This document shows, piece by piece, positions 1 to 64,000 of a DNA stretch of 64,000 nucleotides. Each line of letters starts with the position of its first letter. Positions within the stretch are counted from its first letter, which is position 1. The DNA lies in NCBI GenBank assembly GCA_020744425.1, contig JAGMUV010000005.1:434001-498000 (forward strand), written 5' to 3'. Source of the stretch: Dactylonectria macrodidyma. Taxonomy: Eukaryota > Ascomycota > Sordariomycetes > Hypocreales > Nectriaceae. The translations under genes were made by a program, and so were the position numbers. The notes under the pieces were generated by a model. It worked only from the letters and a program-made list of their open reading frames with translations, was not told where the DNA came from and searched no databases.

Positions 1-1064
1 TCCGGCCGGGACAAGATTAAGTCCTTCACGAACCATTCGGAAATCAATCCAGTCGCTACTTGCCGTTTAGCCACGACCTGACATTAGGTTAAATGAGTAG
101 GAGACTGACCAACAATCCCCCACCTGATGCTAGGAAGTTGAGCCATGTTGGATAATTTTTTTTGGCGACAATTGGGGATTATGTTGATTGTTGAGGGGAT
201 GGCCAAGACTGAATATGTTGAGGATGTAAGTCTGTAAGAAGCCAGTGGACTATGTCGAGTTTAAATGTATGGCTCTTCATATTAATTTCTTGATACCGTA
301 GATAATTGGATAAACTGTCAGTGAACCGGATGAAGTCAAGTGACAACTGTGGGTGTGATGGCTGAAAAGGTGCCAGGAACAGGTCGCAGAATGGGTCATT
401 TACTAAACCACGAATAGGGATGGGTTTAGCCGGTGGGATCACTCACCAAGCGACGAATGGGAATAGTCTCAGCCGGCACTATTCCGCCATGGACACTGTA
501 ACGTTTATCCGGACCACTACTGGATTGTCTTATTTAGGTGGGCACGCAGTTTTGACAAGCCATTCGTTGCCGAATTCCGGTTTGTAGATGTCTGATAGGC
601 GTTAACGAGAACACAGATTAGCTGCCATGATGTGTCTGGTAGCAAGTGGCGCATCCCATCGTAGTGATCTTGGGCAACCAAGAGATAGCAGAAAAACGCC
701 ACGCACCATAAGGCATCGACTTACTCTACTATGTCTTTGGTATTAATTTAGCAATTTGAAAATAGATTACAACAGTTCATAGTCGAGTTCAGCTTACTCT
801 ATGCTTTTATTATGTGCATCTTATTTTCTAATTTGGCTATCAGATGAACCTTGTGATTTGCTCGTTCTGCTATAGGCGTTATTGATGTGTGTGGTGTTTT
901 TCTTCCTCCAGAGGCTCACAGAGGGCAAGAGAGCCACTGTCACAGCATCTCCTTTTTCATAAAGGCCACCTCGAATGCAATAAGGATGTCCTTGGTGGAG
1001 GTTGTTGTAAGACCGTTTGAAGTTTCTGGATTACTATATTCCTTGACGTGGGCGTTGGTCTGCA
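1..1064. other. Left-edge intergenic DNA, no supported gene
   Basis: I see no convincing gene here. Short open frames exist on both strands, but none starts with a plausible ATG context together with a recognisable motif, and none joins across splice signals. It is the 3' flank of the oxidoreductase that ends at 1065. Confidence 0.6.
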
Positions 1065-2081
1065 TTACGTTGTATCCTCGCTTTGTTTCTTGATATCCGC
1101 CTCCCACTCCGTCAGTAAACCCATAATCTCAACAGAGTTTGACCAGCTCGGCGATGGACGTTGCGCTTCTTTCACACCAGCGGCCACGCAATCCTCGACA
1201 CGTTTGACCTGATAGCTGAAAGCATCGAGATCCGTTCGAACGACAACCTCTTCGATGGATCCACCGTACGGCTTGATTTCGATGATGTTGTCGCCAGCGA
1301 CGGGCAGCCAGGGGTTTGTCTTGAACCGGAGAGATGCCTTATCGCCCTGAATTACAAATCCGAAATCGTTTCCGAATGTGTCTGTCGATTGGATGGTCCC
1401 CAAGACACCGTTTCCGAAACGCACTGTGAGAGCAGCGTCTCGTACGTGAATAGTTCCGTCGGTCGACACGTTTCCGAGGCTGGAGACTTGCCTGCTCTGA
1501 AAGGCGTCGGAACCAAAGGCTGTTTCCATGATGAAGTGCAACAAGGAAACGGGATAGCAGCCGAGATTGTAAATAGTTCCCATGCCCATCGGGTTGGCTT
1601 TGCGCCAGATGTTGGCGGCGTAGTAACCAGACACTCCGGAGATTCGTCCAAGGGTGCCAGCGCGAATGATTTCGGCCAGTTTATCCATCAATGGGTGGCT
1701 TAGATACATGAGTCCCTCGAGGAAGAAGACATCTGCTTGTCTCACAGCCTCAATCATGGCTTTGGAGTCCTCCATTGTCGTTGCCAGCGACTTTTCTGAC
1801 AGAATTGGCTTGCCGCGCTTGGCTGCAGCAATGGTAGCCGAGGCGTGCATGTGGCTGGGCAGACCGATGTAGACAACATCGACATCCGAGTCATCGAGTA
1901 TCTCTTCAATTGTTTGGTATTTTTTGGAGATGTTGTGCTTGTCGGCAAAGGCATCAAGGCGAGCCGCGTCGCGCCCAAACACAGCTTCGATGCATGATCC
2001 GGGACTGCCCGCAATGGCTTTGGCCACGGTATTAGAGATGAAGCTTGTGCCTAGAATGCCCCAGCGCAACATTTTGGTCAT
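1065..2081 (-). CDS. Gfo/Idh/MocA-family NAD(P)-dependent oxidoreductase
   Basis: Single-exon gene of 338 residues. The open frame runs further upstream but only from a TTG; the first ATG is at 2081 and gives MTKMLRWGILGTSF, placing the Rossmann glycine motif (GILGTSF) right at the N-terminus as is usual for the family. The N-terminal half has the nucleotide-binding fold, including VDVVYIGLPSHMH and a SEKSLA segment that corresponds to the family's EKP lysine motif. The C-terminal half is the alpha/beta substrate-binding domain (YNLGCYPVSLLHF region). Relatives include dimeric dihydrodiol dehydrogenases and sugar or inositol dehydrogenases, so the reaction is probably NAD(P)-dependent oxidation of a polyol, sugar or trans-dihydrodiol in the cytosol. 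The substrate cannot be read from sequence. Length is normal and the frame is intact. Confidence 0.85.
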   Translation of the reverse strand: MTKMLRWGILGTSFISNTVAKAIAGSPGSCIEAVFGRDAARLDAFADKHNISKKYQTIEEILDDSDVDVVYIGLPSHMHASATIAAAKRGKPILSEKSLATTMEDSKAMIEAVRQADVFFLEGLMYLSHPLMDKLAEIIRAGTLGRISGVSGYYAANIWRKANPMGMGTIYNLGCYPVSLLHFIMETAFGSDAFQSRQVSSLGNVSTDGTIHVRDAALTVRFGNGVLGTIQSTDTFGNDFGFVIQGDKASLRFKTNPWLPVAGDNIIEIKPYGGSIEEVVVRTDLDAFSYQVKRVEDCVAAGVKEAQRPSPSWSNSVEIMGLLTEWEADIKKQSEDTT

Positions 2082-2320
2082 TTTTGTGCGAGAAATGTTC
2101 AAATTGGAAATCAAAACGAGTGAGGATTGAATTTGTTTTCTTTGTGAAGTAATTCACAGGTGTGGTACCCCTCACAAACTATTCTTCAACGGTTTCCGGC
2201 GGTGACCGACGGTATCACACCTGATTGCCTATTTAGGTAAGCACAATGTTAGTAATCATAGGTGAGCTCGAACATCAAAAGCCGAATACGAGTTGTCTTT
2301 TCTAGGACTAGCAGAGGGCG

Positions 2321-2333
2321 TCCATTGCGTCAC
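2321..2333. repeat. LINE target-site duplication, 5' copy
   Basis: TCCATTGCGTCAC, repeated exactly at 7869-7881 on the other side of the LINE. Thirteen base pairs is a normal length for target-primed reverse transcription. Because the copies are identical, the insertion is probably young. Confidence 0.85.
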
Positions 2334-2523
2334 GATCTCCGGCTGATCGCTAATCACCTTTGTCGCTTTCTGCTGGTTCTCCATCAAAGCATCCCAGAGT
2401 CTCTCGAAGGATTTTTTCTCCACGAATTCAACCCTTCTTACGGAAATCTCGTTATTTATCTTCTTTATAACTTTTGAAATACCTACCCGGTAGCCGCTTG
2501 GCGGAGATTCAGGCCTTTGGTGG
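2334..2523 (+). promoter_or_regulatory. LINE 5' untranslated leader, presumed internal promoter
   Basis: This 190-nt stretch lies between the 5' target-site copy and the ORF1 ATG. A full-length LINE must carry its promoter inside the transcribed region, so this leader is where it should be. No specific motif is identifiable by eye. That the leader is full length is inferred from the intact ORF1 and the clean target-site junction. Confidence 0.4.
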
Positions 2524-3834
2524 ATGTCTGGCGTTACGAACCCCGCTTCAGACGTCATTGTCGTCATGGAAGGCGAACCGGATGTTCCGGGCGGGGGATA
2601 TCATCGTCCCCTGCGTAAAAGGACCAGAACGACGAGGGCATTAGAGTCCGAGCAGCAAAAAGGCGATATGGAATGGCAGGAGGAGGAGAGCAGCGAGGGA
2701 GCTCTGAGTCATACGCGAACTAAGAAAAGAACCACGCCTAAGGCAGCTGGCAGCATGACCGAGGCGATCCAGGGTTTGAAACGACTCCTGGAACAGGATT
2801 TCAATCAAAGAATGGAAGCAATGAAGGCAGAGTTTCAGCTCGAGTTTACAAAACTTAGCGACCGCATGGCTGAGGAAGTCACTAGGACCACGGCCCAGAT
2901 GGCGCAAGAATTGTCACAGGCTCGAGAGCAGCTCACCCTGGTTTGCAGCGAGTTGGAGCAGACCCGGCTACAGCTGGACACCTTGACCAATGCTCATGCA
3001 GCAAGATCGCCTAGTCAGACATATGCAGATGCTGCCAGGATGACGCCTATTAGTATTACCACTCAAACCCCATCCACGGTTCGATCGGCAACCCCGGAAC
3101 CGGTGTTCTGCACGGTAGACACATCCAGGGTGCCCGAGGATCATATCGGAGATACTACACCAGCAGTGCTTCGCAGGACCATTGAACAGGAAATGCGAAC
3201 ATCTAGCGACCAACCTAGTTGGCGATGTGTTGCAGTGACCAGAGATGGACGAAATGCCAACCGCCTGAGGGTCATCGGTAGGAACGAGGAAGAACTGAAG
3301 AAGATCAAGACCATTATTGAGGTCAAGAAGGCTCCAGGTGCGAGAGTCCTTCGTGACCAACTGTACCCAGTCAAAGTTGACAATATCAACCGTACCGCCG
3401 TTCTCGACCAGGAAGGCAAGGTCCTTCCTGGAGCAATGGAAGCCTTGGGCCAAGAGAATGAAGTCCAGATTGCCAAGATGGCCTGGTTGAGTCGCAGGGA
3501 TAACGCAAAGGCATATGGATCCATGGTGGTATACCTCACCAAAAACAGTGATGCCAGGAGACTCTTACAGGAACGCTACTTCCTTGCAGCCGGTGAATCG
3601 GCTTATACCAGCATGTTCGAGCGGAGAACCGGACCGATACAATGCTATAACTGCCAGGAGCTCGGCCACAAGGCTTTCTCGTGCAGCAAGAATCGGGTAT
3701 GTGCGAGGTGCGCTGCCGAAGGCCACCATCATAGTGAGTGCCAGACGCAGGTACCCAAGTGCGTACCCTGTGGTGGACCGCACGAGTCGTTCAGTCGAAG
3801 CTGCCCGAAACTCTACCCTACTCGGCATGAGTAG
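2524..3834 (+). CDS. LINE ORF1, Gag-like nucleic-acid-binding protein
   Basis: 436 residues from an ATG. The N-terminus is basic and polar. About residues 80-155 form a long charged helix rich in E, Q, L and K, likely a coiled coil for self-association. About residues 160-300 hold the central region. The C-terminus has CCHC zinc knuckles: CYNCQELGHKAFSC, then CARCAAEGHHHSEC, then a third CVPCGGPHESFSRSC. The protein should package LINE RNA into a ribonucleoprotein with the ORF2 enzyme. Its stop codon overlaps the ORF2 start in the eight bases ATGAGTAG, so ORF2 is probably translated by termination-reinitiation. Confidence 0.9.
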   Translation: MSGVTNPASDVIVVMEGEPDVPGGGYHRPLRKRTRTTRALESEQQKGDMEWQEEESSEGALSHTRTKKRTTPKAAGSMTEAIQGLKRLLEQDFNQRMEAMKAEFQLEFTKLSDRMAEEVTRTTAQMAQELSQAREQLTLVCSELEQTRLQLDTLTNAHAARSPSQTYADAARMTPISITTQTPSTVRSATPEPVFCTVDTSRVPEDHIGDTTPAVLRRTIEQEMRTSSDQPSWRCVAVTRDGRNANRLRVIGRNEEELKKIKTIIEVKKAPGARVLRDQLYPVKVDNINRTAVLDQEGKVLPGAMEALGQENEVQIAKMAWLSRRDNAKAYGSMVVYLTKNSDARRLLQERYFLAAGESAYTSMFERRTGPIQCYNCQELGHKAFSCSKNRVCARCAAEGHHHSECQTQVPKCVPCGGPHESFSRSCPKLYPTRHE

Positions 3835-6800
3835 GATATTCCAGGTAATTCAACTGAATGTAAGAAAACAGGACACGGTACATGAGAGCCTAATGAACGA
3901 TACGCGACCCCAAGATTTTGCAGTTGTGGCGGTCCAAGAACCACCAGCATGGAAAAGTGACGGCAAACTATTAACAGTCCCTATGGGGCATCCCAGATGG
4001 ATTAAAATGGTCCCTACGATTTGGAGAGATGGCAGATGGCCGATCCGGAGCATGTTGTGGGTGAATAGGGACTTGGAGGTCAACCAAGTACCAATACAGT
4101 CCCCGGACTTGACAGCAGCAGCCATACGACTTCCGGACCGAATAATGTTGGTTGTGTCAGTGTATGTGCCGGGACGCAAGCCCCAGGCTCTTCGAAATAC
4201 ATGCCATACCCTGCACCAGGTGATCCTCGACCTCAGGAGCAGGGCAGGGATGGCGGTGGACGTCATACTGGCCGGAGATTTTAACCAACACGACCGGCTA
4301 TGGGGAGGAGACGACGTGGCCTTAGCAAGGCAAGGCGAGGCCGAACCGATCATCGACCTCATGAACGAACACGGTCTTTGCAGCCTCCTCCCGAGAGGCA
4401 CAAAGACATGGCAAGGCCCCGACAAGGAAAGCACAATCGACCTGGTGCTGGCGACGGCGGAGGTGGCAGACGAAATGGTGACGTGCTCCATACACCCGAC
4501 AGAACACGGATCGGACCACCGGGCGATCCAAACGACGTTCGATCTCGCGAGGCCTGATCGGATTGTCACGGAAAGACTGTTGTTCAAGAATGCACCATGG
4601 ACAGCAATTAGAGCCAAAGTGGAGGACAATCTCCAAGAGCTTCCCTGGACAGTCGGCGTGCAGGAACAGACAGACCAGTTAATGAGGGTCATCCTCGAGG
4701 CGATCCACGAGCTGACGCCCCGAGCACAACCAGTACCGTACGCGAAGCGCTGGTGGACGAAGGATTTGACGAGACTTCGGCGGGTGTACACGTTCTGGCG
4801 GAATCAGGCTAGGGCACAGCGGCGAGCAGGTCAGGTGAGGCCCGACCTGGAAGGACGGGCCAAGGAAGCATCCAAGGAGTACCATGATGCCATTCGGAAA
4901 CAGAAGAAACTGCACTGGGACGAGTTCCTAGCAGAAGATGTCAACATATGGAAGGCAGCCAAGTATTTGAAACCTGGAAAGGACATCATGGACGATAGGG
5001 TGCCCCCTTTGAAGAGACAAGACGGCTCCACCACTGTAGATAGGGTGGAGCAGGCAGAGGAGCTATTCAGCACGTTCTTCCCGCCGTTGCCGGCCAGGAT
5101 TGAAGATGAAGGCGACCGACCGCAACGGACGGAAGTGCACATGCCAGACCTCACCATGGAGGAAGTTGAAGAAAAAGTGATAGCAGCGAAACCTTGGAAA
5201 GCGCCTGGAGAGGATGGTCTGCCAGCAATGGTGTGGAAACAGCTTTGGCCAGTGGTTAGATACCGTGTCTTGCACCTCTTCGACACATCCCTCAGGGATG
5301 GTGTGGTACCCCACCAGTGGAGGAGCGCGAAGATCATCCCGCTAAAGAAAGCAGACAAGGGAGACTACACAGTGGCCAAGGCATGGAGACCGATATCGCT
5401 GCTGTCAACACTGGGCAAGATACTCGAGGCAGTCGTTGCAGAGCGGATATCCTATGTAGTGGAAAGCTATGGATTGCTGCCCGCAAACCACTTCGGGGCA
5501 AGGAAGCGAAGGTCAGCCGAACAAGCACTGATACTGCTGCAGGAGCAGATCTATAAGGCATGGAGGGCCGGCAGGGTGCTCAGTCTGATCAGTTTCGACG
5601 TCAAAGGCGCTTACAATGGAGTGTTCAAAGAACGACTACTGGAGAGGCTGAAGGCGAGAGGCATACCTGGTGGACTGGTGAGATGGATTGACGCCTTCTG
5701 CTCTGGACGAATGGCCACCGTGGTGGTAAATGGGCACACGTCACAGCTACGGGAGTTGCCACAGGCAGGTCTCCCGCAAGGATCACCGCTGTCGCCGGTG
5801 TTGTTCCTGTTCTTCAATGCAGATTTGGTGCAGAGAAGAATCAACGCAAGAGGTGGCTCGATGGCATTCGTGGACGACTACTCAGCCTGGGTGGTGGGAC
5901 CAACAGCGGAGGAGAATCGAGCCGGCATCCAATCAATTATAGACGAAGCACTGGGCTGGGAAAGACGGAGCGGTGCGACGTTTAACGGAGACAAAACGGC
6001 CATCGTGCATTTCACGCGAAACGCCGCGCGTACCAGCGACAAACCGTTCATGATCAAAGGAAAAGTAGTCAAGCCCAAGACCAGCGCCAAGATCCTGGGA
6101 GTGGTCATGGACGCGAAACTACGATACAAGGAACACATAGCTAAAGCTGCCGCAAAGGGGCTCTCGGCCGCTATGTGTTTGAAAAGACTGAAAATGTTGT
6201 CACCGCGGACGGCGAGACAACTGTTCGTAGCAACAGTGGCTCCCACCATGGACTATGCGTCTAGCGTGTGGGCGCATTCATGCGGCATTAGAGAAGCCGC
6301 TTGGCTGGACAAAGCACAGATGGTTGGAGCACAGGCGATCACGGGAGCTTTCCGGACCGTGGCAACAGCGGTGGCCGAGGCCGAAGCTAGCATCCAACCG
6401 GTGCAAGAACGGCATGCGCAAGCGGCAACAAGGTTTTGGATCAACCTCCGGACCCTTCCCAGGACACACCCGTTGGCGACACTGAAAGTGAAAGTGTGTC
6501 GCCGATTCGTATCGCCGATGCAGAGGATTGCTCAAGTACAAGGGGAAACAGCCACTGAACGAATGGAGATCATTCGGGAGTACGCGTTACCGCCATGGAG
6601 AGACCGTATCCCGGTGTTGTGCGACCCTGACCGGGAGAGAGCGGTGGAAGAAGCAAAGAGGGTGGATGGCATAGTCATGGCCACCTGCTCCTCGCAGAGA
6701 AGGGGCATGGTAGGCATGGGAGGTGTCGTACAAGATACGGCGATCAACAACGATGACGAGGTAGTGGCCAGCTACTCCATCACTCTCGGGTTGACGGAGG

Positions 6801-7606
6801 AGCTGAACCTATACATCGCCGAGCTGGGAGCTATAGAGATGGTATTGAGATGTATGCCGTCTGGACTCTGCCGGCGGGATATGACTGTCATGACGAGCAG
6901 CCGCTCCGCACTAGAAGCCATACGGCGGCCACGACAACAATCCGGCCAACAAATCATACGGCAAATATACGACCATATCAAGCGTCTCGAAGACGAGGGC
7001 CACTCTCTCCGGATGTTGTGGGTTCCAGCAGGAGAAGAGGATTTCGCGCTGGGACCAAAAGCCAAAGCAGCAGCGCGGAAGGCCACAGAAGGAGAATGCA
7101 GACCAGATGTGCCACCGCATCTAGCAAGATCCACAAGGATAAGACTAGCGATAACCAAGCAGCAGCAAACAAGAACACTACCAGAAAGAGTCGGGAAATA
7201 CTCGAAGCAGATAGATACGGCACTGCCAGGCAAGCATACCCGTACTCTATATGACTCGCTGAAGAGGAAGGAAGCAGACGTACTATCACAGCTCCGCACC
7301 GGAATGGTGAGACTTAACAGCTTTCTGTGCAAGATAGGAACGATGGAATCGGACACTTGCGAATGCGGGCTAGCATCAGAGACAGTGGAACACTTCCTAT
7401 TCCGCTGCGCAAAATGGACCGCGCAACGGGAAGGCATGTTGCGATGTTCACAGACGAAGATGGGAAACCTATCATACTTCCTGGGAGGAAAGGCGGCGTC
7501 TGACGGTGACAAATGGGCGCCAGACATGCGGGCAGTACGGGCGACGATCAAATTTGCCATTGCAACGGGGAGGCTTGACATGGACCAGAAGCCTCAGGCA
7601 CACTAA
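3827..7606 (+). CDS. LINE ORF2: endonuclease, reverse transcriptase, degenerate RNase H
   Basis: 1259 residues from the ATG at 3827. The frame is open further upstream, but that part overlaps ORF1 and lacks family similarity. Domains in order: exonuclease-endonuclease-phosphatase fold (VIQLNVRK at the N-terminus, AVQEPP, AGDFN near residue 150, GSDHRAI near 230); reverse transcriptase with WRPISLLSTLGKILE, ISFDVKGAYN, GLPQGSPLSPVLF and the catalytic FVDD near residue 681; an RNase H-like region near 940-1070 that seems to lack some catalytic acids; and a C-terminal CECG...HFLFRC finger near 1178. It nicks target DNA and copies the element RNA in place. No internal stop or frameshift is present. 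Confidence 0.92.
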   Translation: MSRIFQVIQLNVRKQDTVHESLMNDTRPQDFAVVAVQEPPAWKSDGKLLTVPMGHPRWIKMVPTIWRDGRWPIRSMLWVNRDLEVNQVPIQSPDLTAAAIRLPDRIMLVVSVYVPGRKPQALRNTCHTLHQVILDLRSRAGMAVDVILAGDFNQHDRLWGGDDVALARQGEAEPIIDLMNEHGLCSLLPRGTKTWQGPDKESTIDLVLATAEVADEMVTCSIHPTEHGSDHRAIQTTFDLARPDRIVTERLLFKNAPWTAIRAKVEDNLQELPWTVGVQEQTDQLMRVILEAIHELTPRAQPVPYAKRWWTKDLTRLRRVYTFWRNQARAQRRAGQVRPDLEGRAKEASKEYHDAIRKQKKLHWDEFLAEDVNIWKAAKYLKPGKDIMDDRVPPLKRQDGSTTVDRVEQAEELFSTFFPPLPARIEDEGDRPQRTEVHMPDLTMEEVEEKVIAAKPWKAPGEDGLPAMVWKQLWPVVRYRVLHLFDTSLRDGVVPHQWRSAKIIPLKKADKGDYTVAKAWRPISLLSTLGKILEAVVAERISYVVESYGLLPANHFGARKRRSAEQALILLQEQIYKAWRAGRVLSLISFDVKGAYNGVFKERLLERLKARGIPGGLVRWIDAFCSGRMATVVVNGHTSQLRELPQAGLPQGSPLSPVLFLFFNADLVQRRINARGGSMAFVDDYSAWVVGPTAEENRAGIQSIIDEALGWERRSGATFNGDKTAIVHFTRNAARTSDKPFMIKGKVVKPKTSAKILGVVMDAKLRYKEHIAKAAAKGLSAAMCLKRLKMLSPRTARQLFVATVAPTMDYASSVWAHSCGIREAAWLDKAQMVGAQAITGAFRTVATAVAEAEASIQPVQERHAQAATRFWINLRTLPRTHPLATLKVKVCRRFVSPMQRIAQVQGETATERMEIIREYALPPWRDRIPVLCDPDRERAVEEAKRVDGIVMATCSSQRRGMVGMGGVVQDTAINNDDEVVASYSITLGLTEELNLYIAELGAIEMVLRCMPSGLCRRDMTVMTSSRSALEAIRRPRQQSGQQIIRQIYDHIKRLEDEGHSLRMLWVPAGEEDFALGPKAKAAARKATEGECRPDVPPHLARSTRIRLAITKQQQTRTLPERVGKYSKQIDTALPGKHTRTLYDSLKRKEADVLSQLRTGMVRLNSFLCKIGTMESDTCECGLASETVEHFLFRCAKWTAQREGMLRCSQTKMGNLSYFLGGKAASDGDKWAPDMRAVRATIKFAIATGRLDMDQKPQAH

Positions 7607-7868
7607 CTATTCAGATTGAATCCTACTAACGTCATACAGTCTCATTTTGGCAGACCGTGCTTCAGCTGCTGAGGATAGGATGCTGAACACTTGGAGAAAT
7701 TGGCCTTCAAGCAGGCCTGTCACTGCATATACATCAGATTGGACCAGCCAGTAAAGTGAAATTGTGGGGCTTCGGGTGATTATGGAAGAACCGTACGAAA
7801 CGAAAATAGCTTAGCGCAAAGGCCCTCTGGGGTGTGTCCCCCCGGGCGAAATAAAATCCATCCATCCA
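7607..7868 (+). other. LINE 3' untranslated region with ATCC-repeat tail
   Basis: Non-coding 3' end of the element. It ends in AATAAAATCC followed by repeated TCCA units running into the target-site copy TCCATTGCGTCAC. Because the target itself begins with TCCA, the junction is ambiguous by a few bases and suggests microhomology between the element tail and the target during priming. Confidence 0.75.
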
Positions 7869-7881
7869 TCCATTGCGTCAC
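7869..7881. repeat. LINE target-site duplication, 3' copy
   Basis: Exact copy of TCCATTGCGTCAC at 2321-2333. It follows directly on the tetranucleotide tail of the element. Confidence 0.85.
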
Positions 7882-8326
7882 TCTACTACTGTGTCAATTG
7901 TTGCTTTCTATTTGATGGAGGGCTCTCAAAATATACTTGGGTTCTCTACGCTACATACTTGTCTACGAATTTTTGTGTTAAGATGTCTGTCACCAATGCC
8001 CTTAATTGAACTCGGTTCGGATTCATCACTGGAGTGACAATGAAGCATATCCGATCTGTAGTTTGAGTCTGAGTCTATGCCACTGTTACAACCTCGAGTT
8101 GCACTTCCCTCTTGGCAAACGCCTTACCAATAAGGCTGCGAGTGTCTCGCTGCCGACTGGTTGGCCGCCAATAATTGGCCTCGGAGCCAAGTCATCTGCA
8201 CCGCCACATTGGATGCCTAACATTGAAACACGTTCAAGGTGACACGAATACCCCCTCCTCCAAGCACATCGCATCTTGGCCTCTGTCTGCATCTTGTGTT
8301 TTGCATCCTCTCTCACAGAAGTCATC
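7882..8326. other. Upstream region of the F-box-like gene
   Basis: Intergenic DNA between the LINE and the ATG at 8327. Pyrimidine-rich just before the start, as expected for a fungal core promoter. No further gene seen. Confidence 0.5.
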
Positions 8327-9466
8327 ATGGCTTCATTGACTTCACTTCCTCCCGAGATCCTCGTCTCCCTCCCAGAATATCTACACAACATAGAAGACTA
8401 CACCAGCCTTTCGTCGACATGTCGAACCCTCGGCTCGGCTCTCGCATCAGCTTCGCCCAACACCATCTTGCGACTCGCAGCCGCCCAGTCACGCGAATTC
8501 TTTGACCCCTCTCCCTACTTTCTGGTTGCAGCAACAGCTCGACAGCTTGGTGACTGGGCGAGGCTCTCGAGCTCCAACGAAGCCGCCCTGGTGACCGCGT
8601 GTCGATCCGGCTTGGATGGTATGCTTGCCCTCGCGCTCGACCATTGTGGCCTCACACTATCCCGTATCCGCGAGCTGTACGAGATGCGTTTTTCCATCCT
8701 CAACCCTGTCACCGATATCATCGATCAGTGCGTCGGCGAGAAATGGTACAAGACCCCTAACTTCTGGGATGGCGGTGTTGATGATGCATACACCATCGAT
8801 GCCGACCCATGCAGTACCTTGTTCCACCTCGCCATCTACGGAGAGCTCTTTGGGCCCGACCTCACCACATATCTCGACAAACCGCATGCTTCGTTGCCTC
8901 AACGCTCTCTGACCGTCGATACACGCCTCGAGTTTGTGAAATACTGCATCCCTGATTTTGCTTGCGAACGGCGGGGTCAGATGAACTCGTGGGGCTCTCG
9001 AATGACCGGACTCGACCCTCGCCGCGACGTCGAGCCTGTTGGCCCTTACGCCACTTCCCCTGGAGGACACTACCAGACGCCGCTCAAGGACAACAATCTA
9101 GCGTTGGTATGGGTGCTCAAAAGCACTCGCTGGAAGCCCCATTGGAAGAGGCTAAGACAGAAGGCTGGCGACGAGTTTCAGGACGGTTACGAAGAATCCT
9201 GGTGGTATGAGGCAGAAGACGAAGGGGACTGGAGACAGAGGCTGTGGGAGAATATCATGGTTTGCCAGGGCCTCGACGGCCTAGGCATGATGAGGCCTAA
9301 ATTGCAGGAAGCGTGGTTGGACCAAGTTCGAGGCTGGAGAGCAAAGATTGCAGCACTGGAGAATGAGCCTGCGAGAATCATGGTGCGAAGGCAAGCCACG
9401 TATGATTATCCCTTTTTGATAGGAGATCTGCGCGTTTGCGCCAGTGGATATGTTGGCGGCACGTAA
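8327..9466 (+). CDS. F-box-like domain protein
   Basis: 379 residues in one exon. The frame extends upstream from a TTG, but the first ATG at 8327 gives MASLTSLPPEILVSLPEYL, which starts directly with an F-box-like helix (LPPEIL..L..YL, then TSLSSTCRTLGSAL). About residues 1-45 form that motif; the rest is a variable region typical of fungal F-box proteins, with tryptophan- and charge-rich segments toward the C-terminus. F-box proteins recruit substrates to SCF ubiquitin ligases through Skp1; here that role is inferred from the N-terminal motif only. No repeats such as WD40 or LRR are visible, so the substrate is unknown. Confidence 0.7.
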   Translation: MASLTSLPPEILVSLPEYLHNIEDYTSLSSTCRTLGSALASASPNTILRLAAAQSREFFDPSPYFLVAATARQLGDWARLSSSNEAALVTACRSGLDGMLALALDHCGLTLSRIRELYEMRFSILNPVTDIIDQCVGEKWYKTPNFWDGGVDDAYTIDADPCSTLFHLAIYGELFGPDLTTYLDKPHASLPQRSLTVDTRLEFVKYCIPDFACERRGQMNSWGSRMTGLDPRRDVEPVGPYATSPGGHYQTPLKDNNLALVWVLKSTRWKPHWKRLRQKAGDEFQDGYEESWWYEAEDEGDWRQRLWENIMVCQGLDGLGMMRPKLQEAWLDQVRGWRAKIAALENEPARIMVRRQATYDYPFLIGDLRVCASGYVGGT

Positions 9467-9583
9467 CGTGTCCATGTCTATGGAGCACTTCAAGGGGCAA
9501 AAAACGATGATGAATTAGTGAGACAGTCAGCCTACTCAGAGAGCTCCATCACTATAAGTCTGGATGCTGAGATCGACGAGATA

Positions 9584-10629
9584 CTAATCAATAGTACAAA
9601 TAACCTTGCCTATATTTTTGGAATCTTCAACGTGATCGTGAGCTTCCCGAATGTTTCCCCACCGAAAGACCTTGTCTATATGAACCTTGAGTCTCCCCGC
9701 CTCGAAATGCGGTAAATATTCTTCCAACTTGTCGCGCAGTCTGCCTTGGTACCCTTCGTCGCGGCTTCTCAGTGTACTTCCTTCGACACGCAGCCGTTTG
9801 TATAGTATTTGAGAAATGTCCACCTCGGGAGCCTTGTCGCCCCCCAACGTTCCGAGAATGACGATCCGTCCATCACGGGCCGCAGTAGATAAATTCTGTT
9901 TGAAATAGGCTCCGCCGACAAAGTCAACGATGTAGTCAACCCCCTTACCGTCCGTATGCTTCGTGATCTCTTCTTCCCAATCCTGCGTCTTGTAATTGAA
10001 GGCTGCTGTTGCACCAAGCTCATTGACGATGAAGTCGCACTTCTCTGCTGATCCAGCCGTAGCAAATATTTGAGTAGCACCAGCGAGACGGGAAAGCTGA
10101 ATTCCAGCTATTGATACACCAGAGGCTCCTGCATGCCATAAGATCGTTTTCCCTTTGGCAAAGTCGAGAACTAGGTGCAACGCTTGGGTTGCGGTAATCC
10201 AGGTTTCTGGAATGCCAGCACCTACAACCCAGTCTATGAATGGGGGCTTGTGGAGAAGCATGCGCGTACTGACGACGATGTACTCGGCGTAAGCACCACC
10301 ATAGGCAAGACCTATGACATCGTTGCCGGTTTCGAAGTTGCTGTGGTCTCCAGGACCAAAAGACTCTATTGTACCGCTGAACTCGACTCCCAGGGTCGCG
10401 GGTGCCTGTGCAGGTAACGGGTAGAAACCTTGACGCTGAATGATGTCCATTCTATTGATGCCAAAGGCTCGGATGCGAACAAGAGCTTGGCTCTGGGTAG
10501 GCTGAGGCTTTAGGACTTTATTGTTGATGAATAGCGCATCACTGTCGCCTCTTCCACCACGTATATCTTGGGTGACGTTAGTGGTGAGTTTCAAGATGGG
10601 GGTTATCACTCCTTACCAACTGCTCTCAT
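9584..10629 (-). CDS. Zinc-independent quinone oxidoreductase (MDR superfamily, PIG3-like)
   Basis: Two exons: 10629-10617 and 10566-9584, 331 residues. The long second frame has no ATG near its start (it begins at GTG). A 13-nt first exon encoding MRAV plus one base, a GTAAGG donor, a CTAAC branch point and an AG at 10567 remove a 50-nt intron and give MRAVDIRGGRG, which fits the family's short N-terminus. Family features: AFGINRMDIIQRQG near residue 40, ATLGVEFSGTI, and a cofactor-binding segment (HAGASGVSIAGIQLSRLAGA) in the Rossmann domain. Zinc ligands of alcohol dehydrogenases are absent. It should reduce quinones or enones with NADPH in the cytosol. The tiny first exon is easily missed. 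Confidence 0.85.
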
Positions 10630-11579
10630 ATATGTGGCCATGTTATACAAATTTTGCTCGTCTGAATATTTCTCAAGGAAGGATGTCTGAATCGATAAGG
10701 ACTGTTAATGAAGATTCTAGCGTTTGCTTGTGAGTAGCGAAGTCTTTAAGTGGAGATTGGAACCCCGATCGATCGCATGACATGCTCACATTCTTACGAT
10801 CAAGGCCAGCGCTTGCTGCCTGTGAGTTGACGGGGATATGGCACTGTGCGATGCCGCTTTTCCGAGGGATTTCGCAGAGCCCAACCTTAGCAAGTGTGGT
10901 AGCAATGACGTAGGGCTGTGTAGGGTGGTCAATCAGACAGGTGAGTTGATGTGGATGTCGGACATGCCGGCGTACGGTCGGCCGCCCATTTGGCCCACAA
11001 TTGCGCGAGTTCTAGACGAGCGGATGCGGCTTTTCCTAGTGGTGAGAACACTCTCCGTTTCCTGAGCTAAAGCCAAATGCAATACCCAGCTGGTCTTAAA
11101 AAAGGATATTCTAGAATATGGCTGAATGAGGCTAGCAGACTGCCAGTGTGCGCTAGGTGAGCCGAGTTTATCATCGTGCTCTTCGCTACGATGCCGAAAC
11201 CATCCCGGTGCCTTGGCGGATGGTTTGTCATCAGCCGGCCAGCCGCAATGATACTTGTCAGCAGTGTCCTAGACGATACATTGGTCGGAACGGCCAGTTT
11301 GAGCAAGCCACGTTGATGGAGAGATGAACTCTTTGGAACTAGTGAAAGGAACAGAGTCATGCCATGCCAGCCGGTTAAAGCGTGCCGTGTCGATGAGACT
11401 CTCGTGTAAGTGCTGGAAGAAAAGATATTGACGTCAGATGTTGTACCATCGCTTGGACAAGATAAAATGTTGTGAAATATGTTTCGATTGCCTCTTTCTT
11501 AGATTTAAATCGCTATATCAACAGCAGGTACTCCTGTACAGCCTTCCATCCTTAAAATATTTTGTACCGCAACAAAGCC
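10630..11579. other. Divergent intergenic region, no gene seen
   Basis: About 950 bp between the quinone oxidoreductase start (minus) and the MFS start (plus), so it should hold both promoters. Small open frames are present, but I recognise nothing in them. Confidence 0.5.
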
Positions 11580-13365
11580 ATGACTGTTCATAATGACCTT
11601 GCAAGGTCGTCGTCTCAGGGCTCCATAATATCCCGCGACAGCACCACACTGGAAGCCGGAGCCAGTCTTTCGCAGGTGTCATCATATGAGAGCGGAGAGT
11701 TGGACGAACCTCTCGACGGTCACCGTCCTAGTCTGCGTGAGATCAGATCTCATACCTCGAGAACAAAATGTCGAAGCGGACATGGGGCAGACTTGGGCAG
11801 GACAATGAGCCTTGTACCTGGCCCATCGTGCATAGATACCATCATCTCGCGCATCCGGTCCGGTCCCATTCCGGAATTCACTCATCAATTGGCTAGCATG
11901 CCAACATCAGCAAATTGCCTCGTCGACTTTGATGGGGCTGAGGATCCGTATCGCCCACTGAATTGGCCCACGCATAAAAAAGTCCTGACCACGCTGCTAT
12001 ATGGCTTGATCACTATGTCAGCGACGTGGGCTTCTTCGTCGTATTCAGCAGGCACGGATCTGATCGCCGAAGAGTTCCACGTGTCGACCCAAGTGGCCAC
12101 TCTGGGGACGACATTATATCTCTTTGGCTTTGGACTCGGACCTTTGCTCTGGGCCCCGTTGAGCGAGGTATATGGCCGAAGGGTTCCAGTACTGACACCT
12201 ATGTTTATTGCTGTTTGCTTCACCTTTGCCACAGCCACGGCGAAAGATTTGCAGACAATTATGTTGACGCGGTTCTGGGGGGCTTTTTTTGCTTCTGCGC
12301 CTATGACCAATACCGGAGGTGTCCTGGGTGACTTGTTCTCACCAGCTTGGAGAGGTGTTGCCCTGGCTGGCTACTCAATGGCCATTGTTTGCGGCCCTGC
12401 TCTTGGTATGAATCCACACATTCGTACAATACAAACTGCTAACTGTCCCAGGACCCGTAATATCTACAATAGTTGCACAGCAACCTTCCTTGGGCTGGAG
12501 ATGGACCGAGTATCTCACGGGCATTATCCAATCTGCCATTCTTCTAGTCGCCGCTCTGATCATCGACGAGAGCTACCCGCCACTGCTTCTCATCTTCAAA
12601 GCCCAGAAGCTACGCCACGACACCGGAAACTGGGCACTTCATGCACAATTCGAGGAGTGGCAAATCACCTTCGGCCAACTTGCACGAAAATTTCTCGTTC
12701 GCCCAATCCAGATTCTCTGCACTCCAATTTGCTTTCTCATCACACTATATGCCAGTTTCGTCTACGGCATTCTGTATATGCAACTTGGCGCGATTCCAAT
12801 AATTTTCCAGCAAGTTCGAGGTTGGGATCCAATTCCAGCTGCTTTGCCATTCCTCTCTATCATCATCGGTGCGGCATTTGGTTGTGGCCTGAATATCTAC
12901 AACCAATTCCTATATAATAAGGCCTATTATGCAGCAGGAAGCAAAGCTGTCCCGGAGATGCGTCTACCGCCTATGATGCTTGGTTCTTTTCTATTCTGCG
13001 GAAGCCAGTTCCTCATCGGCTGGACAGCCCAGCCTAGTGTTACCTGGGTAGCTCCCTGTATCGGACTGGCAATGCTAGGTATGGGATTTTTCACAATCTT
13101 CCAAGCGGCACTCAATTACCTCGTCGATACATTCCAAGCCTATTCTGCGTCGGCGATCGGAGCAAACACATTCCTGCGATCGTGTGTTGCAGGAGCTTTG
13201 CCACTTGCTGTAGGGCCTCTGTATCATAACATTGGCGTCGGTCCTGGATCGAGTATCACAGGAGGCTTTGCAGCATTATTAATTCCTGTTCCCTTTGCAT
13301 TTTACATATGTGGAAAGAATTTGAGGGCAGCATCTAAGTGGTCTAATGGATCTGTTGTAATTTGA
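11580..13365 (+). CDS. MFS drug:H+ antiporter, DHA1 type
   Basis: Two exons, 11580-12405 and 12452-13365, 579 residues. The intron has a GTATGA donor and a GCTAACTGTCCCAG acceptor; splicing joins CGPALG to PVISTIVAQQPS. The first ATG at 11580 is used (an upstream TTG extends the frame). About 120 N-terminal residues are hydrophilic and serine-rich, then YRPLNWPTHKK marks the start of the membrane domain, as in DHA1 polyamine/multidrug exporters. The motif-A segment PLSEVYGRR is present between helices 2 and 3. Twelve membrane segments can be counted roughly. It should export drugs, polyamines or toxic compounds from the plasma membrane. The gene is intact and typical in length. Confidence 0.88.
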
Positions 13366-13587
13366 ACGTATTGTTCTACTTTATAGAAAAAAACCTCCTA
13401 ACCCACTAAGTTAAGCGTCAAACCTGCTCAAATGACATTTTGTTTTTGCGGCGATGTCTGAATATGGCTTTATAAGTAAAGCTCGTCGCCACCCTCACCC
13501 AAACACGGCCTTAGTGGGCACAAAATCTCGCAAGTTTGTCGACAATTAAACAACCTAGCAGCGTACACGAGCCTGGAGTGGCAGAGT

Positions 13588-15547
13588 CTACCACCGATCG
13601 TAATCCGGAATGTCTTCTTGGAAGTACGTTTCAGTGACCTTGGAAAAGCCAACTGTCGGCGCATTATATGGCCATGGCTCTCCATCTCCCGTGCCGAACA
13701 AAGCTAAGGATGCACCAGTGAAGATACCATAGCCCACTGGTCCGAACGCTTGCCAGAAAGACGAGATGTTTGTCGGATAGGTTGGTGCGTCCTTTCCAAA
13801 GCTGTACCCGAGCTGATACAAAAGAGGCGTACATCGTACATGAAGCGTCATGGTCCGACGTGGAAAGTCGGACTTCGGAAGCGGGGTTTGCCAATACTGA
13901 CCGGTTAGTAAATCATAAACGATAGGCTTTGATGGTCGCTTACCGTTGTGGTTTTGTTTTTGAAGGACTCCGTGTAAATACACATTCCAGTCTGGTTGAC
14001 ACAACCGCGGATGCCAATGTCTTGGTGCTGCCATTCTGAAAGGTATGCTGAGATTCCCACCTTATTCCTTGGTCCGAGATTCCCGCTGAAACCCAAGACC
14101 TCGGCAGAGAATGTCATGTTGAGGGATGTCTGCTTGCGCAGCAACGCTGCTGGTGTATCTCTGTCACTCAACCCAAACACATTCGGCCTCAAAATGAGGC
14201 CCTTTTGTGTCGTGTCGTAGTTCTTTGTGTACGGGGTTCGTAACTGGTACCAAGCGTCATCCCAGTTTGAGCCCTTGAATTTCTCAACCCATTTTTTGGG
14301 TACTTTCTTGGGCCCAGACTTGGGTTCGACTTCCTCGCTCAATAAAATCGGCTTCCCGTTGTTGAAGACGGGCCACCCATCTCGCCACACAACATTGGTC
14401 AGGAATGTCTCTCGTCCTTGGTTGCGTTAGTCCTGTGGAGTGTCATAGATATCATGGGTAATTGGAGAAGGATTGGCTAGCTTAAAGTCTTACCTAGAGG
14501 TGATTTTTCGTTGATATTTCGACGTGCAAGGAAGGATGCGTACCAGTCTCCGTTCGCCGTCTTCATCATAGTCGCATGACCAGTTGACTGCACCGTCAAA
14601 TTATCAAATCCCCATTGCCCATTATACATCAGCGGATTGGCCGGGTTAGCAGTAAATGGCCCACTTGGGGATTTGCTTCTAGCGATGGTGGAGCGGTGAA
14701 GATTGTCCGTACCACCTCCATATTGTTAGCGCAATGAAATAGCCTTGTAGCGTGTGCGTGTTTACCTTCGGCAATCAGGAGATAATACCAGCTATCCTTG
14801 TAATACATCTTTGGACCTTCTGGTCTGGCAGTAGAATTGCTTGGCAACGTTCCGTTCCAAAGGCTAACGTATGGGCCGGTACATTGACCAGAAGAGAGAG
14901 ACACTTCGCATTGCGAGATACCCCACACCCGGTCAATGTTATTGTTCGGTGCCATCAGATTCAAGTACGTCTTCTTCGTTTTCGGATCTTGAAACAATTC
15001 AGGGTCGATCCCCCAAGGCTCAGCCCAGATAGGATCAGACCAAGTGATGAGATCTTTGGATGAGAAAAAGAGCACTCGCGGCCAAACCCTTGACACTGGA
15101 TCATATGTCCATCTTGTCATAGTCGAAAGCCAATACTTTCCATTGATGTAGGCCAAGCTTGGCGCCCAACCTCCTTTAAAATCAATTAGAATCATTCGAA
15201 ATATTGCCTGGAGAGTTTTGTACTTGCCAGCGGCCGTTGGAGTCCCAAAAAGTTGCAGCTGTTCTGGTCGAGTCAAAGCGTGGGAGAATAGCGTCCAATT
15301 GGACAGATCCTTGCCTATGGGTTTAAGTCAGCATCCATCCAAGTTATTAGGACAAACACCAATTACTATGGTAAATTGGAATGCCGGGCCAGTATTCAAA
15401 CGAAGACGTTGCAATGTAGTAATCATCTCCCACTGCAAGGATAGCCGGATCCGGGTTCCATCCCGAAATGATGGGGTTCCAAATGCCCCACGCCGAAGAG
15501 GAGAAGAGCAGAATGCAGCCCCAAATTACACCCCGTAGCGGTGCCAT
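13588..15547 (-). CDS. Secreted GH43 glycoside hydrolase (beta-xylosidase / arabinofuranosidase)
   Basis: Six exons: 15547-15367, 15314-15228, 15173-14766, 14715-14494, 14416-13944, 13896-13588; 559 residues. The N-terminus MAPLRGVIWGCILLFSSSAWG is a signal peptide. The five-bladed propeller domain carries the three GH43 acids: NPDPAI (general base), GIDPELF (pKa modulator) and ARPEGPKMY (general acid). A C-terminal beta-sandwich domain, about residues 350-559 (WDDAWYQLRTPY onward), is the kind found on fungal GH43 xylosidases. Several NxS/T sites are present. It probably trims xylose or arabinose from hemicellulose outside the cell. Intron 2 (15227-15174) has a GC rather than GT donor (GCAAGT). 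It neighbours the alpha-xylosidase gene. Confidence 0.9.
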
Positions 15548-16725
15548 TATGAGACTAAAAAGCGGAACGAAGTCAACGTAGGATCACGGTAGAAGTGTAG
15601 GATTGCCTCATTGGCTTCTGGGGTAATGGATGACTGGTTGCGTTTCGAATGTGCGGATCTAGTGTAAATATAATTCTATGCAAGACATCGGAGGGATGCT
15701 CCGGAAGTTGTCCCGGGCTGGATTGATCGATTCAGCGCTGGACGTCTTTACCGTGCTTCTTTAATCGCACTAATCACACTTGATCTCAACTCGACAAAAC
15801 GATCCACTAACGTACCAGTTCATTCCGGCAAAAACCCCATTCCCAGGATACAAACAGGCAGTTGACTCTAGCGCGAATACCCCGCCAATTCTACTCCTTG
15901 CAAAACTGGGGCTAGGCTCCGGCAATCGGGGGAGCCACCGGACCTTATCCCTGGATTTTGTATAGACTGAAAAACGCTCTCTCCTGACGTATGGATGGCT
16001 TGACGTAATTAGTCGCTAGTGGAACTTGAGGTACCGGTGCAGCTCCGTCACGTGACCGCAGGCAATACCTACCTCACGCCCTCGATCCCTACACAGGAGA
16101 GCCTGGGAGGATCATCATCACAGACTACACATAGGAACCCTTTGCTTCACAAGTTTCCTAGGTCTAGATCAATCACTTTGCTTCTCACTCTTCTCGCTTC
16201 CCTTTGTTCGTGATACCTCCCAAGCTCACAGCCCGCCTTGACGGCTCGGTCTCGCTCAAACGCCGTACCAGTCCAGATTTCAATTCCGCAGAACCGCACC
16301 GTCAAAACCCTAAAATATGCAATTTTTTAGTGATTTCTTTCCCTATTTGCGACTTTAAACGTGTGGCCCAAAGCATTATAATTTTGTTGTGTTGTCACAA
16401 AGTGGCTGTTCCAGGGCGGTCATGATCTCGCGATATTGTTTTCGTTTCACATAAAGATCGCGATTTACGTCCTAGGCCCATATACTAATTCTACTACCTC
16501 CTCTCGCTGTTGCCCGCTACTTGCTTCAAAGGGTCGAATAGCAAATTCCTTCCGTATGCAGTTTTAGTTACCTCTGATGGCAACGAGAGGTGAAGTAAGA
16601 GAGTTCATTGCGTTGTATGGACAATGTGAAGTGCAATAGGAATATCGTCACAGTTAACAGGGGTTAAGAAGCTCTGTATGGATAGAGACTTGGAGACTAA
16701 ATCCAAGTTTCATACGAGAACCTAC
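15548..16725. promoter_or_regulatory. GH43 upstream region with one GGCTAG / CTGGGG overlap
   Basis: About 1.2 kb between the GH43 start and the end of the GH31 gene. At 15906-15915 the bases CTGGGGCTAG contain a CTGGGG (CreA-type SYGGRG) overlapping a GGCTAG (XlnR-type GGCTAR). One overlap of such short motifs may be chance. No other gene seen. Confidence 0.3.
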
Positions 16726-19301
16726 TTAAGCCAGTGGAATCTCAACTTCCCGCTCAGAAGGGCCAAGGGTGCCAACAGTGCCCTCAACGAGTTGCACTTT
16801 GATGTCAGACCTAGGTTCACCATCTAGGACCGAGATCTTTGCGCACTGTTCTTCAACCTTAACTGAGATCCTCATTTGCACTTCACCAATATTCTGGTGA
16901 TCTGGGATTTCCACTACCGCATCCATATTTTCAGCTGGGTTAACAACAACTGTAATTCCCTCAGCCCAGTCATACGTTACCTGGTCCTTTGACAGATCCT
17001 GGTTCCCCAGGACCACAGCCTTACCCGGTCTCACCAGGACTGGCAAGCTGAAAAAGTCGTGTTGTTCTGTTATGTAGCCAGGTCCTTGTCTTATCTTGCC
17101 GTCAAGAAGCCCGTACCACTTGCCTTTTGGAACGTAGTAAGTCACATCGCCCTCTTCATTGAACACTGGCGCTACTAGCAAGGAGTCGCCGAGGAAATAT
17201 TGCGTGTCGAGATGCCACGCCATTGGATCGTCGGGGAACTCCACGAACGAGCTACGTAGCATCGGGATTCCAGAGTGGTGGGTCACAAGGGCTTGCGCGT
17301 AAAGATACGGCATCAACCTATGTTTCCACGAGGAGAAGTGGGCCAGGACTCGTGAAGCCTCTTCTGAGGGGTCGATCAACCAGGGAACTCGGAACGATCC
17401 GCTTCCGTGAAGTCGAGAGTGTGATGAGAAGAGGCCGAAGGCAATCCAACGCTTGAAAAGCGCCGCGTCTGGATTTCCTTCGAATCCTCCAATGTCGTGT
17501 GCCCAGTAGCCGAATCCGCTGAGTGCCAACGAGAGGCCACCTCGCAATGTCTCGGCCATGGCAGGGAAAGTAGAGTATGGGTCACTGCCCCAATGCACTG
17601 GAAATCGCTGCATCTTGTTAGTGTTTGTGCCACTCTCTTTAGCTTCGAAACATACCTGACAGCCAGCAGCAGCGGATCGGGCGAACAGCACAGCGTTGTT
17701 CTTGCCCAGTGACTTCTCAAGCGCCTCAAAGGTTACCTTGTTGTATAGGAACGCGTAGTAGTTGTGCATCTTCTGAGGATCTGACCCGTCGAAGTAGACT
17801 GTATCACCTGTCGGAATGCGCTCTCCAAAGTCCGTCTTGAACGATTCTACACCCATGTCTACCAATGCTTGGAGCTTAGACTGATACCATTTGCAGGCAT
17901 CGGGATTTGTGAAATCGACAATTGCCATGCCGGCTTGCTGTGAAAGTTGCATGGTCAGCTACCCGGAAGATGACATACGGGGAGAGAATTGAGCAGAATT
18001 ACCCAGAAACATACTGCCAAACACTCCCATCGCCACGCTTGATGAAGTAGCCCTTCTCCGCACCTTCATCAAATAGTTTGCTTTCTTGCGCGATATAGGG
18101 GTTAATCCAAACGCATACCTAATGAAGGATGAGCCGAGGCCGTTATAAAACTTTCAGATGCCGCTTACATGCTGGGCCCTCTCCCTCAATCGCTTCAGCT
18201 GTCCGACGGCATCAGGGAAGAATTCTTGATCAAATTCAAAGTCGCACCATTGGAAACCCTTCATCCAGAAGCAATCGTAATGAAACACCGAGACTGGGAT
18301 GTTTCTGTCCTTCATCCCATCTAGAAAGTTGTTGACTGTGGTCTCATCGTAGTAGGTAGTGAAGCTGGTCGTGAGCCAGAGACCAAAGCTCCACGCGGGG
18401 GGTAGCGCGGGTCGCCCGGTAATGTGTCCGTACTTTTCTAGAATCTCTTTTGGGCTTGGACCGTAGATGAGATAGATGGAGAGTGATTCGCCAGGCACAG
18501 CGATATTAACTCGCGTTGTCCGCTCAGACTGAACTTCCAGCGATGCAAGGTTGGACGTGGGGATAAAGACGCCATAGCCGGCAGAGCTGATGAAGAATGG
18601 TATGTTTTTGTAAGTGAGCTCAGAGCCAGTCCCTCCATCATCGTTCCATAAGTCGATGGACTGACCATTCTTGACAAAAGGACCAAACCGTTCGCCGAGG
18701 CCGTAGATCATTTCACCGACGCCAATGGACAGTTGGTACGTTGTCCATCGCCCCCCCTTGCCTGGATTGATGTAATTGGCTTTGGGATGAAAAGCGGTCG
18801 TGTTTTGCTGGATGTAACCGATGGAACGCCAACCGAGCGAAGTCAACTTTCGTGAGCCGGAACTGAAGTCGAGCTCAAAGCTCTTGGGTGCTGTGTTGAC
18901 CGACGCTTCAAGATTCCCAACGGAGAAATTCAATCTGTCAGCAGTCTTGGATGTGTTGATTGACTGTGTGTGGCTCGGCTTCCCGGCAGGAAACAGCTCA
19001 AATTGAGGCCCCGCGGTCACACTCTTCTGTGCCTTCCAATGGGTCGATGAGAGAAATACCACATCGTCCATCGGCGAGCTAACATGGTGCGTTAAGGTAG
19101 GGTTGTTGAGAGTATCCCCGCGGTGGTTGATTGGTTTTGAGCACTGTGGAATGTCAAATTGATACTCATCTGAGGATACACACCGCTTACTGTGACAAAG
19201 TGAAGGTGGTCACTTTTCGCTTCGCCCTTGACAACTTCAATGGCCCAGTCGATTATTGTGTCCGGCGCCGGATGCCAGCAGCCGTGTGAAAACTTGACCA
19301 T
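16726..19301 (-). CDS. GH31 alpha-xylosidase, YicI type
   Basis: Five exons: 19301-19191, 19143-18169, 18118-about 18011, about 17937-17656, 17607-16726; about 785 residues, close to the bacterial alpha-xylosidase length. The N-terminus MVKFSHGCWHPAPDT has no signal peptide, so it is probably cytosolic. Landmarks: HRGDTLNNPTLT, IYGLGERFGPFVKNGQSIDLWNDDGG, VWINPYIAQ, the nucleophile motif FKTDFGERIP, the acid motif WAHDIGGFEGNPD, and SSHSRLHGS. It should release xylose from alpha-xylosyl oligosaccharides such as those of xyloglucan. The junction of exons 3 and 4 is uncertain: the simplest in-frame splice gives VWQY-QAGMAIVDF, a few residues shorter than relatives. XlnR-type motifs lie upstream. 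Confidence 0.88.
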
Positions 19302-19985
19302 TGGTTTGGGCTCTCAAGTCTGCGTTTGGTTACTTGCGGTAAGAAAAGCTATTCAGGTCGTGACTATACTGCCAACCCAGAGGCGCTTGATGTTCCGTTA
19401 TCGCTTGCCTATCTCCTGTGAAGCCAAGAACTCTCTCTAGTTTGAGGCTATTTGCATGACATGTGGAACCTTGGTGGGGATGCTGATCCTACACGAGGTC
19501 TGCGTTAGTTGGCGAAATTGTACGAGCGTGATGCGTGAGAGTTGGGTCGAAGGACAAATGAAAGCGGGCTCGTATAGACAAACCCCGTTATTATTGGCCG
19601 GTATCCTTTTCTCCAGTGGGGTAAATGCGAAGGCTTAGTGAGCTTCAAGGACAACCTCCAGGGTTAAGGACCCCCAACCCTCCAAAACCCGGTCATGACC
19701 TCATATTCAAAGCACCTGACAAAGACAAGAGGTGTTGCGGAGAAGGTAAGCTACCCCAAATCTCGGACGGGCTGGGATGAATAGGCTAAATGCAAAATCG
19801 AAACGACTTGTCTTGTTCACCGGCATATTCGGGTCCGTCGCAAAGAGGATATTTACAACCCCCCACGCGGCTGGTCAGCTGGGCGTGCCAATCAGTGAAT
19901 GGATGTGTTATTTAGCCTGAGTAAGTTGTCCCCAATGCACCAGCGGAGACTCCGCAACCTTAGGGAACCCTGTCGATGGGATGGC
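19302..19985. promoter_or_regulatory. Upstream region of alpha-xylosidase with GGCTAA motifs
   Basis: GGCTAAA at 19784-19790 on the plus strand and TTTAGCC (GGCTAAA on minus) at 19911-19917, about 480 and 610 bp before the alpha-xylosidase ATG. GGCTAR is the known binding core of the xylanolytic activator XlnR/XYR1. No gene seen in this stretch. Confidence 0.4.
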
Positions 19986-20290
19986 TACGGAGGACCATTT
20001 CAAAAGTCTTTGCCTGTACGCAAGCCACATTTTGCTTTCTCTTTATTAAAAGAACATTAGGTAACTTACATCTTACACATCTTAGCACTAAAATATGCCC
20101 TATATTATAGCACACTTAGCCCACAAGCTAGCCATAATATGGGTCTAACAGTACTAAACTGTAATAAATTTAGTTAGCAGATATTAGCCTAAAACGATAT
20201 AAGGCTAAATGGATTGTCAAGTACCTATCAAAGGTTCGAGGGTGCGGCGTCCTTAGCGTGGGCAAAAGACTTTTGAAATGGTCCTCCGTA
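19986..20290. mobile_element. MITE-like element with about 28-bp inverted repeats and TA flanks
   Basis: The left end at 19988 begins CGGAGGACCATTTC and continues to GCC at 20014. The right end, read in reverse complement from 20288, begins with the same bases and matches for about 27 positions with one extra A. Both ends are flanked by TA (19986-19987 and 20289-20290), the target duplication of Tc1/mariner-type elements. The roughly 250-bp interior is AT-rich and non-coding. It holds four GGCTAR-type motifs (20116, 20128, 20184, 20203). It has no transposase, so it would depend on one elsewhere. Confidence 0.75.
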
Positions 20291-20368
20291 ATTTCTCGGG
20301 GAATGTAACGGCATTCATTTGGATGGACTGTTAGACGAGACCTCGAATTAACATATACTTCTAAACAG

Positions 20369-21800
20369 TTACGGCATTGATTCCGGCGTGATCACCACTG
20401 TAATTGCTCAAGAACATTTTAGAGAGTATTTCGATCCATTCACCACAAGCATCAAGGGCGCACTGGTTAGCACTTTCAACGCTGGCGCCGTTTTTGGAGT
20501 ATTCTTCTCGCTGGATGGAGCGCTGACGCTCTCGGTCGGAAGAGGACGATTGCGATAGCTGCCATCACTGCTCTGGTCACTGGTATCATTCAAGCCGCTT
20601 TTATCAACAGGTATGCTTATTGCCGGGAGAATCGTGGGTGGCTTTGCCGTCGGCATGATGAACATGACGATCCCCATCTACAACTCTGAGATTGCTCCGC
20701 CCGGGAAACGCGGCATGATTGCAGGTCTGCACGCACAGTTCGTCGATTTTGGCCTTGCAGCTGCGAATGTAAGTGACATCTTATTTTCAAGGGATTTTGC
20801 GAGTTGACTAGATATAGTGGGTTGGGTTTGGCTGCTCCTACGCCTCTGGCCAGTTTCAGTGGCGCTTTCCTCTTGCGTTCCAGTGTCTCCCTGCAATTGT
20901 TGTCCTCATCGGAATCTACATCCTGCCCTATTCACCTCGTTGGCTATTGGAAAAGATTGCGACGACGAGGCACTCGCGGTTATCAAACGACTGCATGGCA
21001 ACATTGGGCATGACGGCAGTTTCTTCCCCGCAGAGACAACCAAATGAGAGAGCAGATTCGGTTTGAGAAAGCCGTCAGTAATGCTGGATGGCGGGAGGTG
21101 TTCAAGACACCTGGCAACCGGAAGAGAGTTTTGCTTGCTGTTTTTGTGCAGGTATTCACGCAATTGAGCGGCATCAACGTCGTCACTTACTTTCAGACAG
21201 ACATGTACAAGAGCCTGGGCATGACTGGTCACATGCCGACACTACTTGCTGGGTATATGCATGTCATCTTAAGTGACTGACTAGATTAATGAGGCTAACA
21301 TGTTCTCAAATAGTATCTATGGCCTTGTAGGCCCGCTTTCCAATATCATTTGTCTCTACTATGTTGACACATGGGGTCGTCGAAAGACGCTATGGATCAC
21401 TGGCCTGATTATGTCCATGGATATGGGCCTCGTCATGGGCTTGTCAGGTGGGTACGGCTCATCAGACAACATGATCGCCAAGAGTTTCACGATTGCGTTA
21501 ATTTTTTGTTTTATTGCCATGTGATGCTTCCTTCACAAACAACACGATACACTTCTCCATTAATAACGGCATCTCTTAACTACTCACTGAGCTACAATTC
21601 GATCCACTACATCTACGTTCTAGAAATTATGACAATGGCTGGGCGAGCCAAGGTAAGTTCTAGATACACCACATGGGATAAAACTAGCTGATAGTGGACA
21701 AAGGCTCTGCCATTTCAGTTGTCTCTAGCGTCCTAATTAACGTCGTCTTCAACCAAGTGTCACCCATTGCGTTTAAAGATGTTGGGTACAAGTACTCCTT
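20369..21800 (+). pseudogene. Sugar-porter MFS transporter, frameshifted and split
   Basis: Translated in pieces, this is a sugar porter: YGIDSGVITTVIAQEHF, then WSADALGRKRTIAIAAI, GMLIAGRIVGGFAVGMMN, APPGKRGMIAGLHAQF, an intron with GTAAGT donor at 20769, WVGFGCSYASG, LPYSPRWLLEK, and VFTQLSGINVVTYFQTDM. At least four frameshifts break it: near 20515 (before WSAD), near 20610 (before GMLIAG), near 20955 (after WLLEK) and near 21045 (before EREQIRF). The first exon is not recognisable, and homology stops near DVGYKY at about 21800 before the last membrane segment. A fitting C-terminal piece lies at 25917-26117 on the same strand. I give no repaired sequence. Confidence 0.85.
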
Positions 21801-21851
21801 GTCTCTTACAGGATCTCGGGTCTACTCCACTGCTAAAATCAGTAACTATGC

Positions 21852-23638
21852 TCAATTATCACAAGTCAGGTAACCCACATCCTCACTGATAGTGCGGTCG
21901 GAGTCGTTGGCGCTGGGCTGCTGCTGTTGCTGAGACTGGGGCTCAGGCTCAGACTCGTCCTCGGCGTCCTCGGCATTCTCGGCATTCTCGGCAATCTCGG
22001 CGTTCTGGGCCTATGCATTATCAGATCGCAGTCGCAGCAGTTCGGCCGCCTGTGAGAGACTTACATCGATCTCAATCCTGGCAGCCTTTACACAGCATGC
22101 GGTGTTAGTCATGTTTCAAAGACTGTATCGAACATGTACGCACTTGAACAAATTGGTGGAGCGCCTGCAGGATCTGTGTATTAGCGTATGCGCTTCAATG
22201 AAACCAGATACCGAGACAAAAAAAAAGAGACAGAACTCACGCCAACTTCAGCATTAAGCCGCTGTTATTTCACAATAGTCAGTACAGTCGATCTCAAGGA
22301 GATGGTTGTGGGTGGGTCATGTACTTACTGCGTTGAGGATGGTCAGGGCCTGGAGTATTAGGTTTGTTAGCATTGAGCCCTGAACTTTTTCGAAGAGCTT
22401 CATTGGCGTCTCTTACCCGCACGACTCGGCCACCTTTCTGCAACGCTCGTTAGCATATACTCTGTCACGGTGTCCCGCTTCTGGGGGTTTCATGACCTAC
22501 CCGGAGCTGCGTTTCTTTTTTCTGAAGTGACCTTCGTAAGTATGCAGTCACTTGATGATGGGATTGGCTTAGGACTTACGGAAATCTGAGCTTCGGCTTT
22601 CTTAAACGATGTTAGTTCTTATCGAGATCAAATTGCGGAAATTTGGAGTGTGACCTACCGAGATCTCCCTGTCCCACCACTGTGGATGTGAACACATGCG
22701 TTAGCAGTCCGCTCCCCGTGAGTTCGGATCGTCAGAGGTGAGAAGCGTGACTTACTTCACCGGAGTAGCGCTGAACATAATAAGGTTAGTATAACGGCTC
22801 CTTGGCGTAGCGAGGGTGTTTTACTTACTTTCACATATGGGCCGCGGGCCCGAGGAGCAGCTTGCGGCGGTGGCTTCAAATATGTGTCAATGGAGTTCCT
22901 GAGCCACGGCTAACCCCTCTCATAGAACTTACAGATGTGGCGGCGGCGGGTGGGCTGGCGGCGGTGGCGGGAGACTTCATCTATATATCAGCACGACTCC
23001 TGGCAACACGATCAGGGCCTCTCCGGGGACTCACGGTGGCCTCGGCGGCAGCATCGGAGGTGGCAGCAACGGGAGCCGCATCAATCGCCACCTATTTCAT
23101 CAAGTCAGTGATTCAGATGATGATCAAAGCGTTCCAGGGACTTACATCGGCCAGCAAGGAGAGAGAGTCCATCTTAGCCTCCCGCCAGTAGGGTTAGCAA
23201 GAGAGGCACTCCTCAATGCCACCACCGAGTCACCTGTTGATATGACTAGGGCGGTGCTGGAGAGACTCACGTCGTGAGATTGTAAGAAACTAAAAGGAAG
23301 AAATGCTATGTCAGTCTTGACTGAGGCGGAAAGTATCTCGGAATGATACTCACAAGTGTCTTGGTTCGACTACAGCAGAAGCCATGATGGCTTGGTCAGT
23401 TTCCTGGCGCCAACATCAAAGTGAGAGACACGTACACGTTGTTGAAGTCTGCATGAAGTTAGTTCTCTCATCATTTGATTTGCACGTTGATGGGGATATC
23501 CAGAGCTTGGTTTCGTACCTTGAGTGCTGGGGCTGGTGGCGATGGCGATGGCGATGGCGATGGCGATGGCGGTGGTGATGAGTGACGAAAAGAATTCAAG
23601 GCCAGAATCTTTGTCGAGACCCGCTTCGTCGCTTCCAT
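21852..23638 (-). CDS. 18-exon gene with eight consecutive 21-nt heptad exons
   Basis: Exons (minus): 23638-23519, 23448-23436, 23369-23354, 23289-23271, 23178-23146, 23091-23035, 22980-22933, 22873-22829, 22770-22756, then 22679-22659, 22600-22580, 22521-22501, 22437-22417, 22349-22329, 22261-22241, 22164-22144, 22085-22065, and 22010-21852. Total 693 nt, 230 residues; introns 54-92 nt with GTAAGT, GTGAGT, GTAGGT or similar donors and mostly CTAAC-like branch points. Residues 1-122 are Ala/Pro/Ser-rich with a PSPSPSPS tract. Exons 10-17 encode one heptad each (WWDREIS, KAEAQIS, KKETQLR, KGGRVVR, ALTILNA, RLNAEVG, ALHQFVQ, AARIEID), then an acidic, Gln-rich tail. An in-frame stop lies just before the ATG. 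No signal peptide or known domain; function unknown, coiled-coil interaction likely. Confidence 0.85.
23539..23571 (-). repeat. Hexanucleotide repeat coding for the Pro-Ser tract
   Basis: About five copies of GCGATG on the plus strand (CATCGC on minus) inside exon 1 of the 21-nt-exon gene, encoding alternating Pro-Ser. Slippage here would add or remove Pro-Ser pairs without a frameshift. Confidence 0.75.
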
Positions 23639-24106
23639 TGCCAGCTATTGCTGATACTCAACAGCAGGTGCGTCGCCCAGCACGCTCCTGCCTTACCCAG
23701 CACGTACCTGCCTCATCCCACTCTCGAAAGACCTCACCTAATGGAATGAACGAATCACGCCTACCTCACTTTAGGTGCCGACAGATTTGCTAATATGCAT
23801 TGATTGGGAAGGACGCACATGAACACTGGAGCTCAACGCTCCAGCGCCAAGAGCCCAAGAGTTGTGTACGGACGGGATGTTTGATGAAGGAATGCACGTG
23901 ACTGGTGATAAAGAGTTGAACATGGTCTATAACGATCGCTATAACCGGAGCTAGAGGCCTTTTTCCATCAGATTGTTGGTTTGAAGTCTGCAGGCCATCA
24001 TGCTGCCCACTCGTTCAACTTTCCTACCATTGCCTGCAATCTGAGAGCCTAGGTGGCAACACTCCCTCCCAGCGGAACCAAGCATCCGCTACTACTGATT
24101 CACCTT
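23639..24106. other. Upstream region of the heptad-exon gene
   Basis: About 470 bp between this minus-strand gene and the 3' end of the 2EXR gene. It should carry the promoter. I see no gene or clear motif. Confidence 0.5.
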
Positions 24107-25249
24107 TCAGCCTGTTCCATCAGTGTCAGGCAACTGGCGTAACACCCTGAAAAAGTATTCTTGGCCCAAGGGCAGACCAGCTGCTTTACGAAACACTCCA
24201 TCCCGTGCCGTCATAAACCACCGATTCGTCATCCACATGAAAGCGAGGACCGGCACATGACTTCTGGTACCCATGTAGCGAAATCCTATAGTTTCGCTAT
24301 CCCAATTGTAGCCATATTTTGTAGGTTGGCCATCCCACATGTAGCTTTCGACGTATTTGTCCTTCCCGTCGATAAAGATGTGATGATTCTCGGGCTCGCA
24401 AAGGACCTCATCGTAATGAGAGAAATATCGCTGGTCTAACCCCCCCGAAACTTTATAGTTGGCCGGTAATCGCCCGCCTCTGTCAATGAGCCACATACGA
24501 GCCCGTCTGGGGATCAAACCCCTCTTCCAGGCCCAGTAAGCCCGCAAAGCCAAGCCTCTGGGCGAACCTTCTCTGACACACTTTAGAAATGGTTCAATCG
24601 TTGTGCCCATTATGCCCTCAACCCAGCTTTCATCAAACTCTAAGGCAAGATTGATATTAGGCGTTTGTGGAAGGTGGAAGAATGGAAGGCGAGAAAGGAG
24701 GACATCCCATCGGAATGAGGCACATTTAGCCATGTCTTCAGGAGCGAAGCGGAAGCACACGATATCGCGAATAGAGATCACCCTGAGGTAGATATGCTGT
24801 CCTTGATGGTGCGCCGTGATCATGTCGCTGTGCTTCGGAGATGGCCGTTTGGGGGCTTTGTCAAGATGCTGGAGGAGAGCCGCGCGGGACTCCTTGCACG
24901 CATTTAGGAGTCCAGCATCCCAGAGGTAGAGGAAACGGTTGGCTTCGGTCCAAGAACATTGGGACGGTTGAGATTGCAGCTGGGAAGGTGTCCACCAATT
25001 TCCATTGAGCGTACGTGCATTCGGCTGGCTGGGCTTTGGGGGATAAGTGCGCAGCATCTGTTGCAGGGAACTCTGTCGACTCCCTTTCTCATCAGTATTA
25101 AAGAGCGAGTAGTAATGGATTCTCGGCGTCTCGTCGGTGCATATGGCCATCTGCCAGATCTTCCAGCGTAGCTCAGCTGGTAACTTATAGAAGGCAAGAA
25201 AATGAATCGGCGCCTCGAGCGCGTCCACTTCGTGGGTGTCAGAGGTCAT
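24107..25249 (-). CDS. 2EXR-family protein of unknown function
   Basis: 380 residues in one exon from the ATG at 25249. The N-terminus has IHFLAFYKLPAELRWKIWQMA, the hallmark of the fungal 2EXR family (hydrophobic-x-LP-x-ELR-x-x-IW). Further family-like parts are LNACKESRAALL in the middle and several Trp/Tyr-rich segments toward the C-terminus. This family is large and expanded in filamentous fungi; its biochemical role is not established. There is no signal peptide and no membrane segment. The gene lies with the heptad-exon gene between the two pieces of the broken sugar transporter. Confidence 0.75.
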   Translation of the reverse strand: MTSDTHEVDALEAPIHFLAFYKLPAELRWKIWQMAICTDETPRIHYYSLFNTDEKGSRQSSLQQMLRTYPPKPSQPNARTLNGNWWTPSQLQSQPSQCSWTEANRFLYLWDAGLLNACKESRAALLQHLDKAPKRPSPKHSDMITAHHQGQHIYLRVISIRDIVCFRFAPEDMAKCASFRWDVLLSRLPFFHLPQTPNINLALEFDESWVEGIMGTTIEPFLKCVREGSPRGLALRAYWAWKRGLIPRRARMWLIDRGGRLPANYKVSGGLDQRYFSHYDEVLCEPENHHIFIDGKDKYVESYMWDGQPTKYGYNWDSETIGFRYMGTRSHVPVLAFMWMTNRWFMTARDGVFRKAAGLPLGQEYFFRVLRQLPDTDGTG

Positions 25250-25916
25250 CTCTTTTTGTTCTTGTTGTTATCTTCTGTCGATGCTGGGTGTGGTATACTC
25301 AGTGTTCGATGTTGGGAAGGGCGAGTGGGCACAGAAGGATCTGTAAAAGTTAGCTGGCGTTGTGTGATGGAGGGAAGAGAATCAGCGCCCAGCTCCTGGG
25401 GCCGACCAGCAAGTAATATATTCATCAAGATTTAAGCTTCCCAGCTCGCATGAGCTAGAAAAGCTTGATCTTAGGCAACTATGAAAGCATTGGGTTTAAA
25501 AAATGCTTAAAATGTGAAGAAAACTGTTTTTTTGACTTCGTGATAGCAGCAACTCGCCCTTGATGGAGCGGACAGCTAACTTAGAAGTAAAAGTTAGCTG
25601 GTCTATTTATTAGAGTCAAACGATTGGCCATGTGACTTAGCAGTCCTTGTTGAATTTTAGGATTTGATAATAGACTTTGAAGTTGGTTGGTCTGCGGTGA
25701 CATCATATCTGTATATCAAGTATGATGAATATGAGGGTGGCTTGGGAAGATGGATCATGGTGACTTGATCCCCTTTTTTGAGAGATGGAGAGAGAACCCG
25801 GATGGCCCTTTTTTTTTTATTTTTTTTTTACTTAGAGACCGGCATGATCCCGAAATATACCTAGAAATTAATATAGCGATTATCCGGTGATGCAGCGAAT
25901 CCGGGCCAAAGGACTC
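25250..25916. other. AT-rich intergenic DNA
   Basis: Promoter side of the 2EXR gene. AT-rich with poly-T runs near 25808-25830. No gene seen. Confidence 0.5.
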
Positions 25917-26117
25917 CGATCAAAATTTAAGTATTTTATATTCGCTTTTCAACTGTACAAACTTGGTGGGTGCCATCGTCGTCTTTTTCATGTTCCCGGA
26001 AACAAAGGCAAGACAATAGAGGAGATTGGAAAGATATTTGGCAACGAAGTCATTGTTGCGGACCTGGATAAGGTCAAAGAGGAGGTGGAGGTGGAGGTGG
26101 AGAAAGCAGCATGCTAG
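25917..26117 (+). pseudogene. C-terminal remnant of a sugar transporter
   Basis: Read across frames, this encodes KYFIFAF, then VGAIVVFFMFPET, then KGKTIEEIGKIFGNEV and a charged Glu/Val-rich tail to a stop at 26115-26117. FPETKGKT..EE is the conserved end of the last membrane helix in sugar porters. Two frameshifts break it, near 25962 and 26005. It starts close to where the pseudogene at 20369-21800 stops, on the same strand, so both may come from one gene. No repaired sequence is given. Confidence 0.75.
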
Positions 26118-27130
<1,013 letters not shown>

Positions 27131-28936
27131 TCACTGGGCAGACTCGGCACAGCTGTCACTTTGAGCAAGCTTTTCGGACTTGTTGTTTCCAACATGAACA
27201 TAGTACGCCTCGTCACGCTCTTTGCGTGTAATGTATCCCGGAGGAGTCCATTTCGCGCTATTCCATGCCTTCAAGTCTGGATGACTGTACATTTGGTCGA
27301 TGTTTTCGAGACTCAAAGTGCGGGTCTCGTAGAGGAAAAACCAAGTGATGAGGGCAGCGATGAAGTTCATGCCAGCAAACACATAGCCAAAAGCGTACGA
27401 GATGCCGTCGTCAGCGAAAGGAGTGAGAAAACTGATGAGGACTATCAAATTGTTAGTACCGAGAATTCAGACCCCATTCGAGAACTTACAGTTTCCAAGC
27501 CAATTGCTCGCAGTTGCAAGAGACGCCTGCTTGGCACGAGTTCGAAGGGGGAAAAGCTCTCCAACAACAACCCACCCGAGGGGACCCCAGCTCATCGCAA
27601 AGGATGCAATGAACAAGCAAGCTGAGACAATCATCACCACACCGACAGCTCGACTCTCCTCCGGATCGATGGCAGTGCCCACTGAAGCAAAGACAACAAG
27701 CCAGATAGTCTGCCATAGAGCGCCGAGAAACAGAGGCCAACGGCGGCCTACCCTTTCTGTCACATAGATTCCGGGGAAAGTCATGGCCACGTTGACCGCA
27801 CCTAGAATGAGCTGGACCATGATGGGGTCGTCGATGCCAGCAGATTGAAAGATGGTTGCCCCGTAGTACTATGAATCGTTAGCGATGTCATTTAAATGAG
27901 AAATGGGGGATCTTACAAAGAAATAATTAACTCCTGTCCACTGCTGCAAGAACTGAACAGCCATTCCGAGTAGGGTGCGGTAGACAAGCTTTGGGATGTT
28001 GTTGTTTGGGATGAGACACTCGGCCCAGGTGCCTTCACCCGCTTTATGTTCTTCATCGATCAATGTCTTCATCTCCTGCATGTCCCTTTCCAGGATGGCG
28101 TTGCTTAAGTCGTGTTTCTTTCCGCGAAGTCGAGCAAAGGAAAGGCGAGCGCCATCCCAGTCATCTTGTCCTGCAAGCCATCTTGGAGATTCGGGAACAA
28201 CCAGAATACCAAGACCAAGGGGGAGAGAGAATGCCATCTCCAAGCCAATGATCACACGCCACGAGGCATCAGAGTCTTGAATCTCTCGGACGCCATAATT
28301 GACGATGTTGGAGATGAGGATGCCTAGACTGATCATAAGCTGGTAGGATGCAACAACGGCGCCCCTAATCTCTCTCGGTGACGTTTCGCTTTGGAATACA
28401 GCAACACCAACGGAGAGACTACCAACGCCGAGTCCAGCAATGATGCGACCTATGGTCATGTGAACCCATGACTCCATGGCTGTGATTTGGATGGTGTTTC
28501 CAATGACGAAAATGACAACGGCAAGCGTCATGCTCTTCCGACGGCCGAGCCAATCCGATGTACTGAATATAATTAGCAACAAACGCAATCAAAGGAACAG
28601 CAGAGGGAAACTTACTATGATGATGACAGAGCGCCGACCAGACATCCCAAACTCATGAGAGAGACTAGGAGCGACTTGATGCTGGATCTCCAGTAAATAG
28701 TACCGTCATCATGTTCCTGGCCAAATCGTTTCATGAAGTCTTCAAAGAGCAGCATCCCTGAGATCTGGCCGGTATCGTAACCGAAGAGAAAACCCCCGAT
28801 GGAGGTGATGACGGCCAATAGCAGCGCCTCTGCGCCACAGTCGGCACCGTTCACCTTGATGGAGCTGTTATGGGTTAACGTTGCAAACACTTTACTCCAG
28901 GAGTAAGAATGAGGAGACTCACTATTTCCCGAGCAT
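27131..28936 (-). CDS. Hexose-type sugar transporter (MFS sugar porter)
   Basis: Five exons: 28936-28923, 28864-28616, 28562-27917, 27868-27490, 27441-27131; 532 residues. The long upstream frame begins only at a GTG; a 14-nt first exon (MLGK plus two bases) with a GTGAGT donor joins to SIKVNGADCGAEALLLAV, a typical start for this family. Motifs: GGFLFGYDTGQISG in helix 1, DWLGRRKSM, GRIIAGLGVG, VPESPRWLAGQ, QQWTGVNYFFYYG, and a C-terminal FLYETRTLSLENIDQMY corresponding to the PETKG region. It should import hexoses or pentoses at the plasma membrane by proton symport. It lies next to swollenin. This copy is intact, unlike the pseudogene upstream. Confidence 0.9.
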
Positions 28937-30824
28937 ATTCGCAGGAGTTAACTCAATAAGAGAGTTTAATTGAGGAGTTTAAGCGAAGATGCAATAGAGT
29001 GAAGAACTTCCCCCTTTGAAGAGGAGACTTGCTCTCTTTAACTGCTCAAAGACACCGCCAAACCAGCGGAGGCAATTGATATTGAATCACAGGCATTATC
29101 GCACAGGTGACCTTTGTTGCGTGTTCATTAGAAACAACGCAGTAGTGTAAGTCCCACAACCGCGGGTCGGAAGCATTGCGGCGATCCAGTATACAGGGAG
29201 CGGCTAAATGGTTAAGTGTAGTTCCTCCTTTTTATCCGCTGTACTCAACGGTCATTGCTAGCCAGCATTTGATTATCCTTGATTCAGGTAATTGTTGATG
29301 GAGCACGCATGGACCTGAAAACGCGAATACTGCCGAGCACACCGAGACGCTGAACCCTGTGCGGAGTGGACCGTTGCTGACGCCGTGGGATGATCTAAAT
29401 AGAATCATGTCATAGTGGATCTTATGCCAGCATCAACACTGGGGCTTCGACACGACAACGCTGAGGGCATGTAGCATTCCGCCTTCCGGCCGGCGCTCTC
29501 CCATAAATTGCCCCGTTTGATTTGGGCCGATTGCGAAAAATGGGGGCGGATTCGGACCGTCTTAAGGAAGACAGCATTGACTACGGCAGTCATCCGGTTG
29601 ATCCGGAGATCGATCGGTGAATATATAGACGCTAAATGCTCCTGTTATTCTTGTTTTGAAAGTTAATGATATGCTTCTGCTTCTAAGCAGAGAACGGATA
29701 GATATCTGAACGAGTGTATGAAGGTAGGGAAGGGGGCAAAGAGTAATAGACGTGGGTGGACAATGGGATGAGCAATCAGCCCCACCTCCTTTGATTGAGA
29801 TGCAGACATAAGGAACCTGTGCAGACATAAAAAAGAGGATTAAATGCATTCGCCCACCCGATTTTCCTTCATCCCATTGAATAGCACACTTGGTGGTGGC
29901 AGTCATACAGATTCTGGGGTTTCTTTTCGCTAATTAATGACAAAAGCACCTCTGGACACATTTGAGTGGTATGATTACTTGTAATTCTGGTTTTAATATT
30001 CAGCCCTGCTTTTAATTTACTCTCGTTGCCGGAGTGACCGTCACCAGAGAGTTGTCAGAGTCCATCTGCGTCGCATCAAGTCGCGGCAAATCGTAGGTCT
30101 ACTATGCACATTGGATAACTGTTCTCTGACGCTCTGCGAATTTGGGAAACAGTCTCCGAACCTTTGATACCATCGGTAGGAGCCGGAAAAAGACGGAAGT
30201 CATAGAGCCTCAAAGTAGCAATAGGCCTTCGATGGCGCTAATAGTTTCAGGGGTATTAGTTCTACTGTTAAGCACAACTACAACTGACAGAGGAGGATCT
30301 CTTATTCATTTAGTTCTACAGCTGCCATGTAGTGGCTCCAGGAGAAACCGGCTCAGCGAAAAAGGCTTATTCAAATCTTAGTGCTAATGGCAATGCAATC
30401 TCTTGAACCCCCTACGATGATCGTCCATCAAGCAAAATAGATTCTCGTTATTTACTCACAAGTCTTCAATCCTCTTCAATTGAAGATACATTCATAAATT
30501 TCACAAGGTGAAACATGATAGGCAGCGAAAGAGATTCCAAGTACAAATGACTCCTACACCTGCGAGCTATCCTAAGGAACAGTGAGCTTAGTAGTTTTCG
30601 TAGATACTCAGCCGCCACATTCCCAACCAATCTGATGAGCAACATGGACAGTCGTCTCGAGGTCGTCAATCCAAGCCCAAAATAGACCAGGATTCTTCAG
30701 AAACATGCGTCTAGCTAACATTGCGCGGTTCTGCTAATTCGGTCTCACGGCCCTAGGGCTTCGGTGTTGTAGTTATGTGAGTGTCTCCTTGCGATAGCAA
30801 ATTGGTAGCCGTACAGTCAATATA
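28937..30824. other. 1.9-kb stretch without a supported gene
   Basis: Between the transporter start and the swollenin 3' end. Only short open frames without motifs or consistent splice partners. It should hold the transporter promoter near 28937-29500. No tRNA or repeat recognised. Confidence 0.5.
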
Positions 30825-32571
30825 TCAAACGTTAGTAAACTGTGCACCGAAATCGATGTAATAAAAGCCCGCAGGGGAGCTGGCCGGGGCTGTAAAGCTT
30901 TTGATTGCAGCATTGTTGACGATCTGTTGCCCGGTCGGGCTGGTTAACCGCATCGCAATGGGGACATTGAATGGCCCAGTCCCGCTCGGCACTGTCCAGG
31001 AGCCATATCTCTCCTGCGGTCGGCTAGAAGTGTAGTTGGGATCATGGACGAGAGCGACCCATTGATCGGAGCCCGCAGCCTTGATCTCAATTTTGGTGAC
31101 GCTGCCGGGTCCGTTCGTGTTTACCGCCGTGAGTGCGAAGTAATATGGTCCGCCACCGTCACGCAGCCAGAGATACACGTTGCCCGGCTTGGGACAAGGC
31201 ACCCGTTTATAGCGTGTCGGAATCACGCCTGCAGTGAGGCTGCCTTTACCCTGTAGCCGACCCATGGCAATGTCGGAGAGGTCTAGGTGGATGCTGTCAG
31301 ACGGTAGAGGGCACCCGTACTTGAAATCAATTTCGCCGCAATGATCAGCGCCAGGGCCGCCTAGGGGTTTTCCCTTCTTGTTAGACCCGCAGATAGATAT
31401 AAAGGGGACATAAAACGAGCATACTCACAGCACCACTTGGAGTTAGCACTACAGGGGCAGCTGTCGACGACTTCGAGAACAATAGGATCTGTGTATCCAG
31501 TCTCGCCAACTGCATAATCGGTACCGTCCGCTTTTGTGCGGACTAGTTCGAAGCATTCGCCACAGGACAGATAGTTGTCCCTGTCACCGACCAAAGAGGA
31601 CCAGAACTACTCCTGTTAGCTCTACATTAAGAAACTCCACTCTCAGAAATTACTGACTTGCGTGTAGTAGTCACCGTTCGGTGCAGCAAAGTTGCCTCGT
31701 AAGGTAGTGTTTGTGGGGTCTTGGCACAAGATGGGATATGCCGTGCAGAAGGCGTCACATGTGCTTCCCAGCATTGGATCTGTCCAGCTGGCCGTCGAGC
31801 TACCTTTTGTGCATAGCCCATACATGCCGAAGCCGCAGGCCCCGCCGCTTGTTAAGCCAAAATGGGTCGAACGCTGAAGGAAATTAGTATTGAGAAGCAC
31901 ATACAGCTAGAATCGATGCTCACGCTGTAGTGCCAGGCCTCATTGTTAGAAACGTGGTGAATCTCGTCGAACATAGCGCCAGATTTGCAGTCGGCAGATG
32001 GCGGCGTCACGCAAGAGCCAGTGCAGCTCGAACTACAGCTTTCGGACGTGTTTTGGTTAGAGCAGTAGCGAGGGCAGCATACATTGTCGACGAGGGTCCA
32101 TGAGCCGCATGTGCTATCAGCGACACTGGGATAAGCAGACTGTGAGTGCGCCGCGACCACTGCGGTGTCAGTAGTTGTATAAACTGATGAGGTAGATCCA
32201 GTGGCCACCGAGGTGGCTGTTGACTTGCTGGTAGTGCTCGTGCTAGGATTAGACTGAGAGGATCATCAGACAAGGTCCAGAGGTTGTAGGACCAGAGATA
32301 TCAACGTACTTCGGCACCAGGGATACACTGAGAGTAGTAGTCATTAGTGTAGACGCAACCCGAGCCCGATGCGCAACAAGTCGCCCCCGCCCAGCCTATT
32401 CCTCCGCACTGGGCCCTGTGGTATATTAGTCTTTTAATTTTGATAGCTGGCGAGAATCGATGTCTCTTACCAATCCGCTGCACATGACTGTTGCAACGAG
32501 GTATCAATGAGCCCAAGAAAGGCAATTGAGAGAACCAATGATATATGCATGAGGTTTTTCCTTCGAGGCAT
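30825..32571 (-). CDS. Swollenin: CBM1 plus expansin-like protein
   Basis: Six exons: 32571-32471, 32415-32310, 32253-31924, 31873-31658, 31606-31429, 31360-30825; 488 residues, close to the Trichoderma swollenin length. Order: signal sequence (MHISLVLSIAFLGLI, with the ATG at 32550 as an alternative start), a CBM1 cellulose-binding module (WAQCGGIGWAGATCC to YYSQC), a Ser/Thr-rich linker, a cysteine-rich segment, a double-psi beta-barrel domain (THFGLTSGGACGFG, YLSCGECFEL, DSCPCSANSKWCC, HCGEIDF), and an expansin C-terminal beta-sandwich (WLRDGGGPYYFALTAV onward). Swollenins loosen crystalline cellulose and hemicellulose without clear hydrolysis and act outside the cell. The gene is intact. 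Confidence 0.92.
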
Positions 32572-34982
32572 AAACTTGGTAAATTATGCTCTAAGCCCTG
32601 CGCTCTACGCAGATCCAGATGCCAAGAAGGACACTGATGAACTTTTATATTGCCTAGAAATGAGTGCGTAGCATCCCGAGCTCCGGCTCGAAAGATAGGA
32701 GCACCTCGCAGCGGATTGTCGGGTAATCCCTCCGAAAGGGGCGGTAATAATTGCGCTTGTTAAGCCCAGGTATTCCAACCCCATTTTGGTAACCTTTTGA
32801 TAAGTGAGCAAGTCAGAAGATGGCTTGATCCTTGGAACAAGCCCCGCAATCGTACAAGTTTTAAGCCGTAGCAGCACTCACTAGTGATGAGTTCTATGGA
32901 TTTGTTAAACCAAGTAGGTAGCATGAATGTTTTTCTGGGTACAGGAGGTGATGGCGAGCCAACCGGACCACGCCAGAGTCACCTCGGCGTGGGATTCCGG
33001 GCCGACACTTCCAGTGACTATTCTACATGCGCAACAGCATAAGTCATCGGAAGTAGAATTTGGGACACTTGAATCACGCCCCTCGTAAATAACTCCAGCG
33101 TAGAGAATCTCCGGACTGTGGCCACAGGCAGAATAATCGAGGCTGATATTGCTGGATGTGGACATCGGGGCAGTTAACATTACTGAATGCGGACATCGGG
33201 ACAATTGACATTGCTGAATGCAGGACAGCCTCCGAAGGAATCCTTTTAGACCTAGTAACCCCGCCATGCAGAAAGTTATGTATCCATGTTTCTACAGCCA
33301 TTAGTTCCAACGCTAAGATAATTTGCCGGGTATACGGGTAAACTTCCCTTCTCGTAGCGAGTGTTGCATCCTGCTTCGCCTGTGCAGTACGTAGTAGTTC
33401 CTAAGTCCCAGGCATCACCAGATTTCAGGTGGCTGCTGTGGCCTTAATGCAATAGTAACATGCGTTGGCTTTGCATTAGTGGTCACACTCGGGATCTCGG
33501 CACTGGACGAGACTGGTTCTCTCACGGTATTGGACGCTTCCACATAAGTCAGGGTAGGGTAGGGAATCAATCCATCCACGTCAACATTCGACTTTGTGGA
33601 TTGAATTGACGGCTTACTTAGCAAAGTGCTCATGGATTGATGTCCATAATATTGAACCCCTGAAAGACCCCTGTCACATTAAGTCGTATTTCCTAGCCGG
33701 GCAATTCGTGAAGCTATTGCCGAAACTTCTATTGCCTCAATCCTGGTGCTCCTCTGAACAAGCCTGTCCAACAACCTCCTCCAACGCTGTATCGTTAAGC
33801 AGCACGTTCGATAAGCGCATTTTGACTGTGGGAGAAGTTGATGTATTTCTTTAGACAGTTAATGTGGGCATCAAGCCAGATATACGCGTCCTCTGAGGTG
33901 ATTCTTCCATTTGCTTGCGCCGCAGTTGCCTTAATCATCACCAGACCTGGCTAATGTAGGGGTTAGTAGTTATCACAAAGAGTAGAGTCGAAGTTCTTAC
34001 CCCGCGTTGAAGAATGCTTTTATAACGAGTGAGGTACCAGAGCGTATAAAAGCCTTCATGAGCGCTATGCTGGCACATCTGACTGAGCCAAATGCGGTTT
34101 GGCAGTTGGACACCGCGTATCTTAAAAGGTGTGAAAAGCTATGGGATGGGCTTTCCCGAGGGCTGTGGACCAATCGCTCTTTCCTAGCTACGAGATCCCG
34201 CTTTGAGGTATAGAAGGAAACACCCTTGGCAGCGATGCTGGAAATTGGTTCCCGGCATTTAAGATCCATTTCAGGTTTCGGGGTCTGAGGCCGAGAGACT
34301 GTAATGCCATAATGAGGATGGCGGATTCGCTGGGTGAGGTAGGCGGCTATTTTCGTCAAAGTGTCAGTGTTTTAATTTCAAGTGGGTATAGTTAATACTA
34401 CTAAGTTAAACTGGTGATAACATTTAGAGTTAGGTATAGACGGCAGCTACATTGCATCTTTACAGAATGAAGTTCTCTTTTAGAAATCCAGGCATTCTGA
34501 AGGTAGCAATTAAAGGCAAATATAACTTGCCCAAATCGTTAAACACTTCAAGCCCCAGCCTCTTCACGGAGGTACGACGAGAGAGGCACTATTTAAGAGG
34601 AGCATTCTGAGGGTGGGCACATGAACGTCAATGAACGTCAGTCCGAACCATTGTTACTAGAAATACAATACTGCGGGGGATCAGGGGAGCTTATCCGTCC
34701 GTATTGCTTGCTACTCGTGAGCTGCTAGGGTAAACTTAACACCCGATTTCTTGTGACAAGAACCCACCCGTTACAATAGTACATAATATTGCTCAAAAAC
34801 CCACCACCAAGCTCTAAAGCGCCCTCTATGAAAGTCGTGACCTAAAAGTTTTTGAAGAAAGTTCTATGATCGCCCTTCTTCCCGCCCCTTTCCCTTGTTA
34901 CTTCATGTGCTTGCAAAGGTGTGTTGATTACTGCATCGAGAGCCAATCCAGAAAACCATTTTGTTGCCTCGCCTAGCCAAAT
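32572..34982. other. 2.4-kb stretch without a supported gene
   Basis: Contains the swollenin upstream region and the 3' flank of the RTA1 gene. Several open frames of 60-120 codons exist, mostly starting at TTG and without motifs. A short tandem repeat at 33148-33222 is listed separately. Confidence 0.5.
33148..33222. repeat. Short tandem repeat, 31-bp unit, about 2.4 copies
   Basis: Unit 1 begins ATTGCTGGATGTGGACATCG at 33148, unit 2 begins ATTACTGAATGCGGACATCG at 33179, and a partial third begins ATTGCTGAATGC at 33210. The units differ at a few positions. Confidence 0.7.
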
Positions 34983-35950
34983 TTAAGCCATTTCCAGTGA
35001 GCATTGATCGGATTTAGCAGCGCCATAAACACTTCCACTCTTCTTTAGCTGAAAATCAGCCTCACGCCAACGACCTTGAAAGCAGATACCAGGATGGCTA
35101 ATTGCGAGCGAAGCCGTAGCGATAACAACCATCGTACCTTCCAAGAACATAAAGGCTGTCTCGTTTTCAGCCAATTTGCTGTGGTAACCGGCACTGAGCT
35201 CAGCAACCCGGTAGGCGGTTCTGATCAAGATGGTGACCGTAGCGATTGTAAGACCTGGAATTGTGTTAAATAATATGGCCAAGAAGTGACTGCGGAAAAG
35301 ATCTCACAGGCCAGAAACATGTTGAACTTCCAAGACCCTTGCAGCTGGCTAAACTTGGGGTTCCACTTGTCTTTCCCACGGGCGATGCGGAACGCAAGTT
35401 CAGAAGCCAAAATCACGAAAATTGAGATAGCTGCCAAATGAGCTGCAAGGCCGGCCTTCATGACCTTGAGACCGACGTTAATCGTGTCTTGCATGTCACT
35501 GCCAAGCATCGAACCACCAGCTGCTTGCAAAACAAGTGCCACAAAGTCGAAGAGCATGAACGTGATAGTGTATGTGCGGGGGCTAAAGCGAGAATAGTGC
35601 TGCCCGTAGACAGCAATAACTCGGGCGAGACAGAGGTAGACTGCAGCGGTGAAAAAGGCAGGACCGATGGTGATAGTAACAATATACCTGGGTGTCGCTA
35701 CTGTTAGGAGCTTGGCTTGACTAGTGCATATTGGGAATGCGTAGACATACGTCAGAAATCCATCTTGACCAAAGTGCATCCTGATGTGGGAGGCAAAGCC
35801 GACAATTTCTAGAACATGACCACAGAACATGCCGAAAAGGTATCCCCAGGTCCTATGACGTATACCATAGTATAGTTGGGGTGCAATAAGGGAGGCATGG
35901 CAAGCGAGGAAGAAGACATTGCCTCCAAGATTGGGCGTGTCCATCGTCAT
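34983..35950 (-). CDS. RTA1-like seven-helix membrane protein
   Basis: Three exons: 35950-35751, 35687-35308, 35254-34983; 283 residues. The first intron (35750-35688) is a multiple of three, so the unspliced frame stays open; splicing restores GFLTYIVTITIGPAFFTAAVY, the family pattern. Seven hydrophobic helices can be counted, with LCLARVI, FVALVLQAAGG and LIRTAYRVAEL as typical RTA1/lipid-translocating-exporter landmarks. Relatives confer resistance to aminocholesterol or export long-chain bases in yeast; the exact substrate here is unknown. It acts in the plasma membrane. A second RTA1 family member lies at the right edge of the window. Confidence 0.87.
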
Positions 35951-36815
35951 TTTGGCTTGCTGAAGACTTCAAGAAGCGGGAGATGCTGTGAGTTCAATAG
36001 GGGAGGAAAGATGGTCGCGACTGTGTGATGGGGATGACTGATGATATTCTTCCCGGGAGATCCTTTGACCTAAATAAATATATTGAGTCGGGCGGGAATG
36101 AGAAAATTGAATGGCTGTAAGCTGATCAAGTGGTGATTGTTTGATGTATCCCCGCGTCTGGCCAGAATCTTGCTCCACGTGTCAGACCGCGCGGGCTTTT
36201 ACGCAACTCCTATCTCCCGCGGTTGTGCTCTTGGTTCCATCCCAGACGCCTTGACCTTCGGTTGAGGTAGAAAGTCAAACAAGCTATTAACAAACAGCCA
36301 ATCAACATCTGCTCCGATCAGCGAGTCTCTATAGCGGAAGATTGCGTGTGCCGCGCCGAAATGTTGATCGAGAGAGAAGTCCCTGGTTTCAGTAGCTTTG
36401 GCTATGGAGCCTTCAGCCTCTACTCGGCCTCTACTCAGCCTCATGATCGCGGTTGATGATGGCAATCGTATCTCGCCCTGGCAGTAGTCACCTTGCTATT
36501 GCGCCCATCTCCACAGGTGGCAGACAATAAGATCCCGTTCACCGCGTTGCGGGGCTAGCACCTAGTCTAACTAAATTGCCTTTAGGGTGGTCTATTCATT
36601 AGTCATTGATCGTAGCGGCTATGGTACTTTACCTTCCTGATCCGAATACCAATCGCGCTCTGGGCAAGCGGAATAAAAACGCTCCGTGTGGAGCACCTCT
36701 GTTGCTAGTTTCTCAGCTTCGTCTGGCTGGGTCTCGATCCTGAATTGCCACTGACTCGAGCCAGTTTCATGAACTTGACTGTCTTCACGGCTACGTTTTA
36801 CCACCATCCTTCAAA
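35951..36815. promoter_or_regulatory. Divergent promoter region, RTA1 gene / MDR oxidoreductase
   Basis: 865 bp between two divergently transcribed starts (35950 minus, 36816 plus). No supported gene and no motif I can name. Confidence 0.45.
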
Positions 36816-37829
36816 ATGACGACTCAAATGCGCGCCTGGCAAGCCTCCAGCCCGGGCTCCTTCTCCACGACCTTGACTCTCACCTCTATTCCTCGCCCTT
36901 CCGGACCTCTTCAGCCTGGCCAAGTCCTCGTTGAAGTCTCTCGTGCAGGTCTCAATCCAGCCGACTACAAAATGTGCGAGGTCGGTTTCGCCTCTCGCAT
37001 GATGACGACCTTCCCGAAGACTCCAGGCATGGACCTTGCCGGCCGCATCGTCGACGTCGCAGAGGACGTCACAGATGTGAAGAAGGGGGATACGGTCATG
37101 GCGCGTGCTACACCGACTAGAGCCGCAGGATCTTTATCGGAACAAATTGTTGTGGATCACGATGGATACACTCCTATCCCAGAGTCCTTCGATCTTGACC
37201 AAGCCGCCGGTGCACCTACAGCAGGGCTCACAGCATATCAATCCATAGCCCCCTACGTCAAGTCTGGTGATAGTGTCTTCTTGAACGGAGGCTCCGGTGG
37301 TGTAGGCCTCTTCGGCATCCAAGTGGCAAAGGCCCTTGGCTGCCACGTCACAGTCACATGCTCATCTGCCAAGGCAGAGTTGTGCAAGTCCCTCGGCGCC
37401 GACGACATAATAGACTACAAGAACTCCGACGTGCTCACCGAGTTGCAGAAGAACGGTCAGGTATTCGCCGTATGCGTCGACAACGTCGGCAACTCGCCTC
37501 CCAACCTGTACGCCTCCTCACACACGTTCTTGAAGGAGGGTGCAAAATTTATCTTCGTCGGTGGCGCTATTGATGCGAGCAATATTGTCAGTCTATCGAA
37601 GAGTCTCATGCTGCCGGGATTCCTAGGCGGCGGGAAGCGCAAATTCACTGCCTACATGACGAATCAGAAGAGAGCAGACCTTGAGCAGATCCGAGATTGG
37701 CTGGTCGAGGGGAAGGTGAGGTCCGTTATTGGTCCAATCCTTGAGTTCAAAGAGGCGGATAAGGCTATTCAGAAGTTGAGGGAGGGGTTGAGCACGGGCA
37801 AGATTATCGTGAGGGTTCAGGAGAAGTGA
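36816..37829 (+). CDS. Zinc-independent MDR oxidoreductase (quinone/enoyl reductase-like)
   Basis: 337 residues in one exon from the ATG at 36816. N-terminal GroES-like fold: RAGLNPADYKMCE near residue 48, TPGMDLAGRIVDV near residue 70. Then the Rossmann domain: AGAPTAGLTAYQSI, VFLNGGSGGVGLFGIQVAKALG (cofactor glycine motif AxxGGVG type), CSSAKAELCKSLGADDIIDY. Zinc-binding cysteines are missing. It probably reduces a quinone, enone or reactive aldehyde with NADPH; fungal relatives act in stress response or in secondary-metabolite pathways. It differs clearly from the quinone oxidoreductase at 9584-10629, so they are not a recent duplication. Confidence 0.88.
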   Translation: MTTQMRAWQASSPGSFSTTLTLTSIPRPSGPLQPGQVLVEVSRAGLNPADYKMCEVGFASRMMTTFPKTPGMDLAGRIVDVAEDVTDVKKGDTVMARATPTRAAGSLSEQIVVDHDGYTPIPESFDLDQAAGAPTAGLTAYQSIAPYVKSGDSVFLNGGSGGVGLFGIQVAKALGCHVTVTCSSAKAELCKSLGADDIIDYKNSDVLTELQKNGQVFAVCVDNVGNSPPNLYASSHTFLKEGAKFIFVGGAIDASNIVSLSKSLMLPGFLGGGKRKFTAYMTNQKRADLEQIRDWLVEGKVRSVIGPILEFKEADKAIQKLREGLSTGKIIVRVQEK

Positions 37830-38724
37830 ACTGCCTAAGATGCCAAGTTGCGATAATATTTGGGATTAGCAGACTATCTAAAGAGCGGGAGGCATGTCAT
37901 GTATACTGAGAAAAGAGAAGGGAAAAAAATATTTCTGGACAAGGAGAAGCATACCATCTCCCAAATTTCTTATCCAAAAATATGACCAGATCCCTAGGAT
38001 GATGTGCCAGAACCTTCATCCATTGCTTCCAATGCCAAATAACATGGGTACTCTGAGCCTGCAGCGGAAATGTCCGAATGCCCTCCTCTGACAAACACTC
38101 AGACTTAGAGCTCCACTTTGAGCCTCAGCCTCAGCCTTAGCCAAATGACGTTGAGCAGCACAAATAGCTAAGTGCATGCAGGAGTCGTCAGCACTAACGG
38201 AGAAGGGTCATCCCAACAGCTCATAATTCCGGAGCCAAGCCCGCCGCGGTGCACATTAGCATCTGAGCACGGCATTTTCATATTCAGATTAAAAGTTATA
38301 AACATAAAACTAGCTAGCTGATAACAAGAGGGATTGGCAATGGGATGCCCTGTTGGGATGGGAATCTGGTCGGCGCTTCCGAGGCTGAATGATCCGAGGA
38401 TGCTAAGACGTTGCCAGTGGGTGGAGGTTTAAGGTGGCATTGAGATAATATCCTGAGCGAGTCTTGGGTCACATTTAATAAATAACAAGAAAAAAAATAA
38501 GGTGATGGTGGGTTATGGGTAGCTGTGGATATTTTGGAGATATTTTGGAGGGATATATGATCAAGGAGGTGAAGCAAGCAGGTGGCATCGTGGCTAGATG
38601 TCATAACTAAGCTTCACAGATAACTTTATTGCCCTGCTTACTATCTGCCATCTTGCGCTGCTTTTTGGTCTTATCATTTTTGTTTTCATTTTAACACTCT
38701 CGTTTCAGCCTCACATCGTCCCAA
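37830..38724. other. Intergenic DNA between convergent genes
   Basis: 895 bp between the MDR oxidoreductase stop and the FAD monooxygenase stop. AT-rich, with no supported gene. Confidence 0.5.
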
Positions 38725-40182
38725 CTATTGGACCACGGTGGGAGCAACCTGAGAGCTAGCATCCACAGCCTTAGGACCCGACTCCTTGAAGTAGTGCCGC
38801 TCCGACAAATCAAACTTGCCCGTCGCAGGAAGCGACAGTGCCTGAATAGTGCCCTTCCTCCCGCTCTTCACATCAGCCGCCAGCTGGTCAAAATGCTCCT
38901 CGGCATCGGCCTTGGCGTCAAAGTCCAGAACCCAGGCCATGCGCGGGATGTTGAGCACCTCCGGGTGCTCCTTGATGAAGTCCGACTCCCAGTCGATGTA
39001 GTGCATGTCATCACGCGCTGTGATGGATGACCGATGGATCACATCGGACCGGTTGAAGCGGATGCGCTCGAATACTTGTAATGCGAGTGGAACGTCGCCA
39101 AGGGCCTTTTCGAGGCATACGGCTAGTACGACGCCGTCTTCTACGGCTTGGCAGCCTCCTTGCGCTGAGGTTGGGAGATGGCAGTGGGCAGCGTCGCCAA
39201 TGGCACAGCTACGCTTGTTCTTGCCTAGCCAGGTCGTGATGGGCTCGCGCCAGACGAGTTTGTAGTCGATAATCTTGTCTGTTGGCGTGAGGCGAACGAT
39301 TTCCTTGCAGATGTCGGCAAACTTGGCCTCTTCTAGATAGGCCATTGCATCGTCGATGTTCCCGGGAAATGACCAGGACTCTGAAATGTCATCTCCATCC
39401 TATTAGCAAGTTAGCTATGCATCACACAGGTATTCAAGACCCTTAGGTGGAGGTACCTTGTGCGTAAACACCCAGGCCAAGTCCTTGCCCTCCTTCCACG
39501 TATAGACTAGCATATGGAGGTCTTTGCCCACCCACATTCCAGTGAAGTTGGGGCTCTTGCGGCAGAGTGGGCCAATCAAGGGGTGGTTGCGATGCTCGTC
39601 GGTGATGTGGCAGTGAGCACGATAGATGGCGTATCCGCTGTTGACCTTATTCTCTGGCAGACCGAGGATCTGCGTGCGGCCCAGTGACTTGGGTCCATCA
39701 GAGGCAGCGACGACATCGGCTGTGTACTTTACACCAGCCTCAGTGAGCACAGCCAACTCATCGTCGTTGTCAATATACTCGACAACCTTTTCCCCAAAGC
39801 GCATATCAACGCCGATCCGGGTAGCGTAGTTGCACACAATCTCATGCATCTCACCACGATGTCCCGCAAGAAGACGATAGTAATGCTCCTGCTTGAGTAG
39901 AAACGGCTCCTCGAGGACCTTTGCGCCGTCGAACTTGAAGTACTCGAACTGGTCCGTGTCGTTGAGACAGACTTCCATCAACTCGCGGGCCACACTGCCA
40001 CCGTCCCAGCGCTCCATGTGCATGCCGCCGTTGGGCGAAAAGTCGAGAATATCGCCATAGTTGCGGCTTGTCGGGTAGCTCTCGAGGAGGGTTACCTTCA
40101 TGCCACGGTGGCGACACTCGATGGCGGCGGTTAGGCCTGCGAAGCCAGCGCCGACGATGACGATGTGTAGATTAGAAGCCAT
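38725..40182 (-). CDS. FAD-dependent aromatic monooxygenase (salicylate hydroxylase-like)
   Basis: Two exons: 40182-39457 and 39399-38725, 466 residues. The intron has donor GTACCT, a GCTAAC branch point and acceptor AATAG, joining AWVFTHK to DGDDISESWSFPG. Motifs: IVIVGAGFAGLTAAIECRHRG (FAD dinucleotide-binding GxGxxG) at residue 6, VVAASDGPKSLGR (DG motif, FAD and NADPH contact), and CAIGDAAHCHLPTSAQGGCQAVEDG (GDAAH motif with the second FAD contact). These define group A flavoprotein hydroxylases, which hydroxylate aromatic substrates using NAD(P)H and oxygen. Exact substrate unknown. It is tandem on the same strand with the P450 just beyond, which suggests possible joint use. Confidence 0.9.
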
Positions 40183-40899
40183 TTGAGTTTAATTGTTGAG
40201 TAGTTTAACTTAGTTGTTGAGACTGTCCATACCCATTAACACCAAGGATATCGTTGAATAAATGTTCAATGGCTATCACGAACATCAACTCGGGATCCGC
40301 GGGTCTCGCATTGCGGTGTCTAGCGGAGGCGACCGCGTCAGATGATGAGGATACGCTAGTCGCTATCTCGATTGCTGCCGAGATTATGATAATTGAGGAG
40401 GCGATGACACGGATGTTTATGCTATTGGCCAGCGTCAATCTAGCGCCCATCCCCCATTCATCATGCGCTAGCTCATGGTGTTTCTAGCGATAACCATTCC
40501 TTTCCGACGTTCCGATCGCCCCGATACTGCCACGGCTGTGATTCCCAGGCCGTGGCTTCGTCCGGTTTCCAATAGGGCCATTGATGAGGTACAGCAAGAC
40601 GGCATCAATATTCAGATGTTCCAAGAGCCTGAGCGATTATCAAACAAATCCCTGGTTTGTGCAATGTAATTGAATTATTTTTGCATACATGATTTTTCCT
40701 TGCCAGCCTTGCCACCTTCAGGATACATTTGCACACATGTTCCAAGTAATTGCGAGTGGTTGATAGTGTCGCATCATGAAACCGGGTGACGTCAAATTCG
40801 GGAAAGAAAATAGACACATTTACTTCGTAACAATTGAATGCCGAAACAAACTTGATGATCGTATTGAGAAATCTTAAGTGAGACCTGCCTACTCAGCCA
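40183..40899. other. Intergenic DNA, FAD monooxygenase upstream region
   Basis: 717 bp between the FAD monooxygenase start and the P450 stop, both on the minus strand. It should hold the monooxygenase promoter. Open frames of 60-80 codons begin at TTG and show no motif. Confidence 0.5.
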
Positions 40900-42460
40900 C
40901 TAACGACGAACCATCTTCACCTTCAGCTGGTGCTGAGGCGTAAACCACCAATTTGTAAACCTTCCGTTTCCATCTCCAATAAGTTCCAAGTCATATCTCA
41001 ACAAGAGAGTAGGGATCAGTTTAGTAACCTCCATGATGCTAATATGTTTTCCGCTGCATGAATGGGCACCATGACCAAATGCGAAGAATGATCGGTTCAT
41101 GAGTCGAAAATGCTCTTCGTCGGCGCATCCCTCTCCAATAATCCATCGCTCGGGCTTGAAGACATCAGGATCTGGAAATACTGCGGCATCTCGGTGTAGA
41201 ACCCATGGAGACATGCCAACTTCCGCACCCGCGCCAAGTCGATAGCCACCGATGACGGCTCCACCAGCTGGTACAGTGCGTCCGAGGAGTTGTCCCACCG
41301 ACGGGTGCATGCGCATGGCTTCTTGTACGACAGCTTTGAGGTAGGGTACACTGTGCGCTTGCTGAAAGCGTACGGGCTCAGAAAGGTTATCGCGAACCTC
41401 AGCGCAAAGCCGGCTGTAAACGGTCTTATTCGTGAGAGTATGGTACACTATGGCTCTCATGGCAATAGCTGTCGTATCAGAGCCAGCAGAGACATTTCCA
41501 AACGCATGCGTAATGATCTCGCGGTCGTCGATGGATTTAGGATTCGTGTTCTGGTTCAATGCCAGACGGTTGAGGAATGTCATGGCATCACCCTCAGCAG
41601 GGGGAGAAGTCCGAAACTTTTGTAATTCTCTGGCAGTAATCTGAATCATCGCCTCAGATGAAGTGTCGCCCTTTGTTGCTAGTTGAGCTATCCTGGAGTT
41701 CCCTAAGAGGTACGGATGGAGCCAAGCCACATGTCCAAACTGGTATCACGAGTGTCAATTTGGGATATGCACTAGGAAGGATGAGACTCACAATGGACAT
41801 GTATGCCGTAAATAAATCGATGCTCTTGAAGAAGTTGAGCTCATCTCCTTTTTCCAGGTAGCCGAAGTCGCTCCCAAACGTCAAGCTGCAAACAGCATCC
41901 ATGGCGAAGCGCTTGAGGAATTCGCCCAAATCACAAACTGCGCTTGCCTGCGCATGATCGTCCAAGATGTTGATGAGGCGGGAGATGACGGGTTCGACCC
42001 AAGGCTCGACCTGGATGAGACCATTCAAGCTGTACGCATTTGCCGCGTTTCTCTTCATACGCGAGTGCAGCGCCTTATCGTTGCGGATGACGAATGGATC
42101 CGGTACCAGGCCTTGCTCGTCGTGGACGGCCGAAAGATCATAGAATGGTGACTTTGTGAATTTTGTAGTGATTCCGTAGAGCTGATTGATTTCATTAGTG
42201 TCGGCGACGGACACCAGGTTTGGAGCCACCCGCACGACGTTGCCGTAACGAGCATGTAGCTTGAGATCTTGAGCGTGATGCTGGCCTTTATAAACGGACC
42301 ACATGCGAGGGATCGTGGAGAAGGAATTGAGCCATGGCCCTGGGACTCTATTCAAGCCCTTTTGGTACCGGTTCGATACGAAGTAGATAATGAAAAGAGA
42401 GGCAATTGCGTATTGCCAGTATGTGCTAAGAAGCGCAACTACCGTAGCCGACACAGCCAT
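40900..42460 (-). CDS. Cytochrome P450 (pisatin demethylase-like)
   Basis: Two exons: 42460-41792 and 41739-40900, 502 residues. The upstream frame starts at a TTG; the ATG at 42460 gives MAVSATVVALLSTYWQYAIASLFIIYF, a membrane anchor. The intron joins FTAYMSI to FGHVAWLHPYLLG. P450 signatures: GPWLNSFSTIPRMW after the anchor, I-helix oxygen motif AGSDTTAI, K-helix EAMR, PERW region, and the heme loop FAFGHGAHSCSGKHI with the axial cysteine. Similarity to the pisatin-demethylase/benzoate-hydroxylase-like group is judged from the N-terminal third only. It should act in the ER with a P450 reductase. All key residues are present. Confidence 0.9.
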
Positions 42461-43994
42461 ATTGAAGGTTGATTCAGACAACGAGAAGCCGACAACACTT
42501 TTGGTGCAGATTTCACTTGCTCAAGTCCTGGCATTGCAGATCAGGGTAGATGAGTCCGCTGGAACTATCGGCATATAAGCGATCCACACACGGGTTAATT
42601 CTCCCAGTTAGCAGGGGAAATTCGCTATCAGGTCCAAGTTTTATCAGTGGAAGGAACCCAGATCATGAGTCGTGCTCCATGTTCGAAGCTAACTTGCCTA
42701 GCATCGGTTCCCCGCACGATAGCGGATCTATCGGCAAATCATATGCAGTTGATTACTCCTCTTCAAGATTGGATGGAAGGTTCTAAAAATACCTACCAAA
42801 GCAAGAGCGGACTCGGGTTTCACGGGGTCCGAAGAGGGGGTGGACTGTGGAGAGACAATGTGGCACTTTGATAACTAGCGCAGATAGTTACGACGCAAAG
42901 CCGAATTACGCTGATGACTCTCTACTTGCTTCAACAATGAACTCAATGAACTTGGAGACATAGGAAGATAACGGGTCAATTCTGGCAGCCGCGCTGGAAA
43001 ACACTTTGGATACAGCTTAAGTATTTCTCAATCAAGAAGATGGACCGACATTGAGATCTGTTATTGATGTGATGCGCGCTCAGTGATTCACAAAAGCCAG
43101 TAGTGATAGTTCTCATGCTTATTCGGCTCCCCGATTCTTTCCCCGATTCTTGCAATAGGACGTAATGTGTATCCCTTGATTTCACTCATCGTCATGAGTT
43201 CCAAGGTAATTATGTCTTCTTCATAATCTCTTCCACTGGTATGAACTCGTTCGTGTCAGAACGATGTCACAATGTTATTCTCAGGCACGGTGGAATTAGA
43301 TACGGCATCCAAGAATCCCCTTCTGAATACGCCTAGAAGAATTTATGCTTACTCCCATCATGTTGTAATGATCCCTAAATATGCCAGTTTTTCCGCGAAA
43401 CATCTTTTCCCGCTTAGCCCAACTCAACCCGAGCTAACGGCGTCCTTACTATCCTTTTGGCTAGAAGAAGCTTTGTGTCAGATACCCCGCACATGATAGT
43501 GATACATCCATCGGAAATGTCGGAATCCCTCCGAGTCGGTTGGAGGTCAATGATCGAGATCAGAATGGTGATGTTGGCGGCTGCCATTGGACAAGTGTAC
43601 TATACATGCGGACAAAATATCGTCATGGAACGCACGCGAACTAGTCAATAGCTATCTGCTGCAATACTCGGAAGTCGCTATCTAGACGTGGCAATCAGAG
43701 CCACGGCTCCGCCGTAGATATGGATACATGGGTCTGAGATATGTCAATAGTCCATCCCCGGTCCATTAGACGGATTCAGTTAGAGTTTCCCCAGACTTAT
43801 GCAGCCGTGGCGTCGCACTTGATAGACATGGGCCCTAACCTGCCTCTGGCTTCAGTGATAAAGGGCGCCAGCGCCACTCTGCCCGGTAGAGAGACTGGGA
43901 CGACTAGTAGACACCTTGTCCGTCCATAATTCATTCAACTGCTTCTTGATTCAACTGACATAATAAATCATCGTTCACTCACTGCATCTTCAAC
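42461..43994. promoter_or_regulatory. Divergent intergenic region, P450 / APC permease
   Basis: 1.5 kb between divergent starts. No gene or repeat recognised. It should carry both promoters. Confidence 0.45.
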
Positions 43995-45697
43995 ATGGAG
44001 GGACAGGGCAGCATCAAGGATGTGCCACCGGAAAAGGGCCTGGCGACCGTGGACAAGGACGCCCTGGAACTCGCGCACCTGGGCCTCGAACCCTCGGCCA
44101 TGAAACGCAACTTCAACTTATGGTCTCTGCTCTTCATGTCCTTCTGCACTAGCGTCACCTGGGAAGCCATCTCGTCGACAATGGCCCAGGCCCTGACATC
44201 CGGAGGAAGTTCTAGCTTGGTCTGGGGCTATGTTGCCGCTGCAACGGGTGCGATGCTCATTGTGTCTTGTATGGCTGAGTACGCGAGCATGATTCCTACT
44301 GCTGGTGGTCAGTATCATTACGTGGCCGAACTGGCGCCGCTCAGGGTCCGGAGACTGTTCTCTTGGTATGCTGGCTGGATCACCATGATCGGCTGGGTTC
44401 TCTGCGCGACTGCGGGCATATTTGCAACTGCAATGTCGATCCAGGCCTGGGTTATTCTGTTCTCTAAGAGTTACGTCTATGAGAGATGGCATACGAGTCT
44501 GGTACGACAGCTCTCCTCATTGAATTTTCCAACATTAACTGGTTAATAGATTGTCATCGCCTTGACTTCCTACTATACGATCTTCTCCATTTTCCAGCTC
44601 AAGTACCTACACTACCTCCTCTTCTTCGCGATGTTCGCCCACGTCTTTGGATACTTTGCCACTTCGATTTACCTACTGGTACATGTCAAAGAGAAGAACA
44701 CGGCGTCGTATGTGTTTACCGACTTTACCAACCTGAGTGGCTGGGACAGCTCTGCGGTAGGTAAAAGATTCTTGGTATTTTCTGGTCGACTCTAACAAAA
44801 TTGTAGATCAGTTGGTCAATTGGACTTCTTTCCTCTGCGATTGGATTCGTCAACTGGGATAGCTCGCTCCACATGGCTGAGGAGATGAAGAATGCATCCC
44901 GCGATTTGCCCAGAACGAGTAAGCGGCAGACAAGCGATTAAGTGACAGAGGAATGCTAACATTGCAACCTAGTTTTGGCCACCGTCGGCGTCAGCGGAAT
45001 TGTCACCTTTCCGTGGGTCATTGCAGTGGCCTTTTGCATCACCGACATTCAAGGCGTTCTCAGCGGCCCTGTTGGACTCATCAGTCCGATGGCCCAGCTG
45101 TACTACGATGTGTCGGGCGGCAACAGAGCTGTCACCATTGGCATGACCAGCTTCCTCCCAATCCTCGGTTTCTGCGGGACAGGATCTAGCATCATGTCGT
45201 CCACCTCGCGCGTTGTTTGGGCATTTGCTCGCGACGGCGGTCTTCCAGCTCGTTTTGCTCATATTGGCGAACGCACAAAGGCGCCTACCGCGGCGTTGGT
45301 GCTGACTTGGGCCATTATATGCTCCATCAGCTTGATCTACATCGGTAACGCTACTGCGTATTACGGCATCTCGTCAGCTTGCACGGTTGCCCTCATCCTC
45401 TCGTACGCGTTTCCGCTGCTGATCAACGCTATCTGGAGTTTCCAGCACTGCACGGTTCCTCGCGGTTCATTTTCGCTGGGCCGTCTTCATCGACCGTTGG
45501 CAGTCGCTGGTCTGATCTGGTGCATGTATATCTCGGTGTTTATGTGCTTTCCTACTTATTATCCAGTGACTAAGGACAACATGAATTATGCGTCGGTAGT
45601 GTTGCTTGGAGGAATGGGTATGGCGACTGTGAGCTGGTTCGTGTATGGAAAGTCGCGCTATGTGGGCGTGACCCAGAATCTCGAGGGTCATATTTAG
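43995..45697 (+). CDS. APC-family amino acid / choline-type permease
   Basis: Four exons: 43995-44501, 44550-44756, 44807-44918, 44973-45697; 516 residues. All three introns have good donors (GTACGA, GTAGGT, GTAAGC). The N-terminus is hydrophilic; FNLWSLLFMSFCTSVTWEAISSTMAQAL starts helix 1, and EYASMIPTAGGQYHYVAELAP is the conserved APC segment for fungal GABA/choline/amino acid permeases. HMAEEMKNASRDLPRTI is the conserved loop between helices 6 and 7. Twelve helices are visible. It should import a small nitrogen compound across the plasma membrane. The substrate cannot be told from sequence. Confidence 0.9.
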
Positions 45698-45778
45698 TAA
45701 GAATTTTGCTCGCTCGCGTTGAAGCCACAAGGTTCACATATTTAAAACCATTTTCCTGTTCCTTCAATTTTTTCGGGG

Positions 45779-45803
45779 GGGTTTTTTTTTTTTTTTTTTT
45801 TTA
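45779..45803. repeat. Poly-T run
   Basis: About 22 T following seven G, in the 3' flank of the APC permease. Low-complexity; the length may be uncertain in assembly. Confidence 0.8.
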
Positions 45804-45890
45804 ATTTATGCTAGGTATGGCTGCCTATATTTCGCGGTTGCCGCTGTATCGATGCCTCTGAGCCCTCGATTCTTGTTGGTACAATCCTAA

Positions 45891-46291
45891 TCACCGACTA
45901 GCACAGTCGGCCCTGCCGAAGTCGGCGCCTGTCCCGTCTTGACAAATCCCAGCGCTGTCACAGAACCCGCCGAGCCCGTTGCAGGTCTCGCCGCCGTTTT
46001 GGCGGACACGGACGCGGTTTCGGCGGACAAAGACGTGGTTTCGGCGGGTACCAGCACATTCAGGAAGGCGGCCAAAGCTGGCGCCCGTGCCGTCCTGGTA
46101 GACGCCGGCGGAGTCACAGAAACCTTCGCCGTTAGCGCACGATTCTGGACGGCGCGTTAGCGATCAGTAAGGAGCAACGGAACAAAGGTGCATTAAGCCC
46201 TATGAACAAGCGAGGTGTAAGTATAAGACTTACGTCCCATAGTCCTGGTGGCCATGCAGAGGCCGAAGAATGTCAAGATGAACAACCGCAT
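45891..46291 (-). CDS. Small cysteine-rich secreted protein with duplicated module
   Basis: Two exons: 46291-46234 and 46144-45891, 103 residues. Donor GTAAGT; acceptor GCGCCGTCCAG after a CTAAC branch point. The N-terminus MRLFILTFFGLCMATRTMG is a signal peptide. The mature part contains a module twice: GEGFCDSAGVYQDGTGASFG, then GGFCDSAGICQDGTGADFG, each followed by a cysteine. Between them lies an Arg/Val/Asn-rich linker encoded by a small repeat (CGCCGAAACC units). In the first module one cysteine is replaced by tyrosine. The shape (short, secreted, Cys-rich, repeated) resembles candidate effectors or antimicrobial proteins, but I recognise no family. No long single ORF reveals this gene. 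Confidence 0.75.
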
Positions 46292-48434
46292 AATTGCCAC
46301 TTTTCTTTTTTTCTTTTTTTTTTTTATCAAGGAGAGGGGTTTGGGGAGTTACAGGGTGATACGTGGGAAGAAAACACCACCAGAGTGTAATGAAAATAAT
46401 AAACGAGGAGTAGAAGAATTGATGCTCAAACCGTACCAGACGATTAGAAGTAGACGTGGATTACAATGTGGAAAGGAAGTGTGGAGGAGTACTGAAGGGT
46501 GGTTTGGGATTGAAAATGCGAGGGAAGGACGTGTTGTATACGTGGTGTTGAACCTCGTACAATAATTTTGGGTTTCTTTTGGTTACATGGTACGTCGTGA
46601 CGCATCCCATGTGAGTGGCCCCGTGCTTTCTGAACTCGAAGCCTGGGGGCTCTTCGAGTCAGTTGTCAAACCCAACCCCACCCGCTAGCCTGTAGGATGG
46701 CCTTCCATGATAATGCACAAGTAGACTAAGCTGTGGGGAAAGTTGCGGGGGAACCCTTTGCGATTTCAGGAAGTCTTGGAGCATCCAAGGAGACGTGGAG
46801 CTACCTCGGGTAGTCACGTCCGAGAGAAACAAAGATAATCTACGGAGCGAACGGGCCACCAAAACCGAGCTGACCAACCTTGTCCCAGGGACAGACCAGA
46901 GAGACAGGACGGAAGGGTCAATGGGATTTTAGGCCTAGCAGTGAACGCTACGGGCCGCCCTCGATCTTGGAAGGGAAGAAGTGTACATGCAGGCACAAAG
47001 CTACGGTTGCAACACGAAAGTAAAACCCACCTCCGAGTCCCTGTCAGCCCTGGGTTTCAAGAGCCACGACGCCGACCGTTGAGAATGTCAAACAGTCTCG
47101 CCTTATCTCCTTGACCACTTTTAGTATATATTACCTATACTAACAGATAATTTTTTAGACGAATAGGAGGCTGCAAAAAGTGTAGCATTCGTAAGGGTAG
47201 CATGTGTATTAAAATGGGGCAGTACCTCTATTAATTACTTAAATTTTACGCATCTGGGCGCACACATTATGTAAGCCTTCATTAGCTACCTGCGACTGAT
47301 ATAAATAATTGAATGAATGCGTTAGATAGCATAGGTGAGTATAATAATAACCCTGTAACATATATATATTATGTAACTTCTGCTTAGGCTCCCGCCCCTT
47401 GAGGTTAGGGAAGTATAGCTATTTTTCGAGCCTCTTAATATGTTCTAGCCTAGCGAGGGCTCGGCGAGCCCTCCCCGATTCGGTCCCGAAAGACCCCCCA
47501 AATTCCACATGACCATCCTGCGCCTAGGTGTTCCAACATGGTCCAATTCAACAAGAATAAAGAATACGAGTTTGCATTCATTGTCAACTAAGATCCCATG
47601 CCTACGATATCTAACACCACCACATGCATCAACGGAGATGAGGATCGTGTAAGAATACGTAATGGAAGCCACTACGCAGTAGAACAAACGACTGTCTTCA
47701 AAAGATTGCCGGATGAAAACTGAGGTGAGTCCGGGAAGGACGGGCCTACAAACAAAACCACATTCGGTCGGGATCACCCTACCGTCATGCAAATTGCCAA
47801 AGGTCTCACAGTGTCCATGATTCTTGTTTCGAGTTCAATGAGTGTCACACATGGGAAAACACGACCAATGAGACATTGACCCTAATCTTGTCAACAACCC
47901 ACTGGTTAGGAGTGTGTGTGTGTTAGCGTCCGGGTTATCTGCACTGAACCCCGCCCCTATCCATAAGGAGTTTAGTGCATATGGTTTCATAAAACATTGA
48001 GATACAGGTAATACACCACGGTCCAGGGTAGGGCTAGCTAGTTTGACAGTGTGGCAGTATTGATGATGGCTGCTTTCATTGATGTAGGCATGTGATATGA
48101 TAGTGCAAATTGTTCCTCGAATAGAGCGCAAAATTGAGGCGCAAGCACTCACAACATTAAAGCTCATTCATTACCGTTAACGGAATGAAACACAGATTTT
48201 CCCACTGCCCACACGGCCAGAATTCATGATCTTATTTTTCCGTGTTCCGAGTTCACTAGTGAACGATATTCCGGATCATCCTCAAAAGCATGCGAGGGTA
48301 TAATCGTCACATGCATTCCGCTTGGTACCCTACTTGCCACATTATAATATCCACGGCTAAGTCTATCACCAATATCACGAATTGTTCTCCTAGAGACAGT
48401 AGTGCTCCGAGCTAACCACAACCTAAGTCACATC
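46292..48434. other. 2.1-kb stretch without a supported gene
   Basis: Contains the promoter of the cysteine-rich gene, an AT-rich island near 47100-47450, and the RidA upstream region. A short relic-like zinc-cluster segment near 47160 and a palindrome near 47460 are noted separately. Confidence 0.5.
47456..47472. repeat. 17-bp perfect palindrome
   Basis: AGGGCTCGGCGAGCCCT, two 8-bp arms around one G. It can form a hairpin or bind a dimeric protein; it lies at the edge of an AT-rich island. Confidence 0.6.
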
Positions 48435-48932
48435 ATGGCTGAGTCGAAACTCACTGCGCACGGATTCAAGTTCGTCAACTGGGTCGGTGGAGAGGCCGCT
48501 GCAGAGAGTTTCGGTATTTCTCACGCAGTTATCATCCCCCCGAACATCCAGACCGTCACAGTGGGAGGCCAGTTGGGAATCAAGGATGACGGCACGGTAC
48601 CTGAAAACCTAGAAGAGCAGGTCACGGAAGCCTTTGATCATGTTACGCGTGCTTTGAAGGCTGCAGGACTGGGAGACGATGCATGGGAATACGTTTACGA
48701 GGTGCGAACTTTTCTGGCATTTGTTGACTGACTCACCAAATCTCTAATGTATTGGTAGATTCAATCCTTCGAAGTTGCGAAAGACGGCAAAGGAATTTCC
48801 GAAACCGCGATTCCGATTGCGCGGAAGCTATTGAAGAATACTAGACCTGTGTGGACAGGAGTGGAGGTGGCAGCATTGGTATTTCCGGGCTTACATATTG
48901 AGATCACGGTCAAAGCATTCATTCCCAAGTAG
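48435..48932 (+). CDS. RidA/YjgF-family enamine/imine deaminase
   Basis: Two exons: 48435-48701 and 48759-48932, 146 residues. Donor GTGCGA and acceptor TGGTAG join EYVYE to IQSFEVAKDGKG. The family fold shows SHAVIIPPNIQTVTVGGQLG near the N-terminus and RPVWTGVEVAALVFPGLHIEITVKAFIP at the C-terminus, close to the RidA signature for the subunit-interface active site. RidA trimers hydrolyse reactive 2-aminoacrylate-type imines; distant members act in amide or pyrimidine breakdown. The conserved Arg that binds the substrate carboxylate in RidA proper (R105 type) appears to be replaced around TGVEVAAL, so this may be a subfamily with another substrate. Its end lies 74 bp from the FMN monooxygenase end. 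Confidence 0.87.
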
Positions 48933-49006
48933 ATCAAATTCCTTAGACTTGCTAGTCAGCCTGATCTCAACATACCGCAAGCTGCTTTCATTAACACGAC
49001 ACCCCA

Positions 49007-50623
49007 TCATTGGCCGTCATAGGACTCCCATTTGTATCGTGTGCCCGTGTGGCCATCCTGAAGCCTCGTTTTTCCCTGTCCATAAAATCGCTCCCTCATC
49101 GTTCCAGACTCCCCTGCTGGTGCATAAATGCCCCTCTTTCGCAGTTCTGGAACGAGCAGCTCCACCACATCCTCCCAAGTTCCTGGAGTCGTGATGTGGC
49201 CAATGTTGAATCCGTCAATGTCAGAGACCTGAATCCACCTTTCCATCTCATCAGCGACTTCCTCGGCAGTTCCAACAGGAACAGGCCCAGAAGCACCCAA
49301 AGCGACAGCTTTTCCAATGTTGCGTGGGGTCCACTTCGGGACGTCGTCTCCCTTGTGCGAAAGAATGGCCAGATGAGAGTCGATTCGACTATTTGAGGCT
49401 CCAACATGCTCTTGCGTGATCTCCGTGTCCAAGTCAAACTTGCTTAGATCGACGTGAGTAGTGCCGCACCAGTACACCAGACCACCTTCTTCGCTCGCGA
49501 ACTGCTGTGCTTCATGGTACTTTGTCTCGGCTTCCTTTGTCGTTCGTCCGATGATTGGTGTCATGGACGCAAATACCTTTAGAGAATTTGGGTCTCGTCC
49601 AAAAGCTGCGGCTCTGTCTCGAATGGCCTTGACACGAGGAGCTATCAGTTCGGGGGTGAAGCCAACCACGAATATGCCCTCGGCATGTCTAGCTCCGAAG
49701 TCAATGCCAGCACTAGATTCAATGTTAATAATTAGGTTCCAGGTGACGAGGTTTTAACACAAGACTTACGGTGATGTGCCAGCCTGGAATAGAAACGGAG
49801 TTCGTTGAGGACTGGGGTCTAGAATGTGGGGAGCATCCACAGTGAAGTATTTTCCCTGATGATGAACGGCGCGAATTTTGTCAAAGTCTGCGTAGATTTC
49901 TTTTTCTTTGTCTTCCACCAAAGCATCATCCGCCCAGGAGCCTTCCCACAGCCTGGATAATTGTCAGTGATCACATCTATCAGATCGCACCCATCGGTGT
50001 CACAGAGAACCCGACTTGTCTGGGTGAAGTAGCGTACTTGTATAGAACAGTCAAAAACTCATCAGCAATCTCATAACGCTTATCGTGCTCAGGAGGATCA
50101 ATTCCAATCTCGACAAGGGTTAGTGGAGAACACGCGCAAGAAATTTCTGTGCACCTACCGCCTTGAACCCCGATGCTTTCCATGAAGTCACAACATTCCA
50201 GCCGAATCGACCCTGTGTCAAATGATCCAAGGTTGAGAACCTTTTCGCGAGAACATATGGACTGTCAAATGATGTTGACGAGGTGATTGCGAACCCTAGG
50301 TTCTTGGTGACTGATGCCATGGCAGTGACTGGGATAACCGGATCGCCCATGGGAAACTGTATGCCTGTACGAACGCAAGGCTCCGCAGTACCTTTGTACA
50401 CATCGGACCATCCATATGTATCAGCTAGAAACAGAGCATTAAAGTCGCCTTTTTCTAGCAATTGAGCAAGGTCGGTCCAGTACGAAAGATCACGCCGTTT
50501 CGAGGCTGACCTATCCTTGGGATTACGCCATTGGCCGAACGACATGTGGCCAACAGTGAACATATCAAAGGCATTTAGGAAAATGCGCTTCTTGGGAGGG
50601 TTCGTCTCATCAGGGTTGGCCAT
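49007..50623 (-). CDS. NtaA/SnaA/DszA-type FMN-dependent monooxygenase
   Basis: Four exons: 50623-50159, 50108-50038, 49952-49770, 49712-49007; 474 residues. The ATG at 50623 gives MANPDETNPPKKRIFLNAFDMF, the normal start. Motifs of this luciferase-like family: RIFLNAFDMFTVGHMSFGQWRNP, FNALFLADTYG, GRFGWNVVTSWK, HDKRYEIADEFLTVLYKLWEGSW, and IFVVGFTPE. Relatives oxidise nitrilotriacetate, EDTA, dibenzothiophene sulfone or N-acetyl-S-alkyl-cysteines with reduced FMN from a separate reductase; none is encoded beside it. It is soluble with no signal peptide. The neighbours RidA, M20 amidohydrolase and permease suggest a nitrogen or sulfur catabolic role. Confidence 0.9.
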
Positions 50624-51523
50624 TGTAGCGATGCTGAGTCGAGATGTGCTTGTGCTGTCCAACAAGAACGGTCAAGAGACCAGAAACAGTAGTCTTTATG
50701 CCCGAGATCTAGAAGCATTGAATCAAAACCCGAAATCCCGGTGCACTGGTCTGACTTAGCGAGCTTGCCAAGCCTGCCGAGCACCTCATCAATATTCAAA
50801 ATGATGTCCATACAGGGCCAAAATCCTTGTGGCTCCTTGATTTGTCAGTGAGGTAGGTAAATACTGGAGAAATGGCGCTTTCTATTTCATGGATATTGAA
50901 GATAACATGCGTCATATTCGGTCTGCTTGACTCCCATATCTCGAAATTCCGGCGTCGCTGTGAGTTGCCGTCTGGTTCGATGATGTGATTTTGCTAGCTT
51001 CTGATGAAAGTCTCGGCACGTAATGATTGGTCCGATTTACGCAGAACATGAGATTCAACAAGTGACTTGATTTGCTGGACACTGAGCTACAGGGATGATT
51101 GCGGATCTTCAATGAAATATCGGGATATGTTCGGACATGAGAAGGAAATAAGACCTGTGATACCTCGAACCTGGTGGTCGGAACAATCCACTTTGGGTGC
51201 ACCCATACTTAGAGGCAACCCCTCCGGCTCCATGACAATGCCCTGCTAACAGAATGATGTGATTTCCTAGTTTCTGACGAGTCTGAATCCTCACCAAGCT
51301 AATGACTCGATTAGCCTATGGAAACGTGCTGAGCTTGAGTAACTCGATCTCGACTTCGTCGCAACACGATGCCGTCTGTAAGCTGACGTGGCGTTTTGCA
51401 TATATTCACGGCGTCCAGCTTTCAATACGCTGTCTTCTTCTCCCATGGCTAGGATCCTGTATCTCAGCCCTATTCCCATCATCATCAAACATTCGCCAAT
51501 CGGTAACGACCTACCCACCGACC
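50624..51523. promoter_or_regulatory. Divergent promoter, FMN monooxygenase / ACS permease
   Basis: 900 bp between divergent starts. It contains two diverged copies of a sequence: GATGATGTGATTTTGCTAGC at 50979 and GAATGATGTGATTTCCTAG at 51252, each followed by TTCTGA and a GTCT. Similarity seems to extend upstream to CCCATA...CCGGC in both. These may be regulator sites or an old local duplication. Confidence 0.4.
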
Positions 51524-53163
51524 ATGACAACGCACGAACCTGCCGCGCCTCCATGGAAAGATGGAGATGGGACGGAACCCCATGTTTCTACATTGGTAGA
51601 AGATGACAATGAATCGTACCGCCAGGAGTTTCTTTCTCGTTTCAGTGCGGAAGATGACCACCGGATTATGAGAAAGGTCGACTGGAGGTTTTTGCCGTTG
51701 ATGGGTTTCATGTACCTCATTAAGCAGATTGACTTTTCCAACGCAGCCTCAATCAAGGTCTTGCAGGTTGGAGAGCCTAGTAATGTACTGACAGAGCTGA
51801 ATATGACGGCGGATCAATACAACTGGGTTCAAACAAGCTATTACGTATGGTGAAACATTATCCACTGTCTTGAATATGGACTGACATGGCGTTGCAGATA
51901 TCCTATGTCCTCTTCGAAGTTCCCAGCAACCTTGTCCTGAAGCGATTCACACCTCGGAAATGGCAAACGCGCATCTTCTTCACGTGGGGTGTGGTTGTTG
52001 CTTGCCATGCGGCCATTCAAAACAGAGGAGGCTTCTACGCCTTGCGATTCCTACTCGGGGCGATGGAAGCGGGCTTCTTTCCCGGGCTAGCTGCTCAAAT
52101 GTGCAGCTGGTACCGAAGCGATGAGTTCGGGAAGCCTATCATGTGGATGTTTGCTTTTCAGAATTGTTCCGGTATCATCGGGAGCCTTCTCGTGTATGGC
52201 ATTTCTTACATGGATGGCGTTGGTGGGCTGAGCGCTTGGAGATGGTAAGACGCTGCTTCTGGAGTACACTCATCTGTGCTGACTGAATATGATAGGGTGT
52301 TCTTGCTGGAGGGTATTGCGACAATCTTGTTCTCTCTGGTGATCTACTTCGTACTTCCAGACTATCCGAAGTCTCCACGATCGGCAGGGTGGCTCACCTC
52401 TGACGAACAAGAGTATCTTGAACTCCGGCTCACAAGCAATGCTCCGCGAACACACGACGCAGTCTTCGACAAGGCAGAGATTATCGCCTCACTCAAGGAC
52501 CCAAAGCTGATTGCATTCACGGTCTCTCAATTCTTCCTCAACATTGCGGGATACGGCTTGAGCTGGCAGTTGCCGACCATCACTACTCTGCTTGGATTTG
52601 CAGGCCTTCCTCGCAACCAGCTGCTTAACATTCCACCCGCAGCAGCTACCGTGCTAGGAATTATTGCAGCTGCATGGTTTTTGAGACGCGCTTACATTGT
52701 TCGACCACTCTTTGTACAAATCCTCAACGCGGCGACTCTCATCTTCTTCATCGTCTTGTGTCTTCCCGTCAGCAACGGCGCGATTTACGCGTCTTGCGTT
52801 CTGGGCATGGCCTTTTATTTCGTCCTCTTTGTACCGTTCTGGGCTTGGAGGTCTGCATCGCTTGTCGGGACTACTGGAACAGCCTTTACGTTGGCTTTCC
52901 AGACTTCGGTGGCCCAAGTTGGAGGCGTCATTGCACCTCAGATATTTCCTTCAAAATGGGCGCACAACAGGTATCGGAACTCGTTCATCATCTGCACCGT
53001 GTCCATTACCATTGCGTTCATCTCGAACACGGTGCTATGGCTTTTGACAAAGGATCTCGAGAAAGACGTCATGAATGTTCGAAGGCAGAGAATCAAGTCG
53101 GAGAGGAAGGGACATGTATATGCTGGGAAGGATGTCGAAGTCACTCCTAATCAACGAACATGA
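51524..53163 (+). CDS. ACS-family MFS permease (allantoate/nicotinate type)
   Basis: Three exons: 51524-51844, 51898-52244, 52296-53163; 511 residues. The open frame extends 74 codons upstream, but MTTHEPAAPPWKDGD at 51524 is the better start for this family. Landmarks: RIMRKVDWRFLPLMGFMYLIKQIDFSNAASIKV (first helix, with the conserved Arg and Asp), SYVLFEVPSNLVLKRFTPRKWQTRI (motif A variant), GFYALRFLLGAMEAGFFPG, and PDYPKSPRSAGWLTSDEQ. Relatives (Dal5, Tna1, Seo1) import anionic nitrogen or sulfur compounds with protons. It is divergently paired with the FMN monooxygenase. Confidence 0.9.
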
Positions 53164-53456
53164 TTTGATGGTGGATGTTTAAGGCTATTTGATATGTTTG
53201 GAGGGATGGGGGCATGTCAAAAGTGGCTTAACACGCGTCGATTAACACATTAATCGGATGGACGTCAATAGGCTACAAAGTAGATCAACTCATGCCCAGG
53301 AGTCCATATGAAATACTCAGAATCTAGAGAAATCATAACAAATTTGTTGATCCGATGTTAGCTGATAGTTTCTCTCCATAACCAGACTTGCCTTATGCAG
53401 GATTGTATTTATGAAACCTACTTTCCACCAGTTTATTTGCCCTAATATCCATATCC

Positions 53457-54823
53457 TCAACGCCTCTGTTTATCGAACTCGAAATCCTCTCTCACCTGCT
53501 GTGCGAAAGCCTCATCAACCAGAACGCGCCAGCCGGTAGCACTCATTCCTTTTGCTGCTTGCGTCGTTGTCTGGTGTGCCTCTCCAGTCCCAGCTGCCCT
53601 CTCAAATCCTGGCCCATGAATGTTGTCTCCAGGAAGCACCGGAATGCAGAAGCTTCCATGAAAGGATGGGCATTCATAACTCACGTTTCCCATATCCGTG
53701 CCATAACCGCCCCGCTCTCTGCGACTCAAGTCACAGTAATAGCGCTTATCGAACTCGCTCGCCATTATATCTGCAAAGGAGGAACACAGTGCTTCATTCG
53801 GTCTCAGGTCGGCGTAAGGGTCCATTCTGGTCACGAATGTCAGCAAGAGTGTCTTCAACCAGGGCCAAAAATGTGCATACCCTTTAGTGATTTCCACTTG
53901 ACATCCGGTTGCAATTGCAGCGCCCTCAAAACACTTGTAAACGCGGTCTCTTAGACTTATCATGCGTTTTAGCGTCGCAGATCGGGTACAAGCCTCGATG
54001 GAGGTTTTATCCGCGATGATGTTGCTGCTCAAGCCGCCCTCTCGGATGATAATGTTTATCCGATCGGTAGGCATAATCTGCTGTCTGAGCATGCTAACGG
54101 CATTGTATGACAATGTTGCCGCGTCAAGTGCGTTGTTACCGAGCCAGGGCATGGCTCCTGCGTGAGCCGCCTTGCCTGTGAAGGTGACTTTGAATCGATA
54201 TCCGGCCAAACAAGTGCCATAAGAAATGCCATCTAAGTCTGGCGTGTTGTCATCAGGAGGAGTTGGATGAAGCATCAGTGCCGCATCGACATCCTTGAGC
54301 GCACCAGCTTCAATCAACTTGATCTTACCGCCTCCTCCTTCTTCCGCTGGACAACCTAGAAGTCGAACCCGTCCTGGAGCTTTTGAAGTTTTTAATGCAG
54401 CAACCACTCCGAAAAACGCAGCAATGGATGATGTGGCAATCAAATTATGCCCGCATGCATGGCCAACGCCTTCTAGCGCGTCATATTCTGCGCAGAATAC
54501 AATAAGTCGGCCACCTTGGCCATATTCTGCCAGGAATGACGTCTCAAGGCCGTACGCATGGGGAGTGACATTTAGACCTTGACGTTTGAGGAACGATGTG
54601 ATGTTTTCGTGGGCTTTGAACTCTTTGTAGCACAACTCGGGATTGTCATGGATCTAGAATGATCAATATTAATCACGGCTAAATGTTGAGGGAAACTCAC
54701 AACTGTATTGAGTTCTCGCAGCTCTTGATCGGCATTGTCAATAGCTCCAAAAATGGACTCCTGTGCCGTGACCTCACAGCCATTGATGGTCACAGCTGGA
54801 CTAGATAACTTGACGACTACCAT
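53457..54823 (-). CDS. M20-family amidohydrolase (PM20D2/AbgB-like)
   Basis: Three exons: 54823-54701, 54653-53881, 53826-53457; 421 residues. The frame upstream of 54823 starts at GTG, so the ATG at 54823 (MVVVKLSSPAVTING) is used. The last intron is 54 nt and open in frame; removing it gives ITKGMDPYADLRPN, the family form. Metal-site motifs: AEYDALEGVGHACGHNLIATSS (HACGHN) and CPAEEGGGGKIKLIEAG (EE with the catalytic Glu). GKAAHAGAMPWLGNNALDAAT is the dimerisation-domain lid motif. Enzymes like this hydrolyse N-acyl amino acids, dipeptides or carbamoyl compounds. It is cytosolic. The neighbours support a role in catabolism of an N-acylated compound. Confidence 0.88.
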
Positions 54824-55153
54824 TATTTCTTTCGCCACGGGGCAATTTGGTATGTGATGTTGCAGGAGAAATTGTTTAGCGCCAAAAATCGCATTTTATA
54901 ATGCCCAGCATTCGTCACTACTCTCTCCCTTGTCGCATGAAATGCCGGGATATGATGCCCCGGACTATTGACGATATCGCTTGGCAACGGCAACCCCTCT
55001 TCGTCGTCAACTTCAGCCAATCGGAGTAGCGCAATTGCAATTCCCGCTGGGTGGGGCTAGGCTTGATATGGGATTGTGATTTATGATGGTGAGATGATAG
55101 GAACGTATATGATAATCGTTTTGCTCGAGTCATGTCTGGACAGAAAGGGCCTG
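54824..55153. promoter_or_regulatory. Promoter region of the M20 amidohydrolase
   Basis: 330 bp between the M20 start and the regulator's stop codon, both minus strand. No gene seen. Confidence 0.45.
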
Positions 55154-57126
55154 TCATGATACTTGGATCGTCAGAGGCATTGCCTCGGAATATGAGCCAC
55201 GCAGAATCGTGCTAATTGTCTGCATTCCGACCTTTCCGGATTGCGACTCGACACCAGCGATTGTACGAAGAGCCGATTTGAAGCGGGGGGTCGTCAGTTT
55301 GCCCATAATCCAGTCGCGATGGATAGCGTCTCTTGTTTCGATGCCTCCAATAAATAGTGCCCATTGTAGTCCATCCCACGTAGAATGTGAATATGCGTGC
55401 GAAGTTGCTCGTTGCGCAGCCGCTAGCAAGCGTGCTAAGCACTGCTCAGCGGCAGTGTTCTGTGCTTGCCCAGACGACTCTCCTGTGTATCGATAATAGC
55501 AAAGCCGAATGGCATAGTATATTGCAACAGCTGCTGCTGCAAATGCCACCGATTCTGTCGTCGGTGGTGTGGCAGAAGTCACCACACCAAACACGGCGAA
55601 GTATTTCTCCAAATACGATTAGCCGAGGTGGCAACATAGAGCTGAAGACTTACCGTCTCTATCCAGCTGAACTTTGCCTCAATGTCCTGTAAGACGTCAT
55701 GGTTAGGTCCTGAATGGCCCATCTCCGTCACATCGAAGCGAAGCGAGAGCAACTCGATCGTCATGTCGACAACATGGGACATCTCCATATCCTTGATGCA
55801 CTGTATCTCTGGATACTCTGCACCCCAATTGAGCTGCAACATTGGCCTGGAGACTTCCCATATCGCCTTGAGTAGATTCGGCTTCTCTTGCACATACCGA
55901 GCCACGTCCCCAGCACAGCCAGAGAATGAGCAGTACACATCTTCTTTGTATAGCCACAGGACCAACCGGCAGAGAAAAGTGCGTATCGCCGCATTGGGTG
56001 CCACTTGGTTCCCGATCTTTGCGTTGCCTGAGACGCTAGCCAGAGACTCCAGATCTAACTTGTTTATGTAGTCAAGGGTTTTCTGGCTGAGCATTTGAAG
56101 TCTGTACTTGTCGACCATCTTGCGCCGAGTCATGTAGATGTAAATGTAGTAGAAACACGCCAGAATGTCAATGTGGTTTCCTCCATGGTGCACAACGGCA
56201 CTCTGGAACAAGGATGACCCACTGAGAAAGTGGCGATGGGCCAATACTTGGTTGTCCGTCTGTATGTCATATTGTGCGTCCAGGTCATGAAGCGAGATGG
56301 CCAGCGCGAAGTGCATCACCATGGTGTTGCACGAGGCCTGACGAAGAAGCAGTTTAGGCAAAGACCATTGTGGGTCTTTGGAGGTCTGGGTGATGGCAAA
56401 GACTGTTTCATAGTGTCTGATAGCAGCAATTTCACTCTTGCCGAGGACCAGCGAGTTCGGTAATGGGATGTGAGATGTCGATAGAGTGTAGGAGACTTGC
56501 GGAAGCCATGCATAGGCGTCCGTTTCGGCTTCATCAATACAGGACGAGTATCCATGTTGATATTGAGAAGCAGGACTGGTTGAGTTCGCAATTATGGCGA
56601 AAATGTCATCCAAGTCGACCGAGTCAGGGCGGACTGCTAAGTCCATATTGGGGGGTTCATCCAGCCATGTTTCTGTGACATCATCCAAGGATGCGGGAGA
56701 GTGAGCGCTTTCAGGGCATCCGAAACTCATGCTAGAGCCTGGAGAAACAGATTCCTTGGGTCTCAGTAACTTGAGCTGTGGCGAGGGCTTCTTGGATGCT
56801 GACGTCGGCTTTAGCCAATACGGTTGACAGGTTAGCCCCAGGCGCTGACATCTCCGACAGACTGGCAATTGTTCATCGCATTTCACGTGCTTGGTACGAC
56901 AAGTAAGGCAGCCTGGATAACTTGTTAGAGCTCTCTAGAATTCTCATATTTGGCTGTGGCGGTTGCTGGCACAGCTAAGCCCACTCATCACCCAAAGAAG
57001 ACAATGCTTACCGAACTTGGAGCGGCCAGGATTATTCCTCTTCCTCCCTGCCGCTCGACTCCCTGTTTCTTTGCTTTCTGTGGATATCATCGCTGGGTCT
57101 GTATTTGCATCTGCCGTGCCAGACAT
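55154..57126 (-). CDS. Zn2Cys6 transcription factor
   Basis: Three exons: 57126-57012, 56912-55654, 55606-55154; 608 residues. The first exon encodes a basic leader (GRKRNNPGRSKFG) and the 99-nt intron falls exactly at the zinc cluster, which reads GCLTCRTKHVKCDEQLPVC then RRCQRLGLTC, with all six cysteines. The rest is a fungal-specific transcription-factor region: helical segments such as ETVFAITQTSK and FLCRLVLWLYKEDVYC, and an Ala-rich end. It is nuclear and should bind CGG triplets. It sits between the M20 gene and an ACS permease with a divergent promoter, so it is the obvious candidate regulator of the local cluster. Confidence 0.9.
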
Positions 57127-57685
57127 GACGAGCCAGACAAGACGCGCGTCTAGAATTGACGACGTGAGGGGAGAATGTGTTGTATCAAGAATTCCACGCC
57201 ACCCTACAAGCCGAGAGAGTGGAGTTGACGAATAAAAACTGGGTCTTTCGTCGTCAATTGTGATCAATGGCAGGCCAGCATGATGAGGAGAGGATGCGGG
57301 GATCCGTAGTCCGAGGCCGGACGGACCAGGATTTATATCGGCAACAGGACGGTGATAAGATTCTTGACCGAATTTGGCTAGCTGAACCGACAAGCTCGTA
57401 GGAGAGTCTAGATAACCCCGCGGAACTGGGGTTGAAGATTGCCTCGGAATGGATCCGCGCATGGACTAGACTAGCATGTAGATATCCGCGGCTTGATAGG
57501 ATTGAGAATCGTTATCCTCATTCCTATATATGGTAAATTGGCTGCCTTGATTGATGTGGTGGGCATATATATCAACAGGAACCCCGGATACTAACACCTA
57601 GGGATAACTCTCTACTCATTTCTTCATCGATTAGCCAGCATCACACCAGACACTTGTACACCCGACGATCCGTACGCTCGACGAT
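57127..57685. promoter_or_regulatory. Divergent promoter with CGG/CCG inverted triplets
   Basis: 559 bp between the regulator (minus) and the second ACS permease (plus). CGG-N7-CCG lies at 57445-57457 and CGG-N4-CCG at 57297-57306. Zn2Cys6 factors bind such inverted triplets, so both genes could be controlled from here, including autoregulation. Two matches to a short motif are only suggestive. Confidence 0.35.
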
Positions 57686-59489
57686 ATGGGATTCGACATG
57701 TTGCCGGAAACAAAAGACGAGGAAAAGGCACCGGCCTCACTCCGACCCACCAAGAGTGTAGACATGGTCGAAGGCGAAAGTGCCTTGGTGGAGGAAGCAG
57801 CTGTGCTCAAGAGAATCGATCTATTGTATGCATTCCATATCCTACTCCTTACCTTCCATCGACTGACCTAGGTAGCGTCTTGCCCCTTCTCTTTGTCACG
57901 TACATCCTCCAGTTTCTCGACAAAACGAGTCTCGGAAACACGGCCATTCTCGGAGTCATTCAAGATACAGTACGCAAATTCTCCAACGTCGCAAATCTTA
58001 TTAACTGTCTTGAAGAAACTTGTGGGACAAGAATTTTCATGGCTCAACAGTGCCTTCTACTTTGGCTACCTCGCCGCTAGCTACCCCGTGTCGATCATCT
58101 TGGTCAAATTTCCCTTGGGCAAGACAATGTCAATTTCAATGTAAGGAATATTAGATGTTAATTTCGGGAATGGTCGACCTAACAAAATCAGTATCCTCTG
58201 GGCCATCGTTCTTGCCTGTCATGGCGCCACCAACAACTTTGTCGGCCTCTGCATCGTGAGAGTTCTTCTTGGTGTATTCGAAAGCACCATCAGCCCTGGC
58301 TTCTCTCTCATTACCGGGTTGTGGTACAAACCTTCGGAACATGCTGCACGTCATGGAGTTTGGTTTCTTGGCAACTCTGTTGGAGGGTTCTGCGGAGCTC
58401 TGATAGCATATGGTTGTTCGTTCATCACTAGCGGACCACTTGAAGCCTGGAGGGTATGTTTCTGTGACGGATTAAACCTGCATGAAGCTGACCTGTTTAG
58501 TGGCTGTTCGTCATGCTCGGCATCATCACCGCATTGTGGGGTATCGTCATGTTGTTTGCCCTGCCAGACACTCCAAAGACTGCTCGCTTTTTGAAGCCAG
58601 AGCAACGCATCATTGCGAACCAGCGACCACAAGAAAACCAGAGGACATTCAAGACAAACAAGTGGTCTCATACCCAATTTATGGAGGCTCTTAAAGATCC
58701 CAAGACGTGGTTTCTCTTCGTGATCATGACTATCTCATGCTTGACCAATGGTGTCATCTCAAATGTGAGTAGATCAATATCCCTCATATCCCTTTCTCAT
58801 ACTGACTTTTCAGTTTACCTCCCTCATCGTTGCGGGTCTAGGCTACGATGTTCGAACGACTCTGCTGCTTGGCCTCCCAACTGGCGTTTTCCAATTCGTC
58901 GTCATCTTCATCTCGACTTTTCTCGCCGACAAGTTCCGCAGATCCAGATGCAACATCATCATCGGTGGCTATCTCATCGCGCTTCTTGGAGTTTTACTCA
59001 TCCGCCAACTCCCCACCACTATGAAGGCAGGTCGCTACGTCGGCGTCCTACTCCTCGTCGCCTCTACGAACATCTTTCCCCTGATGCTGAGCTTGATTGC
59101 TTCCAACACAGCCGGGTTCACCAAGAAAGCCACAGTCAATGCCGTTTTCTTCATTGGATACTGTGCTGGTAATATTGGAGGCCCCCAGCTCTTCATTGCC
59201 AAGGAGGCGCCAACATACCAGGTAGATTGAGTTCTCCCATGACCAGTGCTTTGCTGACAAGTCTCAGACCGCTTTTACTGCCCTTCTCGTAATCTACTGC
59301 CTGGTAATCATCTTTGTTGCTCTCTTCCGGGTCTATCTGAACTGGGAGAACAAGCGACGCGACAAGGACCAGGGTGTGTTTATTGATCCCGAGCCGCGCA
59401 ATAATTCTCCTACTGTGATCCATGATAACAATACCGAGGAGGTGGATGAAACTGACTGGGAGAATAAGCGGTTCCGCTATTATCTTTAG
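57686..59489 (+). CDS. ACS-family MFS permease, second copy
   Basis: Seven exons: 57686-57825, 57876-57969, 58016-58140, 58192-58453, 58501-58764, 58814-59221, 59268-59489; 504 residues. Every junction restores family sequence, for example QDT to KLVGQEFSWLNSAFYFGYLAASYP and EAWR to WLFVMLG. Landmarks: LPLLFVTYILQFLDKTSLGNTAILG (helix 1), RVLLGVFESTISPGFSLITGLWY, and FALPDTPKTARFL. It should import an anionic organic nitrogen compound or vitamin. It differs strongly from the ACS gene at 51524-53163 in sequence and intron positions, so it is not a recent local duplicate. It is divergent from the zinc-cluster regulator. Confidence 0.9.
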
Positions 59490-59782
59490 GGAGTTTTAGC
59501 ATGACGTTGGGAAGCTGTTCGGGCAGCGGTATCGCCAATAAGCCAGGGTTTAGTCCAGCTGTCCCCTGCTTCGTGGGCGCCTCTCTTGCCAAATGTGAGG
59601 AAATTTTCAAGAAAAGAAACCTGTTTTATTGATGCAATATTTATTATATGATGGAGAAGCTGTCAAAACGGTGCTGTCGTAGTGTTCCGAACTGTGTACA
59701 TGCGCAGTCATGCCTGCTATCGCTGATGACTCGTCTGGGTAACTTTCCCCATTGCCTTCTTCTCCGGTTCGAGGCATCATGA

Positions 59783-61539
59783 TCAAACACGATTCTCAAC
59801 ATGCCTAGAGTGTACCGACTCCTGATCTTTGGCATCATCTGCGAGCAGTTCCCTGACGACTGGGTTCAAGTCATCCGCAGTTGGGTAGGCAATCTTGTGC
59901 ACAGTGTACCATGGACGATCAAACAGCTTGTCCATGCTCTCGAGAGAACGACCGGAAGTCTCGGGCAGGGCGAAGTAGACATAGACGAGAGATATGGAAC
60001 AGATGCTGAGGAAGAAGATGAAGGCCCCATATCGATCAGTTGCCGCCAACAGCGACGGCATGGCGCGAGAGCAGCCAAAATACATGGCCCAGTGGACGGC
60101 CATGAGGATGGACACGTTGATGGAGCGGATTCGAATAGGGAAGACCTCGGCAGTGACAAGATAGGGGATAGAGAACCAGCCTATGGACCAGGCGACGGCA
60201 TGGATATAAATGGCAGCAATGGCCGTGCGGCTAGCAGCCATGGCAGAAGGCGTCGACTCGATACGCTCGACAGACCAGCCGTTGGTGGCGCCTAGATAGC
60301 CGCCCACATAGGCGAGAGTCACGATCTGCATTACGATGCCCGTCATGAGAGAGCGACGACGGCCGATGAAGTCGATGACGAAGATGGAGAACAGCAGAAC
60401 AGAGACGAACTTGAGGATGGCGTAGCAGCCCGTGGCGAGGAACCGCGACTCGGTGCCTTGAATGCCTAGGTATCCAAAGATGGTCGGGCTATATTGCGTA
60501 ATTGCATTCGCACCTGACCACTGGCCGAAGACGTGGCACGCAAACATGAGGCTAAAACGACGCCGGTTTGATATGTCGGTGAAGGTCTCCTTGACGAGGT
60601 CGAAAGTGTTGGCGCCAGCCACGATCTCCACCTCATGGTTCAGCTGGGCTTCGATGCCCTGGAACTCGGCCTGGACGTATGGATGGTCCTCTGCAAGGTT
60701 ACGGAACCGACAGAGCGTCGCAAGAGCCTCGGTCCGCTTGTTCTTCATCAGGAGGAAGCGAGGAGTTTCGGGCGTGAAGAAGCTGCCGATGCCCCAGATG
60801 ATGGCCGGGGCAGCTTGCAAGGCGGTGGGGAGCTGCCATTGTAGATTTGTGCCCGCGTGATATTTGGTGATACCGTAATTGAAGAAGAAGCCAAAGACGA
60901 CGCCGAGTTGCTGACAACAGGTGTACTGGAGAGTCAAGAGGCCACGGATGGATTGAGGGGCGATCTGAATCATGTATCAGTTGCTGTTTTGCAAACTCAA
61001 TAGCAGCGTCTCTCTGCGAGCATTACTTACCTCTGCAATGTAGATGGACGGTAGCACAGTCGTCGCTCCGATACCCATGCCGGAAATGATGCGGGTCACG
61101 TAAAGAGCCGCGAGACTACCGTTGCAAAAGGCCTGTCCAAAAACACCGGCGATGTAAACCATGGTGAAGAGCTGGAACGTCAAGGTGCGCCCGAGCCGAT
61201 GAGTGAGCCATACACAAGCCAGGCACCCAAAGACAGCGCCGGCCGTGGCTATGGCGACGATCCAGCCCTTTGTGTTGGCGTACTCGTGCTCAGTCTGGTC
61301 CGCGATGCCGAACCGCTCCTTGAAGGTGTCCATGATGACGAGAGAGGCAATGTTTCCTGCACGCGAGATTAGCTGACGTTGCCGTCGTGTGGTCGGGATA
61401 GCTCACCCTCGTCGAAACCCTTGGCGACGCCAGAGAAGCTCCAGATGCAGGTGCAGACCAGGAGATACCAGTTAAATATTTCTGGTGGGCTGTCCTTGAT
61501 GGCCTTTTTAGTGGCCTTGACGAGGTTCGGTTTTGTCAT
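59783..61539 (-). CDS. MFS sugar-porter family transporter (quinate/hexose type)
   Basis: Three exons: 61539-61407, 61356-61031, 60964-59783; 546 residues. The ATG at 61539 gives MTKPNLVKATKKAIKDSPPEIFNWYLL, as in fungal quinate/sugar permeases. Splicing joins GVAKGFDEG to NIASLVIMDTFKERF and YIAE to IAPQSIRGLL. Motifs: HRLGRTLTFQ (motif A variant), TRIISGMGIGATTVLPSIYIAE, PETPRFLLMKNK, FGQWSGANAITQYSPTIFGYLG, and LPETSGRSLESMDKLFDRPWY. The PETKG end motif is PETSG. It should import a sugar or cyclic acid such as quinate. It is divergent from the SMP-30 gene. Confidence 0.9.
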
Positions 61540-62179
61540 GATGAGTGGCGAAGACTTGAGAAAGAAGTTGACTTTGTGTGGAGGGAGTTGTGAAGTTGTG
61601 AATGGATTGAGGAGACCTGTGCTGCCCTGCTCACACTTAGAGAAGCAGGAAAGTATGCGCAACGGAATCAACTTATCTTCTTTGGAACGCTGCTGAACGT
61701 CTCCTGTCAAAAAGATGTCGGACGAGGTCCGAAGAGCCCTCGGCCATGGATAATGCCCGCCTGTTTGACCTGACTCATGTTTTAGCCCCAACTCAAACCC
61801 CAGACTGCATAGACTACCCCAGACTCCGAACCCCAGACCCAGGTCCCCAGAGCGCTCATAAGACTGCCCCAGCCTGCTGACCGTTCATAATCTCGAGGGT
61901 AGGCTGTCAAAGGCCAATCCAACCGTCATCGGACTTGCTCCGGGCTCCGCTTCCGGCCCCACTCCGTCTTCAACCCGAGCGAGTGTCCGAAGCAGTGAAG
62001 GCCATCACTCTCGATGACATCGGCACCCGATATACCTACACATTTCGATATTATATCAGGCCTCATCAGAAGCTGCGTAGCTCGAATAACGAATTACCAG
62101 CCAGAACCCCCTTCAAGCCTATCACCTAGTCGTTGACCATCCATTGCCACTCACAATCAAAGCGAGTGCAGCTGACAAA
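61540..62179. promoter_or_regulatory. Divergent promoter, sugar transporter / SMP-30 gene
   Basis: 640 bp between divergent starts. Around 61790-61860 it holds a degenerate series of CCAGAC / CCCCAGAC units, a small C/A-rich repeat. No gene seen. Confidence 0.45.
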
Positions 62180-63172
62180 ATGAACTTCTACCCCGCGCCT
62201 CCTGTGATCCAAGCAGAGCTGTACGTCCGCATTCCCGATGACAAGCGATGCATCGGACAAGAGTCCGAATGGAGAGGCGGGTTTGCACGAGCCTTCCAGC
62301 ACATCTTTCTCGAGGGCCCAGTCGCCGATGATGAAGGAAACCTTTACATCGTCGACATCCCCTACGGCCGGATACTAAAGATTGACACTGACAAGAATGT
62401 CACTGAGTGTTGCAGGTGGGACGGCGAACCCAATGGTCTGGTTGGCACAAAAGATGGCTATTTGTTGATCGCGGATTATAAACAGGTGAGTGAATCAACA
62501 TGTTGCAGTTGAGATTTCGTTAACACCCATCAACAGGGCATTCTTTCCTTTAACCCACGGTCTGGGGACCAAGTCAAGCCTAAGCTAGCTAGGAAGAACC
62601 TCGAGAGATTCAAGGGTCCCAACGACTTAATCATAGACTCACGTCAGAACCTCTACTTCACGGACCAAGGCCAGACAGGCATGACGGACCCCACAGGTCG
62701 CGTCTACCGGCTCTCCCCCGACGGCAAGCTCGACACGCTCCTAGACAACGGGCCATCGCCCAACGGCCTCGTGCTCTCTCTCGACGAGCGCTTCCTCTTC
62801 GTCGCCATGACACGCGCAAATCAAGTGTGGCGCTTACCTCTGCGCCCGGACGGCACTACGTCCAAGGTGGGCGTCTTTTTCCAGTCGTTTGGAACGGCTG
62901 GTCCAGACGGACTGGCGCTGGACGAGGAGGGCAACCTGTTCATATGCCATCCAAGCCTCGGGTCTGTGTTTGTCGTGGATTCCCAGGGACTGCCTAAGGC
63001 ACGTATCGTCAGCGGCACGGTTGGAGTCAACTTGACAAATTGCTGTTTTGGAGGACCGGACCATAAGACGCTGTACATTACTGACAGTCTTGAGGGCAAT
63101 GTTCAGAAGGTAGAGTGGCATTGCCGCGGGGCAGTACCGGCTCCTCGAATTAGCCCGAACAAGACTGAATGA
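62180..63172 (+). CDS. SMP-30/gluconolactonase-family lactonase
   Basis: Two exons: 62180-62485 and 62537-63172, 313 residues. The ATG at 62180 gives MNFYPAPPVIQAELYVRIPDD; a TTG further upstream is rejected. Six-bladed propeller with LEGPVADDEGNLYIVDIPYGRI (metal-site Glu), GEPNGLVGTKDGYLLIADY, FKGPNDLIIDSRQNLYFTDQG (N and D metal ligands), SPNGLVLSLDERFLFVA, and GPDGLALDEEGNLFICH. Enzymes of this fold hydrolyse sugar or other lactones with a divalent cation. No signal peptide, so it is probably cytosolic. The divergent pairing with a sugar/quinate-type transporter suggests that the imported compound or its oxidation product is a lactone. Confidence 0.9.
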
Positions 63173-63403
63173 GCCACTGCGTATATATCATACAAGTTCC
63201 AAGTGATTTCTCATCCTTCATCGTCTCCAAGATACGCTTAGAAGCTTCCCTTGTGCATACTTCGGCCCATGTCCTGCTTGTGCTGCTTCGTCGGACCATG
63301 TCCGCCCCACACCTCCAGCGCCTCAGGCCCATGCAATTGTTGAGGGAAGCAAGATTTGGGGTGCATGAACCGTTGCCGCGATAATTCCAACTATTCATAC
63401 CAT

Positions 63404-64000
63404 CTACGGGGTAAATGTGTGCTGCTCCATCTCGATGGATCCGTTCTTAGATGCCTTCTTTGGCGCAGTGAAGCCAGGAGGCTTGACGCTGAGAAAGGGG
63501 AAGTACCAAAGGGGATGGACAACGGTGAGCAGAAGTACGGCGAGAAGGATCATGGCGCCATCAAAGACCATGAATGTTGCTTCATCCCGCATGATACTGC
63601 TGCCCCATCCTGAAGCCATTTCCGGGATACTATCGTCATGAGTTAGACGAACATACTATATCAGTCGGGTTGTCAACTTACCGGTAGATGCAACGGACAA
63701 TGATGGCGATGTAGGCCGCAGTGAGAGAGTAGATGAATTGCTTAACTCGCTTATCGGACTCAGAAGTTCTATGAGACGTAGAAGGAGGATTGGTCGAGCG
63801 AGTTGAGATCACGCCGTCCTCGCCAGAGTCGACGGTGTACGCGCCCGATTTGCGCGCACGGCGGTATCGGTGGATATAAACCAGCATCAGACCGCCGCAG
63901 ACAATCATATTGACCACCTGGAACGAGACACCAGCGATCAGCAGGTTATTTCCCAAGTCTGCTTTCTTCGGGTCCGGATCATCGCCTGTGCTCGCCGATG
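63404..64000 (-). CDS. RTA1-like membrane protein, cut by the right edge
   Basis: The visible exons are (edge)-63682 and 63629-63404; the 5' part lies beyond the window. Splicing (donor GTAAGT, branch CTAAC, acceptor GATAG) joins VRCIYR to IPEMASGWGSS. The visible protein has DLGNNLLIAGVSFQVVNMIVCGGLMLVYIHRYRRA, a charged loop, FIYSLTAAYIAIIVRCIYR and FMVFDGAMILLAVLLLTVVHPLWYFPF, matching helices 5-7 of RTA1/Rsb1-type proteins. It probably moves lipids or confers resistance to membrane-active compounds. It is more like the Rsb1 branch than the RTA1 gene at 34983-35950. Confidence 0.85.

Follow-up and report, generated by a model that had tools for sequence, protein, structure and literature searches.

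The minus strand of the window (the whole stretch of 64,000 nucleotides analysed here) carries, between 22679 and 22065, eight consecutive stop-free predicted exons of 21 nt, each in phase 0 and bounded by consensus splice sites. This array of heptad-exons in Dactylonectria macrodidyma (Nectriaceae, Hypocreales) is unusual, and it is real. We consider it probable that the array belongs to a gene whose eight 21-nt phase-0 exons each encode one heptad in a single a/d register, and whose product, with two helices in the predicted structure, is likely a coiled-coil protein that binds a partner.

The exon array and its splice signals

An earlier sequence-only reading had described eight exons of 21 nt from 22679 to 22065, all in phase 0, with good donors and with CTAAC, CTGAC or CTAAT branch points in most introns, and it had equated one exon with one heptad. 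All eight exons were located at these positions, and the phase was confirmed both in our own gene model and in the deposited model, which uses the same 16 splice sites. The donors of exons 1 to 8 (in order GTAGGT, GTAAGT, GTAGGT, GTAAGA, GTAAGT, GTGAGT, GTGCGT and GTAAGT) are all near consensus, a branch-point motif of the three types is present in seven of the eight introns that precede array exons (the intron before 22521 lacks it), and each exon does supply seven residues of one a/d register. Exon 7 has a second AG acceptor 9 nt upstream that would give a 30-nt exon (22173-22144, ILQALHQFVQ), also in phase 0; its use would add ILQ and displace the heptad register, and the deposited model takes the 21-nt form. 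The features of the locus are collected in Table 1.

Table 1. Features of the micro-exon gene and its upstream neighbour (positions within the window)
Feature	Position	Strand	Evidence
2EXR gene, upstream, probably separate	24107..25249	-	PF20150 in frame, homologues, spliced mapping
Uncertain 5' end	23271..23650	-	two models differ
Best-supported core: 15 exons, AKMDSLSLLAD to WSRPEIL + stop, 14 phase-0 introns	21806..23178	-	spliced mapping
Four symmetric phase-0 exons (33, 57, 42 and 45 nt in the deposited model), Ala/Pro-rich, low model confidence	22829..23178	-	deposited model, AlphaFold2
15-nt phase-0 exon, RYSGE, directly preceding the array	22756..22770	-	both models
21-nt exon 1 of 8, WWDREIS	22659..22679	-	splice-site listing, own model, deposited model
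21-nt exon 2 of 8, KAEAQIS	22580..22600	-	splice-site listing, own model, deposited model
21-nt exon 3 of 8, KKETQLR; end of first predicted helix	22501..22521	-	both models, AlphaFold2
21-nt exon 4 of 8, KGGRVVR; KGGRV is the predicted helix break	22417..22437	-	both models, AlphaFold2
21-nt exon 5 of 8, ALTILNA; Asn in core position	22329..22349	-	both models, register test
21-nt exon 6 of 8, RLNAEVG	22241..22261	-	splice-site listing, own model, deposited model
21-nt exon 7 of 8, ALHQFVQ	22144..22164	-	splice-site listing, own model, deposited model
21-nt exon 8 of 8, AARIEID	22065..22085	-	splice-site listing, own model, deposited model
132-nt exon: second predicted helix for about two more heptads (AQNAEIA ENAENAE D), then acidic Gln-rich tail of low confidence	21879..22010	-	deposited model, AlphaFold2
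Terminal exon: seven sense codons, WSRPEIL, and stop	21806..21829	-	deposited model

Gene models around the array

Our own model comprises 18 exons from 23638 to 21852, separated by 17 GT-AG introns of 54-98 nt, with an open frame of 228 codons. The eight heptads are also found, in order, in the C-terminal part of the deposited D. macrodidyma protein EDB81DRAFT_927963 (hypothetical, 593 residues), and exact spliced mapping of this protein to the window gave 20 exons, of which exons 11-18 are the eight 21-nt exons with identical sites. Between 23091 and 22065 the two models differ only at one tandem acceptor, and the number of consecutive phase-0 introns is 14 in our model (introns 4 to 17) and 15 in the deposited one. 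Introns around the array measure 54-76 nt, and those of both models together 49-146 nt, apart from a 440-nt intron discussed below.

At the 3' end, our first model extends the exon from 22010 to a stop at 21852, and reading through the 49-nt intron before the deposited terminal exon gives VGYLTCDN and a stop. At the 5' end, our model begins with an ATG at 23638. It contains a 16-nt exon (23369-23354) that is absent from the deposited model, where the first exon is also read in another frame. Within the first exon, at 23537-23580, a hexamer (plus-strand TGGCGA) is repeated 7.3 times; our model translates it as Pro-Ser repeats, the deposited model as Ala-Ile repeats. The D. macrodidyma assembly may be among the 41 genomes of a transcriptome-supported set, the available passages of that source never naming Dactylonectria. 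According to these passages, the annotation of the 41 genomes was made with transcriptome support (PMC8664821).

Chance expectation and coding signal

Runs of exons were scanned in the window and two 100-kb flanks (264 kb), with GTRNG[TAC] donors, [CTA]AG acceptors, introns of 44-110 nt and an open phase 0, no branch point being demanded. The longest run of 21-nt exons was the eight of the micro-exon gene; elsewhere the plus strand of the window reached 2, neither strand of either flank exceeded 2, and in one-strand Markov shuffles of the 264 kb (100 in all) the longest run was 1 in 61 cases and 2 in 39. The minus strand of the window has 16 single 21-nt exon sites that obey the same rules; half of them are the array exons. 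For eleven other exon lengths (9-18 and 24-42 nt, in steps of 3) no run exceeded 2 on either strand of the window or on the one strand scanned per flank. When a branch-point motif was required the run dropped to 5, because one intron lacks the motif; under this rule, nine of ten window shuffles reached 1 and the tenth 2. A scan for chains of small in-frame exons with branch points returned the micro-exon gene as the only chain of at least five on either strand of the 264 kb, seen in two pieces (10 + 5) because of the same intron; six one-strand shuffles contained seven chains of four and one of five. Of the 27 GTAAGT words in the window, seven lie on the minus strand between 22059 and 23145.

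Codon use was trained on 3,407 codons from ten long frames in the window, and the log-odds are given without a significance test. They amount to +0.19 bits per codon in frame 0 of the eight exons against -0.19 and -0.43 in frames 1 and 2, and to +0.28 against -0.23 and -0.36 for the 14 exons from 23178 to 21879; the introns are negative in all frames.

Other features of the window were noted alongside. Two overlapping long open frames lie on the plus strand at 2494-7606; the second contains endonuclease and reverse transcriptase domains, and with these long uninterrupted frames the locus looks like a non-LTR retrotransposon. A TAA trinucleotide is repeated 64 times at 26380-26571, within the most GC-poor 2-kb block of the window, and a 21-base unit (CGCGGTTTCGGCGGACAAAGA) occurs in 2.7 copies at 45992-46047. 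Carbohydrate-related neighbours are found on the minus strand at 14632-31424, namely GH43, GH31 (two frames), a sugar transporter and an expansin C-terminal domain.

Heptad register and predicted structure

When the heptads are stacked, position 6 reads I, I, L, V, N, V, V, I and position 2 reads W, A, K, G, L, L, L, A. Compared with shuffles of the residues, the a/d register is significant over the 56 residues (p 0.00045; best of 7 registers, 20,000 shuffles) and coincides with the exon frame; with the next 19 residues included (75 in total) p becomes 0.00015. In a hydrophobic-moment scan the strongest angle was 164 degrees (53.0), and a coil-like angle of 104 degrees came second (51.1), the expectation for a coil being about 103. 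The a/d register proposed in the sequence-only reading is supported: position 6 forms a strong core, and the single Asn among the core sites was found as described, at position 6 of exon 5. It is weaker than proposed in that position 2 is a poor core in heptads 1-4 (W, A, K, G) and the angle of 164 degrees is the strongest.

Structure modelling, which the earlier reading had proposed, predicted a mostly helical array product. AlphaFold2 on EDB81DRAFT_927963 (best of five models) gave helices at residues 485-507 and 513-557. Exons 1-3 correspond to residues 487-507 and exon 4 to 508-514, and exon 8 ends at 542; therefore, the first helix stops at an exon end and the break (508-512) falls inside exon 4, while the second helix continues beyond exon 8 into the following exon. 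Because the predicted helix breaks at KGGRV, the array does not form one continuous coil of eight heptads, as uninterrupted stacking would have it; the model has two helices instead. By block, pLDDT is 58-89 over residues 481-560 and below 50 on either side, in a prediction whose alignment had 26 rows, the other 25 being gaps over the array apart from a few of their C-terminal residues, which align within exon 4. The whole model has a pLDDT of 61 and a pTM of 0.52, and the packing of the helices is therefore not to be read. A predicted helix is by itself no proof of a coil; the heptad periodicity keeps to one register, a continuous helix with a good a and d core throughout is not seen, and a coiled coil appears likely on the predicted model.

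Search for relatives

A search with the spliced protein gave nothing at E <= 1 (7,975 candidates scored, probably many of them through low-complexity words), and the coil part, searched alone, had no hit at E <= 10 (87 candidates). Both covered proteins of 0.55-1.75 times 228 residues, a range that misses the deposited protein of 593 residues, and because of this restriction to similar lengths the absence of relatives counts for little. In the genome of D. macrodidyma itself, four weak matches were found outside the gene (best E 0.024, on contig C22, with query residues 21-70 that include a Pro-rich stretch), and none of the four loci has a chain of more than two small exons. A Pfam scan (E <= 1) returned two sub-threshold hits, the PSMD3 N-terminal TPR (E 0.006) and a GPS2-interacting domain (E 0.38); a bZIP transcription factor was considered and rejected, no bZIP being among these hits. 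Six weak matches were obtained from the PDB, the best being SUN2 (E 0.05), followed by lamin and others.

The sequence-only reading knew of no fungal gene family of this kind. Literature searches on fungal or heptad microexons showed, in titles and abstract openings, no fungal gene with such an array, which agrees with that statement; a second member was not found in the searches above, and the word family is therefore not used for the gene itself.

The upstream 2EXR gene and the deposited fusion

When the upstream neighbour (380 residues) served as query, 26 proteins were found at E <= 1e-5, and the top match was EDB81DRAFT_927963, identical (100%) over 94% of the query. Dactylonectria estremocensis and Cylindrodendrum hubeiense also have homologues of the 2EXR protein. 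In the deposited model, a 440-nt intron whose donor, GTCTGC, is poor links the 2EXR gene to the micro-exon gene (23737-21806), and the C-terminus of the 2EXR protein is lost. A VLR motif is present in the last 40 residues of 20 of the 25 homologues, and the unspliced 2EXR frame of the window also has a VLR-type ending (FFRVLRQLPDTDGTG followed by a stop), which the fusion splices away. The 2EXR domain (PF20150) lies in the upstream frame and is joined to the coil in the deposited model through this fusion, which looks wrong. Judged by these sequences, the fusion in EDB81DRAFT_927963 is probably an annotation error, because it removes the C-terminal motif of 20 of the 25 homologues.

Origin of the equal exons and alternative explanations

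The heptads resemble each other more than shuffled residues do (0 of 20,000 shuffles reached the observed value), and the resemblance persists when core and non-core residues are shuffled separately (p 0.0069). At the DNA level, exon identity is 28.4% against 25.1% after shuffling (p 0.04; p 0.077 with codon shuffles). The introns show no detectable likeness to one another (mean similarity 6.56, within the null range of 6.14-6.74 from 40 shuffled sets), and the DNA of the gene including its introns matched only itself among the best candidates in its own assembly (77.3 Mb, 77 contigs). A recent tandem duplication is not supported, the introns being no more alike than shuffles, and neither is an array of introner-like elements, since the introns are not near-identical and, among the best candidates, the gene DNA matched only itself. 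The equal exon length would most likely go back to duplication of a heptad-coding exon with its intron, by now eroded, and then to selection for the heptad; this is the weakest step of the proposed explanation. An origin by exon duplication is weakly suggested, because the similarity of the exon DNA is marginal and that of the introns at shuffle level. Possibly the duplication, if it happened, is old, or the likeness of the heptads reflects selection for the coil.

The introns might instead have been gained singly, as mobile intron-like elements or otherwise, in an older uninterrupted coil sequence, with the 21-nt spacing marking tolerated sites. The short and uniform array introns (54-76 nt) and the faint sign of common descent in the exon DNA would fit such gains, but eight equal exons would hardly be expected from them, the symmetric exons just upstream ranging from 15 to 57 nt, and the introns, neither detectably similar to one another nor copied elsewhere in the genome among the best candidates, are unlike recent introner copies; we regard single gains as unlikely, though by no means far-fetched. 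That the locus is decayed or non-coding and its splice-like motifs are aligned by accident is hardly credible: neither a homologue nor a known domain was found, as this explanation would have it, but a run of eight stands against at most two in shuffles, frame 0 has the codon bias, the frame is open across 17 introns, and the deposited model has the same exons. The 593-residue model might also be right and the coil a C-terminal arm of the 2EXR protein. In our judgement a predictor without transcript evidence would perhaps seldom pick a 440-nt intron with a poor donor, which speaks for a genuine fusion; the VLR ending kept by 20 of 25 homologues and by the window's own frame, together with the stop of that frame, is removed by it, and we hold a genuine fusion to be very improbable.

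The remaining alternative concerns what splicing does with the array, and would have cells include varying numbers of the 21-nt exons and thus make coils of varying length from one gene. Skipping any array exon keeps the frame and the heptad register (by arithmetic), every array exon being symmetric, and retention is never harmless in the 15-exon core, where 11 of the 14 introns would introduce an in-frame stop and 3 a frameshift. The tandem acceptor and the divergent 5' models also leave scope for alternative splicing. Against this, the deposited record examined has one isoform, the array donors are all near consensus, and exon skipping is uncommon in filamentous fungi, so that such regulated lengths seem improbable. 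To the broader proposal that splicing sets the length of the coil, the symmetric microexons acting as heptads to be put in or left out and giving graded lengths or partner specificities from one gene, we likewise attach little probability. For the gene with heptad exons in one register that we favour, the short introns (54-76 nt) would be excised singly by intron definition, and therefore no minimum exon size would be needed.

An exon size that equals the structural repeat of the encoded protein is directly relevant to the long debate on whether exons correspond to protein modules. Its introns of 50-75 nt would make the fungus a handy system for studying how the spliceosome handles eight serial 21-nt exons and whether whole heptads are skipped. 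The case also illustrates that such a gene can hide within the deposited record of a hypothetical protein, here probably a false fusion.

Comparison with known systems

The predicted array has the architecture of a micro-exon gene, that is, many consecutive and very short, mostly symmetric exons. The micro-exon genes (MEGs) of Schistosoma mansoni are described in the available passages of PMC10526429 as having 10-20 very short exons, mostly multiples of three (6-81 bp, 15 bp being the commonest), introns of up to about 5 kb and proteins with a signal peptide. The run of very short, mostly symmetric exons is shared with D. macrodidyma; on that description the MEGs differ from the present gene, in which the introns measure 49-146 nt and the array exons are equal and matched to the heptad. 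By eye, no secretion signal is evident in the product of the D. macrodidyma gene. Aphid bicycle genes, according to the passages of PMC9168663, have about 17 exons, many of them small and in a single phase, the internal exons being almost all in phase 2, and genes with many similar-sized, single-phase exons are there called rare in most genomes. Numerous small exons that share one phase are thus common to both systems, whereas the bicycle genes, as described, use phase 2 and form families of putative insect effectors, and the fungal array uses phase 0, was found in one copy and encodes a predicted coil.

Trichoderma belongs to the same order as D. macrodidyma. The closest fungal case found in the available sources is Xlr2 of Trichoderma virens, a single 20-nt microexon shown to matter in a filamentous fungus (PMC11121469). 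In those passages it is one microexon of a length not divisible by three that serves as a switch for a zinc-cluster factor, whereas the present array has eight symmetric microexons in a row. The SP7-like effectors of Rhizophagus are fungal proteins built of repeated modules, with a signal peptide, hydrophilic repeats and a conserved intron before the first repeat, as given in the passages of PMC11333574. They resemble the present gene in combining repeat modules with a conserved exon-intron feature, and are unlike it in their signal peptide and hydrophilic repeats, heptad-sized exons being unmentioned in the passages.

In fibrillar collagen genes, exons of 54 bases are kept in frame and their length is tied to the Gly-X-Y repeat of the triple helix. 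That structure is a triple helix and not a heptad coil, but exon length is tied to a structural repeat of the protein there as it is here.
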